Of a stretch of 64,000 bases of DNA, positions 1 to 64,000 are shown piece after piece (position 1 is the stretch's first letter; the number at the start of each line of letters is the position of its first letter). Position numbers and translations under genes: made by a program. The notes under the pieces are model-generated. The model saw only the letters and a list, made by a program, of their open reading frames with translations, was not told the DNA's origin and did not search any database. Source of the DNA: Bactericera cockerelli (taxonomy: Eukaryota > Arthropoda > Insecta > Hemiptera > Triozidae); assembly GCA_024516035.1 (NCBI GenBank), contig CM044962.1:5089034-5153033 (forward strand). Direction: 5' to 3'.

Positions 1-60
1 TAAAATCCCAAATGGGAGGATAAATTATCATGTCCTGGCTGGGTTCGAACTCATGACCAA
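1..60 (-). mobile_element. tRNA-derived SINE (family A), 5' part cut by window edge
   Basis: The first 60 bases match the minus-strand form of the SINE seen in full at 3745, 35764, 37079 and 63165. The segment 'aaatgggaggataa' is followed by a degenerate B-box region ('gctgggttcgaac'). The rest of the element lies outside the window or has decayed into the A/G-rich tract at 60..140. Confidence 0.6.
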
Positions 61-370
61 ATAGGAAGAGAGAAAAAGGAAGAGAGAAAAAGGAAGAGAG
101 GAAAGGAAGATGAAGGGAAGGATTAAGTATTAGCGGGTGAAGAAATGAGAGAGGACTAATTTACAGCCAGGATTAGGGGAGGTTGAGTATTATTTAAGCA
201 GGAAGATTGGAGACACAAATGTCTTGAGAATTGGAATAATTAGAGCGAGAAAAATGAAAAGACTAATAAAAAAAATAATACTTTGTCAATGTGAGAACCT
301 CATCAGTTGTTAGAGAAGATGTGATAGTTGTCAAAATTGTATACATATATTAGGGGTTACAAATCTGTCC

Positions 371-492
371 TCTAACATTTTATCCAATATGGCTACCGTT
401 ATTAATTCAGAAACATGTAAGAAGAAAAATCAATTTGTTATTGTTGAAATGAAATTTCCTCCGTGTAAAAACTAACAAAGATGGCCGATTTT
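371..492 (+). repeat. Dispersed repeat shared with 42520..42672
   Basis: The stretch 'tatccaatatggctaccg' and, further on, 'aactaacaaagatggccgat' both reappear in reverse orientation at 42520..42672, with the same order and spacing. This is a short dispersed repeat, probably a MITE. Nothing else is recognisable between 61 and 938. Confidence 0.5.
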
Positions 493-967
493 ACGGGACA
501 GTATTGAGGCATTGCGAGTTCGCTATTACCTCTATTTCTCCATACTGAAAAATCTAATACGTGTTCTCAAATTTTCTTTCTTTAAAGTGCTTTTCCAGCA
601 CTGATCCCGACTAGTGTCGAAATTATGCATCAGTAAAAATCCGTGCTCCAAGTTTAATTTGAAACACAGATTAGACGTGAAAAACATTTGAACTTTCGCG
701 AATTCTATTCACGAGTTGGTGATAAAAGTTTCATTATCTTTTCAAGGTTTGCGAAAAAAAATTCAATCTGCACGTACGAAATTTTATCTCTTTCTGTCAA
801 GATTACAAACTATTCGGTGCCGAAGTAGCTTTTTGCTTTTAAATGTTTTATTTATTTCTGTAAAGCTTAAAGATTCCTGATTCCTGCTGTGCTGCAACAC
901 TCAATTTCTGTTGCCATTTGATATTTTATGCAAGTAGATACAGTGTGTTCATAAAGTCGAGCAACAG

Positions 968-1432
968 GGTACATACAGTGTGTTCATAAAGTCCAGAAAC
1001 AGTTGATTGACTTTTGAACTGTTCAAGCTGGTAAGTTGATATTTAAATTGTAGGCCTGAATTAATATTCTGAGGACGTGAAACTTACCCCCCCCCCCCCC
1101 AAATAATGTTCTTCAGGGAAAAAATCAAAGACTGCCTCAGATGGCTCTATTTCAAAATCTTAAATGACCGAATTTTTTTCTTGTTGGTTTTATCTTCATT
1201 TCAGAGTTTTTACAAGAATCTGGGAATGTCTGTTGCTTGCCAATATGAAATGGCGGCCAGTTAAAATTGGCATAAACTTACAAAATGGCGGCCTCGGAGT
1301 AATTTTTTTAAAAATATTTTTACAATCTTAGTACATTAACGCAGGTTTACATACAATTAATTTAACTTTCTAGCTTGAAATCGTTCAAAATTTAATCTGC
1401 TGTTGGTGGACTTAATGAACACACTGTATGTA
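968..1432. mobile_element. Foldback/MITE with 'cagtgtgttcataaagtc' ends
   Basis: The left end (gtacatacagtgtgttcata...) is mirrored at 1408..1432 as the inverted sequence ending in ...aacacactgtatgtac. The element is about 465 bp with terminal inverted repeats of about 25 bp and no coding capacity. A second copy of the left motif lies just outside at 939..960. This looks like a non-autonomous Tc1/mariner-like element; the family is an inference. Confidence 0.5.
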
Positions 1433-1846
1433 CCACTAACTCAATCACACGAAGATTGCTGTTTATAAATTGAAAACAGATGAGCCCTTTTTTGGCGAAT
1501 CTTGTTCAAATTGTTGTTCGTGATAACTGCTTAAAAAAAATGCAATTTGAAATTCAACTTTCATACTGCACAAATTTTTCCGCACAGAAAAGATTCGAAT
1601 CTTCTACAAATTGCAATTTGAAATTCAACTTTCATACTGAACAAATTTCCACACAGAGATCATGCTATCTTTATTACATGAATTTTTTAATAATTTCATT
1701 TTTATGCACATTTCATTTTTAACAAATTGGGTGAACTTTAATAAAATATGATTTTTTTAAATGTTGAAATAAAAGCACTTGGAATTGCATTTGAATGAAT
1801 TTAAATGCTGTTAAAAAAATAAAAAAATAATAATAATATGTACAAG

Positions 1847-2335
1847 GTGTTCCCATTACGAATCAACTTATAAGAGCAGGTCCAACACATCATGAACTAT
1901 CTAATAAGCCCAAATTGCAGGGGGGCATTTTGCCTTGCTCAAAAGATCGGCCATATCTTTTTCCCACAGATCGATACCCTGGCCCATTTTGTCACAGTTT
2001 GTGAGCATTTATGACTAACTGGTAATGTGTGACAATTTGTAAGGAGAAGCCTGTCAGATAGAGTACTTACAATTTAAAGAAAGGAAAAAAGAGAAAAATT
2101 AAATGCTCCAAAAACACTAATTTACTTTCGATTCAAAAGTTCTTTGGTTTTTTTTTTTGATTTTTTAAATGCAGCCAACTCTATCTGAAAATTTAAATTG
2201 TGAGTGCTCTATCTGATAAGTTCGTCTCTTGGCTTGCCCTAAAAAATGTCACACATTACCCAGCTTGTCATAAATGCTCACAAACTGCAACAGAACGGAC
2301 CAAGGGGTTTCGATCTGTGGAAGAAAGAGAGATTT
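1847..2335. mobile_element. Foldback MITE related to the 50393..52480 element, right end lost
   Basis: The left arm (1935..2075) and right arm (about 2195..2335) are inverted copies; for instance 'gtttgtgagcatttatga' at 1996 returns inverted at about 2270. The outer sequence (tacaaggtgttccc, then a 'ggggcattttgc' segment) resembles the TIR of the larger foldback at 50393. The right arm runs directly into the splice-donor minisatellite near 2340, so the outer right end is missing. Confidence 0.5.
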
Positions 2336-2339
2336 AGCC

Positions 2340-2981
2340 AGGCTGTATCCCGAAGGTAGCTCCTCTTACCATGATCCCGTAGGTAGCTTGTCTTACCATG
2401 ATCCCGAAGGTAGCTTGTCTTACCATAATCCCAACGTAGCTCCTCTTACCATAATCCCGAAGGTAGCTTGTCTTACCGAATAATCCCGGAGGTAACTCCC
2501 CTTACCGAATAACCCCGAAGGTAGCTTGACTTACCGAATAATAACGAAGGTAGCTCCCCTTACCGAATAATCCCGAAGGTAGGCTGTCTTACCGACTTAC
2601 CGTATCATCCCGAAGCTAGCTCCTCTTACCATAATCCCGGTCGTGACGGCATTGCACCGCCCACAGTACTTACCTGTGGACGGTGTAGCTCGTATTACCG
2701 TATAATCCCAAAGGTAGGCTGTCTTACCGACTTACCGTATCATCCTGAAGCTATAGCTCCTCTTACCGAATGATCCCGAAGATAGCTCCTCTGGCAATTC
2801 AAAAAAGGGAATGCTGTGAGCATAATGGGGTCCATCCCCGACGATAACAAAATGGACGAAGTTTTCTATTTGTAAAAACTAAATAAAGCATTTGTTTTCC
2901 ACTCTTGAAAAAGCTCCTCTTACCGAGTAATCCCGAATCAAGCTCCTCTTACCGAATGATCCCGAAGATAGCTCCTCTTAC
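2340..2981 (-). repeat. Minisatellite built from the SK exon splice donor
   Basis: Irregular units of about 20 to 30 bp repeat the motif read on + as 'cttaccatgatcccgaaggtag' variants, interrupted at about 2800..2910 by unrelated sequence. On the minus strand each unit reads ...gggatcatGGTAAGAggagc..., matching the last exon bases and the 5' splice site of the exon ending at 2982. The array lies at the start of the intron downstream of that exon. Confidence 0.75.
2630..2669 (-). pseudogene. 40-bp duplicated 3' fragment of the SK pore exon
   Basis: Inside the donor minisatellite, 2630..2669 repeats the last roughly 40 bases of the exon at 2982..3117 with a few substitutions, and is again followed on the minus strand by GTAAGAGG. 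A GGTAAG also precedes it. It is too short to be a usable exon and shows that the duplications reached into coding sequence. Confidence 0.65.
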
Positions 2982-3117
2982 CATGATCCCGGTCGTGACG
3001 GCAATGCCCCGGCCACAGTACGTGTTGGGCACAATGTCTCCGAAGCCCACGCTAAGGAACGTGATCGCGATGAGCCACATCGAGTTTAGGAGGTTGGCGT
3101 GGTCTTCATCGTGAAAC
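2982..3117 (-). CDS. SK (small-conductance Ca2+-activated K+) channel pore exon, GFGD version
   Basis: This is one internal exon of a KCNN/SK-type potassium channel, a tetrameric membrane channel gated by Ca2+-calmodulin. On the minus strand it starts after a consensus acceptor (cctcctgCAG) and ends ...GGGATCATG before the donor GTAAGAGG. It is 136 bp: one base completing a split codon, then 45 codons. The peptide covers the outer turret ([13 protein letters not shown]), the pore helix (WLIAITFLS), the selectivity filter (VGFGDIVP) and the start of S6 ([12 protein letters not shown]). SK channels are known to carry such a P-loop; the GFGD filter here departs from the common GYGD. The paralogous exon at 44544..44679 has the same length, phase and borders. 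No other exon of the gene is recognisable in the window. Confidence 0.88.
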
Positions 3118-3624
3118 CTGCAGGAGGCGTGGCCAGAACACAGGGACAGGGACGAGTGAGAACATGACATACAGTAGGGGTTGGGTGGAAGAGAATAACC
3201 CCGCCCATTAGGAAGGACATTTGAATATTAACCTCTTCGCGCGCGACACCAATTTTTGTTTTGTAGTACAAAGTGACCGGTGGCCTCGCCCGAAGACAAA
3301 CATTTTATGCTACTTGGTAGTTAAATTTTTAGCTTGGGCACTTAGGACTATAAAATAAATGTGTTCTCACGAGGACATTGGGCGCGAAGAGGTTATGAGC
3401 GCGGTAGCACTCAGCCCCCGCCAAGTTAATACGGAAGAGAATGCCGTTGGCATTAGCACCGCCCTTGATCAAGTTTTGTTTTATTAATCTCATTTTCTAT
3501 GTATTGTATATAATTATTCTATGTAAAGATAAGATAAGATAATGTTTTATTGGTGCTCATTCAACATAAAAGTTGTTAACACAAGTCAAGGTACAAGTAC
3601 ATAAAACTTAATCCAATAATAACT

Positions 3625-3955
3625 AGCAGCACTGTGGCTAGACTAGACACCGATGCATGACCGTACCAGGTAAAAGAAAAAGAGTAAGCATACAAAATTT
3701 CAGCTCAATCGGTTCAGTAGAAATCGATTGGGAGTTTTCTGTCTGTCCCGGTAGCTCAGTGGTTAAGGCGGCACTCTGTGAATCCAGAGATTCCAGATGT
3801 CGTGGGTTCGAAACCCAGCCGGGACATGACAAGTTATCATCCCATATTGGATTTTTACCACATAATAATATGTCTTGGGCTTACTGCTGGAATATTGGGA
3901 CTTTAATAGTCCCAATCGGGCAGTAAAAATAAGTCGATATTATTATTATTAGTAC
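3625..3955 (+). mobile_element. tRNA-derived SINE (family A), most complete copy
   Basis: A tRNA-like head lies at 3745..3826: acceptor-like GTCCCGG pairs with CCGGGAC, an A-box-like 'tagctcagtgg' follows, and a B box (gggttcgaaac) sits near 3803. The body follows to 3955 and ends in (att)n. About 110 bp upstream (from 3630) is shared in inverted orientation with 35930..36036, so the mobile unit may be larger than the head plus tail. The 3' body and copy number argue against a functional tRNA gene. Confidence 0.75.
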
Positions 3956-4341
3956 TAAGCACGTGTGCAGGATTCTTTCCGTTAATACAAGCCCGTTTAT
4001 CGGGATTATATTATTATTATTTTTTGTAAAAATTTATGTCCACTTTCTTACTTTCTTTTATATTTAATTATTGTATTCATATAAATGTCTTTTCTAATAA
4101 ACTAACCACAAAACATTGTCAAGTTTACCAAAATCTACCACAAAATACTATTGAGATAGGTACCACCAAATGAGCTACTTCAATTAATTGAAGAAAATTA
4201 AACATTTTTTTTTTGTAAATAACTTGAAACTTGTATGGTCTTGAGCAAAAATGTGTTTCTATACTAAATTACTGTGCATAATATAATTATCTACAAAAAA
4301 ATTCATACATTATACTGCTGGAAAAAAAATCTTTTCACAGA

Positions 4342-4702
4342 TATGGAGGTGGAGGAGAAAATTGAAATGGACGAACAAAATTTTACCAATAACTTTTATT
4401 AATAAATTTATTTGAAGTTTCACTTATACATTAGGGATGGTCAATTTCCATTAATTTTTTGAAATCTCTAAGATTACGCCAAAGTCGTCCACCGCCGGTC
4501 GAAATTCAGCCACTGTTGGCTTATAAGAATTTTTTTCAAAATTGCGAATTTTATCTATGGTTTATGGGGGGTCAACTCTCATACATTTCTTGATATCTTC
4601 AATCGTTTTACAAAAAAATGCCGAAATTAACAGTAAAAAAATCCGTATGTGGCGTTATTTGTTCGTCCATTTCCAGTATCCTCCCCCATTCACCTCCAGA
4701 TC
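4342..4702. repeat. Foldback element (MITE-like)
   Basis: The arm 'gatatggaggtggaggag...aatggacgaacaaa' at 4342..4380 returns inverted at 4659..4702 (ttgttcgtccatttcc...acctccagatc). The roughly 280-bp centre has no ORF. There is no clear target duplication. Confidence 0.45.
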
Positions 4703-4749
4703 TTCGGAAGTATTGGCCCCATCCAAAAAGTGTAAGAATCTTTTCTGTC

Positions 4750-6914
4750 GGAAATTAAATCCACAGTAATTAAATATCGACGCAAATTTTCGCTCAAAAT
4801 CATACATTTCGAGTTATTTGCGAAAACGTGTGAAGGGGGGGCTTTAAACCACCTTCCCTTTCGGTTGGCTCTACTCCTAGTCTGCAGAACGTTTAGCATG
4901 TTCTTATGCCGTATCTATTCCAAGTTACTATTAAGAAATTGCAAGAAAGAGCTCTCTATTCAAATAACTGCGAAATAAAATTATAAAAAACTTCTGAAAA
5001 CTGTAAAACACAATTGCTATTCCACAGAGTAAGAAAAAGAGGAAGGGCTCATACATTTTGGAATATACTTAGGGATTGAGAGATATTGACACTTTAAAGA
5101 TAAAAGCAGCACAAAATCTAACTACATAAGACATCTAAATGCATGCATTTATATTAGAAGCAGACGTGGCAACACTGTTCCTATTTATCTTCTGTTGTTG
5201 TACAATTCAGTTTATTTATTTAGAAAACAATAAAATTTCATCCGAACCATCCACCTGAGGTAGTGTAGATGTTGTGTTCATATTAATCCCAGTACCTAGA
5301 TATTAAAAAATCTTCAGATGGACAAACAAATTGTCATTACAAGTTAGTTTTACTTGTTGAATATCATTTGTACTAATGTTATTTAAATTTGTACTAATGT
5401 TATTTTATGATGCAATTAAAAAAGGGGAAAAAATAAATTAAAATTTAATAATAAAAAGAAAATTACAGTTGAAGCAAAAAAGTTGTGTGTGAAAAGTTGA
5501 AGCAGATGTTTTAAAAACCAGGATGAAATAAAGCACAATTAATTGTGTCCTGTCTTCGTGTTCGTAAAATTATTTGTAGTTTTACCAGAATTAATTGTAG
5601 TTCAAACAATGCAGTCAAGTTTTTTTTTAGAACACTGCATTCTTATAATTACTGCTAGTTTTAACAAAGGTTCACGACAAGAAAAACAGCAAGCGTAGAA
5701 CAGTAAAAAATATTTTATCCGACGAATAGTTGCATGTCTTCGTCATGTGTTTCTACAGGGAGAGAGGAGGTAAAACCTCCCTTTCTCTGTCATTTTTAAT
5801 ATATTTATAATTACGAGTATGCAGGTATTTGTTTGAAAAATCATTTAAAAAAGAAGAAAGAAAATAAATATACATACTTTAGAAGTAAAATGGATTATTT
5901 GAATTATTGATTGATGGTATTTAATAGATACTTTATTTTCATGTGTTTGTTGAAAAAAAAAGAAGGTTTCCGTACTTTGGAATTAAAATGGGTTTATTTG
6001 AATAATTGATGATATTGAATGGAAATATGGTACGTACATATTTTAATTTATTGTTTTTTTATACTGTCTCATTGTTTCTTTTTCTATTAATATTTAGTTA
6101 TATAAAAAGGGTTTTTTTGTACTGCACAGTAAATTTTCTTTCATAAAGGCTTAACGAAGATTAATATGATTTCATGTGAACCAACGTAGAAAATAGAAAC
6201 ATGGTATATTCCTATTTATTTGGTCGGTCGGATAATTTTTTAGCACCAAGTCAAAAAAAAAAAAAAAAAATTAAAAAAAATTGAAATCGTAGCAAAAAAT
6301 ATTTTTATTTTACAAAAAAGAAAACAATTCTAAACTTCTGTTTCTAATATTGAAATCATCGGAATTTTTTTGTTTATTTGTTTTGGCATTGGGCAAAAAC
6401 AACCCATACAGCCATATCATCGGAATTGAAATCATCGGAAGCTAAAGAGACAGTAACACAAGTCTTTGCTGCCCTTAACGAGTGTGGCGTCAGGAGAGGC
6501 ATCTAGCCGTAAAATAATATTGAAGTACAAGTGCCAGAACCAACCAACCTCAACCCGAGGAAGAGGTTGACTAATGCCAACCCCAAGTAGGGTTGGAAAA
6601 AAGCAATGTGGAAGAAGAAGATGTAAGATTTGGTAAAATAATATGATCGTAATACCCTACGAGTTTATTATTATAGTAAGCTTTATTAGGTAGAACAAAA
6701 AATATACAGTAAAATACAATGAAATATAAAGAAAAACAAAAAGATTAAGCAAAGATACAAGAAAAAAAAAGAGAATGAAGTTAATGTCCTACCTAAAGGG
6801 CCCGAAATATGAAATATGATTAGTTAATCTTAGTGGACACTATCCCTTAACTTTCACCTTGACAACAAGTATAGAGGTCATATCTAATACGGTCATTGTA
6901 GCTATACAGTTATA
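4750..6914. other. AT-rich intronic stretch without recognisable features
   Basis: This is AT-rich sequence with homopolymers (for example the A-rich run at 6255..6285). I see no ORF with family similarity, no SINE head and no clear TIR. At 6440..6610 a segment with 'agccgtaaaataatattgaag' and 'aacccgaggaagaggttgac' looks like a worn repeat, but I cannot assign it. Confidence 0.4.
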
Positions 6915-6970
6915 CATTATCTCTGTGGCGTAACGGAGATGTGGCCAGCCTTCTCGACGGAAAATCTTAT
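6915..6970 (+). mobile_element. Fragment of tRNA-derived SINE (family E)
   Basis: 'tctctgtggcgtaacgga' matches the head of the SINE at 59471 (gtctccgtggcgtaacgg). Only the A-box half is present. Confidence 0.4.
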
Positions 6971-7024
6971 TTTAGAATAAGTCAATAAGTCAGCTGATAA
7001 AATCTAAGAGCTGATAAAATCTAA

Positions 7025-7240
7025 GAGTCGGCTCAGATTTACTAATCCTGTTTCATAATATGGTCCCAAGGATCGCATTATGAAACAGGATTGAACATCA
7101 AGCATTTGTTAATCCAAGCCACTATCACTTAGCAGCTGATACAAATGCGCTGAGATTGGTTGAAATTCCCACCAGAGGGCGTGTTGCGGGATAGTGTAGG
7201 ATTAGTTCATCTAATTCTGTTTCATGATTCGGGCCTGAAA
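7025..7240 (+). mobile_element. MITE with 'tgaaacaggatt' ends
   Basis: The ends read 'tcctgtttcataatatgg' and, near 7225, 'ctgtttcatgattcggg', with a further inverted 'cattatgaaacaggatt' at 7076. The core 'attcccaccagagggcgtgtt' is shared in inverted orientation with 41587..41737. It is non-coding and repetitive. Confidence 0.55.
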
Positions 7241-8084
7241 GAAGGAAGGGCCAAAAAAAAAACAACTGGAAGGCACTTTAGTTTTAATTCGAATGACTGC
7301 GGTAGTCATTAATGTAACTGTAAGCTTTGCTAGTGTAGATGTACAAGTATTTTACTATTAAGAGGTCCGATTATTGCCTCAACACGCTTGTCTTTTCAAA
7401 GGTACCTCCATTAAAGGAAATGGCGGATTATTATTAACATCGGTGTGGAAGTTTTACAAAATGGGAGATTATACACGGTGGTCAAAAAGTATTCAATAAT
7501 TTTTGACCAAGAGGACAACTTTTGATCAGGAGACCTTTACCTACAACTGATAAAGAAAGTAGTAAAATAAATTGCAATAGACAATAATAGTTTATGGAGA
7601 CTTTTTTACGTAGGGTTTGAAAATTCATGTCGGTCAAGTAGTCTACTCTAGAACTGATATCATTGCTTCTTTTGAGAACATTTTTCATGTCTCTTCATTA
7701 TTACTTCCAAGAAATTTCTAATATTAGAAATCGGAGGTATTGTGTTCGCTTTTGTAAAAAAAAATATTTTTTTGCTCCGATTTCATTTTTTTTTTCTTCA
7801 TATTTCTGGACGTTTCATAACCTCCTGAACAACTTTGGTTTTGTGTCCGTCTGTCGGTCCGTCGGTCTGTTAAAAATATTACTTGTAACGCGCAAATCTC
7901 AGAAAATACTCAACGGATTTTGGTTCATTATTAATTTAGCAATGATTTTTTCCCAAGGAAATATCCACCCTGTACATATTATTATCAGTTTCAAAGAGCT
8001 TTTGCGATTTTAAAACATTTTGCGCTTATGAACTAAAAAGATAGCAAGTATGGCCCGTTGGATATCCTAGTTCTTGTAAGATCT

Positions 8085-8205
8085 CTGAAGCAATGTCTAG
8101 TTAAGTTAGGACTTGGAAAAAGGCCACTAAAATCCGAGCACTCGTGATGCTGGCTATTCCTGGCCCCACCCAGGCTGGGTGAGGTTGATATAGATAGCAG
8201 GTAAG
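8085..8205 (+). mobile_element. 5S-derived SINE, 3' body fragment
   Basis: 'gagcactcgtgatgctgg' and 'caggctgggtgaggttga' match the body that follows the 5S-like head of the SINE at 45678..45900. The 5S head is missing here, as in a 5'-truncated copy. Confidence 0.5.
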
Positions 8206-8287
8206 TAAGTTTCTCGATCTCTGAGGACTTTAAAAATGACATTAAGGAAACATAAAATGTATAAATCTAAAGACTTGATTTTGTTCT

Positions 8288-8497
8288 CTGATATTCATGT
8301 ACATCTAGGACAACTTCTCATTTTTCTATTTATACTGATTAAAATAGAGAAGTTTGTTGATGGCATGGATACTCAGAACTATTACCTGCTGATGAGAGCA
8401 AATAAGCTCGAAACAGCTGTCCAGGTATGTTCTGATATTCATGTACATCTAGTACAACTTCTCACTTTTCTGTTTATACTGATTATGATATACTAAG
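8288..8497 (+). repeat. Hammerhead-bearing retrozyme-like repeat, about 1.5 monomers
   Basis: The segment 'ctgatattcatgtacatcta' starts at 8288 and again at 8432, a period of 144 bp. The monomer between holds one complete hammerhead motif (8374..8434). The last partial monomer ends near 'tgtttatactgatta' at 8485. Similar monomers form the minus-strand array at 41081..41432 and fragments at 46861 and 61410. Roughly 145-bp tandem units with a type I hammerhead fit the known small metazoan retrozymes, non-autonomous elements that give rise to circular RNAs; membership is my inference. Confidence 0.75.
8374..8434 (+). ncRNA. Hammerhead ribozyme, type I, intact core
   Basis: This is a self-cleaving RNA motif. 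The conserved core CUGAUGA is at 8389..8395 and GAAA at 8410..8413. Stem II is GAGC (8396..8399) with GCUC (8406..8409) closing an AAAUAA loop. Stem I pairs 8384..8388 (ACCUG) with 8422..8426 (CAGGU) and, past a UAUU/AU internal loop, 8374..8379 (CAGAAC) with 8429..8434 (GUUCUG): 11 Watson-Crick pairs. Stem III is minimal (A8413-U8420, C8414-G8419). The predicted cleavage follows GUC at 8419..8421. Open stem I makes it type I. Very short stem III often means the motif cleaves best as a dimer, which fits tandem monomers. The pairing is seen directly; activity is inferred. Confidence 0.85.
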
Positions 8498-8599
8498 GGA
8501 CAAAATGTAAAACAGAATTAAATTTTAGATAAGCCAGACCCTCCCTCAAATTTCAACCTGTAGTGTACATTGATAGTAAAAGTTATCATATTTATGTTA

Positions 8600-8735
8600 A
8601 TCACTTTCGTGATATCACAACTAATCTAATTCGCTTTACTGAATCTACGTTGAAACCGGGACTTGAACCACCGACCTCTAGGTTACAAGTTCACTGCCTT
8701 ATCGATCTACCCCACTGCGAGGTACTGGCTCATTG
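8600..8735 (-). mobile_element. tRNA-derived SINE (family D)
   Basis: On the minus strand the head 'gtagatcgataaggcagt' is followed by 'gtcggtggttcaagtcccgg' (B-box-like) and 'gattcagtaaagcgaat', as in the plus-strand copies at 36412 and 60655. Confidence 0.6.
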
Positions 8736-8850
8736 TATCTGCCCCTCTAAGGCATACTTCTCATCCAATCATATTAGAAGAGCTTCATTGTCGATGATTT
8801 CCCACGGTGTACATCAGTTTAGCGTAGACAGTATTATAATATGTTTGTGG

Positions 8851-9490
8851 AATGATGATTTTGATGCCATAGAAGACATTATAAACGAGAAAGAATATGG
8901 GAAGGCGTGTGTGTAAAGAAGAAGAAAACAAAACGAAGAAAGAAATAGGAAGAGGAAGATAGAGATGAAGGAGAAAGAGAAATGGAGATATTGTAGAATG
9001 ATGATGTTGATGACATGGAAGAAATAATAGCCGAGGAGGAATAAGGGAAGGCGTGTTTACAAAGAAGAAGAAAACAAAACATAGGAGGAAATGAGAGAAA
9101 GACAGAGAGGAAGGAGAAAGAGAAATGGAGATATTGTAGAATGATGATGTTGATGACATGGAAGAAATAATAGCCGAGAAGGAATAAGGGAAGGCGTGTG
9201 TACAAAGAAGAAGAAAACAAAACGAAGAAAGAAATAGGAAGAGGAAGAAAGAGAGGAAGGAGAAAGAGAAATTGAGATATTGTAGAATGATGATGTTGAT
9301 GACATAGAAAAAATAATAGACGAAAAAGAAAGATGAAAACAAAACATAGGAGGAAATGAGAGGAAGGACAAAGAGAAATGGAGATATTGTAGAATGGATG
9401 TTGATGACATAGAAAAAATAATAGAAAAAAACAAAACATAGGAGGAAATGAGAGGAAGACAGAGAGGAAAGAGTAAGAGAAAATGAGAGA
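8851..9490 (+). repeat. About 145-bp satellite, four to five copies, purine-rich
   Basis: 'aatgatgatgttgatgaca' variants recur at 8851, 8997, 9140, 9286 and 9393 (spacings 146, 143, 146, 107), each followed by GA-rich sequence with 'ggaaggcgtgtgtacaaag'. Long antisense ORFs across this array (Phe/Ser/Leu-rich) follow from the purine-rich composition and are not annotated as genes. Confidence 0.8.
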
Positions 9491-10121
9491 AAAGTTTTTC
9501 TTTCCTTAAGATAAATTATTTTTTCTTCCCACGAGGAGGATTTGAAATCAAATTTGAAAACCGAAATCCTTTAATCCTGTGAAAATCTGATGGAATGGAG
9601 TATAAGGGAAAATGTTGGATTGGATAACGAGACTCTCGCAAGAGTGAGCCTTCTCTTGTACCAAGTTAGTTTTCTCTCAGATATTGGGCCGTATTCACAA
9701 AAATGAAACATTTGCTTGTGAGTAAAAATGCTCAAAGTAAATGCAAAAAGTCTGAAGGAAAAGGTAGAAAAATAAAAGCATTTGCTCATTTTCGTCTTCT
9801 TAACCATTTTCTTTTACTCGTGAGAATTTCATGTTTAAGTTACAGTAGCTACCAATATACGGAAAAGGTGATCCTACGAGAACCTGTGCGTTTGCATTTC
9901 ATGCGCCATTGACGCTGACCATCTTGCACCATTGAGAGAATAAATTCTCAAGGTCTTCTCTCCACAAAAAAGCAATCCATTGCAAATAGTAGTGATTCAT
10001 TCTATTTTTATCACAAAAACAAACAGGGTTCATTTTAATGGTCCAGCCTGTAAATTTTCATATTTAGAATAATGAAATTCAAAATCGGAAAAACAATGTA
10101 TTATTACTATTATATGAAATA

Positions 10122-10393
10122 CTAGCCATTTCACCCGTGCTTCACTACGGTTATTTTTATACGCTATCTTGAAAATGGTAATAGATATTTTAATTTTGAT
10201 AATTTTCTAGGTAGTTTGACGGTGGTTTAAGGGGGGATGGTCAACTCTCGTGAAAATTTCAATATCTGTAACAGATATTGAAATTTTCACGTTTGGGCTG
10301 TGGTATTGTAACCAGAACAACCCCTAAGAAGACATAGTCAGCTAGTCAGACACGCACAGCTTTGAGTTTTTTATATATATATATATATAGAGA
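10122..10393 (-). mobile_element. Non-autonomous Helitron
   Basis: On the minus strand it begins TCTCTATATATATATATA after an A and ends ...gaagcacgggtgaaatggCTAG before a T, with a short GC hairpin before CTAG. These are the canonical Helitron termini (5'-TC, 3' hairpin, CTRR, insertion between A and T). There is no Rep/helicase ORF. Part of its body is shared with 38990..39125. Confidence 0.75.
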
Positions 10394-12769
10394 TTAATAA
10401 ATATATTTTTAATATACTATATTAATAAATATTGATTGAATTTTCAATTTAATAGTTAGTAAGACACATATATTATGTACTTGTACATATTAGTAGGACA
10501 CTTATCAATATTACCATAAATAACATGCAACAAGAGGGACAAACAGAACGTGCGCATGCGCACAAAGAAAGCAACAATGCAGAATCACAGTGACAGTACG
10601 TAATAACATGGTTTTTTTTACACCTTAGAGCTCTGTGCCGGAACACAGTATTTTGGGACAGACATGATGCCACTTGGGCATACATCTTGAAGAAGAGATT
10701 AGATTAGATTAGAAATTTTACATACAACCTCCCTGATTACAACTAGGTATTGAAAAAAAATCGTTACAAGAGTTGGCAAAAAAACAAAAGATATAAAGAG
10801 AAAGCTACACTATTTACATAATAAATTCAAAACAGTACTTTTAAAATCTTGAAAAAATAGATTACTTTTATGCATCATTATATTTTCACCCTATGATATT
10901 TCACTGCTAAAAAAGCATAATAATCATCATAAGAATGAAGAGTTAGAAGACCAACAATAGACTTCGATTAAGTCAAGATTGATGGATAATTAAATTTATT
11001 AGACCGATTTAAAAAAAAGAAACGTCTTGATTATTAATGAAAGCAACCAATAGTAGGTTTTTGATTAGGACTAGTCAATATTGATCTAGGATTAAATTGG
11101 AGATTAAAAAAAAGAGAAATAATACATACTGATGGACTTGAGATATAAGGCTTGGTAAATTTCGTCGCCAAGTATTTGAAGGTGGTCATTTGGTCAAGCT
11201 GTCTTCAGAACAAATTGCACAGATTTTTCGTTATTTTACCATGTGACCACATTAAAAATAGCAGTTTTAGGCCCATTGGTAGAAACCTTACATTACATCA
11301 GAAGTATTAAAAAAAGAAGAAGAAGAATAAACGTAAAAGTAAAACCAGTGCTTTTACTTTCTATTTTTTTTTAAATACGTGTTCAATTTACTAATAAAAT
11401 TACTTCTGATTTTTTAGAAAGGCTCAATATATCAATTAGCACGCAAAATTTGCCACGCGGTTAAAATGAATATTATAAACATAATAATAATTTTATTCGG
11501 TTTTCAATAATTTGCGTGGTTGAAAGTTTCCGCTAAGTACATTATATATTTAAATATTATTTATGATACCAAACATATATTATATATTATTTATGATAGG
11601 GGAACATACATTTTACATTAGTCCTGTCGACAAGAGCGGAAACACCACCGTAATATAATATTCAGAAATCTGCCTATCTAGTAAACTATCTATTTGTTCC
11701 CAAGCGCATGTATGACGTATAGGCAAATAGGTACAGAGGCTTTCCGTTATGATAACAATTTTATTTATTTATTAAAATATTTTTTTCAACCCTACCGACG
11801 GGGTTTTTTTTTTATTTAAATAAATAATGAATTACTGACTCTAGGTATTTTTTTTTTAATGCCGGCGCGGTGGTAGAGGTTAAATTTTTCCGCTTTTGCC
11901 CACAGGATATATAATTATATATAAATAAGTTTTAATTATATATAAATCGAATCTGTCTGCATTAAAGTCTGTCTGCATTAAATTTAACCTCACCCAGTCT
12001 AAGTTGGGCCGACAATAACCAAACTGAATATGAATAAAAACTTTTTTTTTGCTCTTATGAATTATTACCACATATTGTCATGTGCCCTCAGAAATAAAAC
12101 TATGAATAAACTATAATTACGTTTTAGAGTATGTACCTTTATTTTACAAGGTACTTAACTTTTTACCGTCATAGTTTATAATGATTCAATAAAATTGCAC
12201 TGTGCTCTAAACTTGTGAAGGGTGTTGAAACTTTTTTATATAAAATGCAAACATTTATGTGAAATTATTTAAATACTTATTTATAATAGACGATGAAAAC
12301 ATTGTTCATTGTTAAAAATAAAAACAATTATTATTATTTATACTGTCGTTAGTCCAAAAGTAAAAACTTGAAATTTGAAATTATGATTGGTAGAGACATA
12401 GAAAAGTAGTGTAGATATACTTTTTATAATAATTATACAGGGTTAATTATGAACCATTTACAAATGTCTATATTTTTAGGTATTACAAAATCATATAAAA
12501 TCAACGCTGTATTATGATTGTAAGTTAGTTTAATATTATTATTTTTTCTTGAATTATTATGTTTGAACACTCTAATAAATTTAAATAAAATAAATATTAT
12601 TACTATTATTTTATTTGTGGTGAAGCACAAGGCCTCTTCACAATTTTGTGGCTAGCGCAGCATTACTAAGAGCCTCCTGTACTTTTCAAATTCTATTACA
12701 TTAATTTCTTTTTACTCTGGTAATGCTGCCACTGGTCGTTACGCATACATTTAACTATACTCATTTTTC
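10394..12769. other. AT-rich intronic stretch, little recognisable
   Basis: No supportable gene. A minus-strand 5S-SINE tail fragment is likely at about 11955..12015 ('aacctcacccagtctaagt'). The remainder is AT-rich with simple repeats. Confidence 0.4.
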
Positions 12770-12895
12770 CTCACGAGGTATAAGTGGACCCCGAACATCC
12801 AAGTACAGAGCAGAAAAATTCCTGCCCCGCTGGGAATCGAACCCAGGTCACCATCCGTGCAATGCCTAGCGCGCTAACTCACTCTGCCACGGTGA
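12770..12895 (-). mobile_element. tRNA-derived SINE or tRNA relic (family F)
   Basis: On the minus strand 'gtggcagagtgagttagcgc' (A-box-like) is followed by 'cctgggttcgattcccagcg' (B box with a good T-arm). It lacks a clean acceptor stem, so a relic or SINE head is more likely than an active tRNA gene. Confidence 0.5.
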
Positions 12896-12914
12896 CTATA
12901 TATAAATAAAATAA

Positions 12915-13141
12915 ATATTATAATTTTTGATTTTTATATTCATCTAAATTTCTTTTAAAAAAGTAGGAAAATCTGTTAGGCTTCTTTTTTTTACTACAGA
13001 CATTTTTATTGTACGATTTTGTTCGTATTTTCCGTTCGGCGGCATTTTTCGAAAAATCATTTGAGATTATTTCAGTCTTAGAGTGTCCCATAAAATTGTT
13101 TCTAAAATTATAAAAAATAAATCTTGGACACCCTGTATATT
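12915..13141 (-). mobile_element. Fragment of an 'acagggtgtcc'-ended repeat
   Basis: On the minus strand the segment starts 'tatacagggtgtccaagatt' at about 13141, similar to the terminus of the foldback at 50393 and to sequence near 44730. There is no matching right end. Confidence 0.35.
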
Positions 13142-13580
13142 GAATAATAATATTATTCAATGGGAAACTTTAACTTATCGAAAGATGTAGAATCTATTGA
13201 AATACAAAACAAAACGGATCATTCTTCCTTTGTCTATGCAACCCATGTCAGGCATACTCAATCTGAAGAGGCTGTCTCGATTTGAGAATTCGAAGGACAA
13301 GAAAATAATAATAAAAAAAAGACTGATGTAAGATGCTTAAAATATGTATCAGTAGAGTTAAGAAAACGTAATATATGACTTACTCAAAAAAAAAAAAAAC
13401 TCATGTCAGTTATGATGGGAAAAATAAAGAGAGATGGGTATTAAAAATTGGAAGAAAATTTAGTTTTTTATGGCGCATGTGACATTGCTCATGCACTTTG
13501 CACATTTCACTTAGCCAGAACTGAGTGACGCTGTCACAAACGCAAGCCCCCCTTTCTAGCTATTTCGACCGACTCTAAGA

Positions 13581-13586
13581 CAAATG
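13581..13586. repeat. Polinton target-site duplication, left
   Basis: CAAATG directly precedes the left terminus and is repeated at 31840..31845 directly after the right terminus. Six-base duplications are the Polinton/Maverick standard. Confidence 0.92.
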
Positions 13587-14620
13587 AGTAGAGTATAAAA
13601 CATGGGTCTCATGCAATAACAACTAATGGCTGTAAAATCCAAACGGCTGAAGTTGGTTTGCTGAAATATATATTTTTGGAACCGCCTCGACGACCGGCAT
13701 CTTTTGGTACCACTTTCAGCCCCCTAGCTTAATTTCAGCCCCCCCTAGGGCAGTTTATGTGTTTTGGTGAATTTACGCAATAGTGGGAATCGAAGTGTTG
13801 ACCTGTAGACTCTGAGAACTGATATTTCATTGTTATATTTGGGATTCGAACCATAGACCTGTGGATTTGCAGCCTTAGCGATTGACATTAAATTACAAAG
13901 ACCAAGTGTGTGTTCAATTCAGTGTCCAAGTTGAAGCGATATTATTTGTACAACAACAAAAAAAAACCTCCGACATTTTTGGGATTCGAACCATAGACCT
14001 GTGAACTGTCGGCATAATATTATTTCGTCAAATGCTAATTTATTCATAGCTAGAAAAGCTAACTAAAGGTCTTTATCAGTTCTAACATTGCAACTAAATT
14101 CTTCTTATCTATTGTTAACATGCAAACCGGCAGTTGCTATCAAATTTGACCCATGACCTCAGCCAGTGATCACGCCATATCAACGATTCTCTCTTGACTA
14201 GTAAACAAATACAGGGTGATGCTAGATGTAATAAAAGAATTAGTCAAAATATACAGGATGGTTGTAGATCTTATTTATTCTTTTTATAGTGGGAATCGAA
14301 GTGTTGACCTGTAGACTCTGAGAACTGATATTTCATTGTTATATTTGGGATTCGAACCATAGACCTGTGGATTTGCAGCCTTAGCGATTGACATTAAATT
14401 ACAAAGACCAAGTGTGTGTCCAAGTTGAAGCGATATTATTTGTACAACAACAAAAAAAACCTCCGACATTTTTAGGATTCGAACCATAGACCTGTGAACT
14501 GTCGGCATAATATTATTTCGTCAAATGCTAATTTATTCATAGCTAGAAAAGCTAACTAAAGGTTTTTATCAGTTCTAACTTTGCAACTCAATTCTTCTTA
14601 TCTCCTCAGGTAGACAGGCT
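13587..14620. repeat. Left terminal inverted repeat of the Polinton, with internal duplication
   Basis: It matches the right TIR in inverted orientation over at least 1 kb. A block starting 'tagtgggaatcgaag' at 13781 is repeated at 14287 (period 506), shortened near its 3' end. Four copies of a tRNA B-box-like motif on the minus strand (GGTTCGAATCC or close) lie at 13842, 13982, 14348 and 14475. The inner edge is blurred by the duplication, near 14620 to 14700. Confidence 0.88.
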
Positions 14621-14708
14621 TAGGTCATATGATGTTTGACCCCAGCCATTTCATACTGGGTGGATTTAGTCAAAATATACAGGATGGTTGTAGATCTTAT
14701 TTATTTAT

Positions 14709-15113
14709 TTATTCTTTTTTGCATATAACTTTACTTTTTATTATGATGAAAAGGAGAATAACACTCATCAATAATAAGATGATTATAGTTGGAATGAACC
14801 AATTTCTTTCTCCTTCTTTTGAGTTATTTTCAATGGTTGTACATAATGTTTCCAAGGCAGACAGGAAATTAATGGAATAATTATTACCCATCAAGTACTC
14901 TGTGCAATTGAATACATTGGATGATGAAATTTCAGTACAATCATCGTAAGTTAACTTTAAATGTCTTGCTTTTGATTCCCAACTGTGCACATCATACTGA
15001 TCCAGGAAAGAAACATTTTGAAAAATCAAACATCTCCTGATCAAGTACATTCCGTACTCACGAGCTGCCAGCAGTAACTGGGTAGCAACATTACTATTCT
15101 CATGTTGAAACAT
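14709..15113 (-). CDS. Polinton-encoded single-pass membrane protein, unknown function
   Basis: A 134-residue protein starts at an ATG (15113) and reads towards the left TIR, opposite to its neighbours. Residues 1..105 are polar with Cys residues near 28, 58, 70 and 91 and several N-x-S/T sequons (for example NCT). Residues about 106..126 (WFIPTIIILLLMSVILLF...) form a strong hydrophobic membrane segment, followed by a short Lys-rich tail (KSKVICKKE). There is no obvious signal peptide, so topology is uncertain. I do not recognise the family. A membrane protein is unexpected in an element whose capsid genes resemble non-enveloped viruses. It could also be a fortuitous ORF. Confidence 0.55.
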   Translation of the reverse strand: MFQHENSNVATQLLLAAREYGMYLIRRCLIFQNVSFLDQYDVHSWESKARHLKLTYDDCTEISSSNVFNCTEYLMGNNYSINFLSALETLCTTIENNSKEGERNWFIPTIIILLLMSVILLFIIIKSKVICKKE

Positions 15114-15307
15114 GTTTTAAGGCCTAGTCGGTTTGTTTCACCAGTATTTATAGTGTTAATCCACCCGGTATTATATGATTAACCGTTACAACAGATAAGA
15201 TAAGAAAATCCAAGGTGACTTTGAATGTCTGAGCTTGGAAATCAGTTGAAAAGTTAGTGACCTCAAGTGCGGTTCGCGAATTTTAGTTCGTTTTTTTTAT
15301 ATCTATA

Positions 15308-15721
15308 ATGGTTTGTAAAATTGATGGATGCCAATGTCAAAAACAAGACATACCAATTCATTTGATGTATTGGCTAACCCACCATGGAATCGATATCCGT
15401 CCGCTCTTCCAGAAACCTTATATTGGTAAGAAAAAAAAACCCACCATCCCAACTAATAATGATCTAAATACCGTCAATGAAGCAACCTATAACTTTGTAC
15501 CAGTCGATAATGGAGGAAATGTTTTGGAAGAATTTTTATTCGAAATGCCAAACTTGGAGCAGGAGAGAGTTTTACAACCTCAAACTACAACAGCAACAAC
15601 AAGTAGTAACTTGGAGCAGGAGAGAGTTTTGCAACCTCAAACTACAACAGCAACAACAAGTAGTAGTAACGTCAAAAGAAGTGTCCCCTACAAAGTGCCC
15701 ACAAGGAGAGGATATAAATAG
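15308..15721 (+). CDS. Polinton protein of unknown function, upstream half of a possibly split ORF
   Basis: 137 residues from an ATG. The N-terminus has a Cys cluster (CKIDGCQCQ), and a Lys-rich segment (GKKKKPTIP) follows. Residues about 82..119 are two copies of a 19-residue repeat (NLEQERVLQPQTTTATTSS), encoded by a perfect-length 57-bp tandem duplication at 15551..15607 and 15608..15664. The TAG stop at 15719 is in the same frame as the next gene, with only nine sense codons before that gene's ATG, so the two may be one reading frame interrupted by a nonsense change. A T-rich, TATA-like stretch (tttttttatatc) lies just upstream. Function unknown. Confidence 0.6.
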   Translation: MVCKIDGCQCQKQDIPIHLMYWLTHHGIDIRPLFQKPYIGKKKKPTIPTNNDLNTVNEATYNFVPVDNGGNVLEEFLFEMPNLEQERVLQPQTTTATTSSNLEQERVLQPQTTTATTSSSNVKRSVPYKVPTRRGYK

Positions 15722-15748
15722 TTTGTATGCAGAATCAAACAATTAGTT

Positions 15749-17044
15749 ATGAAGAATCATCCGGTAAACTATTTTGGTGAGAGTGAGCTCCATCATGTCA
15801 TAAGACGAGCATTAAAAAGACATAACATTCAAGAACAACAACAACCTGAAGAGAAAAAAAAATCCAAAAATGAAATTGAAAGTCAAACTGAGAAGGAAGT
15901 AAAGAAATTTATGAGAGAATTTCCTCGTCAATCACATGTTCAGAAGTTGATATCTTACTTTGTTGAAAGAAAAACATTTGACAATTTATCACTTTACGTC
16001 AGTAAGAATAATTTTCTACCAATAGATGTGGCAAGTAAAACTTATTTGAAACAGAAAACCTTTTCCGAATACAAAACAATCAATGATAAAAATGTGAATG
16101 ACGTGAAATCAGCATTAGACGAAGTGAAACAAGACAGAAAACAGGATAATGAGATTTTTCAATCAACATTTACATTGAAAAAAACATTTGATGACTACAT
16201 TGTTGAGGCTGGAGTAAAAGAACAGAAGATCAATGTGGACCTTGCCAAGGTGAAAGAAGATCTTTCGAAACGGATACTGGAGTTGGATAATAAGTTTACG
16301 CCTCTTTTGGAACTAAAAAATACAGTAAATGCACATTATAAGCAATTTCATAGTTTGACTGACGCATTGAGAAAAGATCTGAATACTTTAGACAAAAAAG
16401 CTCTATACGCAACAACATTTTACAACTATAGAAAAAGTCATGAGTCTGATTTCAAGGATATTGTTAGTGCAAAAGAAAAAAGTTTGAAAACTGAAGTGAC
16501 TAAAATGATTAAATCATCGCTGTCAGTTCATGAAACAGAATTTAAAACAAAAGTTGATGAAGAGAAAGCAAAAATTCGAAGTGAACTATCGACTATGTTT
16601 ACTGAGAATTTCAATAATTTCCTTCTTCAAGAGTTGAATAAAAAGAAATTTTTACAACAGTTGCGAAATAATTTACTTACTAGAATCAATACTGAAAAAA
16701 TATTGTCAGCATTTCTTTCATGTTGGAGTGAAGGCGGTGAAATCACGGATGACATTTTAGAAAAAGTTATAACTCAACTTCGCAACGAAATAATGGAGAA
16801 AATGAATGTGGAAATAACCTCTATAAAAGAACAAATTAAGATCTCGAATGAGACAATTGAAAACTACATCAAGTTGAATATAGTTGAAGAGTTGGACAGT
16901 GGTATAGGTTTGAAAATTAAAAATCTCATTTTTGAACCTCTCTTGTATGAGAAATTGGAGCCTCTTGTAATATCAAAAACACCGAAAAAACCCATTGGTG
17001 AAGTTGAAGAAAAAGCGTCTATTCTTCCCACTCCAGTAGTATAA
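15749..17044 (+). CDS. Polinton long coiled-coil protein, unknown function
   Basis: 431 residues, rich in Lys, Glu, Asn and Leu, with no membrane segment. After a short N-terminal region (HHVIRRALKRHNI) the protein is predicted by eye to be mostly helical, with extended heptad-like spacing from about residue 100 to 370 (for example VNDVKSALDEVKQDRKQ). The C-terminus is Pro/Lys-rich (KTPKKPIGEVEEKASILPTP). It directly abuts the integrase: its TAA lies within 17042..17044 and the integrase ATG begins at 17044. Such rod-like proteins could be structural (fibre or scaffold) in a virus-like element, but nothing proves that here. The preceding ORF is in the same frame, separated by one stop. Confidence 0.7.
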   Translation: MKNHPVNYFGESELHHVIRRALKRHNIQEQQQPEEKKKSKNEIESQTEKEVKKFMREFPRQSHVQKLISYFVERKTFDNLSLYVSKNNFLPIDVASKTYLKQKTFSEYKTINDKNVNDVKSALDEVKQDRKQDNEIFQSTFTLKKTFDDYIVEAGVKEQKINVDLAKVKEDLSKRILELDNKFTPLLELKNTVNAHYKQFHSLTDALRKDLNTLDKKALYATTFYNYRKSHESDFKDIVSAKEKSLKTEVTKMIKSSLSVHETEFKTKVDEEKAKIRSELSTMFTENFNNFLLQELNKKKFLQQLRNNLLTRINTEKILSAFLSCWSEGGEITDDILEKVITQLRNEIMEKMNVEITSIKEQIKISNETIENYIKLNIVEELDSGIGLKIKNLIFEPLLYEKLEPLVISKTPKKPIGEVEEKASILPTPVV

Positions 17045-17990
17045 TGTCAAAACGTGATTTGGTTTTGGAGTTACATCGTCCGGCTAGAAAATTGTTTCCC
17101 CACCGGAGAACTCTACTTCGAAATATTCATGATCTTTACCAAGCTGATTTGGTGGAAATGATTCCTTATGCTAAAGAAAATAATGGATATAAATACATAC
17201 TTACCTGTATCAACTGTTTCTCCAAGGTTTCTTTTTGTGCACCATTGAAAAACAAAACAAGTGCTGAAGTTGCCAAACAGATGGAAAAGTATGTTCTAGA
17301 AAAGCTTAAACCCGCTATGATCCCAACCCACTTGCAAACGGATGCTGGCAAAGAATTTTTTGGTCGTCCATTCCGTGAACTAATGCAAAAATACAACATT
17401 AATCACTACGCTACATTTTCCCCATGAAAGCTGCCATTGTAGAGCGTTTTAATCGAACGTTGAAAAGCAAAATGTGGATTGAATTCAATTACCTTGGCTC
17501 GTACAGATGGTTGGACATTTTGCCAACTCTTGTGTCTACCTACAATGCCACCAAGCATCGTTCTATTGGAATGGCCCCTCAAGATGTGAACGTGAAAAAT
17601 CAGAGTCTCATAGCTTTACGTTTGAATAAACCCAAACAAGTTATAGCCAATAGTAAGACTAGTAAATTTAAACTAGGTGATCTTGTACGTATTTCCAAAG
17701 TGAAACATTTGTTTCAAAAAGGTTACGAAGCCAACTGGAGTTATGAGGTATTTAGAGTGGTCAAGGTGGGCAGTACTTTTCCCAGGGTATATCACCTAGA
17801 AGATTTACATGGGAAACCAATATCTGGTGGTTTCTACGAACAAGAGCTACTCAAAACCTCATACCCAGATGTATATCTTGTAGAAAAGGTTCTCCAACGT
17901 AAAGGCAATAAGGTTTTGGTAAAATATTTAGGCTTTGGTCCAGAGGAAAATCAATGGATTCCCACCACCTCTCTTCTACTGCAGAATTAG
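17044..17990 (+). pseudogene. Polinton integrase (retroviral-type DDE) with C-terminal chromodomain, frameshifted
   Basis: The enzyme catalyses insertion of the element's ends into target DNA. Two ORFs, 17044..17427 and 17424..17990, overlap by ATGA and lie in different frames; together they cover one integrase. The catalytic triad is visible: Asp in LYQADLVEM (about residue 34), Asp in LQTDAGKEFF (about residue 100), and Glu in AIVERFNRTLK at the start of the second ORF. Then come the YNATKHRSIG motif and an SH3-like tail (FKLGDLVRISK), ending in a chromodomain-like module (VEKVLQRKGNKVLVKYLGF..EENQW), which in other families targets chromatin. The break sits at TTTTCCCC (17416..17423) and needs a one-base change. 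No canonical slippery heptamer is seen, so damage or a sequencing error is likelier than programmed shifting. Confidence 0.9.
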
Positions 17991-18225
17991 GAGGAGAAAA
18001 AAATGAAAATGAAAACAGAAATATTATATGTAGTTAATTGTAACTTAATTTTAAATTTTTCTATATTGTTATTATTATGAAAATACACATATATGTACAA
18101 AAAAGTTTGAGTGATAAAATACATGTTTTTATTTATTTATCTAAACATAATAGAAATAGGCATGAGAAATCAGAAAATATACATTTATAACTGGGTATGG
18201 AAAAAAACAAATAAGAGAGAAAACA

Positions 18226-18921
18226 TTAATTTACAGTGTCGTATCCACTATCATTACAAATATATTTCTTAAAATAAGGGTTCTGTACAATATGAGGCGC
18301 TAGTCGGTAGGAATTATTTTCCAAAGTATCTTGACCAAGAGCGTAAATGAAAAAATTTACAGGTAAAAAGTATAAATCTCTCGGTCTCAACAAGAAGAAA
18401 CCATATTCTTGAAATTTTCCAATCGCTTCATTGGACAAGGTTAATGTATTTTTCAATAATTCGCTGAACCAATGTTTCATGGCGATTACATTTATACTTG
18501 ATACTGGAGGAAGAGGGTTTTGCAGAGACAAGTTAACTTTCAATAATTTCAAGTTGGGACAATCTAAATTTTCAATGTTGTAGCATAATTTTCTGGACAA
18601 AATAGAATTCAAATATTTTTCTTTTTCTAGACCCTTGACAATGACTTCGGTTGCGTTACACAAAGATGATCGAATAATATTCACTGCTTGATCATAATCA
18701 ATGAAACCATCATCCCAATTCAAATGATGATAATTTAGCGTAACATTAGCAGCTTCTCGTCTACGGAGTAAATTTAACTTGGTAAATTCATAGGGTGGTT
18801 TGAACACAAAATGTTGCACAAAGTCATTATCAAAAAGTTTACTGAATGAAAAACTCTTCACAATAACTTCTTTTTCATTGCCACGAAAAAACTGAATGTC
18901 AGCGATAAATGTATTTTCCAT
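18226..18921 (-). CDS. Conserved Polinton-associated protein, possible RNase H-like fold
   Basis: 231 residues from an ATG. The N-terminus (FIADIQFFRGN...VIVKSFSF) looks like the first beta strands of an RNase H-like nuclease, with the Asp after a hydrophobic strand. A second motif, VIVKGLEKEKYL (about residue 93), precedes CPNLKLL, and a third, AMKHWFSELL, lies near residue 148. I recall proteins with this motif order near Polintons and in arthropod repeat annotations, always uncharacterised; the nuclease idea is an inference from pattern only. It sits just downstream of PolB on the same strand, so a role with replication is plausible. No frame damage. Confidence 0.6.
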   Translation of the reverse strand: MENTFIADIQFFRGNEKEVIVKSFSFSKLFDNDFVQHFVFKPPYEFTKLNLLRRREAANVTLNYHHLNWDDGFIDYDQAVNIIRSSLCNATEVIVKGLEKEKYLNSILSRKLCYNIENLDCPNLKLLKVNLSLQNPLPPVSSINVIAMKHWFSELLKNTLTLSNEAIGKFQEYGFFLLRPRDLYFLPVNFFIYALGQDTLENNSYRLAPHIVQNPYFKKYICNDSGYDTVN

Positions 18922-19064
18922 ATTTATTTAAAAAGAATAAAATTACTTTAGCGATATATTTGATGTCACTTGTTGGAGTGATAAACTAGTAATAGATATG
19001 AAAATACATGGGAGCATTGTTTTTATACTTAACTTAAATCAAAGTAAAAAAAAATAATATACAT

Positions 19065-20579
19065 TTATTCCAAATCCATTTCTGAAGACTCGTTCTGGAG
19101 GCTATAGTGACCAAACGGTAGGGTGTTAATTTTATCAGTCATCAGAACACGTTTATCATCATAATTATTCAGAACAAGTTTGTTCTGCTTAATCGTTGAT
19201 AGACAGTGATTTTTTGAAACTATGTTGTGAAAAGATTTGTAAAGTTGTATGTTTTCACGCATACACCTTTCAAAATCTTCAAACTTAATTTCACGCTCTG
19301 TGACATGTTTCTTAACACCCTTAGCCTTCTTTACAACTTTTCCCTCGTGAACTTGATACGAATAAAGTTTACTCGCAATGCCCACAAATTTTTTCAAAAT
19401 TTTACCATCCAATTCATCTTTGAACTTTCCGAGTACCTTTTTATTTTGAATTGAAAATAATCGGTGATTCGCCGGGTATGCACTTGTATCTAAATGTTCG
19501 GAAAGGCTCGAAAAGTCCTCGTATAAATCGTTTGTAAAAATTTGATAAAAAAATGAATCAGTGTCCATGTAGAGTAACCTTACATTCTCAGGATTGAATT
19601 TGGGTTGTACAATATCGTAATGAAATTGGTACATCAAGGTCTTACTGAGGTCGAGGACGCAAACCCCTGCAAAGATTGCTTTGTTAAATCGGATTTGCGT
19701 CTTCTTCATTGTAAAGAGAACGAGATTTTCTTTCAATATTTTAAAATCTTCGAAAAATGGACTTGAAATACGTTTTCTGGATAGCCTCCATTCTGTTTCT
19801 AACCGTACATTAATCCTTTTACGCACACCTTCGATTAATTTCCCGTAGAGGGCGTTGTTGGCCAATTTGAAGAAATCTTTGGCGAAATCATTGGTTGCAT
19901 TTTTTCGATGCTCTGTATTCAGATTAATGTACGGAGCTAAATAGTTGCTTTGAGTGAATTTTATTCCTCTATGAATTTTTACAAGTTTCAGGCCATGCTC
20001 AAGAGCCTGTTTCAGGGTTAAATAATGAACAACGTAATTATTTTTATTCTCCAAAGTGGTGAGCAGTTTGTGAGCATTGGACGATGGAGATTTCTTACTC
20101 TCACAGAGGAAAGGTAAATTCGAGTGTAGATCATGCAATTCCTTGGGATATTCCACATCTACCTCGAAATAATAACCTACATCATCTTGTGGAGTAAGAT
20201 CTAGAACGGTAATGTTATCAATTTCTTGTGGACTCAACCACTTGAAATCTTTCAAAGGAAGTTTCTGAATCATGCTGTAGCCATAGAGGTTATTGGCATC
20301 TAAATAGGTGAGATAGGAGGATTTCTCAGTTGAAATGAAATCGCTTCCCATATATTTATTGTTTGCCTCGGCGTACTTTTGAATACATTGGCAAATACCA
20401 CCCCTAACCGCTTGTTCAAAAAACAGGTACATGTCATAGTCCAACAAAAGTTCTATTTCAACTTCTGTTTTCTTAAGCATTGCGTCCATTGTAAGACCAG
20501 GCAGGGAGTAGTACCACACAGGATCTAAGCTGTATATATCGAGGGACAGAGTTCGGAATGATTCGAAAATATCTGCCAA
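19065..20579 (-). pseudogene. Protein-primed DNA polymerase B, polymerase (palm/fingers/thumb) part
   Basis: This is the C-terminal 504 codons of the element's replicative polymerase. Motif A is YLDANNLYGYSM (about residue 90), motif B KLANNALYGKL (about 237) and motif C YMDTDSFFY (about 338). The two Asp of motif C and the Asp of motif A are the metal ligands. A LysxTyr-type region (KKFVGIASKLYSY) follows. The first codon at 20579 is TTG, not ATG, and conserved coding continues upstream in this frame to about 20591. This is therefore an internal piece of PolB, out of frame with the exonuclease part by one base near 20580..20595. In these elements the polymerase starts synthesis from a protein bound to the DNA end. 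Confidence 0.9.
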
Positions 20580-20589
20580 CAGAAGAACG

Positions 20590-21645
20590 TCAGTTTTCAG
20601 ATAAAATTTCCGAATATTCTTTCAAGTTTAAACACTTGAAATGTGTCCATACTTTCTGAGCATGATCATAATCTTCCTGAGTTACCGAACTATTTGTTAG
20701 AGAGGAATAAAATTCATCAAGAGGCGGCAGCTTATTATCTAACAGTTTACTATAACTATCGAGATATTCGTAACAAAAAATTCCTTTCCTAGTCAATAAT
20801 TCGAAATCAATATCGGACTGAATATGTTTCCTTGTGTGTATGAATTTTTCTTTGGGTAGTGTTTTACTCAATTTGTCAAGACTGCTCGACAAAAACCGAA
20901 ATGAATCAATGAATCGAACACTGAGATTGTCGCTAACTTTTTTTGAAAAGGAAACATATTTTTCCATTGAATTTGGAATTATATCGATTTTTTGACCGTC
21001 ATAATTCAAACCATTTATGATTAAATGACTGTCGTAGCCTGAGAAGTTGTGTGCTACGACAGGAACAAATTTTTCGTTTCTAAATTTCAAGTTGCATTTA
21101 TTGCAAAGGACCTTTCGAAGTCTTCCATCACCATAGTGGTAATGGTCCCTTACTTTCTTCAATGTATCTGAAAAAGGTCTTTTGCAATGTTCACACTCGG
21201 TGGTTTCATTGAAACGTCGCCAATCATCGGGTGAAAGGTTGAGTGGAACTTGCTCTTTGTAAAACTCATCAATTTTTTTCACATCTTCAATCAACATCTT
21301 GAAAAATATTTCAACAACATCCTCATTTTCATCTTTAGCCGTGTATGTAACCAACTTGTTTGTATTGGGTCCAATCACATAGTAGGAAAAAGAAAAAGGA
21401 ATATGTTGTTGGGTGGTCAAAGTGTATGAATCAATTGATGAGGGTTCACATGAGCTAACTTTTTTCAAAATGCACTCGAAATCTGTGTAAATAATAAAAG
21501 GAATTTTTTGTTCAAACTGAAAATGTTCAAACTTTAAAATGTTTTTACCCGGTTCCGGCATAATGGCAACACAAGGAGTTTGTTTACCGCATAGATTTCT
21601 ATGCTCCACCAATCTCGCCTCATTTCCGAATGCGGTAAAACACAT
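20590..21645 (-). pseudogene. Protein-primed DNA polymerase B, 3'-5' exonuclease part
   Basis: 351 codons carry the proofreading domain. ExoI is FIIYTDFECIL (about residue 53, Asp and Glu), ExoII VAHNFSGYDSHLI (about 198) and ExoIII-like FIDSFRFLSSSLDKL (about 243). A zinc-binding insert lies between ExoI and ExoII (CEHCKRPF ... CNKCN, about 152..186). The Met at 21645 is probably internal: Cys/His coding (a zinc-finger-like start) continues upstream, and the link to the N-terminal part is broken in an A14 run (21671..21684). The 3' end at 20590 stops a few codons short of the polymerase-part frame. Confidence 0.88.
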
Positions 21646-21646
21646 T

Positions 21647-23129
21647 TTACAGAAAAACCGGGTTACATAGTTTTTTTTTTTTTTCTTTATAGTGAAATCT
21701 GGTTATAAAACCGTTGAAATTTTTTATGAGGGAATAATGATGCAAGCCTTTTTCATCACATGTTAATATTAAATCAACATGGATTGGCTTCTCCTCTTTG
21801 CAAACTTTCAGAATGAAAACATTCTTTTTCTTTTCTTCTTCTTCAGCACCAAGAACATTGATGGACATGAAGGAATTATTTTTTTCAAAACAAGTTACTT
21901 GCTTTAAACTTGTATTAGCAAGTATACCGTCAAAATTTAAAGTTTGAACATTTTCAATAGCGAGCTGAATACATTTCTTAAAACTATCAAGTCCATGCTC
22001 AAAGGTATGCAAATGTTTACTTCTCCGTAGAAATAATGGAACACTGTCGAGAGTGAAAGGTAATCTATCCGCGATTTGCTGTCCATCACATTGATGCTCA
22101 TGAAAATGTTTTTCAATGAGAAAAATGGATAGACAGATTTTGCAGACAAAAAATTTAATTCGACTTTTATTTTCCAATGTTGCTGGTAGCGTATGACGCA
22201 TTAATTCATTGAAATTATTTATATATGTAAAGTGTGAAACGTCACCATTTCTAAGCAAAAGTAAATCATTCGAACTGTGGACATTATCAACTCTGGAAAT
22301 GCGAAACGGTTGGATCACTTTGTTTCTATCGACTACGTAAACATTTACTGCTACACCCGGATTGTTACCTTCGAAAATATCGAGCTCGTCAATTTTAACT
22401 GGCCACGATAATCCCGACCAATTGTATTTACTGTCAAGATCTCTATAGTTTTCCTTATATCTACGTTTTTTCCAATCGGAAATAAACTTTACCAACATTG
22501 AATATTTAAAGCAATAGTTGTCGTTGATTTTGACATTAAATACAGTTTGTCGTTTTTTCTGAAGAAAATCCGGAGTCTCAATAAAGGTTCCACAGCGAAT
22601 TGGTTGGTATTTGAGGAAAGAAAGCTGAACTCCTCCGATGGATTCCATTGTCCAACCGCTTCCTTTCAATTCGAAATCAAGCATTTCCGACAGTAAACTC
22701 TGTACAGCCTCCTGCCATACATTATGAAAGTCTACACTTTCACACACTATTAGGTTTTTTGTTTTGAACAAAGCAAGTTTAATTTCGTCTTTTTTGGTGA
22801 TTTGTTTGAAAAAAAACAAATAATCGAGCCGAAAATTTAAAACTTTGATAATTTCTCAAAATCTCATCCTTCAACTCCATTATTTTGTCTTTCACAAACT
22901 CTTGAAGAAATTGATTTGTGTCTTTGTAAATAACATTTTTGACAAAATATGTTCTAATGTTATTTGAAAAGGCAGACTCTAGTAATGTAACATTGTCAGG
23001 GTAGCTGTTGAAAATGTTTCTTTGATGCCGTACAGAGTTAAAATGTTCCTTCCTTTGAGCATCACTTGTAAAACTATAATGTTCATTACATATATTACAC
23101 AGGGCTATGCGTACTCTGGGAATATCCAT
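21647..23129 (-). pseudogene. Protein-primed DNA polymerase B, N-terminal part, frameshifted
   Basis: Two overlapping frames make the N-terminal extension. The first (23129..22779, true ATG) opens with a C2H2-like finger (CNICNEHYSF...HFNSVRH, residues 11..33). The second (22819..21647, starting only at a TTG) continues with about 390 codons, including a Cys/His cluster (CKICLSIFL..KHFHEHQC, about 245). The switch falls at a T8 run on the coding strand (22809..22816). In Polintons the long N-terminal region precedes the exonuclease and may include the terminal-protein function, but I see no definite priming residue. With the other two pieces the gene spans about 4.07 kb and roughly 1,350 codons. 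Confidence 0.75.
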
Positions 23130-23330
23130 ATTGAACCTTAAGAAAATAAAAAAAGAAGGTAAAGAATGACAGTAGAGAGAAAAAGATTCTTTTTATTAAA
23201 AAATAATATCAATACCAATAAAATTAACTAATGAGTTATATTAAACAATATTAATGATATTATTATTTACACTCAATCTTAAATCTGTCCAACATTCCAA
23301 TTATATTCTTTCCAAATGTATATATTCAAT

Positions 23331-23726
23331 TTAGGAAAGTTCAATTTTTTTTATTTGATTTGAAAATATATATTTTTTAAATAAATTGGATGAATTATGT
23401 GACAAAATATGTTTAATTGTCTCAACATATTTTTCCCGAACATTGTCACAATATACTATTCCATGCCCTTCAAGTGTAATTATTATTATAATATCCATTA
23501 ATTTATTTTGTATTTCATGAATTAATGTTTTTGGTATATCAAATTCAAGAATATTCTGCACAATTTTTAAAAACAAAGCATCTTTTTTTTCTGTTGTCTT
23601 AGTTTTATATTTCAAATTTTCATAAAAACGTAATTCCCTATCAATTATTTCTATGATTAATTCAATATTATTTTTTAAATATATAAAACAAATTTCACAT
23701 AGAATGATGTTTCTCAAGGAATCCAT
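23331..23726 (-). CDS. Small Polinton protein, unknown function
   Basis: 131 residues from the ATG at 23726 (the frame is open further upstream through an A/T-rich run, but only from a TTG and with a low-complexity Phe stretch, so I chose the internal ATG). The protein is rich in Ile, Lys and Glu, mostly helical in appearance, with a hydrophobic centre (LMDIIIIITLEGHGIVYC). It follows 23835..24350 on the same strand and has similar size and composition, hinting at paralogous small genes. Not recognised. Confidence 0.5.
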   Translation of the reverse strand: MDSLRNIILCEICFIYLKNNIELIIEIIDRELRFYENLKYKTKTTEKKDALFLKIVQNILEFDIPKTLIHEIQNKLMDIIIIITLEGHGIVYCDNVREKYVETIKHILSHNSSNLFKKYIFSNQIKKIELS

Positions 23727-23834
23727 TTGTAAAAATAATTGATGAATTGAGTGGATATTGATAAAAAAGAAACAAAAAAAAAAAAAAGAAAAAATCAATA
23801 GGTAAAGAAACAGTATGTAAATTTTTCAACTCTT

Positions 23835-24350
23835 TCAATGTTTTTTTGAATACATGTTGACTAATTCAATTTCGTCTCTTTCAAGTTCCTCCATTATATC
23901 ACACATGATATCATCACAATCTTTTGGAAAATACTGTGCATGTGTTGTAACACAATTAAACATTGTTATATTTTCACTAATATGAGGTATAAGAGATTCT
24001 GCAAAAGAATATATTCTCATATGTTGACAAGGCTCACCTTGAACACATTTTGGACTATATTCTAGAACAAATTCCAGCACATAACGCTCAATATTTACTA
24101 TATCATTATAAAAAAATTTAAAAATATCTTCTTGTATATTTAGAGGTACTTGAAATTGTTTAATTGTTTCTGTAATCTTATTTTTATAACCTTTTTCGGT
24201 CATAAATGTATCTATTACAGAGTAAAAATGTCGATCTGCATGTTTTTCATGCACATCCTCAAAAATTAAATAAAAAAGGTCTTCATGTTGTTGAAAGAGT
24301 TGATGACTTATACTGTTTAATGATAATGAATATAAAGATTGTATATACAT
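23835..24350 (-). CDS. Small Polinton protein, unknown function
   Basis: 171 residues from an ATG. It is acidic and mixed helical, with Cys residues in KCVQGEPCQHMR (about residues 100..111) and in CDDIMCDIMEEL near the C-terminus. No membrane segment or known motif is visible. It lies between PolB and the capsid block, a position where Polintons often carry lineage-specific genes. Confidence 0.55.
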   Translation of the reverse strand: MYIQSLYSLSLNSISHQLFQQHEDLFYLIFEDVHEKHADRHFYSVIDTFMTEKGYKNKITETIKQFQVPLNIQEDIFKFFYNDIVNIERYVLEFVLEYSPKCVQGEPCQHMRIYSFAESLIPHISENITMFNCVTTHAQYFPKDCDDIMCDIMEELERDEIELVNMYSKKH

Positions 24351-24454
24351 TTAAAAAAAAAAATCTATAACATACCATTAAATAAAGAATATTTGAGTGC
24401 GTGCTGAAGATATTGAATGGTGGACACGATACAACAATCACTTCCTATTGTTGA

Positions 24455-24721
24455 TTAGTTTCTCTTCTTCAGCAGATTGGTTAACTCTTCTTCTTCCCGA
24501 CAATTCAAGTTTGGCCAGGTAACCTTGATGATTTCGAAATCTCCCTCTGCTTCTTCTAACTTTTCCTTGATTTTTATCTGTCCAATTTTATAATTAGGTT
24601 TAAAAACTATTTTGTCTTCTTCAAATTTAATGTCTTTATCACTTACGTTAAACTTTTTCTTGATTAATAATTCTAATAGTCTTTTATTATTTAACACCTT
24701 CAATATAATTATAGAACTCAT
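24455..24721 (-). CDS. Very small Polinton protein, unknown function
   Basis: 88 residues from the ATG at 24721 (an in-frame TTG two codons upstream is ignored). It is Lys/Glu/Leu-rich with alternating charged and hydrophobic residues (IIILKVLNNKRLLELLIKKK ... EEEELTNLLKKRN), soluble and probably helical. Not recognised. Its upstream region (24722..25215) holds the 32-bp tandem repeats. Confidence 0.45.
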   Translation of the reverse strand: MSSIIILKVLNNKRLLELLIKKKFNVSDKDIKFEEDKIVFKPNYKIGQIKIKEKLEEAEGDFEIIKVTWPNLNCREEEELTNLLKKRN

Positions 24722-24990
24722 ATTCAAAATAAAAAAACACTTTTTTTTTCGGATAATGTTCCTTTATAATTATTTACACATTTCACATAAAATAATAAGA
24801 ACAAAATAATATTAATAAATGGTTGGTTTAATTATACACACACACACACACTGAATGTTTCACAAACTTAATTTTTTTTAGTTGAATATTTTTCTACTTG
24901 TAGGGTAATATTACTGACTATGTGTTTGAATGAATAACATTATTGTCAAGTCCAGCTTTATATATGATTGCCTTATCTGCCTCTGCGTCT

Positions 24991-25118
24991 GATATCAAGC
25001 AATGTGAGCTTGCAGACAACGTGATATCGGGCAATGTGAGCTTGCAGACAACGTGATATCGGGCAATGTGAGCTTACAGACAACGTGATATCGGGCAATG
25101 TGCTCTTGCTAGCCACGT
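24991..25118. repeat. 32-bp tandem repeat inside the Polinton, four units
   Basis: 'gatatc' starts units at 24991, 25023, 25055 and 25087, with the shared core 'gggcaatgtgagctt' and 'gcagacaacgtgatatc' across junctions. The repeats sit in the only sizeable gap between genes (24722..25215), upstream of the small gene at 24455 and downstream of the hexon gene. A (CA)n tract lies at 24836..24851. Confidence 0.85.
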
Positions 25119-25166
25119 GATATAATTGAACAACCTCTCAAGTTTATCTCAAGTGTATTTTCTTCT

Positions 25167-25187
25167 GACTAGTAAACATATACAGGG
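25167..25187. repeat. Internal copy of a TIR motif
   Basis: A 21-base stretch beginning 'gactagtaaacatatac' matches the inner TIR motif (minus strand near 30605..30628; similar on the plus strand near 14195). It lies beside the 32-bp repeats and outside any gene. Confidence 0.6.
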
Positions 25188-25215
25188 GGGTGTATTAGTT
25201 AACAAAAAAAAAAAT

Positions 25216-26442
25216 CTACATTATTTTCTGGATTGTATTGGTTAGTGGATAAAGTCTTACAACTGCATCATGTATTATTAGAGCGTACAGGGTTGTTTTT
25301 TCAGTAACATTTGCAGCTAATTCGTATTCAATGCGAATATCTACTGTAGAGCTGTGTTTCCATAGTTCGGACTGTTTTGAACAATCAATAACCACAATGG
25401 GGGCTTTTGCTAAATAATCTTTATAACTAAGATACGGTTCACTGATTTTTCGATAGTAATTCTCTTGGAAATCACAATACATTAGATAAAGAGGAATGTA
25501 CTTCTTCTGTTCAAAGTCAATATTTAAAGACTCGTAGGGGAAACAAACAGAGTTGAGATAGACTTTTATATTCTTAAGCTTTACATGGTCAAACATAGAT
25601 GGATCCTTTGTCAAGCTGTTGTCCCGGTCTGTTTGGAACCCTAAAAGTATAAATCTAGGTTTGTCTTGCGCATTACTTGTCTTTACTGTCCAGTTGATCT
25701 CTTTACTTGCTGGTAAATTCGGATAGTAATTCAAACTCCATTTTCTAAAGCTCATGTCAATCGGAATGTTTCTCTTGTACTGAGAGAGCAGCTCCAGACG
25801 TATGGGATCGCTGACTTGAACATGTGGTACCTTCCATACTACTTTTGTGAGTTGAACTTTTGCATCTGTTACAGCAGCGGTACCCGTAGATAATAGAGCA
25901 TCCTTGGAACTCTTGGATCGCATTAAAATCAAGTCCAGACGTTGATTGAGCAGAATTTTATCATAGTTTTCAGCGAAACCCAATAGATATTTCAGTTTGA
26001 GATATCCACTAAAGGAATAACTTGTTGTAATTTCAACTGACTGTCCTGATGTCTCATATTTTTTCATTTCATCGCTTGAGTATGATGGATATGCTTTTAG
26101 AGTGGATGTGATGCCAACATTTTTATTAGAATCGATTTCAACACTATTCATTTCCAAGCGAATCTCATCAAACAGGAAGCACAGTCCATTGTTTACAAAC
26201 TGAATGGATTTATTAGCCTCCAGATTGGTTCCATCTTCTTTTACGATTTTTCCTTCAATGTAGATTCCCGATTCACTTAGCAGCAGATATGAGCTTTCCT
26301 GGTTAATACTGATGATGATATTGTCTGTACTGTCCAAGCTGATACTTGTGTACGGTCCATACGTATGACTTTCATAACGAATTATATTTTCATCGTAAGT
26401 CACACGATTGTTCAAATTCAAAATATTGTCTTCAATGTTCAT
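25216..26442 (-). CDS. Polinton/adintovirus major capsid protein (hexon-like, double jelly-roll)
   Basis: 408 residues from an ATG. The protein is beta-rich throughout. A conserved-looking segment, FDEIRLEMNSVEID, followed by NVGITSTLKAY (about residues 92..118), resembles the hallmark region of Polinton major capsid proteins, in which two stacked jelly-roll folds form trimers that build the icosahedral shell. A later block (VWKVPHVQVSDPIRLELL, about 207) and a C-terminal strand series (RIEYELAANV...TLYALIIHD) also fit. It is last in the leftward capsid block (PLA2/core, protease, penton, hexon). The frame is intact. Assignment rests on remembered family pattern and gene order; a structure comparison would settle it. 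Confidence 0.82.
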   Translation of the reverse strand: MNIEDNILNLNNRVTYDENIIRYESHTYGPYTSISLDSTDNIIISINQESSYLLLSESGIYIEGKIVKEDGTNLEANKSIQFVNNGLCFLFDEIRLEMNSVEIDSNKNVGITSTLKAYPSYSSDEMKKYETSGQSVEITTSYSFSGYLKLKYLLGFAENYDKILLNQRLDLILMRSKSSKDALLSTGTAAVTDAKVQLTKVVWKVPHVQVSDPIRLELLSQYKRNIPIDMSFRKWSLNYYPNLPASKEINWTVKTSNAQDKPRFILLGFQTDRDNSLTKDPSMFDHVKLKNIKVYLNSVCFPYESLNIDFEQKKYIPLYLMYCDFQENYYRKISEPYLSYKDYLAKAPIVVIDCSKQSELWKHSSTVDIRIEYELAANVTEKTTLYALIIHDAVVRLYPLTNTIQKIM

Positions 26443-26611
26443 TTTTGTTTCACACTATAGCCTAAGCTTTGTAGAATTTTTACACTCCTTTTGGTAAGTT
26501 TCTTTAGTTTTATTTTTTTTTTATTACTTTTCACTTGTATAACACTTGTTGGAATGATCTTAAGGAGAGTGGGCACACTCTTTTTATTGCTTTTCACACG
26601 TTTCATCACAA

Positions 26612-27292
26612 TCATATTTTCAAATGTAATTCTAACGATATCTCTTCACCTCGAAAGTCTATTAAATTATGTCTTTCGTCAACAAGCTTCACAATCAATC
26701 TGTCAATTTCATCTGTATTGAGTGGTAAATATATAACATTGTTGGGAACTTCTGTGATCCGGAAACCAGGTGGTACATTCAGGAAATATTTATACAAACA
26801 ATTATTGGACACACCGTCTTGATAGGAACCATTGACTATGTTTACGTCAATTTTTATTGTATTTATTTTGGAAATTTTCAAAGTATTTGTTGAGGTCAGC
26901 ATAGTGTGTGCAATGTATATTTCTTTAGGGAGTCCAAGCATATCGGCAAGTGATCGCTCCTTGAAATCAACATTATACTTGCACCAAAATAAACATTTCA
27001 GAGTGTTTACATTGGGTTTAATAGATATCACATTTTCACCCAACTTGGATTTCAAGTAACTTTCAATATCCAATAGTTCGTACGTTCCTTCTTCTATTTC
27101 AATGTCAATCCAATCTTTACTATCGTCCTGATATCTGAAAACATTGTTTGTCCGATCAATGTTTGGAATACTATTGTAGGTTTGAAATTGTGTCAAACCA
27201 ATAACAGCATCTGTTGAAACTTTTAAAGGAGGAAATATTGAACACACAATTTCAGATTGTCTAGAAGTTATATGAAAAATTCTGCTGGACAT
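26612..27292 (-). CDS. Polinton/adintovirus minor capsid protein (penton-like)
   Basis: 226 residues from an ATG. This beta-rich protein has the look of the single jelly-roll vertex protein: an N-terminal IFHITSRQS strand, IEEGTYELLDIESYLKSKL (about 66..84), where a small sheet leads into an alpha helix, and a C-terminal VDERHNLIDFRGEEISLELHLK. The C-terminal pattern is typical of Polinton minor capsid proteins. It lies 12 bp downstream of the protease stop and upstream of the hexon gene on the same strand. The frame is intact. Confidence 0.85.
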   Translation of the reverse strand: MSSRIFHITSRQSEIVCSIFPPLKVSTDAVIGLTQFQTYNSIPNIDRTNNVFRYQDDSKDWIDIEIEEGTYELLDIESYLKSKLGENVISIKPNVNTLKCLFWCKYNVDFKERSLADMLGLPKEIYIAHTMLTSTNTLKISKINTIKIDVNIVNGSYQDGVSNNCLYKYFLNVPPGFRITEVPNNVIYLPLNTDEIDRLIVKLVDERHNLIDFRGEEISLELHLKI

Positions 27293-27304
27293 GTTTTTTT
27301 TTAT

Positions 27305-27676
27305 TTATTTGTTAAATAATTCAATAGTTTTCTGAACAATATATTTCAAACACAAGTGTCCACAATTAACTGATCTGTATTTCTGTTCTCGCTCATAGTT
27401 ATAGAAAATTTTACACCCATTAAGGTATACTCTTATTTCTACAGGTGGACGCAAGTTGCCAAAACTATCATAATAAAAGGCAGAGTTATTTTTCTTCAAC
27501 ATGGCTACCCAATGAGTGCCGGGTCCACTTGATTTGTCAAGATTAATAATCATCACTTCATTTGTTCTTGGTTTTGACGGGAGTTGATTCAAACTGTAGA
27601 TGCCTCGAAAATGTGGAACATTGATTTCACGAATCTTTTTCAAAATATCAATGTTTGTCAACGCTCTCCGAGGCAA
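27305..27676 (-). CDS. Adenain-like cysteine protease (capsid maturation), start unclear
   Basis: About 123 residues. The catalytic triad pattern of the adenovirus-type maturation protease is visible: His in GPGTHWVAM (about residue 55), Asp in YYDSFGN (about 70), and Cys in SVNCGHLCLKY (about 105). The enzyme cleaves virion precursor proteins. The listed first codon (27676) is TTG. The frame stays open to about 27700 without an ATG, while an ATG at 27681, directly after the stop of the PLA2/core gene (TAAATG), is in a different frame and soon terminates. Either one base has been lost or gained between 27681 and 27676, or translation starts in another way. It is the second gene of the leftward virion block. 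Confidence 0.85.
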   Translation of the reverse strand: MPRRALTNIDILKKIREINVPHFRGIYSLNQLPSKPRTNEVMIINLDKSSGPGTHWVAMLKKNNSAFYYDSFGNLRPPVEIRVYLNGCKIFYNYEREQKYRSVNCGHLCLKYIVQKTIELFNK

Positions 27677-27681
27677 ATCAT

Positions 27682-28410
27682 TTAGTTTTTTGACAAGACA
27701 TTAAAATAGTTTGAGTATGGTTTTATGTACAACCCCTGTCCACTTTTAATAGGAGTAACAGCACCCGAAGAACCAGCAGCCTTGAAATCTGCGATTGCTT
27801 TTGCAATACCACTAACACCGCCAGCAATGGATCCGAGGGCACTTAAACCAGCAAGTATGGGGATAGCAGCCGGCAAGAATCCACCTGACATTGTCTTGGC
27901 TATTCTGAGTCTTCTCGGAATTTTCTTGTTTACTTTATTCCCCCGGATAGCTTTACGTGCAGCCATCAGAGCGTGTTTACTAATCAACTTGAGATTATCA
28001 CTTTCTCCAGCAGATTTCATTCCTAGCGCAGCAGCTTTAGTTAGTTTTCGAAAAGTCATTGTTGTCTTCTTTTTGCGACGTAGACCAGCGCCCATTTTTC
28101 TTTTAACTTTCATAGCGTTAGTCACGAACAAGGCAGCAGCTTTTTCCGGCAAGTTTGAATCTCTGGCCAACACTCTCTGCCAAGCTTTGTTTTCCAATTC
28201 CCAATCTGCTTGCTTACGATCGGCTTTCTTGTCAGCGTATTTGAGATCGTGTTCTTTACAGGCCGAATCCAACGAATTAATACCTTCTTGATCTTTTCTT
28301 TTATCCAATCTTGTTCCTGGACCACAGAATCTGTACGACGGAATGTGAAGTTCAAATGGTAACTTATCAATCAACTTATTTAAGAGACCTTTTCCACGTC
28401 TGCGAATCAT
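27682..28410 (-). CDS. Virion protein: parvovirus-type phospholipase A2 domain fused to adenovirus core (pX-like) tail
   Basis: 242 residues from the ATG at 28410. Residues about 20..70 hold a phospholipase A2 signature: a Ca2+ loop-like YRFCGPGTRLD and the catalytic SACKEHDLKYAD (His-Asp pair), as in the N-terminal PLA2 of parvovirus capsid proteins, which helps virions leave endosomes. A very basic middle (RKMGAGLRRKKK, KKIPRRLRIAK) suits DNA binding. The sequence MSGGF at about residue 174 fits the adenain cleavage rule (M/L/I-x-G-G before the cut). A hydrophobic segment (FLPAAIPILAGLSALG) resembling the C-terminus of adenovirus core protein pX follows. It is the first gene of the leftward virion block, with the protease immediately downstream. 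Confidence 0.85.
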   Translation of the reverse strand: MIRRRGKGLLNKLIDKLPFELHIPSYRFCGPGTRLDKRKDQEGINSLDSACKEHDLKYADKKADRKQADWELENKAWQRVLARDSNLPEKAAALFVTNAMKVKRKMGAGLRRKKKTTMTFRKLTKAAALGMKSAGESDNLKLISKHALMAARKAIRGNKVNKKIPRRLRIAKTMSGGFLPAAIPILAGLSALGSIAGGVSGIAKAIADFKAAGSSGAVTPIKSGQGLYIKPYSNYFNVLSKN

Positions 28411-28416
28411 TAACAA

Positions 28417-28484
28417 TAAAGTGATTGTTGTGAAAACATTGGTTTATATAGGAAAACAAAGAAAGAAAAAAAAAATCAGAAATC
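28417..28484. promoter_or_regulatory. Bidirectional intergenic promoter region
   Basis: The 68 to 74 bp between the PLA2/core ATG (minus) and the ATPase ATG (plus) must serve both directions. It contains a TATA-like TTTATATA at 28443..28450, which can be read on either strand. There is no direct evidence of a transcription start. Confidence 0.45.
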
Positions 28485-29174
28485 ATGAAAACAAAAAAAT
28501 GTAAAGAAAATTTAAATGTTGAAAATTTTGACTTTGTCAGCGAAGTGAAATCAAAAAATAAAAAAAATGGAAATTTTTTTCCAAACAATGTACGAGCCTT
28601 AATTGTCGGTCCAAGCGGATCGGGTAAGACCAATCTTCTGCTGGCTCTCTTGTTACATCCAAACGGATTGCGCTTTGAAAACGTTTATGTGTACTCAAAA
28701 TCATTTCAACAACCAAAATATCAATTTTTAGAAAAAATTTTGAATGGAATCAAAGAGGTGCAACTCAAAGTATTTACAAACGACGAAGATATGATTCAAC
28801 CGTGTGAAACAAAGAAAAATACTGTTTTTGTAATGGACGACATTGCTTTTGAGAAACAAAAAAATATTAAACAATTTTTTTCCCAAGGTAGACATTTCCT
28901 CGTTGACATCATTCTTCTAGCGCAAACTTATTCAGCTATTGGTAAACAATTGATTCGAGATAATGCAAACTTTCTATGTATTTTTCAACAAGATCCCCTC
29001 AACTTGAAACATATTTATTCCGATCATGTTTCTGATTTGTCTTTTGAAAAGTTTAAAGAGATGTGTCAGTATTGTTGGAAATCGAAACATGGATTTCTCG
29101 TATTGGATAAAGAATCCGACAGCAAGTCTGGGCGGTTTCGATGTGGCTTGGATAAATACTTCATAGATATATAA
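28485..29174 (+). CDS. Genome-packaging ATPase (FtsK/HerA, A32-like)
   Basis: 229 residues from an ATG. Walker A is GPSGSGKTN (about residue 44), Walker B VFVMDDIAF (about 115), and a sensor-like LLAQTYSAIGKQLIRDNANFL stretch (about 145) ends in the Asn/Arg pattern of the A32-like group. The protein pumps DNA into preformed capsids in related viruses. The N-terminal 35 residues are Lys/Asn-rich. It is divergent from the PLA2/core gene and is followed after 32 bp by 29207..30553 on the same strand. The frame is intact. Confidence 0.92.
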   Translation: MKTKKCKENLNVENFDFVSEVKSKNKKNGNFFPNNVRALIVGPSGSGKTNLLLALLLHPNGLRFENVYVYSKSFQQPKYQFLEKILNGIKEVQLKVFTNDEDMIQPCETKKNTVFVMDDIAFEKQKNIKQFFSQGRHFLVDIILLAQTYSAIGKQLIRDNANFLCIFQQDPLNLKHIYSDHVSDLSFEKFKEMCQYCWKSKHGFLVLDKESDSKSGRFRCGLDKYFIDI

Positions 29175-29206
29175 GACAATGATTGCAAATGTAGAACTTA
29201 TTAGAC

Positions 29207-30553
29207 ATGAGTCTTTCAAAAGAACTGAGTGAAGCGAAAATTCTCGCTAAAAAAATTAGTGACGCGCAGAAAGAAATACGAGCTAAAACATTATCCCTTA
29301 AAATTGGACAAGATGAACAATCAAACAGTATTAAAAGTTTCTTGAAACCAGTATCAGAACCATTGACTAAAATTGCCCAAAGTAAAGAGAAAAAAATCAA
29401 CTTTCTGAAGAGATTACAAGAACAGAGAACAGCAGCATCATCAGGTGTACCATCAATCAAAAGAGAACCAATATCTTCGCTCAGACGAATACCTGAACTC
29501 TTGAAGAAATTTGACAGTCCATCGAGAATCAGAAGATACAATGATGAAGATGGTCAAACGTCTGATTCCGAACGATATGCTAGTCCACTAGATACATGGT
29601 CCTTAGGTGAACAATCGACTATTCAAACGCCAGACATACAACTTCCAGGCACCTCAACGTCATATCAACAGTCGAGTCCTGGTTACGATAGAAAACTGTT
29701 CGATAGACGATACAATCAAATGATTTTTCCAAGTCCAACAACAGGCTCTCCATTAAAAATGAAGTTAAAACCATCAAGATTAAGTATATCAATGCCTAGC
29801 TCACCAAAACCTTCTTTGGAAGCCCTAAAAAGAGGACCATTACTGGAACGAAGAAATACAATGTTAACACCACCGCCACCACTATTATCTCCGTCACTTG
29901 AACAGGAGCAACCTCAAAATTATTCCATGAATGAACCAATGCTGCAGACATCACCACCACCACCACCAACCATTGAAGCCGATAACACTCAGAATAGTTT
30001 GACACAAAGCGCAACCTATTTCATACCTATGAATTCAAAGACAACAAAAAAAGCTTCTTTGATAGATCGTTTTTTAAAAGCATTAGATGATCAAGCCATC
30101 GTAATCGATAAAGTTACCGGTATCAAAAGAAAAGATGGAAAATATTTCCTAGGAAAAAAAGAAATTGCATTTTTTAAGACACCTAACGAACACATACGTA
30201 TTGGTCAAAATAATTATCCAGTCACTCGCGGACTTATGGAATTATTGTTTCTCAAACAACCAAATCAAGAGAACTATACCAATCTGGATGAAAGAAATTA
30301 CGTGAGAATTATAAAGGATACTAAACTTGAACCTTTGTCAAGTAAAATACAACAATTTCAGGGATCGGGTTTACCAAATATTATGTTTGACAGTAATCGT
30401 AATAAGGAATTTGTTTACTTTAATGATCCCAATGAGTTAGTAGAGAGACTTTTACTCTTGAAAAGGTCACAAGCTGCAGGCAATTATCTAGCCCACATAA
30501 ACGAAATAAATTCAATTTTAGAAGAACTCAAAGAATGTAATGTAATTAATTAA
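29207..30553 (+). CDS. Polinton protein with conserved C-terminal domain (DUF8207-like), unknown function
   Basis: 448 residues from an ATG. Residues 1..70 are helical with charged heptads (KELSEAKILAKKISDAQKEI). Residues about 80..280 are disordered and Pro/Ser-rich (TPPPPLLSPS, SPPPPPT). The C-terminal roughly 165 residues form a compact domain with KDGKYFLGKKEIAFF, IRIGQNNYPVTRGLMELLF, and YVRIIKDT motifs. I recall the same motif order in many arthropod Polinton-linked proteins annotated DUF8207; this name is from memory and needs a profile search. An AATAAA at 30569 follows the stop by about 15 bp. It is the last gene before the right TIR. Confidence 0.72.
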   Translation: MSLSKELSEAKILAKKISDAQKEIRAKTLSLKIGQDEQSNSIKSFLKPVSEPLTKIAQSKEKKINFLKRLQEQRTAASSGVPSIKREPISSLRRIPELLKKFDSPSRIRRYNDEDGQTSDSERYASPLDTWSLGEQSTIQTPDIQLPGTSTSYQQSSPGYDRKLFDRRYNQMIFPSPTTGSPLKMKLKPSRLSISMPSSPKPSLEALKRGPLLERRNTMLTPPPPLLSPSLEQEQPQNYSMNEPMLQTSPPPPPTIEADNTQNSLTQSATYFIPMNSKTTKKASLIDRFLKALDDQAIVIDKVTGIKRKDGKYFLGKKEIAFFKTPNEHIRIGQNNYPVTRGLMELLFLKQPNQENYTNLDERNYVRIIKDTKLEPLSSKIQQFQGSGLPNIMFDSNRNKEFVYFNDPNELVERLLLLKRSQAAGNYLAHINEINSILEELKECNVIN

Positions 30554-30580
30554 ATCGAGAGGGAAAAAAATAAATTGAAT

Positions 30581-31839
30581 TCTTTTATTACGTCTAGCAT
30601 CACCCTGTATATGTTTACTAGTCAAAAGAGAATCGTTGATATGGCGTGATCACTGGCTGAGGTCATGGGTCAAATTTGATAGCAACTGCCGGTTTGCATG
30701 TTAACAATAGATAAGAAGAATTGAGTTGCAAAGTTAGAACTGATAAAGACCTTTAGTTAGCTTTTCTAGCTATGAATAAATTGATTCCCACTATAAAAAG
30801 AATAAATAAGATCTACAACCATCCTGTATATTTTGACTAATTCTTTTATTACATCTAGCATCACCCTGTATTTGTTTACTAGTCAAGAGAGAATCGTTGA
30901 TATGGCGTGATCACTGGCTGAGGTCATGGGTCAAATTTGATAGCAACTGCCGGTTTGCATGTTAACAATAGATAAGAAGAATTTAGTTGCAATGTTAGAA
31001 CTGATAAAGACCTTTAGTTAGCTTTTCTAGCTATGAATAAATTAGCATTTGACGAAATAATATTATGCCGACAGTTCACAGGTCTATGGTTCGAATCCCA
31101 AAAATGTCGGAGGTTTTTTTTGTTGTTGTACAAATAATATCGCTTCAACTTGGACACTGAATTGAACACACACTTGGTCTTTGTAATTTAATGTCAATCG
31201 CTAAAGCTGCAAATCCACAGGTCTATGGTTCGAATCCCAAATATAACAATGAAATATCAGTTCTCAGAGTCTACAGGTCAACACTTCGATTCCCACTATT
31301 GCGTAAATTCACCAAAACACATAAACTGCCCTAGGGGGGGGCTGAAATTAAGCTGGGGGGGTGGAAGTGGTACCAAAAGGCTGCAAATCCACAGGTCTAT
31401 GGTTCGAATCCCAAATATAACAATGAAATATCAGTTCTCAGAGTCTACAGGTCAACACTTCGATTCCCACTATTGCGTAAATTCACCAAAACACATAAAC
31501 TGCCCTAGGGGGGGCTGAAATTAAGCTGGGGGGGTGGAAGTGGTACCAAAAGGCTGCAAATCCACAGGTCTATGGTTCGAATCCCAAATATAACAATGAA
31601 ATATCAGTTCTCAGAGTCTACAGGTCAACACTTCGATTCCCACTATTGCGTAAATTCACCAAAACACATAAACTGCCCTAGGGGGGGCTGAAATTAAGCT
31701 AGGGGGCTGAAAGTGGTACCAAAAGATGCCGGTCGTCGAGGCGGTTCCAAAAATATATATTTCAGCAAACCAACTTCAGCCGTTTGGATTTTACAGCCAT
31801 TAGTTGTTATTGCATGAGACCCATGTTTTATACTCTACT
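30581..31839. repeat. Right terminal inverted repeat of the Polinton, with tandem modules
   Basis: The right TIR carries three tandem copies of a 173 to 174-bp module (starting 31206, 31380 and 31553), where the left TIR has one. The outermost module differs from the inner two ('ctagggggctgaaag' against 'ctgggggggtggaag'). The inner part holds a partial duplication of period 261 (30581 and 30842). Four GGTTCGAATCC motifs lie at 31088, 31227, 31401 and 31574 on the plus strand. Confidence 0.9.
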
Positions 31840-31845
31840 CAAATG
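31840..31845. repeat. Polinton target-site duplication, right
   Basis: CAAATG follows the terminal CT of the element and equals 13581..13586. Confidence 0.92.
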
Positions 31846-32214
31846 CAAAGAAGATAGAAGATAAGGAAAAATGCGAATTCCTTGCAATGTTCAGTGACAA
31901 AGGTTTTTGCACGAACGAGTTGGAATGTTGACAATACCCACGACTCAATTTGAGTTTCATTAAAGCGTTATTAGTACGTTCACCAAGGAAAAGGCATCAA
32001 TATTTATGGTGATATGATCAGTGAAATTTTATTACACATGGCTGTAAATGTGGTTTAAAATTAGGAGCACGTAGTTAAGGGTTGGGTAGAATGAACTTAG
32101 GTAACAAACCACCATTTTCTAAAGCATAATTTTGTATATATTGTTTTTCTCTCATTAATACGATTCACGAGATATTTTTTTAATTTAGCATTTTTTTTAT
32201 TTCATTTTCTTAAT

Positions 32215-32390
32215 AGTCTGGCTGGGGGACTAAAAACCGGGAGTAGACCAGCATTGGCTTGGTTCTGGGTCTTTTGTCAATTTTATTATTAGCCTCCTTG
32301 TAAAGACAGTGGTAGAAGTGCTGAGTCATTCCTGCACTATCTGGCTACCATCGCGCATCGTACACGATGACGCCACCCTATGATGATAAT
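32215..32390 (-). mobile_element. tRNA-derived SINE (family E), 3' body
   Basis: The inverted match to 59640..59790 includes 'gagtagaccagcattgg', 'tgtaaagacagtggtag' and 'gtgctgagtcattcctg'. The tRNA head is not preserved. Confidence 0.6.
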
Positions 32391-34888
32391 CTCAATTTTC
32401 TAATACTACTTCCCATATCTAATATTAAAATCTGAGATCACAGCAGTGCGCCAGGCCAAGTTCCAGCAAGCACGTCAGTGTATCTTTACACGAACCAATT
32501 CACCCGGTTTTTCACACCCTCATATCTTCGCCAGTTTCGCTCCTTGTGGTAGTGATATTGTCATTTTGTATACATATTGCCGTGATATTCCACACAACCG
32601 ATGGCATAAAACAGGCCAAGTTAGAGGATAGTTTGGAGTTAAAAACATACAAAACTTGAGGAACTAAGAAAACGGGTTTTAATAAAAAGAAATAGTTTAG
32701 TACCAAGATAACTTGGCCGGAAAGAAGATATCACTGCTTTCATAGGCTAAAACTTTTTGGATGGTAATTCTGGAACTTGGCCCTTTTTTCAACGGTAGGT
32801 TTTTGTGGGATAAGGTGTTCTCAGATATAAAATGAATAGGACAATTTTCAATAAATGAGAAATGAGTTCCTCATTAATAAACGACTATTGAATTGGACAG
32901 AATATAGTGGATATAGTAGACTGTATGACATTATGAGGACACACACCAATCTCGTTTTAACTCAATGTGGCTTCTGGTGACCGCTGTACGATGTACAATT
33001 GTACATTGTACAAAGTCGGAATCAAAACTCAGTAGATAAAGTTAACACAGCTAATTTTTGCTCCCTGCGACTATATGTGAACCTTGGGCGAAATTTCTTC
33101 CATTGATCTTTCCAGGGTTAATGATGATTATCTATTAGAATATAATAATTATATATCAGTACTATCTGTACAGTAACTACAGTATAGTAGTGCTTTATTC
33201 AGACTGTCGCTGTCGGCTCAAGATAAGTGTCGCTAATATACTCTATATTGATGAATTGATGGTGAGTATATTTCACCAAGTACTTACCAATAAATTCAAC
33301 AAGTTTGTCATCTGATTTGTAGCGTAATTCATACAAAAAGACTAAAATTCATTGTCATCTGGACTAATTCATATCCACAAGATTTAATGAGAGCTAATGA
33401 AACCAAATAGAGAACTAATCTTAGAATGCTCTCCAAATCTTTTAAAGTCGACGATTATACGAGGTGTGACTATTAAGTTCGTAGACTCTTCCCATAAAAG
33501 GATGTGTGTTTAACTTACCCAAGCTTTTAATTTTGGGGCTATGAATTAATCCAGATGACAATGAATCCTAGTCTCATATATTAATATAAAATTAGAACTT
33601 ACCTTTCATTGAGTAATTTTAATGGTTTAACTCAGCCAATATAACTTACCTTCGCTAGAAATCGAGTGTTAAGAGCTAATTCATTTGGGTGGAAGAGATT
33701 ACCAAAGGCAATAACCCCGCCCTTCAGTTAGGACATATGTATATATTTATTTATTTTTTCTCCATTTTTTTTTCTCTCTCTTTTTACTTATTCTTATATT
33801 TCATATTAATTTGTAATTATCTGTGTTGTATATATGTCCTTCTTAATAAAGTGTAAAATAATAATAATAATTCACAAATAGGATTACAATAGAAGTAAGC
33901 CAGACCATCCCTCAGGTTGGACTGTAGTGAGCTAATAATCCTATTTTATAATCCTAAATGTGAGAGTTTCGTAATCCAAATGGTGCAGAGCTCAAATCCC
34001 AACATTCCCAAATCATGGCATAGATTTTTTTTCTCAAATATTTGAGATTATCACCAGTGAAACATTTTTTTTACAATTAAATGGTACAATTGAATTAAAA
34101 AGTTCAAATGCTCTGCCATTTAATTAAGTTTGTAGGCCGCAGCAAATTTTGAGAATCAAGAGAACTCCAGCAATTAATATAAAATTTATTCGAGAATATC
34201 GTAAGAAAGAGAGCATAGCTAAGTAACAGTATTTTTCATTTGAAAAAGTTAAAAATTGGAAATATATATTTTTTCCTTATTGGGTAAAAAATGGAAACAT
34301 CATTCAAGTATTTTTTTTTTTTTTTTTTTTTTTCAATTTATTTCAAAAAAGTAAAAGATTGGAAACATCAGTCGAGTTTTGTCTTTGAAAGTAGCTTTTA
34401 GAAAGTTGAAAATTCCTTTTAAAATACATTAAGCTTTTACCCCTCGGGCCCCTCAAACTGGTCCTATGAGTGAGATAGTCACAAAAATATAAGTACCAAG
34501 TTTTTCCAGAAAAAAATAATTGGAGTAAGCCTCTTTTGGGATTAATTACGTACGACATGTAACGAATAAAAAGTTATTGGTGAAGAGATTTGATTCTAAT
34601 GCAGCTTAACTTTTTGCTTGTTAAATCATGGCTCTTATGCAAAGCTTTTGGGATGAGAGAAAGAGGGAGGAGGAAGAGGAGAAGTGATGATGGCGAGGAA
34701 AAGGAATTAAATGTCAAAGAAGAAGAAAATTGAAAAGGAAAGAGAGAAAGAAAAAGTGTATTTCTCTCCTTTAAGACGGTGTAGGAGAAAAAGTGAGAGA
34801 AAGAGGTAGATAACGAGAGTGAGTGAGAAAAATAAGTATCAGAAGGAAAGAGAGAGAGGAGGAAGGATAAATTCAGGTGTCGGTAACT
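32391..34888. other. Intronic stretch with scattered relics
   Basis: No gene is supportable. A Tc1/mariner-like terminal fragment ('cgaggtgtgactattaagtt', about 33459..33500, preceded by TA) is present. A LINE/SINE tail-like segment ('gaagagattaccaaaggc') lies at 33690..33740. A T-rich run is at 34311..34332 and a GA-rich tract at 34640..34870. Confidence 0.4.
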
Positions 34889-35107
34889 TGGTACACTGGT
34901 AGTCAAGTGGTTAACGCGCTAGTCTGGTAATCCAGGTAGCGTAGGGGTCCGTTGGTTCGAATCCCACCCAGTGCATGAACTTTTCCTCAGTAATTTAATT
35001 TGAGCAACCACATAATAATGAGACTCTGAGGGTTAGGTGGTAGAAAATGTTTTGAGCATTAACCTCGCCTGGAGGTTGCCTTCTACTAAAGAGTGTTATT
35101 ATTATTG
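34889..35107 (+). mobile_element. tRNA-derived SINE (family G)
   Basis: A tRNA-like head has CACTGG...CCAGTG acceptor pairing, 'tagtcaagtggttaacgcgc' (A box) and 'gttggttcgaatcccacc' (B box). The body follows and ends in (att)n at 35090..35107. Confidence 0.65.
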
Positions 35108-35763
35108 AGAAAAGTGAGGTTAATAAGACATAAAGCTGGAAAAACATAAAAACCCTTCACATATTAAATTTAGTTTGATTTCTTTTGGATTTGGTGACAA
35201 AAACATAGCACGTTCTGGGAGACACAAACTACAACACATGATTTGATTGATTGATTTTGAACATTTCATTTATTTATATAATTTTTTTTATACATTTACA
35301 TAAATTACATCCCCTATCTAAAGCTAATGAGCTATACATAGATAGAATTACCTATAAGCTTTTAAAATATCTCCTGAATCATTATTTAGAGAAAACAACA
35401 AGTGGTTGTGAGAGACTTAATTTTCTAGATTTTCAGGTGTCGGTAACTTTATCTCCTCTTTATTACCTGACTTTTTCTTTGAGCATGATCACAGTATGAT
35501 CTGGGCTCTGCTGAATTTGAAACTAGGTGATTGGCAAGTTTGTCGACAAATTCTCTTGCCCTGGGTACCAAATCTACTTTACTTCCTCAATACAAAGACT
35601 GTGTGTAGTTTTTATTTTAGTGTTTTTCTTTACAATTTTTGTGGCTCTCTTCCTATGGAATACTTCTAAGGAGTTTTTCTAAGCTTTTTAGCTAATGGTT
35701 TTACGAAAGACTTTGCATCTTGCCGGAATGATTACTATAAAATCGATTAGTAATAAATGTAAT

Positions 35764-36036
35764 AATAATAATATCACTCTATTTATATTGCCCGATTAGA
35801 CTGTTAAAATTCCATTGGGAGGATAACTGGTCATGTCCCGGCTGGGTTTCGAACCCACGACCTCTGGAATCTTTGGATTCACAGAGAGCCGCCTTAACCA
35901 CTGAGCTACCGGGACCAGATAACTCCCAATCGATTTCTACTGAACCGATTGAGCTGAAATTTTGTATGCTTACTCATTTTCTTTTACCTGGTACGGTCAT
36001 GCATCGGTGACTAGTCTACCGGGACAGACAATAATA
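35764..36036 (-). mobile_element. tRNA-derived SINE (family A)
   Basis: A minus-strand copy with 'gctgggtttcgaacccacga' (B box) and 'ccactgagctaccgggac' (A box and acceptor). The flank 35930..36020 matches 3630..3744 in inverted orientation. Confidence 0.72.
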
Positions 36037-36411
36037 TACCCCCATTTTTCTCTTTCTTTTTACTCATCCACCAGTAGGGTATCCAATCACGGTATTGAAA
36101 TCCCGAGACTGAATTTTCATTTGGGATCGGGATTTGGATTTCCAAATCCCGGAATTTTCGGGATTCATGTTGGTAGTATTTTTTATTTATTTAGTATTTT
36201 ATCTCAGTTACTAACACCCTGTTAGGTTAATAACTAATTAAATTACTTGTTTCAGAAGTTTATATTGTGTTTGTAATATAAATAAAACGTTGCTTATTTC
36301 AAATTTTCTTTTGAACAAATTGTTTTCTATTGAATTTCTGAGAATACTATAATTTTAGTCTATAGTAATACATCTTACATAACGCCTTTTATCAAATAAT
36401 ATTAGCGTAAA

Positions 36412-36582
36412 AAACCGACCTTAGTATCTTGATCGATAAGGCGGCGGACTTGTAACCTGGAAGTCGGTGGTTCAAGTCACGGTTTCAGCGTGGATTTAGT
36501 AAAGCGAGTTTGAGTAGTTGTGATATCACGTAAGTGATTAACACAAATATGAAAAAATATATATATATATATATATATATAT
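36412..36582 (+). mobile_element. tRNA-derived SINE (family D) with (AT)n tail
   Basis: 'gatcgataaggcggcgga' and 'gtcggtggttcaagtcacgg' are followed by 'agtaaagcgagtttgag' and 'tgatatcacgtaagtg', ending in (at)n at 36558..36582. Confidence 0.65.
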
Positions 36583-37078
36583 TAGCGTAAAATGGGGCTC
36601 TAAGGGTACTAAAACGCACAAAATTAATTTTTTTACTAATCCCGGGATCTCGGGATTGATCATTTCCCGGGACCGAAATCTAATCCCGGGATTGGCTTTC
36701 TTATTCACCAGGCCCCCTTGAAGAATCTAGGCCTATCTAGGCCCCGCCCCCCCGAGCCTGTGAACAGTTCTGTACCCGAGAACCATTCATTCAGACACTA
36801 CTGAAAACACCTACCGGTTGGTAAAGGAGACAAAATGGAGACACAACACATAGTACGTAAATAAATTGTAAATTAATTAGTATTAAACACAGCACACGCC
36901 TACGCTTTGTAACTACGACACACATACGCAAATCTACGGTAATGTAAATATTGAGGAAGTTAAAGAAATGTTCCTGCACAATGCTTTATTTATGAAATAG
37001 CATTTACGAAAAGTATCTTAAAAAATAGGTATTAAAAAAAATCGAGATAAAGTGACACGCCCATGCTAGTCAAGAATA

Positions 37079-37290
37079 ATAATAATAATATCGCCTTATT
37101 TATACTGTCCGATTAAGACTATCAAAGTCCCATTATTCCAGCAGTAAGCCCAAGACATATTATTATGTGGTAAAAATCCCAAATGGGAGGATAACTTGTC
37201 ATGTCCCGGCTGGGTTTCGAACCCACGACATCTGGATTCTCTGGATTCGCAGAGTGCCGCCTTTACCACTGAGCTACCGGGACAGACGAT
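37079..37290 (-). mobile_element. tRNA-derived SINE (family A), near full length
   Basis: It starts with (aat)n and 'tatcgccttatttata', has the body 'gtaagcccaagacatatt', then the B box 'gctgggtttcgaacccac' and A box 'ccactgagctaccggg'. It is very close to the copies at 3745 and 63165. Confidence 0.75.
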
Positions 37291-37454
37291 AGAAGAGTAG
37301 ACCAAAAAATGATAAGGTTACTCCTTGAGGTTATAGGGGGACCTAATCCCAATCACCAAGGTTTTTTTTTTTTTTTTTCTTTCTTTTCTTGTGCTTGCAA
37401 TGGCATTAGTGGTGGAGGAGTGGTAGGTCTAGAAATCCGAGTAGCCTGTAAATC

Positions 37455-38743
37455 CAGTGCCGGATTAAGGCTGCGCGGGGCCCCTGGCATTTTCAAGGCG
37501 CGGGGCCCCAAAATTGTACTGAGTTTTTTCTTAAATACTATTTTTAGAACCTTGAAACCGAAGCCAAGTGTCCTGGGCACTAATCCATAATAGTATCCAA
37601 AACAACGTTTTCGAAATGCATTTCGAAAATGCCCAAAGACTTTTTTTCTTTTAATGGTACATACTAGAATTGCACGTCTTGAAAAACAATCCAAAACATC
37701 ATGATAAGTAAATTTGACGGCGCCGCAGGCGAAATTTTTGCAAAGTTATGGGGTAAAGTACTCGGAAAATAAATACAAAAAAATATCTTGAAAAAGACAT
37801 TAAAAGCGTCGCAGGCGACTATAATGAAGATCATTGGTTAAGATGTCGATAAAGCCGATCACTGAGCACTCAGAAGACACTTTATGGGTTTGATGGCAGA
37901 GATTACCGAAGGCGATAATCACGTCCGTCAATATTATTCTTTTCAAATACGAGTAATTATATAATATTTATATCTATACTTATATAAGAGAGTTTCACTC
38001 ACTGACTGACTCACTCACTCACTCACTGATTCATCACTGTTTCTCCGAACTGGGAAGCTGAAATTTGGTAGGTAGCTTTGTCTTATAGTCTAGATGTACA
38101 ATTTTTTTAAGACGGGATTTTTTGAAATTCCCACAACACCTGCCATTGGCGAAAAAGGATTTTTTGCTGTCACGGCCATGCCTCGGCCCGCAAAGCGGGC
38201 GACAGCCCGCTAGTATTATATAAAGAGCAGCAGGCAATTGGTATAGAGATCTACATATTTTCATATACGTGGTCAATTTTAAGGGGGGCCCCGTGGTTTT
38301 TCTTTTAATATTTTGCTCAACTGGCTTTGATTTTAACATTTAAATCCAGAAGGCCATTCAAAAACACTTATAAATTGTGTAAGCTCCAAAACGCGGGGTC
38401 TCCAAAACGCGGGGAACTTGGCATCTACCAAATCCGCAATTGGAGTAAGTAATCCGCTAGTGTCCATGTGGTTGATTCGAGGAATAGATAGTAATAGGGG
38501 GCCCCGCGCTTTTCCTTCAATTTATGTACTTTGCTGTGAGTGTGTGTTTTTTCCCCTTTTATTTCTTCTTCTTACTCATTATCCAAAAATACCTAGTGTA
38601 AGCTTTTTTAAAAAATCATAATACCTAGTGCAAGCTTTTTAAAAATCTCATAATATCTAGTGTAAGCTGCTCAAGCGTGGGGCCCCCTAAAGCGCGGGGC
38701 CCTTGGCATCTGCCAAATCCGCCATATGGGTAATCCGGCACTG
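37455..38743. mobile_element. hAT-type DNA transposon, non-autonomous
   Basis: Terminal inverted repeats CAGTGCCGGATTA (37455) and TAATCCGGCACTG (ending 38743) are flanked by a perfect 8-bp duplication TGTAAATC (37447..37454 and 38744..38751), the hAT standard. The 1.29-kb interior has GC-rich 'gcgcggggcccc' segments near both ends and no transposase ORF. A Helitron (37973..38213) is inserted inside. Confidence 0.85.
37973..38213 (+). mobile_element. Non-autonomous Helitron nested in the hAT element
   Basis: It starts TCTATACTTATATAAG after A, contains (actc)n, and ends with the hairpin GCCCGcaaaGCGGGC and CTAG before T. It shares '(c)acggccatgcct' with the Helitron at 51308. Confidence 0.8.
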
Positions 38744-38989
38744 TGTAAATCCAGTGTAGGGATCCCTCCTAATGCATGGATATTTATTAACCAAGGCATG
38801 GCCGTACTGGTGGGTACGGCTATGTCTTTTGTACATGTTACAATTTTCTTATGTGGAGGGGGCTCTTTCCTTTTGATACTAATGTGAAGGTGATTTTCAT
38901 TCACATGAAAAAAAAAAAAAAAAAAAAAAAAACGGTATCACCGTTTTCGAGTTTTTTTTTTAATGTAATTTTCTCAACTATAGAGAGAT

Positions 38990-39125
38990 ATTAGTTAAGA
39001 GCGGTCAATTTTCATTAAATTTTCGATAGCTCTTACAGTATTTACAGTTTGTGCTGTGGTATTAATGACAGACAACTCCTAACAGATAGATGGACTAGAT
39101 AGACAGAGCTTTGAGATCTATACTT
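38990..39125 (-). mobile_element. Helitron body fragment
   Basis: 'gtgctgtggtattaatgac' and 'agacagagctttgaga' parallel 10295..10370 of the Helitron at 10122. No intact termini. Confidence 0.4.
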
Positions 39126-39449
39126 TGAGATTTCAGTCAAAAAATTGCAGAACAAAGATACATACAATCGTACTGGGTTCTACATAATACAATTAACTTC
39201 CGAAAATACCACATTTTGAACAAAGCTCGGGTAACGCATTCATGAAGAAATCTTCAAAACCCACGCATAGTGACGAAATTGAACGAATTTCCGCAAGTAT
39301 GCACATAGCTATTACCTGGTACAAAAAATGTTTGTACATACATAATCGCCTGTGCATTACATAACTGCTTATGTATTACACAGGTATTTCTACTCTTATT
39401 TCGCAAAACTCGAGGCAAACTTACTGAACCTTGAAGGAACGTAGAAGAA

Positions 39450-40070
39450 GATGTCAGTTCATAATGGCATAATTGTTCGCAGAAGCAGAGGTTCTTTTGT
39501 AGGGGAAGGGTGAATATAGCGGAACGGGAAATAAGATAGAGACAACGAAGGGGTTAAACTTATAAAGACAGGAGATATAACGGAAGGCACACACGAGGAT
39601 TTTGAAAACGGGATAGAGGATACAGGAGGTATCAAAAGAGTTAAACATACAAAGAAAAGGATGATTATTATAACGGAAGGAGAGCATTTTGGAAGGGGCA
39701 AGAATGGATAACTGAAGGGGTAACGGAGAAGTTGAAGGAGAAAGAAATATAAGAAGGATATGTATAACGGGAGGAGAGAAAGATGATTTTGGAAGGGGCA
39801 AGAATGAATAATATAAGGGGTAATGAAGGAGTTGTAGAGAAAGAAGTATGGAAGGAATTATAAAACGGGAGGAGAGAAAGATGATTTTACAAGGAGCAAT
39901 AATGGATAATTGAAGGCGTAACGAAGAAGTTGAACTTGAAGAGAAATAAATAGGTATAAGAAGGATTCGTAAAATGGGAGAAGAGAAAGATTATTTTGGA
40001 AGGAGCAAGAATATATAATTGAAGGGGTAATGAAGGAGTTAAACTGGCAGAGAAAGAAGTATAGGAGTAC
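39450..40070 (+). repeat. Purine-rich tandem repeat, about 100-bp units
   Basis: Units share 'agagaaagatgattttgga' and 'ggggcaagaatggataa' variants, near 39660, 39780, 39880 and 39985. The antisense ORFs here are composition artefacts. Confidence 0.65.
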
Positions 40071-41127
40071 GCATTTGTAAAGATCAAAGGCTTAAGACAC
40101 GCGCTCTCATAGTCTGCAAAATAATAAATAGGAATAACACATAAAAAGAAGAAAAAGGAAGTAAAGAAGTATAGAAGGGATACGAGGTGAAGTCAACATA
40201 CTCGAAGGTAAATGACTTGATTGTTTGAATTCTTGTATTTGCCTTCCTGATTCCTGATACTGGGAATATTTACTCTCTGTTAGTAGTATAAAGTGAAAAA
40301 TGAGAAGTCGTTAACCCGGGATCAGTACGGTTCGGTTTTGTAACGTATCCAGTACACGGTAACGTATACGGTTGTGAGAGAAATCTCTCACAACCGTACT
40401 GATTGCGGGTTAAAGGTTTATAATTTATTATATCTGTGAGATATTATCTGATATCATCAACTGTATTAATAAATTGTAATGTTTCCGAATTTTATTCATT
40501 TTTTTCTTTCTAGAACCTCTATAAAAATAATAGGTAATACAATAGTAACCTTTAAAGAAAGTAGATTTGTGAATTAGTTATCCAAAAAAGCAAATTGTGG
40601 TGTCCAAATATCAAATACCTTTGTGCCTCTCTCTATTATCAAAACTAAGTCAACAAAATCTATATTACTACGAAATTCTATGCGCGCCGTCTAAATAAGT
40701 GCGTATACAATGTGCATTGAATAAAAGTTATTCTTCGACAACTGGAATAAGATCAGTAAAATTTTATAGTATTTTCTATGAATTACACTTGAATGATGAT
40801 AATTAAATGCCACCCAATAAAGACTTTCTAAGTCCCTTTATTTTTTTATTTTCCAGCATCATTATAATGTACAATGTAGTCATGTTTTCAATTCAAATGT
40901 TGTCATGTTTTCGAATAAAATCATAAATCTCCTGCCATTAAACGGTATTAAAACTAACAAAATTCTAAGCGTTGCCTCGATTAATAGACTCTTGACTGGA
41001 CCACTAGGCCACTTGACCACCAAGATTCCGGTTTGTTTTGAGTCCAGGAGGGGTATGAAAAATATTTTGTGTTCTTAGGTCAGTATAAACAGAAAAGTGA
41101 GAAGTTGTACTAGATGTACATAAATAA

Positions 41128-41188
41128 CAGAACATATCTGGACAGCTTTTTCGAGCTTATTCGCTCTCATCAGCAGGTAATAGTTCTG
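41128..41188 (-). ncRNA. Hammerhead ribozyme, type I, weakened copy
   Basis: On the minus strand the core CUGAUGA...GAAA is intact and stem II GAGC/GCUC closes a GAAUAA loop. Stem I keeps the outer CAGAAC/GUUCUG helix, but the inner helix has one C-A mismatch. Stem III has lost its second pair (GAAAA instead of GAAAC). Activity is probably reduced. Confidence 0.7.
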
Positions 41189-41274
41189 AATATCCATGCC
41201 ATCAACTAACCTCTCTATTTTAATAATCAGTATAAACAGAAAAGTGAGAAGTTGTACTAGATGTACATGAATAT

Positions 41275-41335
41275 CAGAGCATACCTGGACAGCTGTTTCG
41301 AGCTTATTTGCTCTCATCAGTAGGTAATTGTTCTC
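41275..41335 (-). ncRNA. Hammerhead ribozyme, type I, partly weakened copy
   Basis: On the minus strand the core CUGAUGA, stem II GAGC-AAAUAA-GCUC and GAAAC...GUC are intact. Stem I has mismatches next to the core (A where G is expected) and in the outer helix (two of six positions). Confidence 0.7.
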
Positions 41336-41586
41336 CATATTCATGCCATCAACTAACCTCTCTATTTTAATCAGTATGAATAGAAAATTGAGAAGTTGTA
41401 CTAGATGTACATGAATATCAGAACATACCTGGACTAGCCCGGTTGTTTCCTTGATACCTAACTAACAAACTATTGGTTGTCTCCACTTCTAGTAACAAAG
41501 ATATAAAATTTACCTTTTTTTAATCATTGTAGGTAGGCCGAATACTTTTTTTTGTATAGGATAAAATAAAAGACATACTCTGAGGT

Positions 41587-41737
41587 CCGAATTATGAAAC
41601 AGGATTAGATTAATATCCTGTTTTACCCTCAACACGCCCTCTAGTGGGAATTTCAACCAATCACAGCTCATTAACATCAGCTATTCGTTAGATAAACAAA
41701 TTCTTGATATTTAATGCTGTTTCATAATCCGGCACTA
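41587..41737. mobile_element. MITE with 'tccgaattatgaaacagg' ends
   Basis: The left end 'ggtccgaattatgaaacagg' and right end 'ctgtttcataatccgg' form an inverted pair. The core 'acgccctctagtgggaattt' matches 7025..7240 inverted. About 150 bp, non-coding. Confidence 0.6.
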
Positions 41738-41744
41738 AGTTTGG

Positions 41745-42345
41745 TGTAAATAAAGAGAGAGGGAGACCTTAGCTTGAGTGTAAATAAAGAGAGAGAGAAA
41801 CCTTAGCTTAGGTGTAAATAAAGAGAGAGAGAGACCTTAGCTAAGGTGTAAATAAAGAGAGAGAGAGAGAGACCTTAGCGTAGGTGTAAATAATGAGAGA
41901 GGGAAACCTTAGCTTAGGTGTAAATAAAGAGAGAGAGAGACCTTAGCTTAGGTGTAAATAAAGAGAAAGGGAGACCTTAGCTTAGGTATAAATAAAGAGA
42001 GAGAGAGAGACCTTAGCTTAGTTGTAAATAAAGAGAGAGGGAGACCTTAGCTTAGTTGTAAATAGAGAGAGAGACCTTAGCTTAGGTGTAAATAAAGAGA
42101 GAGAGAGACCTTAGCTTAAGTGTAAATAAAGAGAGATAGACCTTAGCTTAGGTGTAAATAAAGAGAGAGAGAGAGAGACCTTAGCTTAGTTGTAAATAAA
42201 GAGAGAGGGAGACCTTAGCTTAAGTGTAAATACAGAGAGAGGGAGACCTTAGTTTAGGTGCATAATAAATGGGTGAGGGAGATCTTAGCTTAGGTGTAAA
42301 TAAAGAGAGAGGGAGACCTTAGCTTAGGTGTATAATTAATGGGTG
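41745..42345 (+). repeat. Minisatellite, about 33 to 40-bp units
   Basis: About sixteen units of 'ccttagcttaggtgtaaata' plus 'aagagagagagaga', differing mainly in the number of GA steps. The last units are degenerate. Confidence 0.9.
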
Positions 42346-42519
42346 AGGAATACTGCAGGAAAGTAGTTCGTGATGAGCATGATTCATATATTTCAATCAT
42401 GCTCATCGTCATTGATAAACTATCAATTATTTTGATAATCGTAATCGATTATAAAATAATCCATTATACCCATCACTATAGGAGAGAGGAGTTGTTTCAT
42501 AGAAATTTGGAGAACTTAA

Positions 42520-42672
42520 TCGGCCATCTTTGTTAGTTTTGCCAAACAGGAAATGACAATATAAGAGATTAATTTTTCTTCTTATATGCTTTTGAAGGTA
42601 ATAAAAGGTAATATTCGGTAGCCATATTGGATAGTCTGTTAGTTAGAGGACAGACTATCCAATATGGCTCGC
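42520..42672. repeat. Dispersed repeat with a perfect 19-bp hairpin
   Basis: Arms 42620..42638 and 42651..42669 are exact inverted copies (agccatattggatagtctg) around a 12-nt loop. The element as a whole matches 371..492 in inverted orientation, where the second arm is absent, so the hairpin is a local gain. Confidence 0.75.
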
Positions 42673-43479
42673 GTGAGATATAAATGATGATGTCTCCATT
42701 CACTTATCCCTCCAAGGTTTTCTCTAGTTTCTTTAAAAGATGTTCTCCTTTATTTGAGACGTATGACTGAAAAAATCCAACCCAACGAAGCACAGAAATG
42801 GAATCAAAAGCAATCATTTTAGGCATGTTTCAAATTTAATCAATGTGTTCTCCTGTTTGTCTCTGTATTCAAGGAAACAATAGACTCTCTGGGAAATTGA
42901 TACACTTCTTTCAAAATAAAAATTGAACTTCTAGGAAAATAAAAATTTGCAAAGAGGAAGAAGAGAGAGACAGAAGGAAGGAAAAGAAAAATTACAAAGA
43001 GGAAGAAGGAAAGAGGAAAAAGTAAAATAATATAAACTGCGAAGAAGCAATGATGGAAAAAAATATGATAAGTTTCAATCATGTTTTTGTTATGTAATTC
43101 TACGATTCTTCATACATTCGCTTACTTTCTTTGCAATGCACATTTTTATTAAAGTTCATTTTTTTTATGGTCTTGAAATTGAGTAGCAATAAGTGTCACA
43201 AATTGTACGTATATGTAAGGCTGAAGAATAAATTACGTGTACCTGAGACTTAAGATAGTCAGAAAAAACTAATTGTCTTACCTTTATTTTTGTCTTACCA
43301 TACAGACTTAAGGGATTAAATATTGACAATTCATCTTACCATATTAACTAAGTAATGTTTATTTAGGCTTAGTACATTAATTTAGGAAATCATTTGTTTT
43401 TGACATGTTAACTTATGTGATCATTTGTCTAACTAAATTAAAAAAGGTATTAAAGTGATCATTTGTCTTACTGTTAGGG

Positions 43480-44543
43480 GGTACCACGTGACTTACCAGA
43501 ATGACGAGACCATGTGACTTACCATGATGACGAGACCATGTGACTTACCATGATGACGAGACCACGTGACTTACCAGAGTGACGTGACCACGTGACTTAC
43601 CATGATGACGAGACCATGTGACTTACCAGAGTGACTTGACCACGTGACTTACCAGAGTGACTTGACCACGTGACTTACCAGGGTGACGTGACCACATGAC
43701 TTACTATGATGACGAGACCATGTGACTTACCAGAGTGACGTGACCACGTGACTTACCAGAGTGACGTGACCACGTGACTTACCAGAGTGACTTGACCACG
43801 TGACTTACCAGAGTGACTTGACCACGTGACTTAACAGAGTGACGTGACCACGTGACTTACTATGATGACGAGACCATGTGACTTACCAGGGTGACGTGAC
43901 CACGTGACTTACCAGAGTGACGTGACCACGTGACTTACCAGAGTGACTTGACCACGTGACTTACCAGAGTGACTTGACCACGTGACTTAACAGAGTGACG
44001 TGACCACGTGACTTACTATGATGACGAGACCATGTGACTTACCATGATGACGAGACCACGTGACTTACCATGATGACGAAACCATGATGACGAGACCACG
44101 TGATTTACCATGATGACGAGACCACGTGACTTACCAGAGTGACGTGACCACGTGACTTACTATGATGACGAGACCATGTGACTTACCATGATGACGAGAC
44201 CACGTGACTTACTATGATGACGAGACCATGTGACTTACCATGATGACGAGATCACGTGACTTACCATGATGACGTGACCATGTGACTTACCATGATGACG
44301 TGACCACGTGACTTACCATGATGACGTGACCATGTGACTTACCATGATGACGTGACCACGTGACTTACCAGAGTGACGTGACCACGTGACTTACCAAAGT
44401 GACGACACCTTACCAGAGCGACGTGACCACGTGACTTACCATGATGACGTGACCACGTGACTTACCATGATAACTTGACCACGTGACTTACCATGATGAC
44501 GAGACTACGTGACTTACCAGAGTGACGTGACCACGTGACTTAC
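43480..44543 (-). repeat. Splice-donor minisatellite of the upstream SK exon, about 40 units
   Basis: Units of about 26 bp read on the minus strand 'catcatgGTAAGTcacgtgg' plus 'tcacgtcactctgGTAAGT...'. Nearly every unit carries GTAAG(T), and the first unit is the real donor of the exon ending at 44544. Most units also contain the palindrome CACGTG or the variant CATGTG. A few donors are lost (ttaac). Confidence 0.92.
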
Positions 44544-44679
44544 CATGATGCCGCACGTGAGCGTGACGCCCCGCCCACAGTACGTGTTGGGCACGATGTC
44601 CCCGTAGCCTATACTGAGTAACGTGATCGCGATGAGCCACATTGAGTTGAGAAAATTGGCGTGGTCGTCGTCATGGAAC
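44544..44679 (-). CDS. SK (small-conductance Ca2+-activated K+) channel pore exon, GYGD version
   Basis: This is the upstream alternative of the exon at 2982..3117 (minus strand). It starts after the acceptor ...ctcactcCAG and ends GGCATCATG before the donor GTAAGTCACG. Length is 136 bp, one base plus 45 codons. The peptide holds the turret [13 protein letters not shown], pore helix WLIAITLLS, filter IGYGDIVP and S6 start [12 protein letters not shown]. Identical length and phase mean that joining both exons would break the frame, which enforces one-or-the-other splicing if both belong to the same gene. The intron downstream begins with about 40 repeats of the donor. S4/S5 and later S6/calmodulin-binding exons are not found in the window. 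Confidence 0.9.
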
Positions 44680-45677
44680 CTGGAGTGAGGCCACACAGAG
44701 AAACAAAACAAAACTGATGCAGTGTCCACCCTGTATATTGAAAAAAATATTTTTCGAAGAATTTTAACTATGTTTACCTCTGTATCTATATATTTTGAAG
44801 GATTTCCTGTATTTTTTTTTTCGAAGGATTTCTCCATCAAAGTCTTTTAAACTGGGGCCTTGAATTTTAAAAACAGGTATGTGTATCTTGTTTCCTATAG
44901 GGTGGGTGGACGAATTATAGTCGCTGCCAAATAGCCTTAATTTTCGGTAGGATATCTTTTTTCGTCCGTCTTCTTCGAATTTTTTCGCAAATTTTACATT
45001 AATTTTTTTTTTTTTTTTTTTTTCTTCTTTTGACTCTTTTTATTTTCTGCATCTTCAGTAGATAAGTTATGTTCAGGTGAAAAGGCATTCAATTTAAACA
45101 AACGTGTATTAAATGTAGATAGTTTGGGAGGAAGCTCTGAGCGTGAGAGTTATAATAATAATAACATAAATGTTTATTATGCATTAAAATGACATTGGAA
45201 TATCTCGTGTTCCTCTATAACAGCAAGGTGTACTTTTCAGTTCTGCAGACAATGCCGCAAATAATTGTTAGTCAACTTTAATTAATTAAATTCAAAAAAA
45301 AAATACTATAGGTAGGTGGCACATAAAATGGAATATCATAATACATGATACTATGTCGCCTCGCTAAGTCTATATTTAAAAAAGCATTAGTAGATAGTAA
45401 AAAGACACACAAATTTCCAATATCTTCAGAAAAGCTTAAAAGTAATTGTGCAATACAAAATGCATAATATATGGTAAAGAAAAATCAAAAATTAGGTTTT
45501 AGAATTATTAAAATTCAATATTATTACACCAATACTGACTTAAACTATTAAGAAATAGGTATTGAATTAAAGTTTACAAAAGATTATAATTAAGTTACAA
45601 GTTTGTATTACTTCAGGAATCATTAATTTTATTTATTTTGCCAGGTAAGGGTAATTTTATATAAAATTATTATTACA

Positions 45678-45900
45678 GCGTCGATGGCACGTTGAATACA
45701 CCAGTTCTCATTCAGTCACTCAAGTTAAGCAACGTCCCGCGAGGCTAAGGATCGGATGGGTGACCATTCAAATTCGAACGCTCGTGATGCTTGCTATTTA
45801 CGGTCCCACTCAGGATGGGTGAGGTTAATTTGAGTAGCTGGATTGTGAGTTTCCAGCGGATGGAGGGTCGTGATGACATTGCAGTTGAAATCGACGTTAA
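45678..45900 (+). mobile_element. 5S rRNA-derived SINE
   Basis: 45678..45762 resembles 5S rRNA in order: 'cacgttgaatacacc', 'agttctcattc', 'aagttaagcaacgtc' (box A/IE region) and 'ggatgggtgacc' (box C). After 'gggtgacc' the sequence turns into a SINE body ('gctcgtgatgcttgcta', 'gatgggtgaggttaattt') and a Lys-codon-like A-rich tail. The mismatches and foreign body exclude a functional 5S gene. Confidence 0.78.
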
Positions 45901-46854
45901 AACCAAATTTAAAAAAGAAAAATATCGTGATATTTAATAGTTTTCAATCGTGATATTTAATAGTATTTTAATACACAATATTGTTTCAATATTTACATTA
46001 ATAAGTAAGTCCATTGAAGCGTGTAATATTAAACTTTATGTTAGTAAATTTTCAAAATTAAACATTTTTTTTTAATTTTACGTGTCCATTTATAGAAAAC
46101 GCGATTTTATATGTTTAAAAAAAATTATGAATAACTTAAAATTTACGTTAAACTCTAAATTCTAGCAAATTAGACCTACTTAGATTTTAGCAAATTAATG
46201 CTTGAAATGTGAAACAAATCAAGCCCATCTCCCCATAGATTGAACCCTTTGCATTGGGGAAAATTCACCCACGTTAGAATGGCTTCTCTTGAGTTTAATT
46301 TTGTTAATTTAACTTTTTCGATATTGCTAATTAAAGAAAAGTGTATGAAAAGAAATCGGCGTATTTTTTTCAAATACAAAAACGAAATCAATGCATCAGA
46401 TATCCACCTGTACAGAAAATATGTTCGGAAAAATAATAATGATTTTTCATTGTCTACATAACACTGTCTTCTCTTAGGAACAATTTTTTTTCGCATAAAA
46501 GTGATGTACTAAAAAAAACCTAATACTTCCGATTTCTAATATTAGACATTTCTCGGAATTAAAAAACATAATAATAAAACTTTAGCGGAACCCCAAAGAG
46601 CGTAAAGACCAGAAGTAATGTTAAAAAAAAACAGAGCAACCCTCACAAGAGCTTCGACATTGTACACAGAAGTCGAACAGAATACATTTTTTGTATTGTT
46701 ATAAAAAAAAATTGAGCTGTGTTTCTGAGAGTATTTTCAAATAAAATTGTTTTCTTATTATTTATGCTAAATACTTTGTAACGGTGAATGTAAGCTAGTG
46801 CAAGGAAAAATGAAGATAATACTTATTATTTTCAAATTTACAAGGGTATTGAAA
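45901..46854. other. AT-rich intronic stretch, nothing assigned
   Basis: No conserved ORF. A segment at 46528..46560 ('ttctaatattaga') resembles 7712..7735 in inverted orientation and may be another worn repeat. Confidence 0.35.
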
Positions 46855-46860
46855 ATAGTG

Positions 46861-46915
46861 TCGGTATAAACAGAAAAGTGAGAAGTTGTACAAAATGTAG
46901 AGAAATATCAGAACA
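46861..46915 (-). repeat. Retrozyme-like monomer fragment
   Basis: 'ggtataaacagaaaagtgag' and 'aagttgtac...tatcagaacat' match the non-ribozyme part of the 41081 array. The hammerhead core is absent. Confidence 0.55.
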
Positions 46916-46984
46916 TTATTTTTACATCTACGATCCCTTGAGTTATCTTTTCTGAATGGCAACCTGTCAACGACTTCAGTTGAA

Positions 46985-47272
46985 ATTAATATTTTAAAAA
47001 AAGATGAGTGTTTCACAGCCATTTTTATTTCACAGTCGTGAAACAGGAGCTACGATTGTGGTCTGTCTTGTAGGTTGCCTATCCCGTAGTATGCCTCTCC
47101 CCTGATTGGTGAGAAGTGACACAATATTTCCCATGCTTGGTATCACGAGTTCACCTATCCCTTACGAACTACTGTAACCAAATGAAGAATACAATTTTTT
47201 TGTCGGCACGGGGGATCGAACCCGGGACCTTCCGCATGACAAGCGAGTGCTTAACGACTGAGCTAAGTTTGT
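46985..47272 (-). mobile_element. tRNA-derived SINE (family C), full length
   Basis: On the minus strand the tRNA-like head 'ctcagtcgttaagcactcgc' plus B box 'cgggttcgatcccccgtgcc' leads into a body ('ttggttacagtagttcg', 'tcacttctcaccaatcagg') and ends 'gctgtgaaacac'. It is the inverted twin of 53788..54035. Confidence 0.75.
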
Positions 47273-47739
47273 TTATAATTTGTTTTGTTTATATAAATTA
47301 TAATTTATTTCTCTGTATCCAGTTTTGACTGAATGAGGTTAATGTTGGTGGCTGCTTTGTGACTCTCCGGCGAAGTGAGGGCGAAAGCCCCAAAATATAT
47401 GACCCTCCCTGGCAGACACAAGAGCAGATAGACAACAACAAAAAAAATACATCAAAGATAAAGAAAAAATAAAATGGATGTACTAAAAAATAAAAGAAAT
47501 CATTCCACAACATTGAAGCACGACTTTGAGAAATGGGTGTTACCCCCTTCGAGCGGCCCCTACCCGCCACTGGGGGGCACCCCGGGGACACACAAATGAC
47601 TAACGCCCCACCGGCATCACAAGATTATGATGGTGTTAAATTAGAGTCCCCTCCCATTCCTATGATTCTCTGCTTTTCCTCTGTCTCCACCAATGAGCGG
47701 TACAGTCAGAGTAGAAGGCTGAGGAGGAGTAATTAAAAA

Positions 47740-49751
47740 AAAAAAAAAAAAAATGGAGAGAGAAAAAGAATGACAAAGAGAAAGGGAGGAATGGAGATTG
47801 AAGAAAAAGAGAAGGGAAAAGAGAAAGAAGACATGGAGAACGAGAAGGAGATGGAGAAGAAAGTTAGGGAGAAGGAAGAAAGAGAGAAGGAAAGAATGGA
47901 GAGGCAGAAGGAATAAACGGATGAATTAAACATGGAGAGGGAGAAGGAAGAAATGAAGAGGGAGAAGGAAGAAAGGAAGAGGAAAAAAAGAAAAAAGGCA
48001 GAATGAGGAAAGGAGAAGAAAGAATGGGAGAAGCAAAAAAAATAGAGGGTTGTTAATGAGGAGGAAGGCTTTAAAATTAAGAGACACAGAAAGAAGAAAT
48101 AAAAAGTAGAAATAAGAAAAGGAGAGGGTTAAGGAGGACTAAAAAATTTAGAAAGAGGAGTAGCAGAAGTAAGAAAGAAAAAAGGAAAAAGAAAAGGAGA
48201 AGGTTAAGGAGGAATAAAAGATGGATAAGAAAGAGAAGCAGAAGTAAGAAAGAAAGAAGAAGGAAAAAAGACAGAAGGAAAAGGAAGAGAGTTAAGAAGG
48301 AGGAAGAGATGTAGAAGAAAAAGAAGCAGAAGTAAGAAAGAAAGCATAGGGAAAAAAGACAGAAGGAGAAGAAAGAAAGGAGAAGGAAGAGAGTTAAGAA
48401 AGTGGAAGAGATTTAGAAGAAGGATAAGCAGAAGGAAGAAAAGAAAGAAGTAGAAGGAAAAAGGAAAGAAGGCGAAGGAAGAAATAGTTAAGGAGGAGGA
48501 AGAGATGGAGAAGAAAAGTAAGCAGAACAGGATGGAAAAGAAAAAGAGACTGAAAGAAAAAGAGATAAACAAAGAGATTAATTTTCTAGTTTGCCAATTC
48601 CTTTTCAACAACAATAATTGTGGGAAAAGTGAAAATTATGCACGACAGATTAGAAACCATTTGCAAAGAGCTAAATTAATCAACTTTCACTTTGAGAAAT
48701 TTCGAGAGCTCTTTTCGCAAATTTCTCTTTCAATTTTGCATATTGAGTGAGTTTAAAGTCGACGCCTCTCAAGGAAAGCTATGAGACTAAAAGTTTTTCA
48801 TACATAGTCGAGGTCTTCTTTAAGTTTGATAATAGTTTCGATAGTTCTGACACTTTGGAGGGGGGGAGGGAGATATCCGTCCGTCTGTTCCGTTCCTCTT
48901 TCATGGTATACGGGGAGGAAGGAAGGGAGTGGGTTAGAGAGGGAGGGAGAGTGATAGAGAGGCAGGGAGAGTGATAGAGAGGGAAGGAGAGATAGAGAGA
49001 GAGAGAGGTATAGAGAGAAGGAGATATAGAGAGAAGAGGGGAGGGAGGCAGAGAGAAGGAGGTAAATATATGAATAGATATAGTAAGGGGTGGATAATGG
49101 ATAATGACAGGGCTCTTGGCTCTTGTGCCTTATCATAAGAGGGTAACATAAGAGGAAGAGATAGCAGAAAGGAGGAGTGAGAGAAAAGAGGAAGAGGAAG
49201 GAAAAGGAGGCGGAGGAGGACTTTGCTCCAAACTTTCTTACGATTAGTTTTCGGAAGGAAGTTTCATAATTGAGTCACCGAGTCAATGAAAGGGAGACAA
49301 AAATAGAGAGACAAAGAGAAGGAGGAAGGGAAAAGAAAATGTGGGGGAGTGACTCATAAGGGGGTGTGGAGAGAAAGATACAGAGAGCAGAAGAAAAAGA
49401 GAGAAAAGGAAGAGGAGAGGAGAGAGAGGGAGAGACTCATGAAAGAGAGGAGGAGGAATGGAGACGTCCTCTGGTAAATTGAAAGACCTTCCCTAGCTAT
49501 CAAAATGCAGAGGAAGAGAGAGAAAGAGGGAGTAATAGAAAAAGGGAGAGAAAAAAGGAGGAAGAGAGAGAGAGTGAGATAGGTGAAAGGAAAGTAGGAT
49601 ATAAAGGATAGTTAGAGAGAATGAAGGGGAAGAGAGAGAAAATTAGAGAAATTGAGAGATAGATTTTATCTTCCATGATTATGAGAATAGGGTGGGAGAC
49701 AGTGTTTCCTTTTCTTTCTCTCTCAATTATTGTCCCTTTATTTAGTATTCT

Positions 49752-49791
<40 letters not shown>

Positions 49792-49934
49792 ACCTTTCTT
49801 TCTTTATTTATCTCTCTCCCTTCTTTTTCCTTATTTATCTCTCTTTTCTCTCCCCCTCTTACTCTCTCTCTCTCTCTCTTTATTTCTTTCTTCCTTTATT
49901 TATCTCTCTTTTTCTCTCACTCTTTCTCCCCCTC

Positions 49935-49979
<45 letters not shown>

Positions 49980-50027
49980 CTTTATTTATCTCTCTTTCTC
50001 CCTCTCTTTTCTTTTTCTTTATTTATC

Positions 50028-50060
<33 letters not shown>

Positions 50061-50391
50061 ATCTCTTTCTCTCCCCCTCTACCTTCCTCCCTCACCCTCT
50101 TTCTTCTTTTTCTTTCTTTATTTATTTCTCTCTAACTTTCTCCTTCTCTCTTTCTATATCTCAATCACTGTCCCTTTAATAGCGTTCTCCCCTTTCTCTC
50201 TACTTCTCAATCTCTCTTTTTTTATCTCTCAATCATTGTCCCTTTCTTTATTGTTTTCTTTCTCTGTCTGCCCTCTCTCTATCTCTCTGCCTTCCTTCTC
50301 TCTCTCTCTCTCTCTCTTTCATTAAGGGTTCTCCTTCTTCCTTGCTCTCTCTCTCTTTCTGTCTCTCTCACTCTCTCACCTCTCTCTCTCT
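47740..50391. repeat. Long purine tract followed by pyrimidine tract
   Basis: From 47740 to about 49670 the plus strand is dominated by AG (gaga, aagga, gaagaa), interrupted at about 48590..48840. From 49690 to 50391 it switches to CT (ctctct, tttctttc). Long Ser/Leu/Phe ORFs in this tract are composition artefacts. Confidence 0.9.
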
Positions 50392-50392
50392 A

Positions 50393-52480
50393 TACAGGGT
50401 GTCCCGTATACAGATGCAAATATTTTGAGGGTAGGTTCAGCCCACCGTGGACTATCATATGAGCGAAACTTGCAGTGGGGCATTTTGCTTCGTTAAAGAG
50501 TTATGGCCAAATCCTGTTTTTCCCACAGGTCTAGAGGTCACTTAGAACGATGCACGTTTTTAAAGAAATGGTAGCCAGTAAGTAATTTTTGACTTCATGT
50601 ATGGATAGTCATGCATATTTCCCTTGAAATGCAGTTGGTTGCATGAAAAAAATATTGAAAGACCAGAGAGATATTTAATCATAAGTTCAATATTTTTCTA
50701 AAATTCAATTTTTCCCTGTTTTCCCTTTCGTGAATTTAGAGTACTTCTACAATTGCAATTCTGCGTATCACTAGGTAAAAAAATACCCTTTGCTATTTTG
50801 TTTCAATAAATACAAAGTTCTTTCAGACGCGTGAAGGAACGAATGAGATACGCCTTATCAAACGGCACCAGAAGGAGAGAAACACATCTTTCAAATTTTG
50901 AATCTGGGCGCTATTGCATTTTGAAGATCACTCGATGTCTGAAGCGGTCTGTGTGACTATTTTTGTGCCAACTGCAAGTTATAAATGAAAATTTTGTGAG
51001 TACAATTAGTTCTATTAACCAACTATTATCAATCAAATCTAATAGTTAAAATAACAAGGCGATCAATTTTTCGGTGGAAGAGAAAGCCACAAGCTTTAAA
51101 CCTCGCCCTTGGTTCGCTACATATTCTTTTGGGTCCTTTTCATTTCATGTCCTGTGTTGCAGAATGTATCATGTTTGTAGTTTATCAATAAACTACAAAC
51201 ATGTATCACTGTATCACCACCCTTGATCAGTCTTTGTTTATATTTATTTCACAAATTGTTACCATGTTCATTTAAAAAAAAAAAAATGTAAAGAAAGCTT
51301 GGTCCAATCTCTATATATAAAACAGAAAAAAGGACTACCTACCTACCTATGTTTGTTTGTTTGTTTGTCCGGAGTTGTTTAGCCAAAACGGTAAGAGATA
51401 GCGAAAAATGTCTCAGAATTGACCCCCCCAAAACCATTATCGCTTTGTCCAGAAAAATTATAAAAAGTTCAAAAAGGCATTGCTGTCCAGCAGTACGGCC
51501 ATGCCTTAGTAAATTTGAAATTTAGTCCCGTTGCAAAGCACGGGCAAACGGCTAGTTGTTTATAAAATAAAAATAAAGTATTAATAATAATAGTAACCTT
51601 AAGGTTGGATGTTCGAGTTTTACCCAAGGTTAATTTTCGGCACTATTTGTTATGTTTTTTATATCATGATTGTGATAAACACAAAAATGATAATTTTAAT
51701 TTTACTTCTAAAAATAAAATCATAATTTTTGTTGGTAGCGCAGAGTCTTTCTCCATGTCTATTCTTTTTCCATAATTACACCACTGGTTGCTGCTTTCGT
51801 TGCAGCCTCTCTCATTTTTCCTCATGATAACTATGTGATTCCGTAACCCCATTCACATAAAAGTTCACACCGACCGACCACTGTGAATGATCAATTTCCC
51901 TCTGTTAAACATCCCAGAGCACTGTATTTATACCTCAAATTACGCGCCAATTCTGTTAAAATTCAGCCAACTTTGAATTTTCCATCATGATTCAGAAGTG
52001 CTTTTTGAGCTTTGTGTGTACTGCGTTCCATGATCTTTAAAGTAATATAAATGAGCTTTCTTTTTTATAAAACTAAACATAATAGGGTATTTTTTTAACT
52101 AGTGATACGCAGAATTGCAATTGTAGAAGTACTCTAAATTCACGAAGGGGAAAACAGGGAAAAATCAAATTTTAGAAAAGTATTGAACTTATGATTAAAT
52201 ATCTCTCTGGTCTTTCAATATTTTTTTATGCAACCAACTGCATTTCAAGGGAAATATGCATGACTATCCATACATGAAGTCAAAAATTACTTACTGGCTA
52301 TCATTTCTTTAAAAACGTGCATCGATCCAAGTGACCTCTAGACCTGTGGGAATAACAGGGATTTGGCCCTAACTCTTTAACGAAGCAAAATGCCCCACTG
52401 CAAGTTTCGCTCATATGATAGTCCACGGTGGGCTGAACCTACCCTCAAAATATTTGCATCTGTATACGGGACACCCTGTA
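50393..52480. mobile_element. Foldback DNA element with about 400-bp TIRs, TA target site
   Basis: The left arm 50393..50793 (tacagggtgtcccgtatac...) and right arm about 52083..52480 (...gtatacgggacaccctgta) are inverted copies with few differences. Both sides are flanked by TA. The interior carries no transposase and contains a Helitron. TA duplication hints at a Tc1/mariner-type source; the 1847 element shares part of the TIR. Confidence 0.82.
51308..51555 (+). mobile_element. Non-autonomous Helitron nested in the foldback element
   Basis: It starts TCTCTATATATAAAAC after A and ends with the hairpin CCCGTtgcaaagcACGGG, then caaacggCTAG before T. 248 bp, no ORF. Confidence 0.82.
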
Positions 52481-52489
52481 TATATATAT

Positions 52490-53519
52490 TTGACTCAGGA
52501 TTTTCCCTCTTCCTTGCTCTCTCACACCTCTCTCTCTCTATTTGACTCAGGATTTTCTCTCTCCCTTGCTCTCTCTCTTCCTCTATCTCTGTTTCTCTCA
52601 CTCTCACACCTCTGTCTGCCTTTGATTGAGGGTTCTCCTTCTCCCTCAACCCTCAATGAGTAGGAAATGAGGCTTATGAAACTCGAGAAGTCTTTGTGTT
52701 TTGTTCCTAACTAATGATGAGAGGCTCCGGGCACATAGCCTTCGCCCCCCGGGGGGGGGGGGGGGGGTATAATTTGATACGTTCCAGATACATAAAACCA
52801 TGGAGATAATTTCAGGGGCCTGTTCCACTTACATCTCCACTCATACCTCGTGAGAAAAAATGAGTAGCTGCTTTAATGTGAGCATACCAGTGCCGGAAAT
52901 CAGAAAAAAAACGAGATCCTATTGAGGTACTATTATTCTGCGCTACCCACTAAAATTATGACACAATAACACAATGAAATAACATTCTTATAATATCAAT
53001 CTAAGTAGGAGGCCACAGGACCCTGGGCTATACCGTACACCCTCGACCACAAAAACCATTGTACCTACAGCTTGATATAGACGATTTTCGGGACTCTCTG
53101 GGTGTAGGTCTAAGGTCTAGGCCCAGGGTCTCCCTTGCGGCTGTCTACTAACAGTAGTTACCGTTGTGTTCGATTCCCAGCTGCGCAGAATTTATTTTGT
53201 TTTTGTTCCCCCCGTTAGGCACTTTAACATCACAGGTGTAGTGTGTTGTTTGCGCTATTTTGCTTTAATGATACCAAAAAATTAAAAAAAAACCAATGTT
53301 ATTTATTTTAAATTTCCTACAGATTTTAAAACTAGTTAGGATTTTGTTATGTAATTTATGCGCAATAAAAATAAATATTATTATTATTATTAAGAAGGTC
53401 AGTTCACAACATCTTATTTATTTATTTAAAGAGGAATTAGAGTGGAACGGGCCCCAGATACATAAAGTGATATGTGCATAATGAAATGAGAGTCGGGGTG
53501 TAAGAGTGTCGCGAAGTTT
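52490..53519. other. Microsatellite and unassigned intronic DNA
   Basis: CT-rich repeats lie at 52500..52650 and a G16-like run at 52750..52767. The rest has no recognisable gene. Confidence 0.35.
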
Positions 53520-53522
53520 GTA

Positions 53523-53780
53523 TTGGAGAGGATGAAAGCGGAGAGAGGGAGAAAGGGAGAGAGGGAGAAAGGGAGAGAGGGAGAGAGGGAGAGAGGGATA
53601 GAGGGAGAGAGGGAGAGAGGGAGAGAGGGAGAGAGGGAGAGAGGGAGAGAGGGAGAGAGGGAGAGAGGGAGAGAGGGAGAGAGGGAGAGAGGGAGAGAGG
53701 GAGAGAGAGAGAGAGAGAGGGAGAGAGAGAGAGAGAGAGAGGGGAGAGAGAGAGAGAGGGAGAGAGAGAGAGACAGAAGT
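53523..53780 (+). repeat. (GGGAGAGA)n microsatellite
   Basis: Near-perfect 'gagagagg' octamer repeats run from 53540 to about 53700, then (ga)n. Confidence 0.9.
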
Positions 53781-53787
53781 GATAGAG

Positions 53788-54035
53788 AGAATAGCTCAGT
53801 GGTTAAGCACTCGCCTGTCATGCTGGGTTCGAACCCTCGTGCCGACAAAAAATTGTATTCAAATTTTGGTTACAGTTGTTTGTAGGGATGTAACCCAGCA
53901 CCTAAATGGGAAGTATTGTGTCACTTCTCGCCCATCAGAGGGGAGGCGTAGGTAGTATGCAGGCTACAACACAGACCACAAGCATCTACAGTAGCTCCTG
54001 TTTCATGGCTACGAAATAAAAAAGCCTGTGAAACA
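53788..54035 (+). mobile_element. tRNA-derived SINE (family C), full length
   Basis: Head 'tagctcagtggttaagcact' (A box) and 'ctgggttcgaaccctcgtgc' (B box), body 'ttttggttacagttgtt' and 'gtcacttctcgcccatcag', and end 'gcctgtgaaacac'. Confidence 0.78.
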
Positions 54036-54255
54036 CTCAAGAGAAAGAGATGATTTGCAATACAATACTCTGTTTATCCTGCAAGAGTGAGACTAAAGAG
54101 ACCCTTTACTCTCACAGTCTAAAGAAAGTCTCATTTATTTGTGTTGTAGAGAGAAATAAAGGCTAGAGGAAATAAATGAGAGAGAGAAAAATAAAGAGAG
54201 AAAGAAGTAGAGAGAGAGAGAGAGAAAAATTAAGAGAGAAAGAGAGATAGAGAGA

Positions 54256-54294
<39 letters not shown>

Positions 54295-54350
54295 AGAGAG
54301 AAAAAGAACAAAGGTTACAAAGACATAGAGAGAGAGAGATTTTATTTTCC

Positions 54351-56138
54351 ATGGTTAGCAAGAAAAATATTACAGGTGGTTCTTCTTCTTTATTTCCCAA
54401 CACTCATTCTTGTCCCTTCTCATTCACACCTGCTTCTTCGGCTCTTCTTTTTGTAACCACTGACTCAGTCACCTCATTAACTTACTCAACCAATATACTC
54501 ACTTCTTCAGTCATCTTATCCACTCATCCCACAATATCATCAACCTACAGGATTATCTCTCACATTAATCCAACTATCGCATCTACTTACCCAACCTCGT
54601 CATCCTCTCGACCAGTTAACTCTTCGAATCATCCATCTACTCTTCCCACTCATCCATCTATCTCTTCCACTCATCCAGTTATCTCAACCAACCAGCCAGT
54701 TTCTTCCGCTGATCCATCCAACTCTTTTACTCACATATATAATTCACACAAGCAACCAGTTATCTCCTCCACTCATCAACCTACCTCTTTCACTCATCCA
54801 CCTACCTCATTCACGAACTCACTTATCGCACCCAACCAAACAATGATCTCCTCCACTCATCCACCTATCATACACATTAACCCAGTTATCACACCCAACC
54901 GAACAGCTATCTCCTCCACTCATCCACCTATCTCATCCACTCACACAGATATCGCGGCCATCCATGCAGCCTTTCATCCAGCCGTGTCATCCAACCAGGG
55001 AAACGTCACAGAGGTTAACCCTATACAAATGACCAATACTTCCTCATTATCTACTCTCTCACCCTTAGCAAGACCTTTTCAACCCAACGTACCTTGGTTT
55101 CCCAGCAACTGTCATTCACCTGTTCACTCTCAGAACACTACAAATAAATTAACCACGACTTCCTTAACCCGTAAATCTCCATACCTAACGATCATGCATC
55201 ACAACATGCAAAGTATCCGCAAAAAAATACCAAACATCGAAGTATTTCTGAAATCTTTGAAGAAGGATTCCAAGCTTGATCCTGATATTATTTGTTTCAC
55301 GGAAACTTGGTTGACGGAGCAGGCTTCACCTTGCTGCAATTTACCCGGCTACGTTAATACCGCTAGCTTCTATAGGCCGAAAAGCACGCCAGGCGGTGGA
55401 GTCTCTATATTTATCAAAGATACCCATAATTTCACTCCCCTTAATCTAAAAATAGATCCAGTTTTATTTAGTTTTGAATATGCTGCCGTCTCATCATCTA
55501 ACCATGACATTGCTGTGGTATGTATATACCGATCTAACAATCCGCTGTCTAACTTTGATGTCTTTGTGAACTGCTTAGATAGTTTGTTAGAGAAACTAAA
55601 AGCTTACAAATATATTATCGTAGCAACAGACCATAACATCAATCTCTTATGTCCCTCGAGCCAACGACTTACCTTACTATCCACTTTGAATGTACACAAT
55701 CTGAAACCCACAGTGGAAAGTGCCACCAGAGTAACATCTTCAACAAGTACATGCATTGACAATATATTTGTGAATTTCTCTCCCAAAAATATTGTCAACA
55801 GTGAAAAAAATATTTTTACCGACTTTGGGGATCACAAGCATGCCCAAATCATTTGCTTCCCTGTGGCGAAAGTAGAGAAATCTGAAAAAATACTCACCAG
55901 ACTCTTTTCACCCAACCAAATGGAATCCTTTACTTTGGCTCTGAACAAAGTGGACTTTTCTTCTCTTTACTCTATCACAGATGTTAACTTTCAACTTTCA
56001 CTCTTTTATAAAATATTTCTAAACCTATTTAATATCCATTTTCCTTATAAAACTATCTCAACAGGAGCAGGGAAAAAAAAAGGCTTGGATAACGAAGGGT
56101 ATCCTTATATCCAGTGCCAAGAAAAGGACTCTATTTAA
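54351..56138 (+). pseudogene. LINE ORF: Ser/Thr/Pro/His-rich N-terminus plus AP endonuclease
   Basis: 595 codons. Residues about 1..275 are a disordered, repetitive region with degenerate SSTHPxI units. Residues about 280..520 form an exonuclease-endonuclease-phosphatase domain that nicks target DNA: IMHHNMQSIRKK (Asn), CFTETWLTE (catalytic Glu), GGGVSIFI, VCIYRSNNP and DFGDHKHAQI (Asp-His; the usual motif has Ser-Asp-His). The position usually written GDFN reads ATDHN here. The frame is lost at an A9 run (56073..56081), after which the +1-shifted frame carries the expected continuation to the RT. The ATG is uncertain because the low-complexity sequence is open. Confidence 0.82.
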
Positions 56139-56352
56139 TCTTAGTCTCTATTCTGTAGATCCATCATTCCAATCCTATTATAGTTCCTACTGTAAAATAC
56201 TACAAAAAGTAGTACGGCTCGCCAAAAAACGCTTCACTATAACAACTATAAAGAAAGCCCCCAAAGAAAAGAAAGTAAAAACAATTTGGAATGTCGTTAA
56301 GAGCTTTTCTAAATCCAACACCACGAAAAATCGTCCTACATTAAACCTAAAA

Positions 56353-56504
56353 GTGGGAGACAAGTTAGTTGATAACCCAGAAAAAGTTGCTAACATCTTT
56401 AACGATTTCTGGCTCAACATTGCGGAGAAAATATCACCATCATCATCATCATCACCCCCACCTCCACTACCACCACCCCCACCTCCACTACCACCACCAT
56501 CATC

Positions 56505-56538
<34 letters not shown>

Positions 56539-57417
56539 CCCCCACCTCCACTACCACCACCCCCACCACCATCATCACCACCACAACCACTACCACCACC
56601 CCCACCACAATCATCATCACACCCAAGACCATCGTCATTACCCCCACCACAATCATCACCACCCCCACCACCACCATCATCATTATCATCATCATCATCA
56701 CAATCTCTTCCTACTACTTCATCCTCCTCTTTTTCTACTCCTTCTCTTACCCATGGCAATAGCTATCACGCTCCCACCCCCACCCCCTCCACTCATTCTC
56801 ATCCTCCCCCGCGCTTCTATCTCTCCCCCTGTACCCCATTAGAGATAGTCAAGATAGTCGGTACTATGCAAAATAAAACATCTTGCGGTGAGGACACCAT
56901 ACCTATGACTGTAATCAAGAAAGTCATACGACAAATTGCGCATCCTTTATCCTTGATCTTTAATTCTTCCTTTACCTCGGCTATTTTTCCTGACCTGTTC
57001 AAGAGCGCTATTATTACCCCAATTCACAAACAGAAAGGTCCTTTAACTGATGTAAATAACTTCAGACCAATATCGCTCCTGAACAGTTTCTCAAAAATCT
57101 TAGAAAAGCTTGTTGCTAACCGTCTCTCATCTTACCTAGAACGCCACAATCTCTTAACACAGCAGCAGTATGGATTTCGATCAGGCCGCTCAACCTCGGA
57201 CGCGGTTTCGAATTTTCTACAAAAGCTTGACTCTGCTCTTTCATCCGGGCAACATGCAGTTGCTGTGTTCTGCGACTTGAGCAAAGCTTTTGACTGCTGT
57301 AACCACCACATACTGCTATCTAAACTTCCCTCCTTTGGTCTAGTAGGGCCACCTTTGAAATGGTTTGAGTCCTACCCTCTCCCAGAGACAGCAAAAAGTC
57401 AAAGTACCTCTTCCTAA
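56353..57417 (+). pseudogene. LINE reverse transcriptase, N-terminal (fingers/palm) part
   Basis: 354 codons. A Pro/Ser-rich insertion encoded by (CCA/TCA)n at 56433..56720 interrupts the linker. RT motifs then follow: TSCGEDTIPMTVIKK, AIITPIHKQKG, NFRPISLLNSFSKILEKL, QYGFRSGRST and motif A VAVFCDLSKAFDCCNHHILL (catalytic Asp). The frame shifts near 57375, after KWFES, so the last 13 or so residues are not RT. Confidence 0.85.
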
Positions 57418-58891
57418 AAATATCTCTCAAAAGAAACATTTACCTATGTCTACTCTGACCCCTACGTCTTCTTCCAATTCCTCTCTCCCTATGTCTTCCT
57501 CCCTACTTTCCCATAGCCCTTCCATGGTCACTTCGCACTCTCACCTTCACCACACTTCTCATTCTTTAACATCTCACTTTTCACACACTGCACCTAGTTC
57601 TATGTCCATACATACTCCCCCAACCCCCCCCTTCGTGTCTCCCCTTCCTTCATCTCACCCTCTTCCCACCCACACTTTGTATTCTCACTCACTCAACCAC
57701 TCTTGTCATTCTTCAGCTTCTCACTTCCCTTGCTGCGCACCAACTACTTCCATACCTACTCGCTCCACCCCACTACCTCTGTCTTCCCTCATTCACCCCC
57801 AACCGCTCCCTCCCATTCCCTCCTCCCATTCTCACACACTCAATTACTCGCCTCATTATCCAACTTCTTACTATTCTCATCCATCTCATATATCTCACAC
57901 TGTACCTACATTAATCTCTAACAACTTCGAGCCCTCCTTCCCCTCTCCCCCTATTTCTTCCCACTGCTTCTCCTCTCAGCTCCAGGTTAGGGCGGGGGTA
58001 CCCCAGGGTTCGGTCCTTGGTCCTCTCCTGTACCTGCTCTACATGAATGACATCACCTCAGCAGATCCTACTGCTCACCTTACACTATTTGCAGATGACA
58101 CTACAATTCTAATCTGTGGTTCTGATGAGGCTGATGTCATGCATAGGGCGGAGGCAGTGATGACCAACATCCAGAACTGGTTCCGCCAAAACAAGCTACA
58201 CCTGAATGAGGGTAAAACTTCCTTTATGTATTTCAATTCCTCCTCTTCTACTCCTCTCCCTCCTATCCAAGCTAATAACCTCCTAATTCCACATTTTCCT
58301 GAATCTAAATTCCTTGGTCTGACTGTTGATAATAAGCTAAAATGGAAAACACACATAGAGCTTCTCCAGCCTAAGCTCGCTTCTTCTATTTTTGCTATTG
58401 GATCAGTCAGACGGAATGTTGATTACAGTGCTGCTCTCCTTTCCTATTTCTCCTATTTCCATAGCGTGATGAGCTACGCCATAATTTTCTGGGGTTTCTC
58501 TCATCACGCTAAACCTATCCTTATTCAACAGAAGAGGGCTGTGAGAACCATATTTGGACTTGGTTGGAGAGTTTCCTGCAAACCTGTCTTTAGGCAGCAG
58601 GGAATCCTCACATTCTATGCTCAGGTTATTCTGGACTCTTGTGTCTTGATACACAAATTATCTCCAAGCCTCCTCAAGCACAGTAATGTTCACAACTATA
58701 ATACGAGGAATAAGGATAAACTTGTAACAAGCAAAGTTATGGACAAATCATACTTGAAAGAGGGCATAAAACTGTTCAACAAAATTCCTCCGTCCATAAA
58801 AGAAATTCAAAACGTCATCCTATTCAAAAATGCCCTCAAAGAACATTTACTTGTGCTAGCCCCTTATTCATTTGAGGAGTTTCCAGGATAA
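57365..58891 (+). pseudogene. LINE reverse transcriptase, C-terminal part with Ser/Pro/His insertion
   Basis: The listed first codon is TTG, so this is an internal piece. Residues about 25..205 are a Ser/Pro/His/Thr-rich low-complexity segment between motif A and motif B, where active RTs have only about 30 residues. After it come motif B GVPQGSVLGPLLY, motif C LFADDTTIL (the catalytic Asp pair), NWFRQNKLHLNEGKT, FLGLTVDNKLKW and a C-terminal thumb/connection to 58891. Confidence 0.85.
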
Positions 58892-58924
58892 CTTGATGTA
58901 AGTCCACCTTCTTCTGTCCTCACT

Positions 58925-59100
58925 GTCATCATCATAATTTTCATTAAAATCATCACCATCACCACCAATACCCCCACCACCACCACCACCACCACCACCA
59001 CCACCACCACCACCACCACCCCCACCACCATCATCATGACCACCACCCTCATAATCATCATCATCACCACCATCAATACCATCATTATTCCCTCCTCCTC
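58925..59100 (+). repeat. (CAC/CAT)n microsatellite in the LINE 3' region
   Basis: Repeats of 'caccaccaccaccatcatc', similar to those at 56433..56720 inside the same LINE. The antisense Gly/Val-rich ORFs are artefacts. Confidence 0.85.
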
Positions 59101-59470
59101 CTCCCCCACCTATTCTTCTAATTCTACAATATATGCATACACCTATTATTATTTTTATATATACATATATTATATTTAATTTTAAGTACCCTTGACGTTG
59201 TACACGTACAATAATGTATAATTTGTACAAAAAAATATAATAAATAAATAAATAAATAAATAGCACAAAAGGGTGACAGAAAGAAAATTTCCCTTTCTCC
59301 CACTCTCGAGCTTTCTCCCCTCAATTAGCCCCCCCCTTCCCCCTCCATTGAGATAAAGGGGGCTAATCAGAAAGACAATACCGTAGAAAATGAAGCTCTA
59401 TTTATAGCTAACCCAATATCGCCACTCAGGCGCCACGCCGCAGAAGTTTTTCTCTTATCTCTGCAATTGT

Positions 59471-59815
59471 CAGTCTCCGTGGCGTAACGGTTGTGACCAC
59501 TGACTGTGGTCCAGAGATCCTGAGTTCGATTCCCGGGTTGGGATTTTTTTTTTACATAACAGGGTTGGTGTTAGAAAGGGCGTCTGGCCGAAAAATTCTG
59601 AAGTCATCATCGTAGGGTGACGTCATCGTGAACGATGGTAGCCAGACAGTGGAGGAATGACTCAGCATTTCTACCACTGTCTTTACAAGGAGTCTAATAA
59701 TTGACAAGGGCCCCCAGAACCAAGCCAATGCTGGTCTACTCCCTGTTTATAGTCCCCCAGCCAGACTGCTGGTCTACTCCCTGTTTACAGTCGCCCAGCC
59801 AGACTGGGTTCCAAA
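59471..59815 (+). mobile_element. tRNA-derived SINE (family E), full length
   Basis: Head 'ctccgtggcgtaacggttg' and 'gagttcgattcccggg' (B box), a T9 run, then a body with 'ggcgtctggccgaaaaat', 'agccagacagtggagga' and a terminal duplication of 'ctggtctactccctgttta' (about 59729 and 59769). Confidence 0.72.
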
Positions 59816-60007
59816 GTAGGTGTGACTTCGGTTTGGTCAACAACCAAATCTTAATTTTGAGGATTTTTTTTTCCAGATGAGTGATTCACAACTCTTTTTA
59901 TTTTGTAGCTATGAAACAGGAGCTACTGTAGACGCTTGTGGCTCAGTGGCTATCATATTTTTTCATATTTTGTGTCAATCACAAAGGTGATATCATAATT
60001 ACTCAAT

Positions 60008-60090
60008 TTGTCTAAAAAAAGAAAGACAAGGAGAGAGAGAGAGACAAAGAGAGAGAGAGAAACAGAAGGAGAGAGAGAGAAACAGAAGGT

Positions 60091-60144
<54 letters not shown>

Positions 60145-60265
60145 AACAGAAGGAGAGAAAGAGAGAGAGAAAGAGAGAGTGAGAGACAAAGAGAGAGAAA
60201 CAGAAAGAGAGAGAGAGAGAAACAGAAGGAGAGAGAGAGAGAAAGAGAAGGAAGGAAGGTATACA
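60008..60265 (+). repeat. (GA)n microsatellite with 'aacagaagga' interruptions
   Basis: Alternating gagaga and 'gaaacagaaggagag' units. All ORFs here are repeat-derived. Confidence 0.9.
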
Positions 60266-60654
60266 GAAGATAACAATAAAGTGTATTACAAGATAGCAAT
60301 GGGATTGTGAGCTCAAAGGAAAGATATAAAATATGTTTTTTATATAGCTATTTACAAAAAAGAAAAATGTTGTGTAATTCTACAAAGTAGAATACTAGAG
60401 GAAAAGAAAAAATAATATGATAAAGTAAAAGAGGAGGGAAACAGTATGACTGATGAAAATACAATGAGAGAATAGAGAGAGAGAGAGAGTGTGTATGAGT
60501 AAACATCTATCATCTACATACATAATGTTAAGTCAGTTAGTTAATCAGTTAGAATTCAAATCTCAATATCATCCTTGTAAAAAATTGTATATGAAAGAAC
60601 CTAAGATTACTTACACGTAAGAGTACCAATGTATTTCACTTTTTCCTACGCAAT

Positions 60655-60800
60655 ATCGACCTTGGTAGCTCGGTGGATAAGCCGGCAGAGTCCTAACCTG
60701 AAGGTCGCAAGCTCGAATACCAAGTTATGCATTAATTTAAGCGAGTTGGAGTAATATCACGATTGTGATGAACTTACACATGATAGCAATGGCGCTGTCC
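60655..60800 (+). mobile_element. tRNA-derived SINE (family D)
   Basis: 'tagctcggtggataagccgg', 'aaggtcgcaagctcgaatac' and the body 'agcgagttggagtaatatc' match the copies at 36412 and 8600 in order. Confidence 0.6.
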
Positions 60801-61204
60801 CTAGACAATCCAGAGCACATTAAACATATATTATCTTTCTCCACGGCCAATAACGTCCGGACATAGATTTTTTTTTATATCTTTAGTTGGAACAGCTGTT
60901 GTCAATAGTGTAAAACACACGTGTATGCTATTAAGCCTTCAATAGAGCCTTTGGTGCTATAACTTTTCAGATTTAATAACACCTTCATAGATTTATTTAC
61001 AAATACCTATCTGTCAAGTATTGCAGTTATTGGCTTTCGTAATCTGACCGTTAGTAGCTTGACCGTTTCTTTTATCTTGAACATTTTGGGGCTCTGAACA
61101 TGCTGATCCGAGCTTCGGTTATGAGAAGCGGTGGTTCGAACCCCAAGAAAGTCAAAAAAAATAGTCAAGCGGGTTCAGTCAATTGAGATATCACTCTGAT
61201 AATT

Positions 61205-61365
61205 ATTACTCTCTATTCGCTGGAAGAACACAAACCAGCTACTCAAATTAATTTCAGCCAGCCTGAGTGGGGCTGGAAATAGTCAGCAGCACAAAGGTTC
61301 GAATTGGAATGGTCACCCATCCAAGACCTAGCCTCACTAGACGTTGCTTAACTTTAGTGACAACA
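61205..61365 (-). mobile_element. 5S rRNA-derived SINE
   Basis: On the minus strand 'aagttaagcaacgtc' and 'ttggatgggtgaccattcc' (5S-like boxes) are followed by 'cccactcaggctggctg' and 'taatttgagtagctgg', the same order as at 45678..45900. The 5' third of the 5S part is missing. Confidence 0.72.
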
Positions 61366-61409
61366 TGAAAATGCTTCTTCGTCGATGGTCAGGCTGCGCT
61401 TGCTCAAAT

Positions 61410-61460
61410 AAGTACATGCAACTACTCATTTTTCTGTTTATACTGATACTGAATTATTAT
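61410..61460 (+). repeat. Retrozyme-like monomer fragment (3' tail)
   Basis: 'tctgtttatactgata' preceded by 'agtacatgcaactactca' matches the tail of the hammerhead repeats. No ribozyme core. Confidence 0.5.
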
Positions 61461-61714
61461 GTAATTGAGGGTTCGGTGGAAGAGAAAGCCTTCACTAACT
61501 TTTCTACTGTCAATTATATTTCATATCCTGAGTTTACCAATAAATTATTACATAATAATAAAGTATATAATTCTAATATAATAATATAAAAAAAACAATA
61601 AGTTTTCATTACATAAAGTGACATCATCTTTCTCTTGGGACGGGGCCAAATGCATGTAGAATATTCATATCCAGTCAGGACAAGTGGATGTGGAGTATCA
61701 TCATGACATCTCCC

Positions 61715-62495
61715 TTTATTCCTTCTCTCTCTCTTTCTCTCTCTCTATCTCTCTTCCTTCTCTTTTCCTCCTCTCTCTTTTCCATTATAAGTTAGCTCTT
61801 AGGTTAGGGGAATTATATGATGTAAAAAAAACCAATGAAACAATTTGTAATATTATCAAATCAAATCAAAAATCTTACTATCTCTCTTCCTTTTTCTCTC
61901 TTTCCCTTCCTTCTACTATTTCTCTCTCTCTCCCTTCCTTCTTCTCTCCATCCTTTTCTTTTTCTCTTCTTATTCTCTCTCTCTCTTCTTTTTCTCTTTC
62001 TTTTCCTTTTCTCGCTTTCTCTTCCTTTTCTCTTTCTCTTCTTTTTCTCTCTCTCTTCCTTTTTCTTTCTCTCCTTTCTCTCTATCTCTTCTTTTCTCCA
62101 TTTGTCTCTCTTTCTTGTTCTCTCCCTCTCTCTCTTCTTTCTTCCTCTCTCTCTCTTCTTTCTTCTCTCTCTCTCTTTTTTATTCTTCTTCTTCTTCTCT
62201 CTCTCTCTCTTCCTTCTTATCTATCTCTTTTTATTTCCTCTCTCTCTTCTATCTTCTCTCTTTCTCTCTCTCTCTCACTCTCTTTTTTCTTCTCTTTCTT
62301 CTCTCTCTCTCTCACTCTCTTTTTCCTTCTCTTTCTTCTCTCTCTCTCTCTCTCACTCTCTTTTTCCTTCTCTTCATTCTTCTTTAATTTCCTTCTTCTC
62401 TCTCTTCCTTCTTATCTCTCTCTTTTTCTCTCATCTCTCTCTCTCTCTATCTTTCTCCTTCTCTCTCCCTTTTTCTTCTTCTCTCTCTCCCCCAG
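61715..62495 (+). repeat. CT-rich microsatellite tract
   Basis: Long (ct)n/(ttct)n runs, broken only at 61790..61890 by ordinary sequence. The 320- and 273-residue ORFs across it are Ser/Leu/Phe artefacts. Confidence 0.9.
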
Positions 62496-62694
62496 TCTAT
62501 CTAACCTCTACTTTTTTAGTACCTATTCAAACAACAATATTATTTATTCATGTGAGCGATCACTACAAACTTTCGTACAGCACATGTGGAAGTGTTGTAC
62601 GTACATTAATGGAGATGTTCTCAGCCAACTTTCAGACAACAGATAGCGGAAGTTAATGGGGAGTGGGTAGAGGGGAGTAGATAGGGAGATGATA

Positions 62695-62846
62695 TTGGAG
62701 GAGAAGGAGGGAGGGAGAGAGAGAGAGAGAGAGAGAGAGAAATAGAGTGAAAGAGAGAAAGAAAGAGAGAGAGAGTGTGAAAGAAAGAGAAAGAGAGAGA
62801 GTGGGAAAGAAAGAGAGAGAGGGAGAGAGAGAGAGAAAAAAAAAAT
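62695..62846 (+). repeat. (GA)n microsatellite
   Basis: 'gagagagagagagaga' runs with 'gtgaaagaaagag' interruptions. Confidence 0.85.
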
Positions 62847-63164
62847 ATGGCCTACATTTCATTCTCATTTTCTTTAAAAAAATGGAAAATTGGATTTTTG
62901 AGAAAAAAATTTAAACTATAGTTCTTTACCTAAAAAATTGGAGTTATAGTCCCAATAACGACGAAATTTTGTATGAAAAAAAAAGGAAAAAAATAAATAT
63001 ATGAATAAGATTATAACTTTCCAAAAAAATATTATTGAACAACTTTTGTTCAGAAATAAAATCATAACTATGATAAGTACTCGTAATAAATCAAAGCTAA
63101 CCATTTTTCAACACCTGAGCACAAAATACATTAAGAAAAGAAGAAGCTATCTCTTGTCAGAATT

Positions 63165-63345
63165 GTAATAATAAAAACATCGCCTTATTTATACGGCTCA
63201 TTTATTACTATTGAGTCCCATCATGCCAGCAGTAAATGCCCAAGACGTATTATTATGAGGTCGAAATCCCAAATGGGAGGAAAACTTGTCATGTCCCGGC
63301 GGAGTTTTGAACCCGCGATCTCTGGATTACCAGTCGGTCTCTTAT
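63165..63345 (-). mobile_element. tRNA-derived SINE (family A), 5' head damaged
   Basis: 'catcgccttatttatac', 'gcccaagacgtattatt' and 'catgtcccggcggag' match the copy at 37079. The A-box half is lost after 63340. Confidence 0.65.
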
Positions 63346-63749
63346 ACGACGGTAGTTTCTAACAGTTTTAACAGCAAAAAATTAATAGAAAAAAAACAGA
63401 ACCTACGGGTAAAAGAAGACTACGGATACCCTATCCCAAAAATGTCCGTTCTAAGTTATTTTAGAAAACTTTTTAATGATTGTCGTTCAACCTTAGTCCG
63501 ACGCAAAACTTTCAATATTAAATTTCAACCTTTCTAATTGTTAGAACGGTGACCAACCGCAGAAGATTTTTTTATTTGTGAGTTTTGAAATGAGCAGTGG
63601 GACATTTTATTTCTAGACCTCGGTGGTTTTTACGGTCGTCAAAGGTTTTTGGGACGATTTTTTACTATCTGACCTGGTTATTTTCAATGAAACCCATACA
63701 ATTAGCACTGCGACCTAATTAGATCTATTGTGATCAGTTGATTCTATTT

Positions 63750-63880
63750 GGTTAATTGGTTTTAACGTCCCGATTTGAGAATTTTGAGCTAGATAGTCAG
63801 GACTGGGGTTTCACCCTCCATTCGCTGAGAATCGTACCAGCTATCCACATTCACCTCCCATCCAGCTTGAGGAACAGTTG
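63750..63880 (-). mobile_element. 5S-derived SINE, 3' body
   Basis: On the minus strand 'gctggtacgattctcagcg' and 'aatggagggtgaaa' lead to 'gggacgttaaaacc', parallel to 45835..45895. No 5S head. Confidence 0.5.
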
Positions 63881-64000
63881 GTTGATGTCTTTTGAATTTT
63901 GGTTAAGGATTATTTTATTTGGCTCATTGGTTTTTTCCTTGAGGTGTGACACCACAATTTTCATTATCTTCAGAAAATTAGTCAAAATTCGGCGAGTCAA

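Follow-up and report, generated by a model that had tools for sequence, protein, structure and literature searches.

Introduction

Tandem repeats that carry type I hammerhead ribozymes yield circular RNAs in coral, mussel and axolotl (PMC7229834). As defined in passages of the same paper (Cervera & de la Pena 2020), metazoan non-LTR retrozymes measure 150-450 bp in the genome and ∼ 170-400 nt as RNA, have a GC content below 45-50%, occur as dimers upward and have optional target site duplications (TSDs), longer than 4 bp when present. The axolotl ribozyme HHR_Amex1 has a weak stem III with a palindromic tetraloop and acts as a dimer (PMC7229834). Whether LINEs or Penelope-like elements (PLEs) move retrozymes is left open in these passages and in those of two reviews (PMC7761336, PMC11722881); one review proposes that retrozymes are reduced PLEs (PMC7761336, PMC11722881). 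In Poseidon, a PLE of the anole, reverse transcription starts in a stem loop 111-118 nt into the ORF, and the hammerhead cut lies at 26 nt (PMC11167929). In the experiments that its text describes, hammerhead mutants inserted unchanged and the cut was neither the first nor the last position of any read, evidence against a role of the cut in fixing 5' ends in that element. Among insects, the satellite pDo500 of Dolichopoda (PMC2837043) also has a hammerhead in a tandem repeat, and is by name a different repeat from the one described below.

Here we describe a hammerhead repeat in a 64-kb stretch of Bactericera cockerelli DNA (the window). Like the metazoan non-LTR retrozymes in the passages of PMC7229834, it combines a type I hammerhead with short, low-GC tandem repeats and no coding genes; its predicted circle is rod-like, and its stem III is weak with a palindromic tetraloop, as in HHR_Amex1. 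Its arrays have 1.4 and 2.4 units. It differs from them in its unit of 144-147 bp, just under the printed ranges, in the lack of a TSD (optional there) and in having a shared insertion end that lies 61 nt beyond the cut. In layout alone it is also like Poseidon of Anolis (Frangieh et al. 2024, PMC11167929), which has the hammerhead at the ORF start, 3' ends at a downstream stem loop and tandem copies. By our own arithmetic the distance from cut to insertion end is 85-92 nt in Poseidon versus 61 nt here, and Poseidon encodes a reverse transcriptase (RT) and a GIY-YIG endonuclease, while the 19 of 51 ORFs scanned here showed no PLE gene.

Results

A type I hammerhead in a small repeat unit

Judged from its sequence, copy A (Table 1) is a real type I hammerhead, with three stems around the conserved CUGANGA...GAAA...UH core and stem I open. 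Each of the 18 base pairs that this fold calls for is a standard one in copy A. The core reads CTGATGA from 8389 (CUGAUGA in RNA) and GAAA from 8410. Stem I comprises 12 bp, arranged as seven outer pairs (TCAGAAC 8373-8379 with GTTCTGA 8429-8435) and five inner pairs (ACCTG 8384-8388 with CAGGT 8422-8426) around a TATT/AT internal loop; this loop and loop II (AAATAA, in RNA AAAUAA), which closes the 4 bp of stem II, are at the places expected for a loop-loop contact. Stem III has two pairs (A-U and C-G) capped by the palindromic tetraloop AGCU, and self-cleavage is predicted at GTC↓C. The original prediction had called a type I hammerhead with these core positions, a UAUU/AU internal loop in stem I, a GUC cleavage site and a two-pair stem III, all of which is borne out; it had given stem I 11 bp, one fewer than we count.

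Table 1. Hammerheads, repeat units and insertions in the window.
Feature	Position	Strand	Remarks
Hammerhead copy A, complete type I	8373-8435	+	predicted cut between 8421 and 8422
Array A, probable retrozyme insertion, ∼ 1.4 units	8283-8485	+	unit similarity begins ∼ 8283-8287, ends 8482
One complete 144-bp unit	8339-8482	+	GC 0.361; starts just past one TATACTGA and includes the following one
61-nt tail, predicted cut to common insertion end	8422-8482	+	predicted to fold back as the far half of the rod
Array B, ∼ 2.4 units (144 and 147 bp)	41080-41434	-	begins GTC↓CAGG, ends TTTATACTGA
Hammerhead Bi	41270-41337	-	core intact (41296-41320), 4 stem I mismatches
Hammerhead Bii	41123-41190	-	CUGAUGA core present (41149-41173), stem III C-G lost, 2 stem I mismatches
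Solo tail C, 56 nt	46861-46916	-	starts ∼ 6 nt past the cut position, ends TTTATACCGA; nhmmer E 9.5e-10
Solo tail D, 5'-truncated	61411-61447	+	ends TTTATACTGA(T); blastn E 4.6e-7, nhmmer E 6e-4
Solo tail E, marginal	40273-40311	-	blastn E 7e-5, nhmmer E 0.11

The pattern CTGATGAG-N4-16-CGAAA, which represents the core together with stem II, has three matches in the window, where 0.01 would be expected by chance. With a strict descriptor of the full motif, copy A is the single match, and 20 dinucleotide shuffles give none (both strands). Its relaxed form finds three cores in the window versus 0-2 per shuffle and is for that reason weak as proof when taken alone. The original prediction had proposed a search with the Rfam hammerhead models. 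The best covariance-model matches are RF02275 (Hammerhead_HH9) and RF00163 (Hammerhead_1): copy A scores 33.4 bits with the former (E 2e-6, gathering 52; local scan of 901 bases), and array B scores 29.7 bits with the latter (gathering 34) and 25.5 bits with HH9. The models do match, but every score lies below its gathering threshold, and a scan of the whole 64-kb window returned no Rfam hammerhead family at gathering score. Searches of two mainly non-animal collections gave no exact match to the hammerhead pattern (viral_contigs and genome_contigs) or to the tail pattern (viral_contigs).

Two arrays and three short pieces

The original prediction had placed the hammerhead in a tandem repeat with a monomer of ∼ 145 bp. 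The period holds, at 144 bp (147 in one copy), but the locus in question comprises only 1.4 units and one hammerhead. A second array (B), which had been overlooked, is 91-94% like array A. The three full units measure 144, 144 and 147 bp and have a GC content of 0.34-0.36. Together with three short pieces (E being marginal), the arrays make five retrozyme-related insertions within 64 kb, in both orientations. As controls, the reversed window gave no nhmmer match to the unit, and of 200 shuffled units one had a blastn match at E ≤ 1e-3 and none at E ≤ 1e-4. One additional nhmmer match (8467-8312, minus, E 0.004) reflects the likeness of the unit to its own complement, as a rod-like fold would lead one to expect.

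Array A is adjoined by a purine-rich tandem array with a 146-bp period (8845-9482) that has no sequence match to the retrozyme; the resemblance of the two periods is a coincidence. Further satellite arrays lie at 41743-42332 (34-bp period) and 43483-44550 (26-bp period).

Predicted folding of the circle and the dimer

A circular A monomer of 144 nt was built by joining the tail (8422-8482) to 8339-8421. Its predicted folding energy is -42.8 kcal/mol, versus -23.3 (sd 3.6) for 200 shuffles (z -5.4). The predicted circle is a rod, with the hammerhead at one end and stem I running on into the long rod, at whose opposite turn the shared insertion end is located. Bi and Bii give similar circular folds (the z value refers to A only). 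Counted from the cut, the bases that close the far hairpin are 53-60 (A), 55-59 (Bi) and 54-68 (Bii), and the insertion end follows base 61.

For the A hammerhead alone a misfold is predicted in which the core pairs with the stem III palindrome (-24.2 vs -16.6 kcal/mol for the hammerhead fold, a preference of 7.6 kcal/mol in a calculation that leaves out tertiary contacts). For two A copies the predicted structure is a double hammerhead in which the palindrome ACAGCUGU makes an 8-bp stem III, at -52.3 kcal/mol versus -48.4 for two misfolded monomers (2 x -24.2), so that the dimeric cleavage thought likely in the original prediction gains support in silico. Since array A has a single hammerhead, it cannot itself release a circle, and, with both B copies damaged, the two arrays seem at present incapable of producing circles.

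Insertion ends

Four of the five insertions (A, B, C and D) have the same unit base at their 3' end, TTTATAC(T/C)GA (TTTATACTGA). The original prediction had made no mention of this point, which sits 61 nt beyond the cut site and not at the cut. Past it, A agrees with the unit for three more bases (TTA, after 8482) and D for one. The alignment of the marginal piece E extends ∼ 11 model positions past the common end, and E therefore cannot be clearly assigned to it. Relative to the cut, in model coordinates, the 5' starts are at -4 in B, +6 in C, +9 in A, +21 in D and +33 in E; three of the five thus lie within 9 nt of the cut, for which a post hoc hand calculation gives a chance of ∼ 0.016 if starts were uniform. 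Counted in units, the arrays come to ∼ n + 0.42 (n being 1 or 2), while C comes to ∼ 0.4.

No TSD above controls was found at any of the five insertions. The flanks of array A share an 8-mer, 25 nt and 19 nt from the junctions, which we rejected as a TSD since at least 3% of random pairs equal it.

An endless reading frame

The length of 144 nt is divisible by three, and the reading frame set by the AUG within CUGAUGA is stop-free in 3/3 units and hence endless in a circle. We rejected a coding role for this frame because it shows no constraint (synonymous/nonsynonymous changes 3/6, 1/7 and 3/8; expected synonymous share 0.22). A protein search with the array frame left one of 1325 candidates at E ≤ 1, a weak match (P0001, lgn; E 0.12) that has 20/30 residues alike over the hammerhead-to-tail part and stops within two codons of the common end.

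Other elements in the window

A non-LTR LINE (54234-58891) has RVT_1 in two overlapping ORFs. It has 388 relatives; among the best 16, 11 are named, all from Diaphorina citri, at ∼ 46-58% identity, which would make the source of the window probably an arthropod and perhaps a hemipteran. At 14709-30553 lies a Polinton/Maverick-like cluster with an integrase core (PF00665), an A32-like ATPase (PF04665), a double jelly-roll capsid (PF21738) and a phospholipase A2-like domain (PF08398); an ORF of 518 aa at 19065-20621 has by eye the look of a protein-primed polymerase and matches nothing in Pfam or NCBIfam.

A 5S-rRNA-like element (RF00001, 40.9 bits) and two related stretches, at 45674-45868 (+), 61208-61361 (-) and 8088-8182 (-), are probably a 5S-derived SINE. 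Four weak matches to the tRNA model (3745-3826, 34893-34975, 35834-35915 and 37202-37283) are probably the heads of tRNA-derived SINEs. Tail D was rejected as part of the 5S-like element that adjoins it, which is on the opposite strand, and the tail was rejected as a SINE 3' end, since a gap of 86 nt separates tail C from the end of the SINE homology (47265-47002).

Discussion

We consider the element to be probably a non-autonomous, non-LTR metazoan retrozyme of a known kind, slightly smaller than the published ones; this reading rests on three full units and five insertions. The likeness to metazoan retrozymes proposed in the original prediction stands, in the type I hammerhead, the small tandem units, the low GC (0.34-0.36), the dispersal of copies (five places in 64 kb, one of them marginal) and a circle that is, by prediction, highly self-paired (z -5.4 for A). 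Against it speak the missing TSD, the seeming inactivity of both arrays, the monomer misfold, the end of piece E, the sub-gathering Rfam scores and the absence of a PLE gene from the 19 of 51 ORFs scanned.

In such a cycle, tandem copies would be transcribed, paired type I hammerheads would act as a double hammerhead to cleave the transcript at GUC↓C, and 144-nt monomers with 5'-OH and 2',3'-cyclic phosphate ends would be released, which a host RNA ligase would close into rod-shaped circles. A borrowed RT, whose likeliest donor would be a PLE, would then start at the fixed rod turn UAUACUGA, 61 nt downstream of the cut, copy its way around the circle (or follow a multimer) and halt at or before the hammerhead-cut 5' end. 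This would leave insertions that measure n + 0.42 units, or smaller ones truncated on the 5' side.

The new element here is the anatomy of the junctions. The insertion end adjoins the turn of the rod opposite the hammerhead. If the copies are retro-insertions, reverse transcription therefore began at or next to that turn. By analogy this resembles the internal start of reverse transcription downstream of the hammerhead in PLEs, whose trait of internal 3' ends is seen in four of the five insertions, and it therefore fits the unproven idea that PLE-type machinery moves animal retrozymes. PLE-type internal initiation is possible, and we put it forward tentatively; the Poseidon results on hammerhead mutants and on RNA ends (PMC11167929) count against it. 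Our searches of the open-access literature turned up no study in which the insertion ends of retrozymes are mapped to a site of this kind, which is not proof of absence.

Might the units instead be what is left of a PLE, namely the pseudo-LTR together with the opening ∼ 90 nt of the ORF, in tandem after coding loss and with no independent life? The AUG within CUGAUGA does open a frame through the tail in 3/3 units, and passages of PMC11167929 describe a PLE in which the ORF starts at the hammerhead and insertions end early in the ORF, and tandem and partial-tandem copies as usual for PLEs. We nevertheless regard such a remnant as unlikely. That frame has no coding signal, and an X-padded peptide of it, compared with proteins of ∼ 390-1140 aa, found nothing. 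PLEs carry an ORF for an RT and mostly also for a GIY-YIG endonuclease; no PLE gene and, besides the LINE, no RT or GIY-YIG match appeared in the 19 ORFs scanned of the 51 in the window of at least 120 aa. Moreover, stem I with its internal loop is of the canonical type and not the minimal PLE type that passages of the reviews describe.

A SINE-like element moved by a LINE that recognizes a shared 3' tail would account for a fixed 3' end with variable 5' truncation, a LINE-style pattern; LINE mobilization is an open option in the text of PMC7229834, and the window has a LINE at 54.2-58.9 kb. With blastn, however, the unit does not match this LINE, and the homology of neighbouring SINEs ends before the tail pieces. 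There is neither a TSD nor a simple 3' repeat, and the tandem units would go unexplained; we consider this origin quite improbable. Ordinary satellite DNA spread by unequal crossing-over, with the hammerhead incidental or a relic, has very little to recommend it: decay of both array B hammerheads and the abundance of other satellites in the window are set against a 3' end that four insertions share, the presence of single-unit and solo pieces on either strand at five places, and a significant rod fold (z -5.4).

If the element is a retrozyme, its 144-nt unit lies at the lower edge of the known self-cleaving genomic circles. More speculatively, and we think this rather unlikely, the insertion junctions may record the copying cycle itself, with a PLE-like start at the rod turn, run-off at the hammerhead 5' end and n + 0.42 units as the result; animal retrozymes would then be reduced PLEs moved by that machinery, the hammerhead fixing one insertion end. 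Which enzyme moves animal retrozymes, LINE or PLE, is an open question in the literature as passages of PMC7229834, PMC7761336 and PMC11722881 present it. With a fixed end at the far rod turn and 5' ends near the cut, genome-wide mapping of insertion ends offers a simple test, and the pattern of insertion seen here gives a hint of how such small ribozyme elements may spread in animal genomes.
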